DNA of 31,998 bases, taken from a virus. This document shows, one piece after another, positions 1 through 31,998 of the stretch (its first letter is position 1; each line of letters opens with the position of its first letter). Below the pieces are notes generated by a model. It saw nothing but the letters and a program-made list of their open reading frames with translations, did not search any database and was not told the origin of the DNA. A program made the position numbers and the translations under genes. Location of the stretch: positions 1 to 31,998 of IMG/VR virus record IMGVR_UViG_3300030085_003864. One strand, written 5' to 3'.

Positions 1-1
1 T

Positions 2-2122
2 GGTGACTTTTTAGTAAGGGCAGACGATGATAACTATATAAAAATGTATTCCGATTTCATTGATATTAAATCAGAAACATTCGGATTAAAAACTTCTAAT
101 ATGATTATTAGTTCTTCGTTGAATAACGGAACTATTAGATTTGGTTCAAGTTTAGGACCATCTTCGGTAACAGCAAATACAGCTGGTATTTACATGGATG
201 GGAACGGAGATTTTCAGATATACGGAGATGCAGACAATTACTTTAGATTCGATATTAGTGACCAACTACAAATAGCAGCTGAAACATTTGATTTAAAAAC
301 TCCTAATTTAAGAGTTTCATCATCATTTGGTGGAACTATATCAATGGGAGAAACACCACCAACAAGTGCAACAAGTGGTACAGGATTTTTTGCAAGTGGA
401 AGTGGTAAGGAATTCTTAGTTGGTAATTCAAGTGGTAATAGAATTCAATATTCCGATGATGCTATAGTTCTTCAATCTAATACATTTTCATTAAATGCCA
501 CAGAAATTGTTATAGATTCTGCCACGAATAGTGGTAAGATAGCACTTGGACAAACACCACCTTCAACATATGATAATGGAACTGGTGTTTACATGGATGG
601 TACTGGTAAGTTTTTAGCTGGAGTACATGATGGTAATAGAATTCAGTTTGATGGGACTAATGTTGATATAGTAGCCGAAAGATTTTTTATTGGTACAACC
701 AATACTCAATTTATAAGTGGTAGTAATAATAATATAGAAATTAGTTCATCATTATTTCACTTAGACCCGAAGAACAATTCATTGGTCATTGGAGCAAATG
801 CCACAATAAACGCCTCTTTATCTGCAAATTCTATATCAACACCTGCAGGTGGTTCACCATTGGCACAGATTACTGATCAAGGTTATGCAAGATTTGTTTC
901 TGCTTCCATTGGTGGATTTGATGTTTCTACAACTCAAATAAATGATACTGATGATAATTTAATATTAAAATCAAGCGGACAGATAACAGGTTCACAAGTA
1001 TTATTTGATGGTGGTACAGTTGGTGGTTGGTCAATTACGGCAAATCAGTTATCTGCTAACAATATAAAGATAAACGCTGCTAGTGGTTACATTGAGGCTG
1101 GTAGTTTAAATAATGTTAGTGATATTAGTGACACATCAGTAGGATTTTTCGCAAATAAAGATGGTGAAGTACTGATTAAAGCTGGAACTTCTGCCAATAA
1201 AAACTATATGCAGTTCAAAGATGGTACTTTGGACATCAATACAGATAAGGCACATATTAGTGGTTCATCGATTACTTTGAAATCACCAGATTTCTATCTT
1301 GGGGATGTAGACAATTATATTAGTGGTAGTGGTGGAGCAATTGATATAGCAGCAGATTCATTTACATTGATAGCCAATACTGATGATTTGAAAATAGAGA
1401 GTTCAAAAAAACAAATAAGCCTTGCAGGTGGAAATATTACAATCGATGGTGATTCTAATAGTGGAACAGGACATTTAGAACTTGGTTCGTTAACAAGTAC
1501 ATCAACAAGTCAAACACAAGCTGGTGTTTATATAAAAGGTGATGGTGAATTTTTAGCAAAAGCTACCACAACGGCTAATGAAGATTACTTAAAATTCTCA
1601 TCGTCTGGTTTAGAACTACAAACCTCAACATTAAAATTTACCACAGATGGTAATATTGAATCAGATGATTTCTTGGTTGAGAGAAGTAGATTGTTTGGAG
1701 CAGGAGCGGATGGAGATGCGACAATATCAACCAACACCACTTTAACTTCGGATATGTATTATGAAGATTTAACCATAAATTCAGGAGTTACATTATCAAC
1801 TGCCGGATATAGGATTTTTGTACAAAAAGTACTTACTAATAACGGAGTTATTGAAAATGATGGTCACAATGGAAATGGTCAAAATGGTGAGGGTTCAGGT
1901 GCACCTGGAGGAACATTATCACCAGGAATTAATGGAGTACATGGTGGTGATGGTGGAACGGTTGGTGGTTCGGGTGGTCGTGCAGGTGGAGATGGTGGTG
2001 CCTCAGGAGGTAGTGGTGGTATTGTAATGATTTTTGCAAGACAAATAGTTAACAACGGAACAATTAGGGCAAATGGTGGAGTTGGAGCAGATGGAGGAAG
2101 TGCTAAATCTGTTGAACCATAA
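2..2122 (+). CDS. Repetitive phage tail-fibre-like protein, 5' end outside window
   Basis: Structural fibre-like protein, cut by the left edge: the frame is open from nt 2, and the first in-frame ATG (nt 44) is internal, because the 14 codons before it already match the repeat (GDFLVRADDDNYIKM). The visible part has about five degenerate units of roughly 65-70 residues built on G-x-Y/F-M-D-G-x-G-x-F-L, then N-R/Y-I-x-F, then alternating hydrophobic strands. A middle block holds two GG(F/W)-type motifs (GGFDVSTTQI; VGGWSITANQL). The last ~90 residues are glycine-rich and end with a hydrophobic strand followed by NNGTIRANGG. The composition is rich in Ser, Thr, Gly and Asn with almost no Cys, as expected for a trimeric beta-structured fibre. 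The next gene starts 18 nt downstream and shares the C-terminal glycine/strand module. The virion role is inferred from these features; the receptor is unknown. Confidence 0.8.
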   Translation, partial: GDFLVRADDDNYIKMYSDFIDIKSETFGLKTSNMIISSSLNNGTIRFGSSLGPSSVTANTAGIYMDGNGDFQIYGDADNYFRFDISDQLQIAAETFDLKTPNLRVSSSFGGTISMGETPPTSATSGTGFFASGSGKEFLVGNSSGNRIQYSDDAIVLQSNTFSLNATEIVIDSATNSGKIALGQTPPSTYDNGTGVYMDGTGKFLAGVHDGNRIQFDGTNVDIVAERFFIGTTNTQFISGSNNNIEISSSLFHLDPKNNSLVIGANATINASLSANSISTPAGGSPLAQITDQGYARFVSASIGGFDVSTTQINDTDDNLILKSSGQITGSQVLFDGGTVGGWSITANQLSANNIKINAASGYIEAGSLNNVSDISDTSVGFFANKDGEVLIKAGTSANKNYMQFKDGTLDINTDKAHISGSSITLKSPDFYLGDVDNYISGSGGAIDIAADSFTLIANTDDLKIESSKKQISLAGGNITIDGDSNSGTGHLELGSLTSTSTSQTQAGVYIKGDGEFLAKATTTANEDYLKFSSSGLELQTSTLKFTTDGNIESDDFLVERSRLFGAGADGDATISTNTTLTSDMYYEDLTINSGVTLSTAGYRIFVQKVLTNNGVIENDGHNGNGQNGEGSGAPGGTLSPGINGVHGGDGGTVGGSGGRAGGDGGASGGSGGIVMIFARQIVNNGTIRANGGVGADGGSAKSVEP

Positions 2123-2140
2123 ATTATAGGAGTTTAAAAA

Positions 2141-2752
2141 ATGAAACATATACCATATTTTAAAAAGAAAAAAAATAACCATAATGATTATGCCGTAATA
2201 TGGAAATCTACGAGAAGATTTACATTGATGCCGGCTCCAGGAAGCTCTGGAGCTACAGGTGGTGCTGGTGGTGGTGGTCAAGCCGCAACTCGTATTGATG
2301 TTATTGATCCGCATGTTTTAATGATGATGAGGGATGTTATGGATGCAAGTGAAACCGCACAAAGATTAACCGTCGCCGGAGGCGGTGGTGGAGGCGGAGG
2401 AGGCGGAGGTGGTCAAGGTCTCGCGAGTGGTGATGGTGGTGATGCAGATCCAGGAGTAACTGGTCTTTCTACAACAAGATGTATTAATAATGGTAATGGT
2501 GCAACTGGAGGAGCTGGCGGTATGGGACAAGGTACGGTTGGTGGAGGCGGAGGCGGTGGTGCCGGCGGTGCCTCAGGTGTTGTTGTTATCGTAACCACAA
2601 GTGCCTCTAACGGAACGGTTCAATGTCGAGGTGGATCAGGTGGGGATGGTGGAAGTGGTGGAACAAGTGCCGCTGGAACTGGTAGAACTGGAGGAAGTGG
2701 TAGATCTTATAATGGTATTGCTGGTACACAAGGATTGTGGATAAGAGTATAG
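2141..2752 (+). CDS. Glycine-rich adhesin-like fibre-tip protein
   Basis: A 203-residue protein dominated by glycine. A lysine-rich start (KKKKNN near residues 9-14) is followed by long Gly tracts, including 12 consecutive glycines (nt 2378-2413). Hydrophobic strands break the tracts (ASGVVVIVTT), followed by SNGTVQCRGGSGGDGG. That strand plus NGT-x-x-x-GG pattern repeats the end of the upstream fibre, so the two proteins share a terminal module. Gly-rich receptor-binding tips are known from T-even-type gp38 adhesins, where they form packed polyglycine-II helices. A comparable fold and a host-recognition role are inferred here, not shown. The ATG has a good ribosome site (TAGGAG about 8 nt upstream). 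GC content is well above the neighbours, purely because of GGN codons. Confidence 0.7.
   Translation: MKHIPYFKKKKNNHNDYAVIWKSTRRFTLMPAPGSSGATGGAGGGGQAATRIDVIDPHVLMMMRDVMDASETAQRLTVAGGGGGGGGGGGGQGLASGDGGDADPGVTGLSTTRCINNGNGATGGAGGMGQGTVGGGGGGGAGGASGVVVIVTTSASNGTVQCRGGSGGDGGSGGTSAAGTGRTGGSGRSYNGIAGTQGLWIRV
2378..2413 (+). repeat. (GGN)12 polyglycine codon tract
   Basis: Twelve consecutive glycine codons (GGA/GGC/GGT mix) form a GC-rich trinucleotide tract inside the adhesin-like gene. Gain or loss of units would stay in frame and would change the length of the Gly segment rather than switch the gene off. Confidence 0.8.
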
Positions 2753-2808
2753 TGCATAAAATAAAAGATTTAACAAGTAAAAGGTAATATCTATAATAGA
2801 GGAAATAA

Positions 2809-3219
2809 ATGCCAGATTATATAACAACAAGTAACTCCGATGGTGGAGAAGCAAATATTCAAGCAAGCGGTAATTTACTTATCGGTGGGAATATTACTGC
2901 TTACTATTCCTCTGATATTACACTAAAAGAAAATGTCAGACCAATAGAGAATGCACTTTTTAAAGTAAATCAACTTAATGGTGTAAAGTTTACTTGGAAT
3001 GAAAATGCCGAAAAGGCAGATAGAGAAAAGGGAGAGGATGTCGGTTTAATTGCACAAGATGTTCAAAAGGTATTACCCGAAATAGTACAAATTAGAAAAA
3101 ACGGAACTTTGGCTATTCAATACGAAAAAGTTGTACCATTATTAGTTGAGGCCATTAAAGACCAACAGATAATCATAGAGGATTTACAGCAAAGATTAGA
3201 GTTATTAGAGGATAAATAA
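2809..3219 (+). CDS. Stand-alone peptidase S74 intramolecular chaperone
   Basis: 136 residues, almost entirely an S74 (endosialidase-type) C-terminal chaperone. This domain drives trimerisation of phage fibres and then releases itself by autoproteolysis. The signature is clear: SSDITLKENVRPI at residues 34-46 gives the Ser35/Lys40 dyad used for self-cleavage in this family. GLIAQDVQKVLPEIV follows, then YEKVVPLLVEAIKDQQ, and the C-terminus is a coiled-coil-like helix. Ahead of the cleavage site there are only ~34 residues, ending in a fibre-like strand (NLLIGGNITAYY). The domain is normally the tail of a long fibre; here it is its own gene, with its own ribosome site (AGAGGA). It may assist an adjacent fibre in trans or be the end of a very short fibre. 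It overlaps the next gene by one base (TAATG). Confidence 0.88.
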   Translation: MPDYITTSNSDGGEANIQASGNLLIGGNITAYYSSDITLKENVRPIENALFKVNQLNGVKFTWNENAEKADREKGEDVGLIAQDVQKVLPEIVQIRKNGTLAIQYEKVVPLLVEAIKDQQIIIEDLQQRLELLEDK

Positions 3220-4361
3220 TGGCTCTACAAGACGGATTTAAAGTATTAAATTTGAATATTATCGCCAGTGGAAGTGGTTATATGGAAAATGATGATGGAG
3301 CTACTGGTACATTAAGAATGAGAGCACCTGGTTCACATTCTATTGGGGTTGGTGATGGTTTTACAGGAACTTACACAACAAGTACTAATTCAGATGGTGT
3401 GATTGCTTCGGTATCAATAACAAATTCAGGAAAAAATTATTCTTCAGGTTCTTGGGATTTTGCGGGACATGGACGAGCTGCCGTTGGTGAATTTTGTGCC
3501 ATATCAATACATGGTGCAACTGCAAATAGTTCAGCAACAGGTCAAGGTGCAATCATACTCCCAACAATTGGTCAAGATAAATCAATGTCATTTTCCGATA
3601 TAAATGTCGAAAGGGGATTAGCACCCAATACGGCAAATTCGGATATTCATGATTTATACGAAGATTTCTCATCAATAGCTGGTTCAGTTCATACGGATGT
3701 TGATGGTAAACCAAATTTCGATTGGTTTCAAGGAGGACCTACATCTGCATCATCAGCAGGTAACTATCAATCTCATCCAATTCGATTAGACGAGTTCTAT
3801 GGTAGTAATTATTCTCAGTATGGTGGATTAGGTTGTCTTGGATTGGGAACTAAGATAACTATGGGTGATGGTAGCGAAAAAAATATAGAAGATATAAATG
3901 TCGGTGATACGGTTTTGTCCGCACAAGTTCCTGGTATGCCGTTAGATTTTGATGATGAAGATACTTGGTCAGTATGGGAAGGTATTCCTCACGGAAACGC
4001 ACCTAATAATGTATGGGCTACTGCATATTACGATATACAGGAGATGAATAGAGTAAATCCTCAAACGGCAGAAGTATTTGATGTGTATTTTGACTATTTT
4101 GATAATTATTATTTACTGAATGGTACTATAAAAGTAACATACGAACATCCATTCTTAGTACTTAGAGATGGTAGTTATTCATTTAGAACAATGGCCAGTT
4201 TAAAACCTGGTGATAAGTTATACACGACAGATAATCAATTTGAAGAAATTAAATCAGTTTATTTTGTAGAAGAACCTATGGAAACCGTAAATATAAATGT
4301 AGAACCATTGGATGTTTATTTTGGTGGTGGTTTTTTAATGCACAATGTACATGGAAAATAA
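3219..4361 (+). CDS. Virion-type protein with C-terminal Hint (autoprocessing) domain
   Basis: 380 residues in two parts. Residues 1-205 look like a phage structural module: GSGY and GKNY turn motifs, then KSMSFSDINVERG and IRLDEFYGSNY, a pattern seen in tail and baseplate-associated proteins. Residues ~206-380 form a Hint domain, the fold shared by inteins and hedgehog C-domains. It has Cys206 as the candidate nucleophile in GCLGLGTKITMGDGS, then IEDINVGDTVL, a block-B-like TxxH (Thr307-Tyr-Glu-His310), and a terminal His375-Asn376. Only four residues (VHGK) follow the His-Asn, so there is no real C-extein. Cleavage or ester/amide transfer at Cys206 is more plausible than splicing. A second protein with the same Hint layout lies at nt 6516-8030. 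Function is inferred; the fold assignment is strong. Confidence 0.8.
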   Translation: MALQDGFKVLNLNIIASGSGYMENDDGATGTLRMRAPGSHSIGVGDGFTGTYTTSTNSDGVIASVSITNSGKNYSSGSWDFAGHGRAAVGEFCAISIHGATANSSATGQGAIILPTIGQDKSMSFSDINVERGLAPNTANSDIHDLYEDFSSIAGSVHTDVDGKPNFDWFQGGPTSASSAGNYQSHPIRLDEFYGSNYSQYGGLGCLGLGTKITMGDGSEKNIEDINVGDTVLSAQVPGMPLDFDDEDTWSVWEGIPHGNAPNNVWATAYYDIQEMNRVNPQTAEVFDVYFDYFDNYYLLNGTIKVTYEHPFLVLRDGSYSFRTMASLKPGDKLYTTDNQFEEIKSVYFVEEPMETVNINVEPLDVYFGGGFLMHNVHGK

Positions 4362-4381
4362 AAAAATAAATAATTGTTATT

Positions 4382-5329
4382 ATGAGTAAAAATAAAGTAG
4401 TTAATATAAAGTTACCAAGTGGTGCACTTGGAGATTGTTTGGCATGGATGCCCTATATAGAAGAATATCGTAGAAGAAAACGCGTAAAAGTAAATGCAAT
4501 TGTTTCTCTTTACAAGTTATTTGAAGAAACATACCCAAAAATTAATTTTTTAAAACCTCATTCGAAATTATATAATCATGTAATGTTACATCCAGATTTT
4601 CAATGTGGTGTAGATTTGTCAGCAGGACAAACAAGATCTTTACAAAGGTGTGCAAATGATGCATTGGGTTTAAGAAACTTCAAAGAAATAAAACCTAAAC
4701 TTAAAGTACCAGATGAACCCTCAAGAATAGTTGGAAAATATGTTACAATTTCAACACAGGCAACATCTCAGGCAAAATATTGGAATAACTATACGGGATG
4801 GGATGAAGTTGTGGTTTGGTTAAAAGGTCAAGGTTACAATGTTTTGTGTATAGATAAGTTTAGAAATTTTGGTGATATAGATTTAAATTTTATGAATCCG
4901 ATACCCAAAGGAGTGATAGATAAAACTGGACTTGATAATCAAACGGAACAATCAGGAGTTGGAATTGAAAATTTTGATTTACATGATAGAATGGTAGATA
5001 TAAAATATGCAGATTTTCATATAGGGGGACCATCAGGTTTGTCTTGGTTAAGTTGGGCACTTGGAACTCATGTGGTGATGATATCTGGATTTTCAGAACC
5101 ATACTCGGAATTTCAAACAGGAGTAACAAGAGTTGAACCACCAAGTAAAAATCCATTTGTAAATGATGAACTTTGTACAGGATGTTGGAACAAATATCCG
5201 TTTGTTCAGGACGATTGGTGGTGGTGTCCTAAACATCGAGGCACAGAAAGACAATTTGAATGTTCACGGGCAATTACATCCGAAATGGTAATTGATAAAA
5301 TAAAGGAATATTTAAAAAGTGTTAGTTGA
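4382..5329 (+). CDS. Autotransporter-type O-heptosyltransferase-like glycosyltransferase
   Basis: 315 residues resembling bacterial autotransporter heptosyltransferases (TibC/Aah type), which add heptose to Ser residues of beta-helical adhesins. A GT-B-like N-terminus (LPSGALGDCLAWMPYIEEY, residues 11-28) and a donor-side motif (ADFHIGGPSGLSWLSWALG, ~210-228) are present. The diagnostic part is the C-terminal iron-finger pattern: Cys265-x2-Cys268-x13-Cys282-x11-Cys294, set in CWNKYPF, WWWCPKHRGTERQFEC and a final helix. In TibC four such cysteines bind iron. The gene follows the Hint-fibre gene by 20 nt without a clear Shine-Dalgarno and overlaps the next glycosyltransferase by 11 nt. The acceptor is unknown; the adjacent Ser/Thr-rich fibre is a reasonable candidate by inference. 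A different sugar donor is possible. Confidence 0.75.
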   Translation: MSKNKVVNIKLPSGALGDCLAWMPYIEEYRRRKRVKVNAIVSLYKLFEETYPKINFLKPHSKLYNHVMLHPDFQCGVDLSAGQTRSLQRCANDALGLRNFKEIKPKLKVPDEPSRIVGKYVTISTQATSQAKYWNNYTGWDEVVVWLKGQGYNVLCIDKFRNFGDIDLNFMNPIPKGVIDKTGLDNQTEQSGVGIENFDLHDRMVDIKYADFHIGGPSGLSWLSWALGTHVVMISGFSEPYSEFQTGVTRVEPPSKNPFVNDELCTGCWNKYPFVQDDWWWCPKHRGTERQFECSRAITSEMVIDKIKEYLKSVS

Positions 5330-6350
5330 TTTGAACAATGAGTATGATGTTTATTATAGTACAGGTGGTGGTTCACTTGTATATGGTGGTAGTGATGTTT
5401 GGGTTAATAATTGGTTACGAGAGGTAGCCCCTAAATTAAATCATCCAAGTAAATTATTAATACATCGCCGTAAACCCGATATGGATAAAAGGGTGAAGTT
5501 TGATTCACCAATCGAAGTGATATGGCAAGGTGACCACCCAAGAGATTTTGAAAAAATAGCAAGTAAGGCCAGAAAAATTCACATTTTACATGGGTATTAC
5601 ACACCACATAAGATAATCGAAGATAATCAAGATAAAATAGATTCCGTATGTTTGCATGTATGTGTACAACTATCCTTAAAGGCTGGTTTTGATTTAGGAT
5701 TACCCAAGTTAATGCACTTTTCAGCAAACAGAGCTTGGGAAAGACGGATAGCACAGATAGCAAACAAGGTGGTTTGGATTGGGTTGGATAAGATTCCGTT
5801 ACACGATACGGTAGATATTATTGATATACCAAATTATTATGAATTCACACAAAATAAAAAGGTATGTATGAGTAATAGAGTAGGTTATGCAGCCAGAATG
5901 GAAACAAGAAAATCACCACATTTCTTAGAAGGTATTGATTCATACGCATTTACCGATTTGGAAGATTGGAAGTGGTGGAAAACAAGAGCTGGATATAAAT
6001 TTGAAAAAACAAGATTGTATCAATTTCAATATAAAAATTTACATAGATTCTTTAATAGAGAGGATTGGGGAATATCTCATAGCTGTCATTTAAACGAACC
6101 ATTCGGTTACTCTATATTTCAAGCATTGGATTATGGAAAGTTACCGATATTACAAAAGGATTGGCTGATAAACTATGAATATCCATTCAGAGCCTTTAAC
6201 AAGAAAGAATTTGATGAGCAAATAAATAATATATCAGAATTATCAGAAAGGGAAAGACAAGATTACTTAGATGGACTGAGGGATTATTGTAGACAATATG
6301 ATAATAAGGATGAATGGATTGAAAGGTATTTAGAGATTTACAACGACTAA
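5319..6350 (+). CDS. GT-B glycosyltransferase (GT4-like)
   Basis: 343 residues. It probably transfers a sugar from a nucleotide donor. The C-terminal half has the GT4-like signature: GYAARMETRKSPHFLEGID (189-207) and EPFGYSIFQALDYGKLPIL (260-278), the position of the usual E-x7-E donor-binding motif. Here the second acidic residue is replaced by Gln268. The N-terminus has a glycine-rich loop (YSTGGGSLVYGGSD, 13-26) typical of GT-B N-domains. The start is GTG at 5319, overlapping the preceding gene by 11 nt and preceded by AAGGA. An in-frame TTG at 5331 is the alternative. This is the last gene before the only large gap in the window. Confidence 0.75.
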   Translation: MLVDLNNEYDVYYSTGGGSLVYGGSDVWVNNWLREVAPKLNHPSKLLIHRRKPDMDKRVKFDSPIEVIWQGDHPRDFEKIASKARKIHILHGYYTPHKIIEDNQDKIDSVCLHVCVQLSLKAGFDLGLPKLMHFSANRAWERRIAQIANKVVWIGLDKIPLHDTVDIIDIPNYYEFTQNKKVCMSNRVGYAARMETRKSPHFLEGIDSYAFTDLEDWKWWKTRAGYKFEKTRLYQFQYKNLHRFFNREDWGISHSCHLNEPFGYSIFQALDYGKLPILQKDWLINYEYPFRAFNKKEFDEQINNISELSERERQDYLDGLRDYCRQYDNKDEWIERYLEIYND

Positions 6351-6371
6351 TATATATTATTCTGGGTACAC

Positions 6372-6389
6372 ATAAAGTGTTAACTTTAT
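6372..6389. other. Perfect 7-bp stem-loop in intergenic gap
   Basis: ATAAAGT-GTTA-ACTTTAT forms a perfect 7-bp stem with a 4-nt loop, 21 nt after the glycosyltransferase stop codon. No U-run follows, so it is not a classic terminator. RNA processing, 3'-end protection or a protein site are possible. Confidence 0.4.
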
Positions 6390-6398
6390 ATATCAGCG

Positions 6399-6423
6399 AG
6401 AAATCCCAAAAAAGGAAATTTCT
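6399..6423. other. Weak 6-bp stem-loop in intergenic gap
   Basis: AGAAAT (6399-6404) pairs with ATTTCT (6418-6423) around a 13-nt A-rich loop. The stem is AT-rich and weak, and is listed mainly because it lies between two better stem-loops in the same gap. Confidence 0.25.
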
Positions 6424-6469
6424 TGCACATATAATATTTATTAACAACACACAACACGGCACGCGTATT

Positions 6470-6487
6470 AGACGATAGTCGTCTTTT
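6470..6487 (+). terminator. Possible short intrinsic terminator
   Basis: AGACGA-TAG-TCGTCT is a perfect 6-bp stem with a 3-nt loop, ending directly in TTTT. It lies in the 165-nt gap between the glycosyltransferase stop (6350) and the TTG start of the next gene (6516). The stem is short and the U-run is brief, so termination would be partial. If real, it separates the fibre/heptosyltransferase block from the downstream block. Confidence 0.4.
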
Positions 6488-6503
6488 CATGCGTATCTTT
6501 TTT

Positions 6504-6509
6504 TGGAGA
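6504..6509 (+). promoter_or_regulatory. Ribosome binding site deciding a TTG start
   Basis: TGGAGA ends 6 nt before TTG 6516, ideal spacing. The in-frame ATG at 6489 has no such site and would add an unlikely MRIFFWRIF leader, so TTG 6516 is preferred (protein begins ATPPKGTKLSLGKLG). Confidence 0.7.
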
Positions 6510-6515
6510 ATTTTT

Positions 6516-8030
6516 TTGGCAACACCACCTAAAGGAACAAAATTATCATTAGGAAAACTCGGTAGGGCAACTGCCGTAGGTAATTCTGATTACACTTCTA
6601 AGACAAGTCTTAATGATGCTGGTCGAGATAGTGGAACTGGTAAAACAAGTATTAGTGATTTTTATGTTGGTTCGGTTGATTCAACGATAGATGGATATCC
6701 GTATGTGGATGAACAAACAAACGAAACATACGAATTAACATTTACTAATTCTAATTCATTATTTGATACTCGTATAAAAACAAGATATCAGAATTTTACT
6801 TGGACAACCGCCGATTCTGATTTGTTTGCCCTACAATCTAATCAAGATTATACTGCACAATTTAATGCTGGTACAATAGACGATAGTGGAACAGCTGCAT
6901 CTAAATCATTTAAAGAGAATTTAGTTACGGATGGACACTTTTCCAATTGGGATGATGCTAATAGTTTAACAAGTTGGTACGAAAGTGGTGGGAGTGTTAT
7001 ATCAAGACAAACTTTAGCAAGTCAATCACCATCAGGTTCAGGTGATTTTGCAGTAAAGTTTAACACACAAGGTCAGTACATAAGTCAATCATTTACGGTT
7101 GATGGTAATTCCATTTATGAAATTCGTGCACACGCCTCATCTTCTGATACAGGAGAGGGAACTATTGATATGGAAATTAGTGGTGCTTATTTTCAAAAAA
7201 CATATAGGGGTATTGCAGGAAATGAATCTTGGACAACCACACGAGATGATTTTGCAACAAGTGGTTCAAATACAACACAGAATTTAAAATTAACATTTAC
7301 GGCAGTATCAGCATCAGATGACCACAAACCTTTATTAGATAGTATATTTTTTAGAAAGTGGGAAGGTAGTGGATTTCACGACACCGAAGTTGTGATTAGT
7401 GGTAAGTATCATGATGACGGACAGAGTGATGGATTTAACGACCATGCCACAAGATATAATACAGCGATTGAAAAAACAGTTGAAATACAAGATACATATG
7501 GTGGATTGTCTATCGCGTGTTTTTTACCAGGAACATTAATTACTATGTCTGATTTTACAACTAAACCGATAGAAGAAATAAATGTCGGTGATGAAGTTTT
7601 ATCATTGAACTTACCTGGTCTACCTGATGAGGATTTGGGTTATTTAGAGTGGAAACGATTTACAATGAGACCAATGGATTTGGAAGATTTAACAGGATTG
7701 GTAAGAAGAAATAAGGATGTTGCAAAAGTTGAAAATCTTTTCTTTGATTATATGGATGGTTATTATAGCATAAATAATGGTTATCTCAATGTCACGGGTG
7801 AACATGATTTATTTACATATACTGGTAGTCAATGGGAATGGGTAACTGCAAGTAATTTAAAGGTCGGTATGAAATTACTTGGATTTAATGGAGATTTAAC
7901 AACCATAGATTCTGTTGAGTATAAGGATGGAGAGATAGAAGTGATAAATTTTGATGTAGAACCATTGGATATTTATTATGCAGGTGGAGTTTTAGTACAT
8001 AACAAAGGAACAGATTCTGATCCTGGCTAA
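6516..8030 (+). CDS. Virion-type protein with carbohydrate-binding-like region and C-terminal Hint domain
   Basis: 504 residues. The N-terminus (TKLSLGKLGRA, TSISDFYVG at ~44-52) matches the SxxDFY pattern of phage tail proteins. Residues ~134-282 resemble a jelly-roll carbohydrate-binding module (CBM4/9-like): NLVTDGHFSNW, a Trp-x-x-x-GG, strand pairs, and a final LLDSIFFRKW. Residues 335-504 are a Hint domain: Cys335 in ACFLPGTLITM, IEEINVGDEVLSLNLPGLP, TxxH (Thr427-Gly-Glu-His430), VEPLDIYYAGGVLVHN with His495-Asn496, then an 8-residue tail. The Hint domain is a close relative of the one at nt 3834-4361. A surface-binding virion protein with self-processing ability is inferred. The start is TTG at 6516, by its ribosome site. 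Confidence 0.78.
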   Translation: MATPPKGTKLSLGKLGRATAVGNSDYTSKTSLNDAGRDSGTGKTSISDFYVGSVDSTIDGYPYVDEQTNETYELTFTNSNSLFDTRIKTRYQNFTWTTADSDLFALQSNQDYTAQFNAGTIDDSGTAASKSFKENLVTDGHFSNWDDANSLTSWYESGGSVISRQTLASQSPSGSGDFAVKFNTQGQYISQSFTVDGNSIYEIRAHASSSDTGEGTIDMEISGAYFQKTYRGIAGNESWTTTRDDFATSGSNTTQNLKLTFTAVSASDDHKPLLDSIFFRKWEGSGFHDTEVVISGKYHDDGQSDGFNDHATRYNTAIEKTVEIQDTYGGLSIACFLPGTLITMSDFTTKPIEEINVGDEVLSLNLPGLPDEDLGYLEWKRFTMRPMDLEDLTGLVRRNKDVAKVENLFFDYMDGYYSINNGYLNVTGEHDLFTYTGSQWEWVTASNLKVGMKLLGFNGDLTTIDSVEYKDGEIEVINFDVEPLDIYYAGGVLVHNKGTDSDPG

Positions 8031-8089
8031 TAATATAGTTGGTTTGGATATTTTTTTAATATTTATTTACGGATAATTGTAGGTTTTAT

Positions 8090-8797
8090 ATGTCAATTTT
8101 AAATCGTGGACACATTTATGATTCAATAACAAGAAATAGTGATAAGGGTGCAGTTCCTTATCGTTGGACACATAGTGCAAATGATTTGTACATTGGAAGT
8201 GGTATCTTCTATTATTCTATTCCATATTTTTTAAAGGCAGAAGTTTGTGTTTGTCTTGGAAGTGGTGGGGGATTTGTTCCAAGATTAATGGTTGATTGTG
8301 TACATGAACTAAATGAAACTCATATGTATGATGAAGGAGTTATTGGTGAGGTATATATTGTTGATGCAACCAATGGTGTGAATGGAGAAGTGGATTGGTC
8401 AGATGGAGATAGTTTTTTTAGAGGTAAATTTAATCCTAAGTTTTTAAATTCCACAACAGAAGATGCGTTTTACAATTTTTTTGTAAATAGAGACATTAAG
8501 ATAGATTATTTACACATCGATGCAGGTCATACTTACATAGATTGTAAACAAGATTTTGATTTATATTCTACGATAATGAATCAAAATGGAATTATATCGA
8601 TTCACGATACCGATGAAAACTATTGGAAAAATTTTAAAACATACGAAGATGAGCCACACGATGTGTGTACAGGTCCAAGTGAAGTTGTAGATGAAATGGA
8701 TAATAGTAAATGGGAAATTTTTAATTTGTTTGATTATAAAGAAAAATCATCAAAAACAAGGTCATCGGGTTTGACAATACTTAGGAAATCAAATTGA
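8090..8797 (+). CDS. Class I SAM-dependent methyltransferase-like protein (Methyltransf_24 type)
   Basis: 235 residues. It probably methylates a sugar or another small group on the glycan made by this locus. A motif-I-like glycine loop (VCVCLGSGGGFVPRLM, ~52-67), an acidic strand end (YIVDATNG, 89-96) and the strongly diagnostic block IDYLHIDAGHTYIDCKQDFD (138-157) followed by NGIISIHDTD (166-175) match the Methyltransf_24 family. His147 and the HD pair at 172-173 are the positions that often bind a metal in related sugar O-methyltransferases. The stop overlaps the next gene by 4 nt (TTGA), so the two are likely co-translated. The substrate cannot be read from sequence. Confidence 0.65.
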   Translation: MSILNRGHIYDSITRNSDKGAVPYRWTHSANDLYIGSGIFYYSIPYFLKAEVCVCLGSGGGFVPRLMVDCVHELNETHMYDEGVIGEVYIVDATNGVNGEVDWSDGDSFFRGKFNPKFLNSTTEDAFYNFFVNRDIKIDYLHIDAGHTYIDCKQDFDLYSTIMNQNGIISIHDTDENYWKNFKTYEDEPHDVCTGPSEVVDEMDNSKWEIFNLFDYKEKSSKTRSSGLTILRKSN

Positions 8798-11274
8798 AAT
8801 ATAAGATAACAGGTTTTACAAAAGAAGAAATCGAAGATATTGATGTAAGATATCACGAATGGTCACTTGAAAGAAACATTGAGTGGGTAGAAAAGGAATT
8901 CTATAAAGTCGTTGAGGCTCATCCCAATGGTGATAAGATAAACTTAGAGGTAGATGATTATGATTTTGTAAATAATTATGCAGAAAGAATGTATGTTTTT
9001 GAAAAACTCAAAGATTGTCATATGCATAAATCACCTTATGTAGATGGTAGGATAGGTGAATACGAAATAGAAAGTTTTAATCACGAGATAGGTCAAAGAA
9101 TTACATTAGAAGAAATAGAACAAAATTTTAAAACTGATTTTATTGAAAAGAAAATAAAAGATAAATCCTTTGATTCTTTTCAAGAAGAACTTTTTTACAG
9201 ACAAAAATTAAAAGATTGTGAAATGCACACAACACCTTATGTAGAAAAAAGAATACAAGATTTTCCAATTAGTATACATAACAGATCTAGTACAGATGTT
9301 CAAAGTTTAGATGAAGAACTAACTCATAGAATAAAATTAGAAGAATGTGAAAAAATTAACTCACCTTTTGTTTTAAAAAGAGTAAAACGATATATGGGAA
9401 AAATTCATCCTGATAAAGAATTAACAAAAAGACAAATTATATTTGAGTCTGAAAAACACACTAACAAATATGTTGAAAAAAGATTGACCGAATATTCACC
9501 GAAAGAATATAGAACCGAGAATCATGAAGATTTATACGAAGATTTACAATGGAGGCAGGATTTAGAACAATGTGAAATGCATCAATCAGATTTTATAGAA
9601 CAAAATTTAAAATTCTATAAAAACAGAGGTTTAGAAATATCATCACCATCACAGGAACTTGAGTACAGATTAAAACTTGAAGAATGTGAAAAATTTAATA
9701 GTGAATATATTTCAAGAGAAACTGCGAGATTAAAGGATGAATATTTAATTCGTGATCCAGATGAAGAATTAAAACATAGAATGAATTTATCTTTCTTTGA
9801 AAACAATGTTAAGGATACTGAAAAATTAGCAAACAAAGATACTTTTTGGGATATGATTTCGGTTCATGGATTAGAAAATATGGCTTTATTAAAAGACGAA
9901 TTAAATAAAGTCGGTGATGGTTTTTGTTTGGCAAAATGGAATCAAGTTAGTATTCTTTTACAGACAGGTCAAACTCATAGCTGTCACCATCCGAGACCTC
10001 ATGTTGTTCCAATAAATGAATTGGAATCTAATCCAACAGCACTGCACAATACATATTTTAAAAAACAACAAAGAAAAACTATGTTGAAAGGTGGTCGTCC
10101 AAAAGAATGTGATTATTGTTGGAATGTAGAAGATGCAAATCCTGATGCGTTTAGTGATAGAATTATGAAAAGTGGTGAGGCTTGGGCATTTCCATATTTT
10201 GATAAAATTAAAAAATCGGATCCTGGTGAAAATACTAATCCTTCTTATGTAGAAATATCATTTAGCAATCAATGTAATATGAGTTGTGGATATTGTGATG
10301 TGAAAAGTAGTTCAAATTGGCAACACGAAATAAAAAAACACGGACATTATCCCACAAGTGGAATGTATAATAATACAGAATGGATGGAACGAGACGGAAT
10401 TGTTCCTATACCACATACCAAACCAAATCCATATAGAGATGCCTTTTGGAAATGGTGGCCAGATTTATTTCCAACATTACATACATTTAGAATTACGGGT
10501 GGAGAACCAATTTTATCAAAGGATACATTTAAGGTTTTAAATTACATTATCGATAATCCAAAAATTAATCCAATGTTGGAGATGTCAGTAAATACAAATT
10601 TATGTGCACCACAAGATATGGTTGAGGAGTTTATTGATAAGGTTAAGTATATTACCGATAAGGATTTAGTTTGGAATTTTGCATTGTTCACGAGTATAGA
10701 GTCTTGGGGTAAACATGCAGAATATATGAGAGATGGGATGGATACAGAAAGATTTTGGAATAATTTAGATATGTTTTTGACTAAATGTCAAAGACCAGAG
10801 GCAACAGTAATGGCAACCTATAATTTAACAAGTGTTCCAACTTATGATAAGGTAATCAAACGAGTGTTTGAAATGAAAAAGAAACATTATAATGGAAAAC
10901 GATATAGACATTATGGAATTATTTTAGATACTGCATACCTAAGACATCCTGAATTTTTACAAGTAAGACTTTTATCAACATATTGGATTGACAAAATAAG
11001 ACAAGATGTGAAATTGATGGAAAGTTTATCAGAAGAAAAATATACTCATATTTATGGTCACGGACACGGTGGGTATTATGATTTTGAAAGAGAAAAGTTA
11101 AGACGAGTGTTAGATTGGGTAGATGCACCACTCGAAGATGTAAAATGGTTGATGAAAATGAGGAGAGACTTTATATTATTTATTGATGAGTTTGACAAAA
11201 GAAGAAAGAAAAACTTTTTAAAAACATTTCCTGAAATGGAAGATTTTTATTATTCTTGTAAGAAATTATTATAA
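8794..11274 (+). CDS. Twitch-type radical SAM protein with N-terminal helical repeats
   Basis: 826 residues. The C-terminal half is a radical SAM enzyme: CNMSC-x2-C (Cys494, Cys498, Cys501) binds the 4Fe-4S cluster that cleaves SAM, and TGGEP (568-572) is the SAM-binding GGE. An upstream Cys set (Cys397; Cys439-x2-Cys442 in ECDYCWNVED) and the end RRDFILFIDEFDKRRKKNFL fit the twitch-domain family seen in marine phages. Residues ~65-345 hold about eight degenerate repeats of 31-43 residues, core pattern EEL-x-x-R-x-KLE-x-CE-x-x-x-S-x-Y/F-V-x-KR, highly charged and helical. The start is TTG at 8794 with AGGAA six nt upstream and a 4-nt overlap with the methyltransferase gene. The reaction and target are unknown; peptide or sugar modification is possible. 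Confidence 0.78.
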   Translation: MKYKITGFTKEEIEDIDVRYHEWSLERNIEWVEKEFYKVVEAHPNGDKINLEVDDYDFVNNYAERMYVFEKLKDCHMHKSPYVDGRIGEYEIESFNHEIGQRITLEEIEQNFKTDFIEKKIKDKSFDSFQEELFYRQKLKDCEMHTTPYVEKRIQDFPISIHNRSSTDVQSLDEELTHRIKLEECEKINSPFVLKRVKRYMGKIHPDKELTKRQIIFESEKHTNKYVEKRLTEYSPKEYRTENHEDLYEDLQWRQDLEQCEMHQSDFIEQNLKFYKNRGLEISSPSQELEYRLKLEECEKFNSEYISRETARLKDEYLIRDPDEELKHRMNLSFFENNVKDTEKLANKDTFWDMISVHGLENMALLKDELNKVGDGFCLAKWNQVSILLQTGQTHSCHHPRPHVVPINELESNPTALHNTYFKKQQRKTMLKGGRPKECDYCWNVEDANPDAFSDRIMKSGEAWAFPYFDKIKKSDPGENTNPSYVEISFSNQCNMSCGYCDVKSSSNWQHEIKKHGHYPTSGMYNNTEWMERDGIVPIPHTKPNPYRDAFWKWWPDLFPTLHTFRITGGEPILSKDTFKVLNYIIDNPKINPMLEMSVNTNLCAPQDMVEEFIDKVKYITDKDLVWNFALFTSIESWGKHAEYMRDGMDTERFWNNLDMFLTKCQRPEATVMATYNLTSVPTYDKVIKRVFEMKKKHYNGKRYRHYGIILDTAYLRHPEFLQVRLLSTYWIDKIRQDVKLMESLSEEKYTHIYGHGHGGYYDFEREKLRRVLDWVDAPLEDVKWLMKMRRDFILFIDEFDKRRKKNFLKTFPEMEDFYYSCKKLL
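8986..9828 (+). repeat. Eight coding repeats (~35 codons) in radical SAM gene
   Basis: Units start near protein residues 65, 100, 131, 174, 208, 249, 287 and 324. Each has a ~27-residue core (for example EELFYRQKLKDCEMHTTPYV and EELTHRIKLEECEKINSPFV) plus a variable linker. A Cys sits at the same place in five units (residues 75, 141, 185, 260, 298). The units are diverged at DNA level, so this is an old protein repeat rather than a recent tandem duplication. Confidence 0.75.
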
Positions 11275-11999
11275 TGTTAGGTGTATTGACAAATAGTGGA
11301 AAAGTTAATTATGTTTCATTAGATGATTTTCTTTCCATTGATAAAATGAATTATTTTGAAACATATTTTCAAAAACAATTTCAAAAATTTTGTAATGAAC
11401 TTCCTCGTATTGTAGAAAGAAATGAATGGGCGTATCACCAATACGAAAAAAATAGAAGTAATGATTTTATTTTTAATAATATAATGAGTACTTGGTATGA
11501 CCATAACATATCACGAGAAGATGGGTGGAGACTATTAAAGACATATGTACCTGAATTTATAGATTATCTTTTTGATAATGTTGTAGATTATATGCAGGGG
11601 ATGTTAGTAAGATGTGAACTTCAAGGTGGCCCTATGAAATTTCATAGAGATTGGGGACCCGATACCGATGGTGATTTGGGATTATCTCCAACAGAAAAAG
11701 AGGCAAGAGAATTACAAGAAACTTGGATATGGTTTAGATTTTCAGATACAAAAAAACTTTACATTTCAGAGTTAGATGGTAAGGATGATATTTCTAAAAG
11801 AATACCTGTAAAATCATATGGAGCTATATTTAATGGATTGGATTATCATGGATGTTACGAAGATTCATATGGATTTAGTGTAAGAATTAGTGGTGGATTA
11901 AAAAAGAATATTATATCGGATAAAAACATTGATATTACTACTTGGAAAGATTGGTATCCACCGACAGAATATTGGAAAACAGAGGCATTGACCATATGA
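11274..11999 (+). CDS. 2OG-Fe(II) oxygenase-like protein (hydroxylase-type)
   Basis: 241 residues with the facial-triad layout of 2-oxoglutarate/Fe(II) oxygenases: His124-x-Asp126 in MKFHRDWGPDTDGD, distal His192 in FNGLDYHG, and Arg204 in FSVRISG as the candidate 2-oxoglutarate anchor. Beta-strand blocks (WIWFRFSDTKKLYI; KSYGAIFN) lie between, as in the double-stranded beta-helix fold. It resembles aspartyl-hydroxylase/phage oxygenase families more than the PhyH family. The ATG overlaps the radical SAM stop by one base (TAATG), and the stop overlaps the next start by 4 nt. The substrate is unknown: sugar hydroxylation fits the context, and protein hydroxylation is possible. Confidence 0.65.
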   Translation: MLGVLTNSGKVNYVSLDDFLSIDKMNYFETYFQKQFQKFCNELPRIVERNEWAYHQYEKNRSNDFIFNNIMSTWYDHNISREDGWRLLKTYVPEFIDYLFDNVVDYMQGMLVRCELQGGPMKFHRDWGPDTDGDLGLSPTEKEARELQETWIWFRFSDTKKLYISELDGKDDISKRIPVKSYGAIFNGLDYHGCYEDSYGFSVRISGGLKKNIISDKNIDITTWKDWYPPTEYWKTEALTI

Positions 12000-12844
12000 T
12001 AAATTTAGTTACGGTTTGTGGTCATAATACTAAGATGTTAAGACATATGTTAAACCACTACAAAGATTTTATTGATGAAATTTTTATTGTTGTATATTTA
12101 TCTTCAGAGAAAGATAGAGTTTTATCGGAAGTCAAAGAAATCACTCGTGATTTAAATCTTGATATTCATAAAAAAACAGTTGAAGAACCATTTAATTGGG
12201 AAAGAGTTACAGAGTTATATAATGAAACAAAGTTATTAAAACCTAATGATTGGTGGATTGTGGCAGATGATGATGAATTTCATGTATACCCAAAACCAAT
12301 AAATGAACTCATAGAGGATTGTGAAGAAAATGGTTATAAATTTATTACAGGAGCATTTTTAGACAGAATAGGTGAAGATGGAAGATTCCCAAGCATAGAT
12401 GATGATAGTGATATTTGGAATGAGTTTCCTTTAGCTGGTACATTCAGATATCCAATTTCAAATGCCTGTCCAAATAAAACCGTAGTGATGAAAGGTGATA
12501 TACAAGTTACTAATGGACAGCATTACGCGATGATAGATGGAAAGGATACCTATGGTGCAAGATGGATGAACGATTTGAGATATCCTGTTGGTGATTGTTT
12601 TATTCAAGTAAATCATTTCAAATGGGATGTTTCTGTGATGAGTAGATTAAGAGAAGTTTCTCGTATAAAAAAAAGTTATACTTTTCACGAGGAGTATAAA
12701 AAAATGTTTGATTATATAATAGATAATTTTGGAAGAATTAATATTAACGATGAGAGGTTTATGATAGAAAGGTGTGGTAAAAATTATTACGATTACACCC
12801 AATGGGATAAAGTAAAAGTAGAATCATTAGGTTATAGAACATGA
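11996..12844 (+). CDS. GT-A glycosyltransferase, family 2-like
   Basis: 282 residues. The N-terminal strand MINLVTVCGHNTKMLRHMLNHY and a first Rossmann-like half lead to DWWIVADDDEFHVYP (85-99), the metal-binding DxD(E)F block of the GT2-like (Glyco_tranf_2_4) group. It therefore probably transfers a sugar from a nucleotide-sugar donor using a divalent metal. A later VNHFKWD segment matches the acceptor-side region of the same group. The chosen start, ATG 11996, gives an ATGA overlap with the previous gene. An in-frame start at 11942 would overlap by 58 nt and add an off-family leader, so it is not used. The gene is ATGA-coupled to the next one too. Confidence 0.7.
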   Translation: MINLVTVCGHNTKMLRHMLNHYKDFIDEIFIVVYLSSEKDRVLSEVKEITRDLNLDIHKKTVEEPFNWERVTELYNETKLLKPNDWWIVADDDEFHVYPKPINELIEDCEENGYKFITGAFLDRIGEDGRFPSIDDDSDIWNEFPLAGTFRYPISNACPNKTVVMKGDIQVTNGQHYAMIDGKDTYGARWMNDLRYPVGDCFIQVNHFKWDVSVMSRLREVSRIKKSYTFHEEYKKMFDYIIDNFGRININDERFMIERCGKNYYDYTQWDKVKVESLGYRT

Positions 12845-14322
12845 AAAGATTAGGAATAATATTACCTTATAATGAAAATCATATAGATAATTTCACTCAA
12901 CATTTTATGGCAAATGTTACTGAAAGTAGTGAATTTTATTTTAGACTAATTTTTATGAAACAAAAATCAAACAGGCCTTTAAATAAAGGTAAGTTATTTA
13001 ATATTGGTTATATGTTGAACAAAGATAAGTTTGATTATTTTTGTTTTCACGATTCAGATTTAATTCCAATATCTAATGAATGTAATTACGAAATAGATGA
13101 AAGACCTATTTCATTAGTTGGTATGAGAGATAAGATAGAGTTTGGTGACCAAGAAAATATAGAAAATTTTGATGATTATACATTACCTTATGACGAGTAT
13201 TTTGGTGGAGCAACTATATTTTCTAAAGAAAATTTTGAAATTATTAATGGTTATTCAAACAATTATTGGGGAGTTGGTTATGAAGATTATGATTTACTAT
13301 TAAGATGTGTAGTCAAAGGATTACCTATTAGAAAAGAATTAGAAGTTGAGCCATCAAAAACATTTGGTACTTTTAATGGAATAAATTCTTATTTAAAAAT
13401 AGAGTCTCATACTGCAAAAATTAAAAATGCAACCAACAAAGGGTTTACGATGTCAGCATGGTTTAAATCCGATGGAGAACCACCATACGGTGCAGATGTG
13501 GATAGTAATAGATGTGAGTACTTTATATTTGGTAGACCTGGATATCACATGGGACTTTCATATACACATGGTGGATTTTTAAAGGGTGTGGTTTGGTTAA
13601 GGTCAAAGAATGGAAATGATAGAGATGCATTAGTTGTAAAAGTTCCTGTAAGATGTAATGAATGGCATCATGCATGTTTAGCCTTAGATGATGTAAAAAG
13701 GGAACTCATTTTATATTTAGATGGCAATAAAGTTGCAAGTGAACCTTATGAAAACGATCCTTTACCATATCATAGTAAACCATATTATATTGGAGTTGGA
13801 GATCCTGACATAAGTATGTGGAGAAATTTTTTTGTTGGAAATATTGCAGAAGTTGGTCTGTGGTCAAATACATTGAATGAGGCTGAAGTAAACCAAGTTT
13901 ACAATAGAGGAATAGTAGATGGTAAGGGTGAGTATGTAACAGCAAAATTACCAGTAGGAGTTTGGGATTTCAGAGGTGGATACGATGATAGAACTTTTGA
14001 TATAAGTGGAAGTGGAAATCACGCTAAAATACTCAATGTAAATTTTGCAAATAAATCATCAAAAAGTACCACAGAAAGATATTTACCTTATAGAAGAAAA
14101 GGTGCTTATGGTTATTTATCAGCTCAAAATGAATTTTTAAATCTCGAACAATTATCGAGAAGTGAACATCCTGAAATAACAACTAATCGTAATACATTTA
14201 ATAAAAATGTTCAAAACCAAATGGGCAATATAGACAAGGATGGGTTATCATCAACAAGATTTCGGATAGTCAATAAAAAAGATTATCTTGGAAAACACGA
14301 AATAATAGAAGTAGTAATATAA
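12841..14322 (+). CDS. GT7-like galactosyltransferase with inserted LamG domain, copy 1 (divergent)
   Basis: 493 residues. The GT7 (beta-1,4-galactosyltransferase-type) N-part has ILPY, NRPLNKGKLFNIGY (44-57), CFHDSDLIP with the Asp71-Ser-Asp73 metal motif, YFGGATIFS and NGYSNNYWGVGYEDYD (136-151). A concanavalin A/LamG-type lectin domain follows (about 175-400: FNGINSYLKI, FTMSAWF, NEWHHACLALD, LYLDGNKV, FFVGNIAEVGLW, DISGSGNHAKI). GT7 then resumes with RRKGAYGYLSAQN, DKDGLSSTRFRIV and HEIIEVV, matching the DGLNSL...YT-x-I-x-V end of animal enzymes. The lectin therefore interrupts the GT fold. This copy has Ala428 where the other two copies have the metal-binding His, and WGVGYEDYD rather than WGWG, so activity may be reduced or altered. 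ATGA overlap with the previous gene. Confidence 0.8.
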   Translation: MKRLGIILPYNENHIDNFTQHFMANVTESSEFYFRLIFMKQKSNRPLNKGKLFNIGYMLNKDKFDYFCFHDSDLIPISNECNYEIDERPISLVGMRDKIEFGDQENIENFDDYTLPYDEYFGGATIFSKENFEIINGYSNNYWGVGYEDYDLLLRCVVKGLPIRKELEVEPSKTFGTFNGINSYLKIESHTAKIKNATNKGFTMSAWFKSDGEPPYGADVDSNRCEYFIFGRPGYHMGLSYTHGGFLKGVVWLRSKNGNDRDALVVKVPVRCNEWHHACLALDDVKRELILYLDGNKVASEPYENDPLPYHSKPYYIGVGDPDISMWRNFFVGNIAEVGLWSNTLNEAEVNQVYNRGIVDGKGEYVTAKLPVGVWDFRGGYDDRTFDISGSGNHAKILNVNFANKSSKSTTERYLPYRRKGAYGYLSAQNEFLNLEQLSRSEHPEITTNRNTFNKNVQNQMGNIDKDGLSSTRFRIVNKKDYLGKHEIIEVVI

Positions 14323-14334
14323 GGAGAATAAGTT

Positions 14335-14661
14335 ATGGCTACAACAAAGAAAACAGAACCTACAAAGGATGCAAGAGATACCCTCGATAACGCATCATCT
14401 AATGAGAGTAGTGAACTTAATGCAATAGCAGTTAAGTCATTAACTAATTTAGAAGAAAAAATCGAGTCAATCGATTGGAAACTTTGGGAAATCTACAACA
14501 TCGTAAAGACATATGTAGAATCAAATCCAAGTGGTCCTGCACCTTCCGTTTCACAACCTCAGGCATCTGCTTCAGATATAGCATCTGAAATAGCAAAGGC
14601 ATTAGGTGGTGGTACAACTGAAAAGAAAAAGTCTACCGTATCTAAATTATTTGGAGGGTAA
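14335..14661 (+). CDS. Small hypothetical protein, low complexity
   Basis: 108 residues, not recognised. The N-terminus is charged and Ser/Asn/Asp-rich (residues 1-30). Then comes an amphipathic helix (LNAIAVKSLTNLEEKIESID, ~28-47) that could form a coiled coil, a Pro/Ser/Ala linker (~63-80), and a second helix (SDIASEIAKAL) ending in a basic KKKSTVSKLFGG tail. No signal peptide or membrane segment is seen. A strong ribosome site (AAGGAGA) and tight placement between GT7-LamG copies 1 and 2 argue that it is expressed. The shape suggests a small scaffold or adaptor, but nothing in the sequence proves that. Its last codons contain the ribosome site of the next gene. Confidence 0.6.
   Translation: MATTKKTEPTKDARDTLDNASSNESSELNAIAVKSLTNLEEKIESIDWKLWEIYNIVKTYVESNPSGPAPSVSQPQASASDIASEIAKALGGGTTEKKKSTVSKLFGG
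14653..14658 (+). promoter_or_regulatory. Ribosome binding site for TTG start at 14665
   Basis: GGAGGG lies inside the last two codons of the preceding gene and ends 6 nt before TTG 14665. The protein then begins KPRLAIIVPYRDR, exactly matching its paralogue's KKLAICVPHYNRR, which fixes the start at this TTG. Confidence 0.75.
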
Positions 14662-14664
14662 ACC

Positions 14665-16146
14665 TTGAAACCAAGACTCGCTATAATAGTACCATATCGA
14701 GATAGAGAAGAACACTTATCACAATTTGTTCCACATATAGACAAATTTTTATCCGATAGAGATATTCCGTATAAAATATTTGTTGTGGAACAAGGGAATG
14801 ATAGGCCATTTAATCGTGGTTGGTTGATAAACATTGGTTATTCAATAGCAAAAGAACAAGGATTTGATTATTTTTGTTTTCATGATGTTGATATGTTACC
14901 TGAGGACAATTCATGTGATTATTCTTGGGTAGAAAAACCTACACATCTTTCTGCACGATTGAGTAAATTTAAATACCGTTTAGTATATCCTGAATATATG
15001 GGTGGTGTTACTTTAATTAATAGAGAACACTTCGAATGGATAAATGGATTCTCCAATAAGTATTGGGGTTGGGGATTTGAAGATGATGATTTACTTTATC
15101 GTTGTAGGTTAAGAGGAGTTCCGTTAGAGGAAGCAACTACATTTAAGGCAAAAGATAAAACTCCACTCTATACTAATGTCTTAGAGTTTAATGGACGAGA
15201 TTATCTTGAGGTAAAAAATAGTTTATCGTTAAATAAAACTCTTAATTCGTCATTTAGTGTAGAGGCTTGGGTAGAACCTTACCAAGATTTAAAACTTGAC
15301 CCGAACAAAGAATATGATGAGTTTCATGTTTTTACTCGACCAGGACACCATGTTGGTATAGCCTACACAAGTGGACTACAATACAAAGGTGGAATATGGA
15401 CACAAGATGGGCATCAACCTATGGTAGTTTCAGAAAGACGCTCTGCAGAATGGGTTCATGTAATTTATACCGTAGATACGGTTCTTAAAAGATTAAGAAT
15501 GTATGTAAATGGTGTAGAAACAAATGAATCTCCAACTGATTACTTAGGAAAACTTAGAGAGTCTAATAATGTTTCTTATTATATAGGATGTGCTAATCCT
15601 ATGGCAAGATTTGATGACAGAGGTTATTTTATAGGAGATATAGCTCAAGTTGCATTATGGTCAACTTGTTTAGATTCAAATGAAGTTGAACATCTGTACA
15701 ATGATGGTAGACCATACAATGTTACCGAAAATCAAAAGTTCGATGGTTGGAAGTCTGGTAAAGAAACTTATAAATCAGCAGAAAAAGTTGTTGGTTATTG
15801 GGATTTTGAAAATGTAGTTGGTGATATGGCACTTGATAAGAGTGGTAATGATAATCACGCAAAAATATATGGTGCAATCAAAAAAGAAAAAGAGTTACGG
15901 ATAGGTAGTACTGCATTAGTACCATCGAGACGAGATGGTAAGTTTACTTGTTTAGAACATTCAGAAAATGGATGGGGACAAACTAAATTTACTCATTGGG
16001 AAACACGAGAAAATCAATTAAGATTTTTTAATCGAGTAAGGAGTGGTTTAACGGATATTAAAGATGATGGTTTGAGTACATTAGAATTTAAAATTACGAA
16101 CCGAGAAGAATTTTTAAATAAACACGAATTTATTTCAGTCGAATAA
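14665..16146 (+). CDS. GT7-like galactosyltransferase with inserted LamG domain, copy 2
   Basis: 493 residues and the most canonical of the three copies. GT7 N-part: AIIVPYRDREEHL, NDRPFNRGWLINIGYSIA (45-62), CFHDVDMLPED with Asp74-Val-Asp76, YMGGVTLINREHF, and NGFSNKYWGWGFEDDDLLYR (127-146). The LamG-type insertion spans about 170-405 (LEFNGRDYLEV, FSVEAWVEP, AEWVHVIYTVD, MYVNGV, YFIGDIAQVALW, DKSGNDNHAKIYG). GT7 resumes at SRRDGKFTCLEH, where His432 sits at the metal-His position of animal beta-4-GalT, then ENQLRF, DDGLSTLEFKI (467-477) and HEFISVE. Catalysis of hexose transfer to a terminal sugar is inferred from the family; the donor is unknown. Start TTG 14665. The Smr-like gene begins 3 nt after its stop codon. 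Confidence 0.85.
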   Translation: MKPRLAIIVPYRDREEHLSQFVPHIDKFLSDRDIPYKIFVVEQGNDRPFNRGWLINIGYSIAKEQGFDYFCFHDVDMLPEDNSCDYSWVEKPTHLSARLSKFKYRLVYPEYMGGVTLINREHFEWINGFSNKYWGWGFEDDDLLYRCRLRGVPLEEATTFKAKDKTPLYTNVLEFNGRDYLEVKNSLSLNKTLNSSFSVEAWVEPYQDLKLDPNKEYDEFHVFTRPGHHVGIAYTSGLQYKGGIWTQDGHQPMVVSERRSAEWVHVIYTVDTVLKRLRMYVNGVETNESPTDYLGKLRESNNVSYYIGCANPMARFDDRGYFIGDIAQVALWSTCLDSNEVEHLYNDGRPYNVTENQKFDGWKSGKETYKSAEKVVGYWDFENVVGDMALDKSGNDNHAKIYGAIKKEKELRIGSTALVPSRRDGKFTCLEHSENGWGQTKFTHWETRENQLRFFNRVRSGLTDIKDDGLSTLEFKITNREEFLNKHEFISVE

Positions 16147-16148
16147 TT

Positions 16149-16367
16149 ATGATAGAGATAGATTTACATGGACAAAGACATGATTCTGTCAGAGAAAAAT
16201 TAGAAAGTGATATTATATTAGAGTATAATAAAGGTAACTTTCCTATTCGTATCATTACAGGAAATTCTCTTATGATGAAAAAGATAGTCTTTACTGCCGT
16301 TGAAAATCAAAAATTTAAATCCAAAGAAGAACCACATAATAGTGGTGCATTAATAATATATGAGTAA
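16149..16367 (+). CDS. Mini Smr-domain-like protein
   Basis: 72 residues forming little more than a single Smr (MutS2 C-terminal) fold. It has IDLHGQ (residues 4-9, the DLHG motif), a helix with HDSVREKLESDII, the strand IRIITGNS where the family usually has ITGxG, and a last strand after NSGALIIY. Smr domains bind or nick nucleic acids, for example in ribosome rescue or branched DNA processing. Such activity is possible, but the GxG loop is changed to GNS, so it may bind without cutting. It is oddly placed between two glycosyltransferase genes and overlaps the next start by 8 nt. Fold confidence is moderate; function is unknown. Confidence 0.6.
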   Translation: MIEIDLHGQRHDSVREKLESDIILEYNKGNFPIRIITGNSLMMKKIVFTAVENQKFKSKEEPHNSGALIIYE

Positions 16368-17868
16368 AAAATTAGCAATATGCGTTCCACATTACAATAG
16401 AAGGGAACACCTTGAAAAGTTTATTCCACACATGGATGAATTTTTCAAAGATAAAGATATTGAGTATAAAATATTTGTGGCTAACCAAGTCTATCCTGAT
16501 TCGGTTAGTGGGTTCAACAGAGGAACATCTAAAAATGTTGCCTTTGATGTTGCACAAAAAGAAGGTTATGATTACTTTTGTTTCCACGATATAGATATGT
16601 TGCCCGAAGATGACTCGTGTGATTATTCATATCCTGATAAAGTAGAACATTTAGCAGTTCATGTAGCACAATTTGATTATGGACTAAAGTATCAAGAGTA
16701 CTTTGGTGGTGCAATTTTATTTACCAAAGAGCATTACGAACAAATCAATGGATACTCTAATGGTTATTGGAATTGGGGTATGGAAGATGATGATATTTTA
16801 TATCGTGTAAAGAAAAAAGGATTAGCAAACGAAACCTTTATGAATCATAAACTTGATGGAGAAGAAAATTTTATACGACTCGATGGACTTTCTAATTACA
16901 TAAAAATAAATCCATCAGATTCTATAAGAGAACTTACAAGTGGTAATTTTACGATGTCTGTTATGGTAAGGGCCGAAGATAGGTTTGATATTCCTAAGTA
17001 TTTAATTGGTGATGTAGAGAATAGAGAATTTATTCATCAATATATTTTTGGACGACCAAGTTTCCAAATGGGATTAGGTTGGGATAATTCAGATGCATAT
17101 TCATTTGGATTATTTAATCAAAAAAATAATCATTCTTATATGTGGATAAAAAGACCACCAGATGTTTGGACACATTTAATGGTAACGGTAAATGTTGATA
17201 GACGAGAACTTAGATTTTATTTGAATGGTGAGGAATCAGACTCACGATTTGGACATGGTTCAGAATCTCCTTTGGGATTTGAAACACCTTTAAAGAAATA
17301 TGGTGGAAATCCGTTTTATGTGGGAGTTGGTGATCCAAGAAAAGATGAAGGAGCTGGTTATTTTGCAGGTGATATAGCACAAGTATGTTTGTTTGATAGA
17401 GTTTTAAATTCTACGGATATAAAAGAATATTATGAAAATGATTATCCTGAAGTTTTAGACTTTTCACCAAAACTATACTACGATTTTTCTGAAGTTAGAG
17501 ATGATATAGTGTATGATATAAGTGGTCATGGAAATCATGGAATACTAAATGGTGGTTATGTAGAATCAGAGTTGATTGATAAAATACCAAACACTACTTT
17601 ACCATATCGTACAAAACCAGGTAGATTCTTCTCACAGGCACATAAAAGAAATGATATGGTTGGTGGTAAATGGGTTCATCAAAAAGATACAAGTATCAAC
17701 GAGAAAAGATTTGTAGAAGAAGTTCAAGGTGGAATGATTGATATCGATGAAGATGGATTAACAGATTTAAATTATAGTGTTGTAAAAAGAGAAAAGTTAT
17801 TTGGAACAGAACATGAAATTATAGATTTCAGATGTGAACAGAACATACCAAACCATGTAGAATTCTAA
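16360..17868 (+). CDS. GT7-like galactosyltransferase with inserted LamG domain, copy 3
   Basis: 502 residues. GT7 N-part: AICVPHYNRREHL, GFNRGTSKNVAFDVA, CFHDIDMLPED with Asp77-Ile-Asp79, YFGGAILFTKEHY and NGYSNGYWNWGMEDDDILYR (130-149). LamG-type insertion about 168-400 (FIRLDGLSNYIKI, FTMSVMV, DVWTHLMVTVNVD, FYLNGEE, YFAGDIAQVCLF, DISGHGNHGIL). GT7 resumes at RTKPGRFFSQAH with His428 at the metal-His position, then SINEKRF, DEDGLTDLNYSVV and EHEIIDF, which is close to the animal GT7 C-terminus. It differs from copy 2 in a longer N-terminal loop and a 12-residue extra tail. ATG 16360 overlaps the Smr-like gene, and the stop overlaps the next start by one base (TAATG). Confidence 0.83.
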   Translation: MSKKLAICVPHYNRREHLEKFIPHMDEFFKDKDIEYKIFVANQVYPDSVSGFNRGTSKNVAFDVAQKEGYDYFCFHDIDMLPEDDSCDYSYPDKVEHLAVHVAQFDYGLKYQEYFGGAILFTKEHYEQINGYSNGYWNWGMEDDDILYRVKKKGLANETFMNHKLDGEENFIRLDGLSNYIKINPSDSIRELTSGNFTMSVMVRAEDRFDIPKYLIGDVENREFIHQYIFGRPSFQMGLGWDNSDAYSFGLFNQKNNHSYMWIKRPPDVWTHLMVTVNVDRRELRFYLNGEESDSRFGHGSESPLGFETPLKKYGGNPFYVGVGDPRKDEGAGYFAGDIAQVCLFDRVLNSTDIKEYYENDYPEVLDFSPKLYYDFSEVRDDIVYDISGHGNHGILNGGYVESELIDKIPNTTLPYRTKPGRFFSQAHKRNDMVGGKWVHQKDTSINEKRFVEEVQGGMIDIDEDGLTDLNYSVVKREKLFGTEHEIIDFRCEQNIPNHVEF

Positions 17869-19787
17869 TGAAACCAGATAAAAATTTACTCATATCTATG
17901 ACTAAGGGCACAGATACCAAAGAGGAATACACCGCCTATCAATTAGAAAAACAAAAAAATAGTGATGATTTAAAAATTGATTTGACTACATCCATAATGG
18001 ATAGAGAAAATTTTCATGGGGCAAAAAATGTCAAGGACAATTTTAAAGTTTCTAACTATTCAGGTTTAGATTTTGATAAATTAACAAGACAAGACATATT
18101 AGTTACACAAGTTCCAAACTTGAATGAGGCTGGATTTTTTGCAGGATTGGCAACATTAATTTCTTATATAAGAACAAATCGAAAAGACATAAAAATAAAA
18201 GGTATAGATCCTTGTACTGAGTATTTTTTTCAACGAAAATTAGATTTAAAATCACAATTTTTTGCAGACTTCAATACATATTCTGCACAAGGTTCGGTGA
18301 ATCTTGATAAGTATAAAGAATTAGATTCCATAGTAAAATTATTTCAAAAATATATTGATAAATGTAAACCAACATATTTTGGATTTGGTTTGATAGACGG
18401 AAACATTGATGCTTCATTATTTTTTGCAAAAAAAATTAAAAAGTTATATCCTGATTTAAAAATAATGTTAGGTGGGTGTGGTGTATCATTAATGGGTAAG
18501 GGTAAACCCGAATATGGTGGATATTCAATGAGTGTCGCCTCGAATCAATGCTACGATATTACAGAATATGATTACATAGATTATATTATTAATGGTGATG
18601 GTGAAAAAACTTTGATAGAATTATTTGATTCATCAAAATTAAGAAAAGATTTAGAAAAAATTGATGGGTTGGTTTGGAAACATTCAGAAGATTTATCAGA
18701 TACAGAACAACAAATCAAGACTATTCTCGATGATTTAGATAAAATAGATATTACCAAAAAGGAATTTAATTATTCAAAAGATGTTTTAAATAGGGTTTTT
18801 GAAAAAGAACTATCTGAAGATTTAGATATACCTGATGAGTGGACTATGAATCCAAAAAGACAATATACTGATTTAACTTCATTAGCTGCTCCTGACTACA
18901 ATGATTTTTATGAAAATCCATACTATAAAAAGTTTTATAATATAGCAGTACCATTGACATTTTCACGAGGTTGTAATTTTAGATGTACATTTTGTTCAGT
19001 ACCAGTATTTGTTCCGTTATATAAACACAGACCGATAGAACAATGTTTAGATGAAATAGGTTATTGGGTAGATAAAAATTTTGAAGAAGGACTTAAAAAT
19101 GATAAATATTATCGAGTAGGAATGTTGGCACACGATTCTATTTTAAATGGAAATCCTAAATGGTTAGAGGATTTGTGTAAGGGTATTATTAAAAGAGGAT
19201 ATGGTGATAAAATAACTTGGGGTGGTAATCTTAGATTGATGAAACCAATGGCAGATATAAACACAATGAAATTATACAGAGATGCTGGTATTGAGTTTAT
19301 GATAACAGGAGCCGAATCATTTTCTGAACCAGTTCTAAAACATATGAAAAAAAATAAGAACATGAAAATAGTCAGAAAAATATTTGAAAATATAAGAGAG
19401 ATAAATAAGGAAGCTGGAGATAGATATAACGATACTATAAAAGTTCAATTACAATTGATTGTTGGGTATATGAATGAAACTGAAGAAGATTTTCAAAAAA
19501 CACTTGATTTTGTTGAAGAATTTCATGATGTAATTTATGAGATATTAACTTGTTCAGTTTTTTCAGTATGGTTTCCATTAAAAAAACAATGGGAAGATGA
19601 AGGTAGGTATCTTAAATATCATAGTCCTGTTGTGTGGGAAACAGAATATTGTACTACGGAACAGCGAATGGAAAGAATAGACAGAATAGAAAAATTATTT
19701 GATAAGCTAGGTTTAAATTACAACACATATCATAGAGGGTTGATGATGGAACATTACCAAGATTATTTAGATAGTAAAAGGAAATAA
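17868..19787 (+). CDS. Radical SAM protein with cobalamin-binding-like N-terminal domain
   Basis: 639 residues, in the architecture of B12-binding radical SAM enzymes. A Rossmann-like region (~75-250) includes YFGFGLIDGNIDASLFFAKK, PDLKIMLGGCGVS and a YIINGDGEKTLIELF segment, the typical end of that domain. The radical SAM core has SRGCNFRCTFCS with Cys369-x3-Cys373-x2-Cys376, and later MITGAESFSEPVLKHMKK, the usual radical SAM strand-helix. No DxHxxG cobalamin-ligand motif is visible, so bound cobalamin, if any, would lack the lower His ligand. Such enzymes methylate unactivated carbons or rearrange and dehydrate sugars; the reaction here is unknown. An insertion of acidic helices (~255-345) separates the domains. 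Confidence 0.72.
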   Translation: MKPDKNLLISMTKGTDTKEEYTAYQLEKQKNSDDLKIDLTTSIMDRENFHGAKNVKDNFKVSNYSGLDFDKLTRQDILVTQVPNLNEAGFFAGLATLISYIRTNRKDIKIKGIDPCTEYFFQRKLDLKSQFFADFNTYSAQGSVNLDKYKELDSIVKLFQKYIDKCKPTYFGFGLIDGNIDASLFFAKKIKKLYPDLKIMLGGCGVSLMGKGKPEYGGYSMSVASNQCYDITEYDYIDYIINGDGEKTLIELFDSSKLRKDLEKIDGLVWKHSEDLSDTEQQIKTILDDLDKIDITKKEFNYSKDVLNRVFEKELSEDLDIPDEWTMNPKRQYTDLTSLAAPDYNDFYENPYYKKFYNIAVPLTFSRGCNFRCTFCSVPVFVPLYKHRPIEQCLDEIGYWVDKNFEEGLKNDKYYRVGMLAHDSILNGNPKWLEDLCKGIIKRGYGDKITWGGNLRLMKPMADINTMKLYRDAGIEFMITGAESFSEPVLKHMKKNKNMKIVRKIFENIREINKEAGDRYNDTIKVQLQLIVGYMNETEEDFQKTLDFVEEFHDVIYEILTCSVFSVWFPLKKQWEDEGRYLKYHSPVVWETEYCTTEQRMERIDRIEKLFDKLGLNYNTYHRGLMMEHYQDYLDSKRK

Positions 19788-19788
19788 T

Positions 19789-21087
19789 ATGTTAAGATTT
19801 GGATATGACCAATTTGATAATGATACTTGGGAAATAATAAAACCTAATGGTTTAATAGGACAAGAAGAAGTACCAGAAACATACAGATTATATTTACCAC
19901 CTTGGTATGGTGAAATTTTTATAAATAATGAAATATCATTTGAGATAAAATCATCACAAGAATTGATAGAAGAAAATCATAATGATAAGTGGATATATTT
20001 GTTAGAACCTAATGGTGATCCTCGTGGTTGGTTTGGTATGTTTGAAGATGAAAATCCAAATCCGATTAAATCTTTATTTGCAGGAGTTGATAAGAAAACA
20101 TTAAAAAGTTGTCAAAAAGATAAAACAATAATTTGTTTATGGCAACCAAATGAAGGGTTTCCGTCTGAATGGATTAACATTAATGTTTTTGAAGAAATAT
20201 ATAAAGAACTTGATAAGTGTAACATATCACCTAACAATTTTATTTATGTATGTGGTAATTGGAAAATAGAAAAAGAATTTAAGGAATGGAAAAATAATAA
20301 AACTGAACATTACAAAGATTGGGAAGATATACATTTATGTGCATTTAATAATGAAAGATATTTAAATTTTAAAAAGAAATGGGGTGGAGAACTTTCAAAG
20401 TTTGATTCTACAATAAAAAGAGAAAGACACTTTGTTTGTTTTAATAGAGAACTTAGACCACATAGAAAGCTATTTTTGACTATGTTGTTAGAGGCAAACC
20501 TTTTAGACTTTGGAATGGTTTCGAGTAAAAAATTTGATATAGAAACATTTTTTCGTGTACCAAAGGAATTAAATCTTGGTAAGGGACTTTCAAAAAAATT
20601 ACAAGGTTATGCAGAAAAACTCGTTGATATGACACCGATGGTTGTAGATGTAGATGAATGGGATACAAATCATTTCGACACCTCTAATAAGTGGGTTTAT
20701 GATGCTACATATTTTTCTGTAATCACAACCACATGGTTTGGAGAAGATACTTTATTTTTTGATGAGAAGATTTGGAAACCAATGGCTAATGAACATCCAT
20801 TTATAGTAGTTGGTAATTATCAGGTACTCAAAGAATTGAAAAGACAAGGGTTTAAAACCTTTCATCCGTTTATCGATGAATCATATGATGAAGAAAAAAA
20901 TCCATATAAAAGAATGAAAAAGATAATTAAAGAAATTGATAGATTATCAAAATACAGTTCAGAAAAAATGAACAATTGGTACAAAAATTTAAAACCAATA
21001 CTTGAACACAACAACAAGCAATTATATAGTTTGGATTCGTTAGACAAATTAACAACCAAATTTAATAATATTACTAAAGGTAAATAA
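19789..21087 (+). CDS. Putative glycosyltransferase, DESYD-motif family (fucosyltransferase-like end)
   Basis: 432 residues. The C-terminal half carries a double signature: CFNRELRPHRKLFLTMLLEA (217-236), then FFDEKIWKPMANEHPFIVVG (~323-342), a GFKTF segment and FIDESYDEEKNPYKR. The same pair of blocks occurs in the protein at 26019-26930. The EK-x-x-K-P-x-x-x-x-HPFI-x-x-G block resembles the donor-binding end of GT10-type fucosyltransferases, so a GT-B sugar transferase is likely, though the family link is by motif only. The N-terminal ~200 residues look like a separate, unrecognised Rossmann-like half (DKTIICLWQPNEG; FIYVCGNW). It starts 1 nt after the radical SAM stop and follows AAAGGA. 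Confidence 0.5.
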   Translation: MLRFGYDQFDNDTWEIIKPNGLIGQEEVPETYRLYLPPWYGEIFINNEISFEIKSSQELIEENHNDKWIYLLEPNGDPRGWFGMFEDENPNPIKSLFAGVDKKTLKSCQKDKTIICLWQPNEGFPSEWININVFEEIYKELDKCNISPNNFIYVCGNWKIEKEFKEWKNNKTEHYKDWEDIHLCAFNNERYLNFKKKWGGELSKFDSTIKRERHFVCFNRELRPHRKLFLTMLLEANLLDFGMVSSKKFDIETFFRVPKELNLGKGLSKKLQGYAEKLVDMTPMVVDVDEWDTNHFDTSNKWVYDATYFSVITTTWFGEDTLFFDEKIWKPMANEHPFIVVGNYQVLKELKRQGFKTFHPFIDESYDEEKNPYKRMKKIIKEIDRLSKYSSEKMNNWYKNLKPILEHNNKQLYSLDSLDKLTTKFNNITKGK

Positions 21088-21095
21088 TTATAGGT

Positions 21096-23057
21096 ATGAA
21101 AAAGAAACACATATATTTTGTTGAGGTAAATTCTGTTTATTCTGGCATTGAAAAAAAGTTAAAGTTACCTTATAGTACAGGTCTAATTAAAGCTTGGGTT
21201 TTGCAAAATAAAACAATTGAAGATAATTATGATTTTCCAGATTGGATATGTCATAGAGATGATATTGATGAAATTTTTGATAGGATAAAAAATCCATCAG
21301 TCGTTGGGTTTTCGTGTTTTACTTGGAATTGGAAATTCAATAAATTATTGGCAAAAAGAATAAAGGATAAATATCCTAATTGTTTGATAGTTTTTGGTGG
21401 AAAAGAACCACCAAATGCTGCCTGGTTAAAGCAAAATCCTGAATGGATTAAAGATTATCCATATGTAGATATAATTGTACATACAGAAGGTGAAGTTTCT
21501 TTTGAAGAAATATTAATTGAACACTTAAATGAAAATCCTGATTATACTCACATAGAAGGATGTACTATTAATCATAAAACTTCTCACACCATTACTCCAC
21601 CGAGAGCAAGAATTGTAGATTTAGGTGAATCACCATCACCATATCTAAACGGAATATTTGATGATGTTTATAAAAAATATAAAGATATGGATTTTATGTT
21701 TTCGGCAGTAATTGAAAGTGCAAGAGGATGTCCATATGCCTGTACATTTTGTGAAATTGGTGATTCGTATTTTACCAAGATAAAACAACAACCAATACAG
21801 CAGGTATTTGATGAGATTGAGTGGATAGGTTCTCATGGTATAGATTACATTGATGATGCAACTTCTAACTTTGGAATATTTCATGATAGAGATACTGAAA
21901 TAGCAGAATGGTTAGTTCATTGTAATGAAAAATATGGTAATCCTCAAACCTTTAAGGTAGATTGGGCAAAGAGTAAGGCTATGAGATTATTTAGTATAGC
22001 AAAAATACTTCATGATGGTGGATTACATAGAGGAATGACATTGGCTATGCAATCATTGGATGACCAAGTATTAAAGGCAGTTAAGAGAAAGAATCTCGTT
22101 AATGATGACGACATACAAGAGATAACTAAAGTTTATGAAACAGCTGGTATATCAACTTACATAGAAATTATACTTGGACTACCAGATGAAACATTAGAAG
22201 GATTTAAACAAGGGTTGTGTAGAACACTTGAAATAGGTGAACACAATCATGTGGGAATGTATGTTTTAGTTGCACTTAGAAATACTCCGTTTGGTGATAA
22301 TGAGTATATTGAAAAATATGAAATAAAATCTAAAAGAATTCTTGCTCCGATAGCTAGATGGGTTGAACCACCTGATGGTATTATGGAAACTGCTGATTTG
22401 GTCATTGGACATAAACAGATGACTACGGAAGAATGGTTAGAAATGTATTTATTTTCTTGGTTAGTTGCAAGTTGTCATCATATGGGATTTACTGAAAAAA
22501 TTGTTAGATTTATCCGTGAACATTATAAAATTACATATGAAGAATTTTATAAAAAGTTATTTGATTATGTCGGTAGTAATCCAAACACTATATTAGGTAA
22601 AGAATATTTAGATATAAAAAATCATATTTTACAGATTATTACCGAAGATGAACCAAAAACTTTTTGGGGTAGACAATCAAAAGAGTTTCCTGAATTTCAA
22701 GGTGAAAAAGAAGAATTATCTTGTTTGATGTATATAAAATATAAAGATAGATTTTATAAGGAATTTAGTTCATTTATTAATAATAATTTCAAAGTTGATT
22801 CTGATATAATAAATGCAGTTACTAAGTTTCAAATGGACAATGTTATAGATCCTAACACAAGGTATCCAATAAAAACAGATGTTGAATATAATTTTATGGA
22901 TGTTATTCTCGAAAAGAAAAAATTAAAAAAACAATACAAAGAGTATGAAATAAATGCAAATAATTTTAATGGTGATTATTTAGAATATGGTACATCATTA
23001 TATTATAGAAGAAAAACAGGAGCAGGACGAACTCAAATTACAGATTATGAAAAATGA
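21096..23057 (+). CDS. Radical SAM protein with cobalamin-binding-like N-terminal domain, second copy
   Basis: 653 residues. The N-terminal Rossmann-like region (~50-165) has VVGFSCFTWNWKFNKLLAKR, CLIVFGGKEPP and VHTEGEVSFEEIL, the usual B12-binding-domain landmarks but without DxHxxG. The radical SAM core has SARGCPYACTFCEIG with Cys212-x3-Cys216-x2-Cys219, followed by IDDATSNFG and LAMQSLDDQVLKAVKRKN, as in methylthiotransferase-like/B12 radical SAM proteins. Residues ~440-650 are a long helical C-terminal region. It is not a recent duplicate of the protein at 17868-19787: the two differ in length and outside the motifs. The stop overlaps the next start by 11 nt. The substrate is unknown. 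Confidence 0.72.
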   Translation: MKKKHIYFVEVNSVYSGIEKKLKLPYSTGLIKAWVLQNKTIEDNYDFPDWICHRDDIDEIFDRIKNPSVVGFSCFTWNWKFNKLLAKRIKDKYPNCLIVFGGKEPPNAAWLKQNPEWIKDYPYVDIIVHTEGEVSFEEILIEHLNENPDYTHIEGCTINHKTSHTITPPRARIVDLGESPSPYLNGIFDDVYKKYKDMDFMFSAVIESARGCPYACTFCEIGDSYFTKIKQQPIQQVFDEIEWIGSHGIDYIDDATSNFGIFHDRDTEIAEWLVHCNEKYGNPQTFKVDWAKSKAMRLFSIAKILHDGGLHRGMTLAMQSLDDQVLKAVKRKNLVNDDDIQEITKVYETAGISTYIEIILGLPDETLEGFKQGLCRTLEIGEHNHVGMYVLVALRNTPFGDNEYIEKYEIKSKRILAPIARWVEPPDGIMETADLVIGHKQMTTEEWLEMYLFSWLVASCHHMGFTEKIVRFIREHYKITYEEFYKKLFDYVGSNPNTILGKEYLDIKNHILQIITEDEPKTFWGRQSKEFPEFQGEKEELSCLMYIKYKDRFYKEFSSFINNNFKVDSDIINAVTKFQMDNVIDPNTRYPIKTDVEYNFMDVILEKKKLKKQYKEYEINANNFNGDYLEYGTSLYYRRKTGAGRTQITDYEK

Positions 23058-23766
23058 ACAAATATTAGACTTTTATAATACAAATGGTTTTTATATTGAA
23101 AGGTTATTTTCTCGTCATGAAATCAATAAATACAGAGAAGAATCTGATAGGTTATTAAAACTAAGAGGAGAGGATACTCGTCCTTATGCCTATCCACACG
23201 AAGATTCTGAATTATTTAATGATTTGTGGAAACATCCGAGAACTTTAGAAATATTAAAATTGTTAATTGGTGGTGATGTATGTGGGTTACAGACTTGGAT
23301 GTATTTTAAACCACCAGGTGAACTTGGTAGAGATATCCATCAAAATATATTTTATACTCATGCAAATAGAGGTGATATAATTAATGCATCTTTGGCTATT
23401 GATGATTCAAATGAAGAAAATGGATGTTTATATGCTTACATTGGTTCTCATGTTGAGTGGTGTTTACCAATAGAAAAAGACGATGAAAGAATGAAAACAA
23501 ATCCAAAAGATTGGAGAAATGAAAGAGGTAAACCTTGTGCTATTCCTGGTGAATGGGTAGATGGTGTGTGGACAGAAAAATATGAAAAGAAATATCTTCC
23601 TATGAATAGTGGAGAAATTATATTTTTACATTCTCATGTTCTTCATGGTTCTGATGATAATAATTCAAAGGATAAGTGGAGAAGGGCATTTTTATGTGGA
23701 TATCTAAGAGAAGATGCACACTTCAATTCAGGAGGTCAAATGAAACGAGTTGGGTTATCTTTTTAA
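23047..23766 (+). CDS. Phytanoyl-CoA dioxygenase (PhyH)-like protein with HxN in place of HxD
   Basis: 239 residues, PhyH-type 2OG-Fe(II) oxygenase layout: FYNTNGFYIERLFSRHEI at the N-terminus, PHEDSELFNDLWKHPR, DIHQNIFYTHAN (96-107), LAIDDSNEENGCLYAYIGSH (116-135), and IIFLHSHVLHGSDDN with His200, then Arg213. Related enzymes read HQDxxY where this one reads His98-Gln-Asn100, so the acidic iron ligand appears replaced by Asn. In some relatives loss of that acid accompanies halogenation; here it could also mean weak or lost iron binding. The chosen start ATG 23047 overlaps the radical SAM gene by 11 nt. An in-frame start at 22987 would overlap by 71 nt and adds an unrelated leader. Confidence 0.65.
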   Translation: MKNEQILDFYNTNGFYIERLFSRHEINKYREESDRLLKLRGEDTRPYAYPHEDSELFNDLWKHPRTLEILKLLIGGDVCGLQTWMYFKPPGELGRDIHQNIFYTHANRGDIINASLAIDDSNEENGCLYAYIGSHVEWCLPIEKDDERMKTNPKDWRNERGKPCAIPGEWVDGVWTEKYEKKYLPMNSGEIIFLHSHVLHGSDDNNSKDKWRRAFLCGYLREDAHFNSGGQMKRVGLSF

Positions 23767-23777
23767 AGGGAGATTAA

Positions 23778-24737
23778 ATGATAAAATTTTATTACGATAA
23801 TCCTACGGGATGTGATATGAATGGAGTGGAGTTGTGGCGTTTTGTTGGTACGAAAAACGGAGACAAGGAAAACGGATTATCACCAACTGAAATGAAACAT
23901 GCCGTTGAAAATGATAATTTTAGGTTGATATCCGCATCTACGGATGGTATGGCGAGTAGATTTAAAACTTGGGCTTCGGCATTAAGAATAGATAAAAATT
24001 CAAAAGTTTTTTGGTGGTTAAAATCTGCACTAAAAGAACACAAGTTTACTGAGTTGTTTAAAGATAGTGAAATGGAAGTAAAAACTTTACCACCTGATTT
24101 TGATTATATTTTGTATAGTGATGGGTTTTTATTAATTTTACCAGAAGATGAACTTCCAATAGATTTTACTAACGATAAATTATTTGAAAGAAGAAATGGG
24201 TTTTACAATACAGATACTAAACAAAGAATAGATTGGGAGTTTGAAAGAATACCTCAACACCTTAAAGAAGAATATTCAAAAATGTTCTCAATAATAAAAT
24301 CTCAAGTTAGAGATGATATTACATTAGAAGTGGATAATTTTTCCAAACAATTTGATGATAAGACCATTTCGGTTCATATTAGAAGTGGAACTGGTCATCC
24401 AATCGAAGGTATTGCACTTGAAGAAAGACGGGCATTCAATTTAGAAGAAACTATAAAAGTAATGGAATCTTATTCAAATGAATATACATTTTTTGTTTCA
24501 ACTGATGAATATGTGGAACAAGGGGAAATTAATATTTTAAACACACTACGAGAAAAATTTGGTGATAGGATTTTTTATTATAAAACAGATTCTTTGAGTC
24601 TAAAGGGAGCACTAATAGATTTATTGTTATTATCTAAGAATAACATAATTATTGGTACATATTTTAGTAGTTTTACTGAGGTTTCGTGGTGGTTAGGTGG
24701 GGCCAAGGCTAAAGTAATTTTTCCAGGTTGGGAATAG
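23778..24737 (+). CDS. Fucosyltransferase-like protein (GT23/GT65/NodZ superfamily)
   Basis: 319 residues. It resembles the fucosyltransferase superfamily that includes NodZ, FUT8 and the protein O-fucosyltransferases. DGMASRFKTWASALRI (56-71) matches the donor-loop region near the N-terminus. SVHIRSGTGHP (198-208) is the HxRxG-type GDP-binding motif with Arg202. FFVSTDE is a strand-loop common to the group. ALIDLLLLSKNNIIIGTYFS-type helix-strand plus FTEVSWWLGG is the C-terminal acceptor/donor block. GDP-fucose as the donor is inferred; other GDP-hexoses are possible. No GDP-fucose synthesis genes are visible in this window. It has a GGGAG ribosome site and lies 11 nt after the PhyH-like gene. 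Confidence 0.65.
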   Translation: MIKFYYDNPTGCDMNGVELWRFVGTKNGDKENGLSPTEMKHAVENDNFRLISASTDGMASRFKTWASALRIDKNSKVFWWLKSALKEHKFTELFKDSEMEVKTLPPDFDYILYSDGFLLILPEDELPIDFTNDKLFERRNGFYNTDTKQRIDWEFERIPQHLKEEYSKMFSIIKSQVRDDITLEVDNFSKQFDDKTISVHIRSGTGHPIEGIALEERRAFNLEETIKVMESYSNEYTFFVSTDEYVEQGEINILNTLREKFGDRIFYYKTDSLSLKGALIDLLLLSKNNIIIGTYFSSFTEVSWWLGGAKAKVIFPGWE

Positions 24738-24740
24738 GAG
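24735..24740 (+). promoter_or_regulatory. Ribosome binding site deciding the dehydrogenase start
   Basis: TAGGAG ends 5 nt before ATG 24746. The in-frame TTG at 24728 lies upstream of this site and would add six residues before the Rossmann strand, so ATG 24746 is the better start. Confidence 0.7.
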
Positions 24741-24745
24741 TTGAT

Positions 24746-26026
24746 ATGAATGTAGGATTTATAGGATTGGGTAAACTTGGTTTACCTTGTGCATTAGCGA
24801 TAGAATCAAGAGGTCATAAAGTAGTTGGTTATGATCCTTCAGAACAAGTTAAAGATATTATTGATACTAAAAAGTTACAATATCAAGAAATATGGGCACA
24901 AGACCATTTAGATAAAAGTAAAATAGAAATAAAATCGATAAAGGAAGTTGTACAGGAATCTGATATTATATTCGTTCCAATTCAAACACCACATGGAGAT
25001 GAGTTTGAGGGAATTACAAGAATACCAAAAGATAGAAAAGATTTTGATTACACTTATCTGAAACAAGGTATCAAAGATTTAGAATTGGCAATATGGGATG
25101 AACAATGTAAAAAAGTTGTTATTATTATTTCTACGGTTTTACCAGGTACAATTCGTAGAGAGATAAAACCTATTATAGATAAAAATCCATATTTCAAGTT
25201 ATGTTATAATCCATTTTTTATTGCTATGGGAACAACCATGAGAGATTTTTTACATCCTGAATTTATTTTGTTTGGTCAAGATGATGATTGGGCATTAAAG
25301 AGGGCAAAGAAATTTTATAAAACTATAACACATGCACCAGTATACGAAACCACAATAGAAAATGCAGAATTAATTAAGGTATGTTATAATACTTTTATTT
25401 CGACAAAGTTATCTTTTGCAAATACGGTGATGGAAATGTGTCATAAACTACCAAATACCAATTGTGACGATGTGATGAATGCATTATCTCTTGGGAGTAA
25501 AAGAATTTTAGCTGAATCATATTGGTCAGGTGGTATGGGAGATGGTGGTGGATGTCATCCGAGAGATAATATAGCATTAAGTTGGTTATCACAAGAATTG
25601 GATTTATCTCACGATTGGTTTGACCATATAATGATGCAAAGAGAAAATCAAACTGAATGGTTAGCAGATTTGATAGAAAAACATGCTGGAGATAGAGGAA
25701 TAAATATACTCGGAAAATCATTTAAACCTGAAACCAATATTACAACTGGTAGTCCATCTATATTGTTGAAGAATATTTTAGAAGAAAGAGGACACGGAGT
25801 ATTTATGTGGGACCCGTATATAGATGAGCCTTGGGAAAAAATTAAAGAAATGTATGATGATAGTGATAATGAGACCGATTCTCATTTATATTTTATTGGA
25901 ACAAAACATCCTGAATTTGTAAATTTTCCTTTTGAAAGTGGTTCTATTATAATAGATCCTTGGAGATATATTCCTGAAAACGAAGATTATAAAGTTATCT
26001 CAATAGGAAATAATCTTAATGATTGA
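24746..26026 (+). CDS. UDP-glucose/UDP-ManNAc dehydrogenase family protein
   Basis: 426 residues. It oxidises the C6 alcohol of a nucleotide sugar to a uronic acid in two NAD-dependent steps. The N-terminal Rossmann fold shows GLGKLG (7-12) and GYDPS with Asp30 for the NAD ribose. FVPIQTPHGDEFEG corresponds to the conserved PTP-type strand of the family. The catalytic Cys270 lies in GDGGGCHPRDNIALSW. A C-terminal half-domain holds INILGKSFKPETNITTGSPS, the classic GxxFKPxTxDxRxS-type region. The protein is in line with the family's usual length. Together with the transferases this would supply an acidic sugar. It could use UDP-glucose, UDP-GlcNAc/ManNAc or GDP-mannose; motifs alone do not decide. 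Confidence 0.85.
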   Translation: MNVGFIGLGKLGLPCALAIESRGHKVVGYDPSEQVKDIIDTKKLQYQEIWAQDHLDKSKIEIKSIKEVVQESDIIFVPIQTPHGDEFEGITRIPKDRKDFDYTYLKQGIKDLELAIWDEQCKKVVIIISTVLPGTIRREIKPIIDKNPYFKLCYNPFFIAMGTTMRDFLHPEFILFGQDDDWALKRAKKFYKTITHAPVYETTIENAELIKVCYNTFISTKLSFANTVMEMCHKLPNTNCDDVMNALSLGSKRILAESYWSGGMGDGGGCHPRDNIALSWLSQELDLSHDWFDHIMMQRENQTEWLADLIEKHAGDRGINILGKSFKPETNITTGSPSILLKNILEERGHGVFMWDPYIDEPWEKIKEMYDDSDNETDSHLYFIGTKHPEFVNFPFESGSIIIDPWRYIPENEDYKVISIGNNLND

Positions 26027-26930
26027 ATTAATAAAAAAGATATCAGAGTCCTCACTTCCATTTTTAAGTAACAGAGATGATACACATTACGATAAAAACA
26101 TAAATAAAATCGTAATTATGATGGAAGATGAGGCCGTGACAAAGGATATTGCAATACAATATGAAGAATTTTTTGATAGTATTGGTTTAACAATGGATGA
26201 TGTTTTAATATTTCATTCTAATGCAAATTTAGATAGAAAAGGTTATTATTTCTTTGATTATTTTTTCATGGAATTAAGACGAATTTTAGAAAAAACAGAC
26301 TATGAATATGGAAAAGTTAATCACAATGTTCAAAAAGAAAAAATATATAATTGTCTTAATCATTCTGCCAATCAACATCGAACATTTGTATTTGATAATT
26401 TAAAATCAAAAGGATTATTAAAAAAAGGTTTTGTTTCATATGTTGATAATGGAATATATTTACCGACAAATTTTGAAAATCCTCCTGTTGAAGATAGAGA
26501 TTGGAGATGGTCTACGATATTACCTGAAATTATTAATAAGACATATTTTAATGTTGTAACTGAAACTCATCATGATATAGAACCTCATTTTGATAGTTTG
26601 TTCATTACAGAAAAAATATGTAAGGCCTTAATTACACAACCATTTATTTTAGTTGGTAATGTCGGAATGTTAAAATACCTTACAGATTTAGGATTTGAAA
26701 CATATTCAGAATTATTTGATGAAAGTTATGATTCAATAGAAAATCCTGTTGATAGATTAAATTTTGTTTTAAATGAGGTGGAAAGGGTGTGTAATATGGA
26801 TATTGAAGAATTAGAAAAGATATATAAATCTGTATTGTGGAAAGTAGAATATAATAGAAATCGAATGATTAATTTTAAGGATGATAATTACGCAGTATCT
26901 AAAGTGGCAAATTGGCAATGGACAATATAA
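26019..26930 (+). CDS. Putative glycosyltransferase, DESYD-motif family, second member
   Basis: 303 residues sharing both signatures of the protein at 19789-21087: CLNHSANQHRTFVFDNLKS (112-130), then LFITEKICKALITQPFILVG (194-213), LGFETYSELFDESYDSIENP and a final amphipathic helix. The THHDIEPHFDSLFITEK stretch looks like the ...SLFITEK region of fucosyltransferase-like GT-B enzymes. It lacks the long N-terminal half of its relative. Transfer of a sugar is inferred from these motifs and the neighbourhood; no donor can be named. ATG 26019 overlaps the dehydrogenase stop by 8 nt, and the stop overlaps the next start by one base (TAATG). Confidence 0.5.
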   Translation: MIELIKKISESSLPFLSNRDDTHYDKNINKIVIMMEDEAVTKDIAIQYEEFFDSIGLTMDDVLIFHSNANLDRKGYYFFDYFFMELRRILEKTDYEYGKVNHNVQKEKIYNCLNHSANQHRTFVFDNLKSKGLLKKGFVSYVDNGIYLPTNFENPPVEDRDWRWSTILPEIINKTYFNVVTETHHDIEPHFDSLFITEKICKALITQPFILVGNVGMLKYLTDLGFETYSELFDESYDSIENPVDRLNFVLNEVERVCNMDIEELEKIYKSVLWKVEYNRNRMINFKDDNYAVSKVANWQWTI

Positions 26931-27433
26931 TGAAAAACATTAAACCATTTTGGGATGATGAATTCAAAAAATTAGATTATAGAAAAGAAATTTTCAATGA
27001 CGAGTATGCCATAGACGAATGGAGAAAAAGTGGGTACAATAATGATGTTGAGAATTTTTCAGGAGAAATGGCAAATCATAATGATAAACAACCAAAATGG
27101 AATGAAATATTTAAATCTTGGGCACATCATGAACATGGATTGAAGAATGTGGGTTGTTGTTATTATCGTATGGGAACAAATGATATAATACCAAATCATT
27201 TTGATGCGTATAATGTTTATACTAAAAAATTTAATTGTAAAACAGAAGATGTTCATAAGATTCTTGTATTTTTAGAGGATTGGAAAAGTGGACATTATTT
27301 TGAATTAAAAGGAAAACCATTTGTGAATTGGAAGGCTGGTGATTATGCTACTTGGACAGGTAATACTGAACATTTTGCAGCTAATATAGGAACGGAATAC
27401 AGATATACATTACAGATAACAGGACATAAATGA
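26930..27433 (+). CDS. Small 2OG-Fe(II) oxygenase-like protein
   Basis: 167 residues with a compact facial triad: His90-x-Asp92 in IIPNHFDAYNVY, distal His148 in GNTEHFAANIG, and Arg158 in EYRYTLQITG as the likely 2-oxoglutarate anchor. KILVFLEDWKSGHYFEL and NWKAGDYATW are the intervening beta-strands, as in small phage oxygenases. It is the third oxygenase-like gene of the locus and, unlike the PhyH-like one, keeps the complete triad. A sugar or protein substrate is possible. ATG 26930 (TAATG overlap) is preferred to the in-frame TTG at 26912 or ATG at 26918. The stop is ATGA-coupled to the next gene. Confidence 0.65.
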   Translation: MKNIKPFWDDEFKKLDYRKEIFNDEYAIDEWRKSGYNNDVENFSGEMANHNDKQPKWNEIFKSWAHHEHGLKNVGCCYYRMGTNDIIPNHFDAYNVYTKKFNCKTEDVHKILVFLEDWKSGHYFELKGKPFVNWKAGDYATWTGNTEHFAANIGTEYRYTLQITGHK

Positions 27434-27987
27434 AAGATAGACAATCAGAAGTAGATAAAATTTATATTCCATATGTAGAAAAACATTTAGGTACTGCCCT
27501 ATTACAAAATATATTGGTAACTGGTGGAGAGTGGGCAGCTTTTGCTACAGAGACTCGTAGACATTCTCGGTTTAGGTATGAAAATATGGTTTCTTATGAA
27601 TTAATAGATAATCAAAGAGAATCTCAAAATAGTATTGAAGATAATATACTAAATCCCATCAAACCATATCCATCTGTAAATTTAATTCTTGCTGATGTAG
27701 GTGGTGGACATGAATGTAATACTCATATTTGGGATACCGATATAACAGAAGGAGTTAAAAATATACTTGACAATGGTTTTATTGATAATAGATTAGGTAA
27801 AATAGTTTTTGTGTATTTTGATGGTATGTTAGATATACCTTGTTTTTTGGATAAACAATATGGTGAGTATATATCCGAAGATTTTTTTAGTACAGAAGTT
27901 AAATGGTATGATGACTATCAAGATAGTGTTCATAGTCAACGATTAGATGGTGTGGTGTTTAGCACTAAGTATTCTAAGTATGTATAA
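27430..27987 (+). CDS. Hypothetical protein in glycan cluster
   Basis: 185 residues, not recognised. It is soluble, without signal peptide or membrane segment. Visible landmarks are YVEKHLGTALLQNILVTGGE (15-34), NLILADVGGGHECNTHIWDTD (84 onward) and a strand IVFVYFDGMLDIP. The middle block (strand, Asp, glycine loop, then His/Asp residues) gives it the look of an alpha/beta fold that could bind a metal or nucleotide, but no family motif is complete. Tight coupling on both sides (4-nt overlap before, 8-nt overlap after) places it in the same transcript and likely the same pathway. No function is assigned. Confidence 0.6.
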   Translation: MKDRQSEVDKIYIPYVEKHLGTALLQNILVTGGEWAAFATETRRHSRFRYENMVSYELIDNQRESQNSIEDNILNPIKPYPSVNLILADVGGGHECNTHIWDTDITEGVKNILDNGFIDNRLGKIVFVYFDGMLDIPCFLDKQYGEYISEDFFSTEVKWYDDYQDSVHSQRLDGVVFSTKYSKYV

Positions 27988-28927
27988 GTATAATTTAACC
28001 TTTACAACTATGTTTTATCATAATTCATTTATGGTTGAACCTTGGATAGAATATCATAAGAATTTAGGAGTAGACCACTTTATTTTATATTATGATGGAT
28101 TACTTTCGGATTTAGAAAGAAAAGATGCAGTCACTTATAATAAGATATTAGAATATTGTGAACAAGATTTGACAACATTAATAGAGTGGGATATTCACGA
28201 TGGTAATGGTTGGAGGCCGCACATACTACCATATGACCATATGAATAAGTGGTTGGATGGTGATAAAGTTAAGTTGTGGGAAAAACATAGAATGCATCAA
28301 TTTCACGATACATTGTGGAAGTTTGGTCATTTAACACAATGGGTTGGTAACTTTGACCTTGACGAGTTCGTGATAACAGAAAAACATGATAATATTACAG
28401 ATTTTTTATCTCAATATAATGTAGACGAAATTTCACATATTAGATTGATTAATAATTGGGCAGAACTTGATGGTATGTCAATGGAAGATTATAAAAAATT
28501 TAACTTGGATGATTTACTTAAATATGATACTTTAGTGTTAGAGAGTAAAGATAAAGATGGAGAGATATTTTTGTATTCAACATCGGAAGGTAAGTATATC
28601 TATAATCCAAGAAATGTTATTCAACTTCGTAATCATCATGTTGAAATATACGATGAGACTAAAGAAGTTATTTATTTAGATTACAAAGATGGTTCTTATT
28701 TACATTATAAGGCGGAATGGAACGAAAGTGGTGAAAGTAATTTGAGAAAAAACTATATGTCAAAATGGCCAACTGGTCATAAAAATGTTTGGGGACACCA
28801 TTTAGATGAAGAACCAAATTATGAAGTAGATGAATTTATTTTTAGTAATTGGGTTTTACCTAAAATTGGTAAAAAAACAATACTTAATAATAGGATTAAG
28901 GATTTAATTAAAGGAAGTAGAAAATGA
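27980..28927 (+). CDS. GT92/GT2-like glycosyltransferase
   Basis: 315 residues. FMVEPWIEYHKNLGVDHFIL (17-36) is the hallmark N-terminal block of the GT92/DUF23 and related GT-A families. WVGNFDLDEFVI (121-132) supplies the metal-binding DxD(E)F. Later RNHHVEIYDE and GSYLHYKAEW contain His residues where the family has its C-terminal conserved histidine. A galactosyl- or glucosyl-type transfer is plausible; the donor is unknown. ATG 27980 overlaps the previous gene by 8 nt. An in-frame start at 27947 would overlap by 41 nt and is not preferred. The stop forms ATGA with the 33-codon gene that follows. Confidence 0.7.
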   Translation: MYKYNLTFTTMFYHNSFMVEPWIEYHKNLGVDHFILYYDGLLSDLERKDAVTYNKILEYCEQDLTTLIEWDIHDGNGWRPHILPYDHMNKWLDGDKVKLWEKHRMHQFHDTLWKFGHLTQWVGNFDLDEFVITEKHDNITDFLSQYNVDEISHIRLINNWAELDGMSMEDYKKFNLDDLLKYDTLVLESKDKDGEIFLYSTSEGKYIYNPRNVIQLRNHHVEIYDETKEVIYLDYKDGSYLHYKAEWNESGESNLRKNYMSKWPTGHKNVWGHHLDEEPNYEVDEFIFSNWVLPKIGKKTILNNRIKDLIKGSRK

Positions 28928-29025
28928 AATGGTTAAAACACCTGTGGTTTAAGATAAAATCACATTACTTGTATAAGAAAAAAATAAAGGAATTACGGAA
29001 AAAGGATCCGTTTATCTATAAGTGA
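28924..29025 (+). CDS. 33-residue basic peptide gene, function unknown
   Basis: A tiny gene, very likely real. ATG 28924 overlaps the GT stop as ATGA. AAGGAAG (28911-28917) ends 6 nt upstream. Its own TGA (29023-29025) overlaps the GTG start of the next gene as GTGA. The predicted peptide starts MKWLKHLWFKIKSHYLYKKK and ends in DPFIYK. It has 11 Lys and 1 Arg against 2 acidic residues, with 7 aromatic residues (W, F, Y), giving an amphipathic, strongly cationic helix that could bind membrane surface, nucleic acid or an acidic partner. It also bridges the translational gap between its two neighbours. No family is recognised. Confidence 0.7.
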   Translation: MKWLKHLWFKIKSHYLYKKKIKELRKKDPFIYK

Positions 29026-29798
29026 AACATTTAGTGACGAGTGGTTGTAGTTTTTCCGATGTTGATAGTACAGAAAAAACTTGGCCATTACACTTACAAG
29101 ATTTTACTCAAGATAGGTTTGACAATTTTTATCATCTTGGTGCATGTTCTCAAGGTCAAGATTATATAAGTCGTACAGTTATTTATAAGGTTAATGAGTT
29201 ATTAAAGAATAACAATTCTGATGATATTTTTGTAATTGTTGCATGGTCGGGTTTACAAAGACGGGCCATATTAGTTAATAAAGAATCTCAAAAGATGCAC
29301 TATCAATTAAAAGATAGGATTGTAGGTGAGTGGGAATTGATGAGAGAATGTGCAATTGGTAGTTGGACAGATTTTAATGAGGAGTACCTAAAAATACATT
29401 CGGTAGAACAAAATATAATTCAAAGTTTAGAGCATATAATTCGAACACAAGATTTTTTAAAATTAAATAATGTTGATTATAAGTTTTTTGGGTTTGGTAA
29501 TTTATTTGCTAATCCGTATAATCATCCAGGAGAGGCTAGGTTTGGTTTTTTGACTGAAGTACCAGGTGGTACAGAATTAGTGCCAACAATAAAAGAACAA
29601 TTTCCACATACATCATATTTATTTGATATGATGGATTGGAATAAATGGTGGTTTCACAATCAATGGGGTGGTTTAGGTGAATGGGTAAATAGTAATATTG
29701 AAAATGGATTTGATGGTGGAGATGGTATTTCAGGTCATCCTTGTTCTGAATCTCATAAGACATTTACAAAAGAGGTTGTATTGAAATGGATAAAATAA
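29022..29798 (+). CDS. SGNH-hydrolase-like protein, tandem copy 1
   Basis: 258 residues. The SGNH (GDSL) pattern is adapted as in phage relatives: block I TSGCSFSD with nucleophile Ser10, GACSQGQDYISRTV (block II-like Gly/Asn position), FVIVAWSGLQRR (block III region) and GDGISGHPCSESH near the C-terminus, with Asp234 and His239 as the likely catalytic Asp/His. Such proteins remove or transfer acetyl or other acyl groups on glycans. The start is GTG 29022, coupled by a GTGA overlap to the small peptide gene. A downstream GTG would cut into the first beta-strand. It is followed by two paralogues in tandem. Confidence 0.65.
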   Translation: MKHLVTSGCSFSDVDSTEKTWPLHLQDFTQDRFDNFYHLGACSQGQDYISRTVIYKVNELLKNNNSDDIFVIVAWSGLQRRAILVNKESQKMHYQLKDRIVGEWELMRECAIGSWTDFNEEYLKIHSVEQNIIQSLEHIIRTQDFLKLNNVDYKFFGFGNLFANPYNHPGEARFGFLTEVPGGTELVPTIKEQFPHTSYLFDMMDWNKWWFHNQWGGLGEWVNSNIENGFDGGDGISGHPCSESHKTFTKEVVLKWIK

Positions 29799-30730
29799 TA
29801 ATAACTGGTGGTTGTAGTTTTACTAATTCAGATGGAACTTGGCCATATCACATTGAACAAGAAAAATTTGGTTGGGTACACAATGTTGCAGATACAGGTG
29901 CAGGAAATGGATACATTTCGAGAAGTATTGTATGGGAAGTAAATAAACTTTTGAAACAAGGTGAATCACCAAACAATATAAAAGTGATTATTATGTGGTC
30001 AGGAATATCACGAAAAGAATTTTTATCCACTAAAAGAGAAAATCCATTACACGAACTTTGGGTAGATGGCCCACATAAAAATTGGATGGGAAATTTTATT
30101 CGTGATGACAATTGGAATATACACCCAAGTGATGATTCTACTTGGATAAAAAGTAGTATTCCTTATATGAGTTGGGATAATAAATCAGTAACTAAATTTT
30201 TAGATTTATATTGGAAACATTTTTATTCGGAAGAAGAAAGTTTGATAAATACATTTGAATCTATTTTACGAGTTCAATGGTATTTAGATGGTTTGGGTAT
30301 CAAGTACACGATGATGTGTTGGCAAAATATTTTTAATCAATATTCGTTTAAAATTCCAAGTGGTTGGGCAAGACAAGAAGGTGATGAAATTTTCGGACAT
30401 GAAATATGGAATCTTGCGTGGAGAGACAATACACATTTTAAAACAGATAGATATTGGCCTGATAACGCAACTGAAAAAATATCAAGAGGTACTCCATTGT
30501 TAAAAGACTTATATCCAAACGCAACTCATTTATGGGATATGATAAATTGGGATAAATGGTGGTTTTATGAAGATGAACAAGTAGAATATGGTGGTCTTGC
30601 AGAATGGATTTGTTTGAAGGCCCGTGATCCTTGGGGAAATGGTGAACACGATCCTGGTCATCCATCACCATCTTCTCATAAAAAGTTTTGTGAACGAGTT
30701 ATACTGCCAATTTTAAAGGATAAAGTATGA
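29786..30730 (+). CDS. SGNH-hydrolase-like protein, tandem copy 2
   Basis: 314 residues, the longest of the three paralogues. Block I ITGGCSFTNSDGTWPYHIE with Ser11; GAGNGYISRSIVWEVNKLL for the block II region; VIIMWSGISRKEF; and C-terminal NGEHDPGHPSPSSHKKF, with the D-x-x-HP arrangement for the catalytic Asp/His. An additional Trp-rich stretch (WDMINWDKWWFYEDEQ; WNLAWRDN) is also present in shorter form in copy 1 and could line a sugar-binding face. It overlaps copy 1 by 13 nt and copy 3 by 4 nt (ATGA). A deacylase or acyltransferase on a glycan is inferred; no substrate is evident. Confidence 0.65.
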   Translation: MDKIIITGGCSFTNSDGTWPYHIEQEKFGWVHNVADTGAGNGYISRSIVWEVNKLLKQGESPNNIKVIIMWSGISRKEFLSTKRENPLHELWVDGPHKNWMGNFIRDDNWNIHPSDDSTWIKSSIPYMSWDNKSVTKFLDLYWKHFYSEEESLINTFESILRVQWYLDGLGIKYTMMCWQNIFNQYSFKIPSGWARQEGDEIFGHEIWNLAWRDNTHFKTDRYWPDNATEKISRGTPLLKDLYPNATHLWDMINWDKWWFYEDEQVEYGGLAEWICLKARDPWGNGEHDPGHPSPSSHKKFCERVILPILKDKV

Positions 30731-31512
30731 AATTAATAACATCGGCTTGTAGTTTTGGAGGTCACACAACACACCCTCATATTGAAGGTGAATCTTGGAC
30801 GGTTCAATTGGGTAAAAGATTAAACCTATCAGAATCAGATATAGTGAATATGGGAAATGGTGGGTGCTCTTTAGATTATATACATAGAAGTATATTACAT
30901 GGAGTTATAGATAATTTAGGTAATGATATAATTGTTGTTGTGGGATGGACATCAATAAGTCGATGGGAACATTTCGCAGATAAATCTGGTAAATGTCAGG
31001 CAAATCCATCTGAACCATATCATTATAATGCACAGGCCTTTTGGGGTTCTACTTTAAATGAAGAAAGGGAATACAAACAACACATGATGAATCATACTTT
31101 GTTTCAAGAATATATGAGAAGATTAAATATGATTATTTCACTGGCAGGATTTTTAAATCAACATAACATTAAGTATTTGTTTTTTCCTGCATTTGAACCA
31201 TTAGATAGTTGGGCAATTGGTTCAGGATATGCATCACGATCCGAGACAGGACAAAATTGTCCAGTTTTAAATAAACTTACCAATTATATTAGAGAAAATG
31301 TTCATTTTTTAGAACAAACTCAAATAGAAATAGGTGCTAAAGAAGGATATTTAGAAAAAGTCAGATGGGGGCTATATGATGGTAATGATGAATCATGTCC
31401 ATATATTAAAAAAGAATATTTTACTGATGATGGTTGGCATCCGAGTGAACTGGCACATATAGAGTGGTCTGAAATACTACATCGTGAATTAAATAAAAGG
31501 TGGGAATTATGA
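30727..31512 (+). CDS. SGNH-hydrolase-like protein, tandem copy 3
   Basis: 261 residues. Block I LITSACSFGGHTTHP with Ser9, NMGNGGCSLDYIHRSILHGV for block II (Gly/Asn oxyanion position), VVVGWTSISRWEHF, and the most canonical catalytic end of the three, FTDDGWHPSELAHIEW, matching the DxxH block V of SGNH hydrolases. Compared with copies 1 and 2 it lacks the Trp-rich KWWF segment before the last block, so the substrate probably differs. ATGA overlaps on both sides place it between copy 2 and the carbamoyltransferase. A role in deacylating or acylating a sugar is inferred from fold and context. Confidence 0.65.
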   Translation: MKLITSACSFGGHTTHPHIEGESWTVQLGKRLNLSESDIVNMGNGGCSLDYIHRSILHGVIDNLGNDIIVVVGWTSISRWEHFADKSGKCQANPSEPYHYNAQAFWGSTLNEEREYKQHMMNHTLFQEYMRRLNMIISLAGFLNQHNIKYLFFPAFEPLDSWAIGSGYASRSETGQNCPVLNKLTNYIRENVHFLEQTQIEIGAKEGYLEKVRWGLYDGNDESCPYIKKEYFTDDGWHPSELAHIEWSEILHRELNKRWEL

Positions 31513-31998
31513 AAATATTAGGAATAAATGCACTAAACCACGACGCTGCTGTAGCGATGATACAAGATGGTGAGGTATTATTTGCTGGTCATAGTGAACG
31601 ATATAGTGGGGTTAAAAACGATTCTGATTTAAATAGACAATTAATCTCAGATTGTTTGAGATACGGTAAACCTGATAAAGTTGTATATTTTGAAAGACCA
31701 TACTTGAAAAAACTTAGACAACTTAAAGCAGGTCAATACGGAGAAGTATTTTCTCGTAAGAATACACCACAATATTATCTACGAGATTTTGTTGGTAATT
31801 CAGAAATAGAGTATGTCCAACACCATCAATCTCACGCCGCAGCAGGATACTACACAAGTCCATACGAAGAATCAGCAATCGTAGTTATAGATGCGATAGG
31901 TGAGTTTGAAACTTGTACGATTTGGTACGCTTGGGGTTCACATTTTGAAAAACGATATAGTTTAAAGTATCCAAAATCACTTGGTCTTTGGTATAGTG
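31509..31998 (+). CDS. NodU/CmcH-type carbamoyltransferase, 3' end outside window
   Basis: The first 163 codons only; the frame is open at the right edge. The N-terminal Kae1-like domain of O-carbamoyltransferases is clear: ILGINALNHDAAVAMIQDGE (3-22), SERYSGVKN, then VQHHQSHAAAGYYTSPYE (103-120) with His105, His106 and His109, and AIVVIDAIGEFETCTIWY (123-140). These enzymes use carbamoyl phosphate and ATP to add a carbamoyl group to a sugar hydroxyl (NodU on Nod factors, CmcH and TobZ on antibiotics). The C-terminal carbamoyl-transfer domain is not in view. ATGA overlap with the SGNH gene. It would place a carbamoylated sugar at the end of this pathway (inference). Confidence 0.8.
   Translation, partial: MKILGINALNHDAAVAMIQDGEVLFAGHSERYSGVKNDSDLNRQLISDCLRYGKPDKVVYFERPYLKKLRQLKAGQYGEVFSRKNTPQYYLRDFVGNSEIEYVQHHQSHAAAGYYTSPYEESAIVVIDAIGEFETCTIWYAWGSHFEKRYSLKYPKSLGLWYS

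Follow-up and report, generated by a model that had tools for sequence, protein, structure and literature searches.

The closest described enzymes are the animal beta-1,4-galactosyltransferases of family GT7, such as B4GALT1 and B4GALT7. In B4GALT1 the N-acetyl pocket is formed by Arg359/Phe360/Ile363 (PMC7565966). Two GT7-type enzymes, B4GALNT3 and B4GALNT4, combine the GT7-type domain with a PA14 domain that putatively binds glycans and is required for activity; without PA14, B4GALNT3 was almost inactive (PMC11254600). Among viruses, mycobacteriophages have glycosylated capsids and tails (Freeman et al. 2023, cited in PMC12619734), and both a putative beta-1,4-galactosyltransferase and lectin proteins of the ConA-like type are packaged in particles of Aureococcus anophagefferens virus (PMC7507832).

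The window analysed here, a stretch of 31,998 nucleotides from IMG/VR, comes from a T4-like phage record of 80.8 kb, and the T4-type terminase, portal and prohead protease (phrog_2, phrog_213 and phrog_207) were found in that record. A T4-like portal was also present in 21 of 30 related contigs.

Three GT7 genes with a LamG domain

According to the earlier note, three proteins encoded in the window share one layout, with a LamG domain standing between a GT7 N-part and a GT7 C-part. The ORF list and the Pfam matches agree with this layout:

12841..14322, + strand: gene A, GT7 enzyme with nested LamG and degenerate catalytic residues (ORF, Pfam, residue table, AF2)
12841..13335, + strand: A, GT7 N-part, residues ~1-165 (Pfam 7N 3-84, 7C 112-163)
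13351..14073, + strand: A, nested LamG, residues ~171-411 (Pfam Laminin_G_3 182-351; AF2 strands)
14089..14319, + strand: A, GT7 C-part, residues ~417-493 (alignment; C-part HMM E = 3e-19)
14665..16146, + strand: gene B, GT7 enzyme with nested LamG and intact catalytic residues (ORF, Pfam, AF2, residue table)
14665..15132, + strand: B, GT7 N-part, residues 1-156 (PDB B4GALT1 E = 3e-36; Foldseek)
15160..15897, + strand: B, nested LamG jelly-roll, residues ~166-411 (Pfam 177-341; Foldseek)
15925..16143, + strand: B, GT7 C-part, residues 421-493 (hhalign against insert-free GT7 C-part 97.9%; conservation)
16360..17868, + strand: gene C, GT7 enzyme with nested LamG and mostly intact catalytic residues (ORF, Pfam, residue table)
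16360..16839, + strand: C, GT7 N-part, residues ~1-160 (Pfam 7N 3-89, 7C 97-160)
16861..17574, + strand: C, nested LamG, residues ~168-405 (Pfam Laminin_G_3 178-355)
17605..17865, + strand: C, GT7 C-part, residues ~416-502 (C-part HMM E = 6e-27)

Glyco_transf_7N, Glyco_transf_7C and Laminin_G_3 were matched in all three proteins far above the Pfam cut-offs, with E-values for A, B and C of 1.7e-16, 7.6e-22 and 2e-21 for Glyco_transf_7C and 3.2e-20, 1.3e-14 and 3.1e-13 for Laminin_G_3. In B, the N-part carries HDVD (73-76) and WGWGFEDDD (134-142) and the C-part the metal His (432), N450-x-x-RF454 and DGL (468-470). No membrane segment was found in A, B or C. The inserted domain belongs to the LamG/ConA-like group by its Laminin_G_3 match and its jelly-roll fold, the LamG of B matching pentraxin and LamG-like structures in Foldseek. 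A weak Pfam match to Toxin_R_bind_N was attributed to the common jelly-roll fold and not to a toxin. Between A and B lies a small gene (14335-14661) that is conserved only among the close relatives of the window.

Position of the LamG domain in the GT7 fold

Nesting of LamG at one site of the GT7 fold, as proposed from the sequence in the earlier note, has strong support from sequence profiles, structure prediction, phylogeny and counts of domain architectures. The LamG jelly-roll (~250 residues) replaces a short turn that leads from the element after the WGxxxED helix to the metal-His strand. In every inserted protein scanned, the Pfam 7C match ended between profile positions 59 and 67 of 78, whereas it reached 77 of 78 in proteins without an insert, which places the break inside the 7C domain; in A, B and C the insert cut the match off at position 62-65 of 78. 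When the last ~75 residues alone were compared with the C-part of insert-free bacterial GT7 proteins using hhalign, they matched the GT7 ending with a probability of 97.9% (E = 3.5e-13). After excision of LamG, the GT core matched the insert-free bacterial GT7 profile at 100% (E = 2e-74), and LamG itself reached only 0.1%; the same insert-free profile gave an end-to-end alignment with human B4GALT1 (1-227, E = 2e-51). Among the proteins retrieved, LamG lay between the GT7 halves in 222 non-identical ones and outside them in none. The spacing of about 235 residues given in the earlier note was somewhat short: in an alignment of 64 proteins the insert measured 221-296 residues, with a mean of 249. 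Relatives without the insert have 5-40 residues at this site.

The AF2 model of B was confident (pLDDT 91.1, pTM 0.87) and showed a C-part consisting of a strand, an RF-bearing helix and two final strands; hhalign, AF2 and the PDB profile together indicated that the GT-A fold ends as in GT7, with a metal-His strand, an acceptor-loop helix and two last strands. The model of A had a pLDDT of 85 and a pTM of 0.68, with values below 50 in the metal loop (residues 429-441). One could argue that LamG and GT7 are merely consecutive and that the C-terminal DGL block forms a third domain or some other fold, given that Foldseek aligned just the first ~154 residues of B to B4GALT1 (154 columns, rmsd 1.5 A, 38% identity) and that the C-part alone was weak in a single-profile search (8 bits). 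However, the Foldseek alignment is sequential and does not bridge a 250-residue gap, so that a stop at this point is expected; the split was examined by comparing profiles with those of insert-free relatives. The profile-to-profile match of the C-part to the GT7 ending, the end-to-end alignment with B4GALT1 of insert-free relatives that have the same C-part, and the strand, helix and two-strand pattern in the model of B make a consecutive arrangement extremely improbable, and a separate fold for the DGL block is ruled out by the match to the GT7 ending.

Catalytic residues and predicted activity

The equivalents of D252, D254, E317, D318 and H347 (B4GALT1 numbering) were all kept in B and C. 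The earlier note had assigned the metal His and N-x-x-RF to all three proteins, which is correct for B and C; in A the metal His (H347 equivalent) is replaced by Ala and the R of N-x-x-RF by Thr. Further changes in A are R191N, R228K, W314V and D319Y. Having lost several catalytic residues, A may be inactive or a partner subunit, and an ortholog of A in a related locus (L004) retains the metal His.

Conservation was counted over 219 inserted proteins. The metal-site and catalytic positions D252 (217), D254 (215), E317 (190), D318 (209) and H347 (200) were kept in most of them, as were R191 (212), N227 (218) and Y289 (200), while R359 was kept in 142 and the F360 equivalent was F or Y in 213. 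From these residues, B and C are predicted to be metal-dependent UDP-hexose transferases. Galactose would be a likelier donor than GalNAc since the Tyr289 equivalent is Tyr, and the presence of R359 and F360 equivalents suggests a GlcNAc-like acceptor. A processive action of the GT7-LamG enzymes, one of two modes suggested earlier, is unsupported.

Distribution and history of the insertion

At least 574 stretches of IMG/VR were confirmed to carry the GT7-LamG design, and no GT7 match was obtained in 50,697 cultured-phage records. The earlier note knew of no described example, and none was found in PHROGs, cultured phages, BFVD or open-access papers; likewise, the open-access literature yielded no relevant paper on a LamG or lectin inside GT7 or any other glycosyltransferase. 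One bacterial contig (n = 1) carried a GT7-LamG gene, which adjoins genes for a GT2, an ABC exporter and an HlyD-like protein and not virion genes.

The tree is compatible with a single ancient LamG insertion. The best tree requires two state changes and the A-type LamGs are scattered, as could be expected if LamG had entered GT7 genes several times independently. Nevertheless, a single clade was not rejected (p-AU 0.49, with a marginally better likelihood), LamG occupies the same place in all 222 proteins, and the B and C groups reappear in both core and LamG trees, so that repeated entry appears improbable. Because these groups recur in both trees, swaps of LamG between paralogues are not needed either.

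A conserved gene cassette

In T4-like aquatic phages, two or three GT7-LamG genes stand in tandem within a conserved cassette. Its other genes encode a methyltransferase, a GT2-like enzyme, a twitch radical-SAM protein and, in the majority of loci, a LamG protein on its own. This cassette has not been described in the literature searched. The associated genes in the window are:

2809..3219, + strand: Peptidase_S74 (endosialidase-type tail-fibre chaperone), upstream of the cassette (Pfam E = 1.4e-18)
5319..6350, + strand: cassette-associated gene of unknown function (homologue in 50/77 loci)
8090..8797, + strand: methyltransferase, Methyltransf_24 (Pfam E = 6e-9; homologue in 66/77 loci)
8794..11274, + strand: twitch-domain radical SAM protein (NF033640 E = 3e-89; homologue in 71/77 loci)
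11942..12844, + strand: GT2-like glycosyltransferase (Glyco_tranf_2_4 E = 2e-5, just under cut-off; homologue in 70/77 loci)

The end of the GT2-like gene overlaps the first 4 bases of gene A. A stand-alone LamG gene was present in 49 of the 77 loci and a LamG-radical SAM fusion in 4, and no locus (0/77) had an insert-free GT7 in the cassette. In the window, no gene other than A, B and C carried the same LamG; the radical SAM protein has a ~375-aa N-terminal extension, which was considered as a LamG and gave no match to the LamG HMM. An S74 homologue was located 2.6-5.3 kb upstream in 18 of the 63 loci with more than 3.5 kb of upstream DNA.

Possible role of the LamG domain

LamG sits 10-20 residues before the metal His, which would place it at the hinge of the acceptor loop. 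We propose that it recognises an acceptor glycan or glycoprotein in cis, and with such recognition each paralogue might add a sugar to a different intermediate. An acceptor-tethered enzyme, the second mode suggested in the earlier note, is plausible by analogy with the GT7-type B4GALNT3/4. Mean pairwise identity was 28% for LamG, as compared with 50% and 33% for the N- and C-parts of the GT, and LamG as the fastest-changing part is as expected if the paralogues bind different acceptors. A sugar site is not readable from LamG because its conserved residues are mostly structural, namely Gly and aromatics.

LamG of the same type is also found on its own and in fusion with the radical SAM protein, which would fit a structural or oligomerisation module, not a lectin, that links the cassette enzymes with each other or with the stand-alone LamG protein. 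LamG/ConA-like folds often bind glycans, however, and fast divergence suits recognition better than a fixed interface, making a purely structural role unlikely. A further reading, less likely than not, is an undescribed phage modification system in which LamG, nested in the GT7s, fused to the N-terminal side of radical SAM in some phages and free in most, acts as a shared address gathering the glycosyltransferases, methyltransferase and radical SAM on one phage or host substrate in an assembly-line decoration of the virion.

Product and acceptor

Taken together, a GT7 with nested LamG, UDP-hexose transfer by B and C, acceptor binding in cis and a virion-glycan product form a joint explanation to which we give about an even chance. 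Its least certain part is the product, putatively a glycan attached to the virion of the phage itself (tail fibre). The S74 tail-fibre gene upstream, the lack of a membrane segment, the conserved cassette and the T4-like portal speak for the joint explanation; the minority of loci with S74 upstream, the degenerate state of A and a LamG without a readable sugar site speak against it, as does the bacterial GT7-LamG gene beside exporter genes, which fits a secreted acceptor.

The record further encodes sugar-nucleotide enzymes (UDP-glucose dehydrogenase-like, GDP-mannose dehydratase-like and a DegT aminotransferase) and other glycosyltransferases, which would also be compatible with modification of a host surface polysaccharide for superinfection exclusion or masking. 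But A, B and C have no membrane segment, no lipid-carrier enzyme was found among the scanned genes, and the cassette is placed after the tail-fibre chaperone gene. In addition, the T4-like portal and terminase, with no integrase seen in the scanned parts of the record, suggest a lytic phage, and a host polysaccharide is consequently a rather unlikely target. The acceptor could alternatively be a ribosomal peptide or small protein modified by radical SAM and glycosyltransferases (a RiPP-like glycopeptide), as the frequent twitch radical SAM gene, the exporter genes on the bacterial contig and the small gene between A and B might suggest. Since that small gene is not kept beyond close relatives and no exporter was seen in the phage cassette, we consider a peptide acceptor quite improbable.

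Comparison with known systems

These findings show that a complete lectin-type domain can be accommodated within the GT7 catalytic fold, beside the acceptor loop's metal-binding hinge. The design is old and fixed, and uncultured T4-like phages commonly carry it. The findings also point to a phage glycosylation cassette that is widespread and undescribed, with GT7-LamG enzymes unmatched among cultured phages.

In mycobacteriophages the likeness lies in the phage glycans, virion glycosylation being a putative role of the present cassette. Aureococcus anophagefferens virus is a giant algal virus in which enzyme and lectins are separate proteins, and fusion is not mentioned in the available part of PMC7507832. 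The lectin domains of GALNT, GnT-IV and the POMGNT1 stem select acceptors in cis (PMC11254600), to which LamG may be likened, but they are terminal or in the stem and belong to other GT families, whereas LamG is nested. In the mammalian B4GALNT3/4 the accessory domain is PA14 in the luminal region, and the available part of the same source does not mention nesting at the LamG site. The animal enzymes B4GALT1 and B4GALT7 have the same catalytic fold and ending as the phage proteins and share FNR, DVD, WGWGxEDDD, the metal His, NxxRF and DGL with them; they are membrane-anchored Golgi enzymes without a lectin insert, in contrast to the phage proteins, which lack a membrane segment. Insert-free bacterial and viral GT7 proteins from the same collections (L055-L061, L095-L101 and others) have the same core and C-part and no LamG, and because such relatives exist, the GT7-LamG enzymes are a natural system for testing how a glycosyltransferase is directed by an accessory domain.

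Results

LamG nested within the GT7 core

The window comprises bases 1-31998 of a virus record of 80,799 bases, which also carries T4-type terminase, portal and prohead protease genes and therefore represents part of a T4-like tailed phage genome. The three open reading frames that the earlier note had claimed at 12841-17868 were real and located as described, and each product matched Glyco_transf_7N, then Glyco_transf_7C, then Laminin_G_3, well above the Pfam cut-offs.

Gene A, 12841-14322, + strand, GT7-LamG protein of 493 aa
Gene B, 14665-16146, + strand, GT7-LamG protein of 493 aa
Gene C, 16360-17868, + strand, GT7-LamG protein of 502 aa

Between A and B lies a gene for a Ser/Ala-rich 108-aa protein (14335-14661), seen only in this phage and its close relatives, and between B and C a small ORF (16147-16360, start MIEIDLHGQRHDSV) with a putative Smr-type domain, assigned by resemblance.

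The earlier proposal that LamG is nested in GT7, not appended to it, is right, and the case is stronger than could be known from the sequence alone. In all scanned proteins with the insert, the Pfam 7C match broke off at position 59-67 of the 78-position profile; in insert-free relatives it extended to position 77. In profile-profile comparisons with insert-free bacterial GT7 enzymes, which themselves align with human B4GALT1 over their entire length, the GT part minus LamG matched over the whole length (100%, E 2e-74), the last ~75 residues alone matched the C-terminal part (97.9% probability, E 3.5e-13) and LamG alone gave 0.1%. The suggested structure prediction yielded a confident AlphaFold2 model of B, based on a 64-protein alignment (pLDDT 91.1, pTM 0.87), in which GT7-type elements resume after LamG with the expected strands and the acceptor-loop helix; the front 154 columns fitted B4GALT1 at 1.5 A. 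Among the non-identical proteins of the 250 loci fetched, the two GT7 halves were separated by either 5-40 residues (n=32) or 200-344 (n=223), with none intermediate; LamG was seen in 222 of the 223, and in no protein from these loci was it N-terminal or C-terminal to the whole GT7.

In both nested and stand-alone LamGs the motif Y-x-F...D-x-SGN-x-N-G is C-terminal to the LamG body (after versus before the body in GT7 proteins, 326 to 0). In a related phage, a virion-type LamG protein (L255:1246-2640, minus strand) has this motif ahead of the body, possibly a circular permutation relative to A, B and C.

Catalytic residues

B4GALT1 numbering was transferred by hand count on a HMMER alignment. 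In B and C the metal and catalytic positions D252, D254, E317, D318 and H347 are conserved, as are Y289, R359 and F360. The metal His, previously ascribed to all three proteins, thus holds for B and C and fails for A, which has Ala at this position (H347->A) together with R191->N, R228->K, W314->V, D319->Y and R359->T, and whose metal loop is poorly defined in the predicted structure. An ortholog of A (L004, 73% identical) keeps the His.

The gene cassette

Across 77 loci, the usual cassette order was an unknown gene, methyltransferase (66/77), GT2-like gene (70/77), two (30/77) or three (45/77) GT7-LamG genes, a twitch radical SAM gene (71/77) and a stand-alone LamG gene (49/77). The last encodes ~245 aa at the cassette end (L194:12274-13011 and about 45 further non-identical copies); none was found in the window or elsewhere in its record. 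The window departs from this order in that the radical SAM gene precedes the GT2-like gene. An S74 tail-fibre chaperone gene lies upstream of its cassette, as in 18 of the 63 loci with enough upstream DNA. LamG was fused N-terminally to a radical SAM protein (family NF033640) in 4/77 loci; these genes adjoin a stand-alone LamG gene, and their LamG clusters with the stand-alone LamGs in the tree.

LamG-radical SAM fusions
L242:3084-5231
L224:8801-10894
L227:8846-10960
L248:8816-10936

Two window proteins with Hint/intein-like C-terminal domains (3219-4361 and 6489-8030) match a virion structural PHROG, and related Hint proteins occur close to the cassette in other loci. The region 17868-31998 and beyond is a long sugar- and radical-chemistry island of the T4-like phage, with B12-binding/radical SAM genes accompanied by PhyH, UDP-glucose dehydrogenase-like, GT92, GDP-mannose dehydratase-like and aminotransferase genes. 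A carbamoyltransferase spans two overlapping frames (31500-31997, continuing to 32988 of the record), its N-domain interrupted between profile positions ~192 and 201 by a frameshift, an assembly error or a programmed shift.

Distribution

Scanning IMG/VR with a single protein identified relatives of full or almost full length at 45 loci, and scanning with a profile identified at least 574 confirmed stretches, some of which may be without the insert; it was present in 77/77 loci kept for analysis. By contrast, tblastn searches of 50,697 cultured phage records found no GT7 match for B, C and a distant relative as queries; BFVD gave no full-length match (best query TM-score 0.40) and PHROGs only partial matches. 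The GT-core tree was compatible with a single insertion (p-AU 0.49 versus the free tree). The lectin-nested architecture is a new version of GT7 that is apparently old and common in uncultured phages.

A few relatives were found in bacterial assemblies, and two of these (L051 and L052) are probably phage contigs since they contain the phage cassette. A third contig looks cellular: at L050:4941-9903 the GT7-LamG gene neighbours GT2, ABC exporter and HlyD-like genes, with an LRR kinase also nearby, an arrangement that could reflect phage-bacterium gene transfer or else a secreted acceptor.

Discussion

A role of LamG in acceptor recognition by these GT7 transferases is plausible. A virion glycan is the favoured acceptor given the T4-like setting, the tail-fibre neighbour and the absence of membrane segments in A, B and C. 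A host polysaccharide is a less likely alternative, and a modified peptide less likely still; the exporter and HlyD-like neighbours in L050 might be compatible with a secreted acceptor of that kind. The Tyr at position 289 would favour UDP-Gal as donor; in B4GALT1 a point mutation here admits GalNAc-type donors (Ramakrishnan and Qasba 2002, as cited in PMC7565966), and the Y289L mutant has been put to use (PMC8229434). LamG is more divergent than the GT part (mean identity 28% versus 50%), and this faster change fits paralogues each working on different intermediates.

The insert ends about ten residues upstream of the metal His, where a lectin-type domain would be positioned to hold or sense the acceptor. 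In B4GALT1 the acceptor site is created by a conformational change on UDP-Gal binding (PMC4202792), and Arg359, Phe360 and Ile363 in this region contact the N-acetyl group of GlcNAc (PMC7565966). Activity of B4GALNT3, a GT7-type enzyme, requires a PA14 domain that is putatively glycan-binding (PMC11254600).
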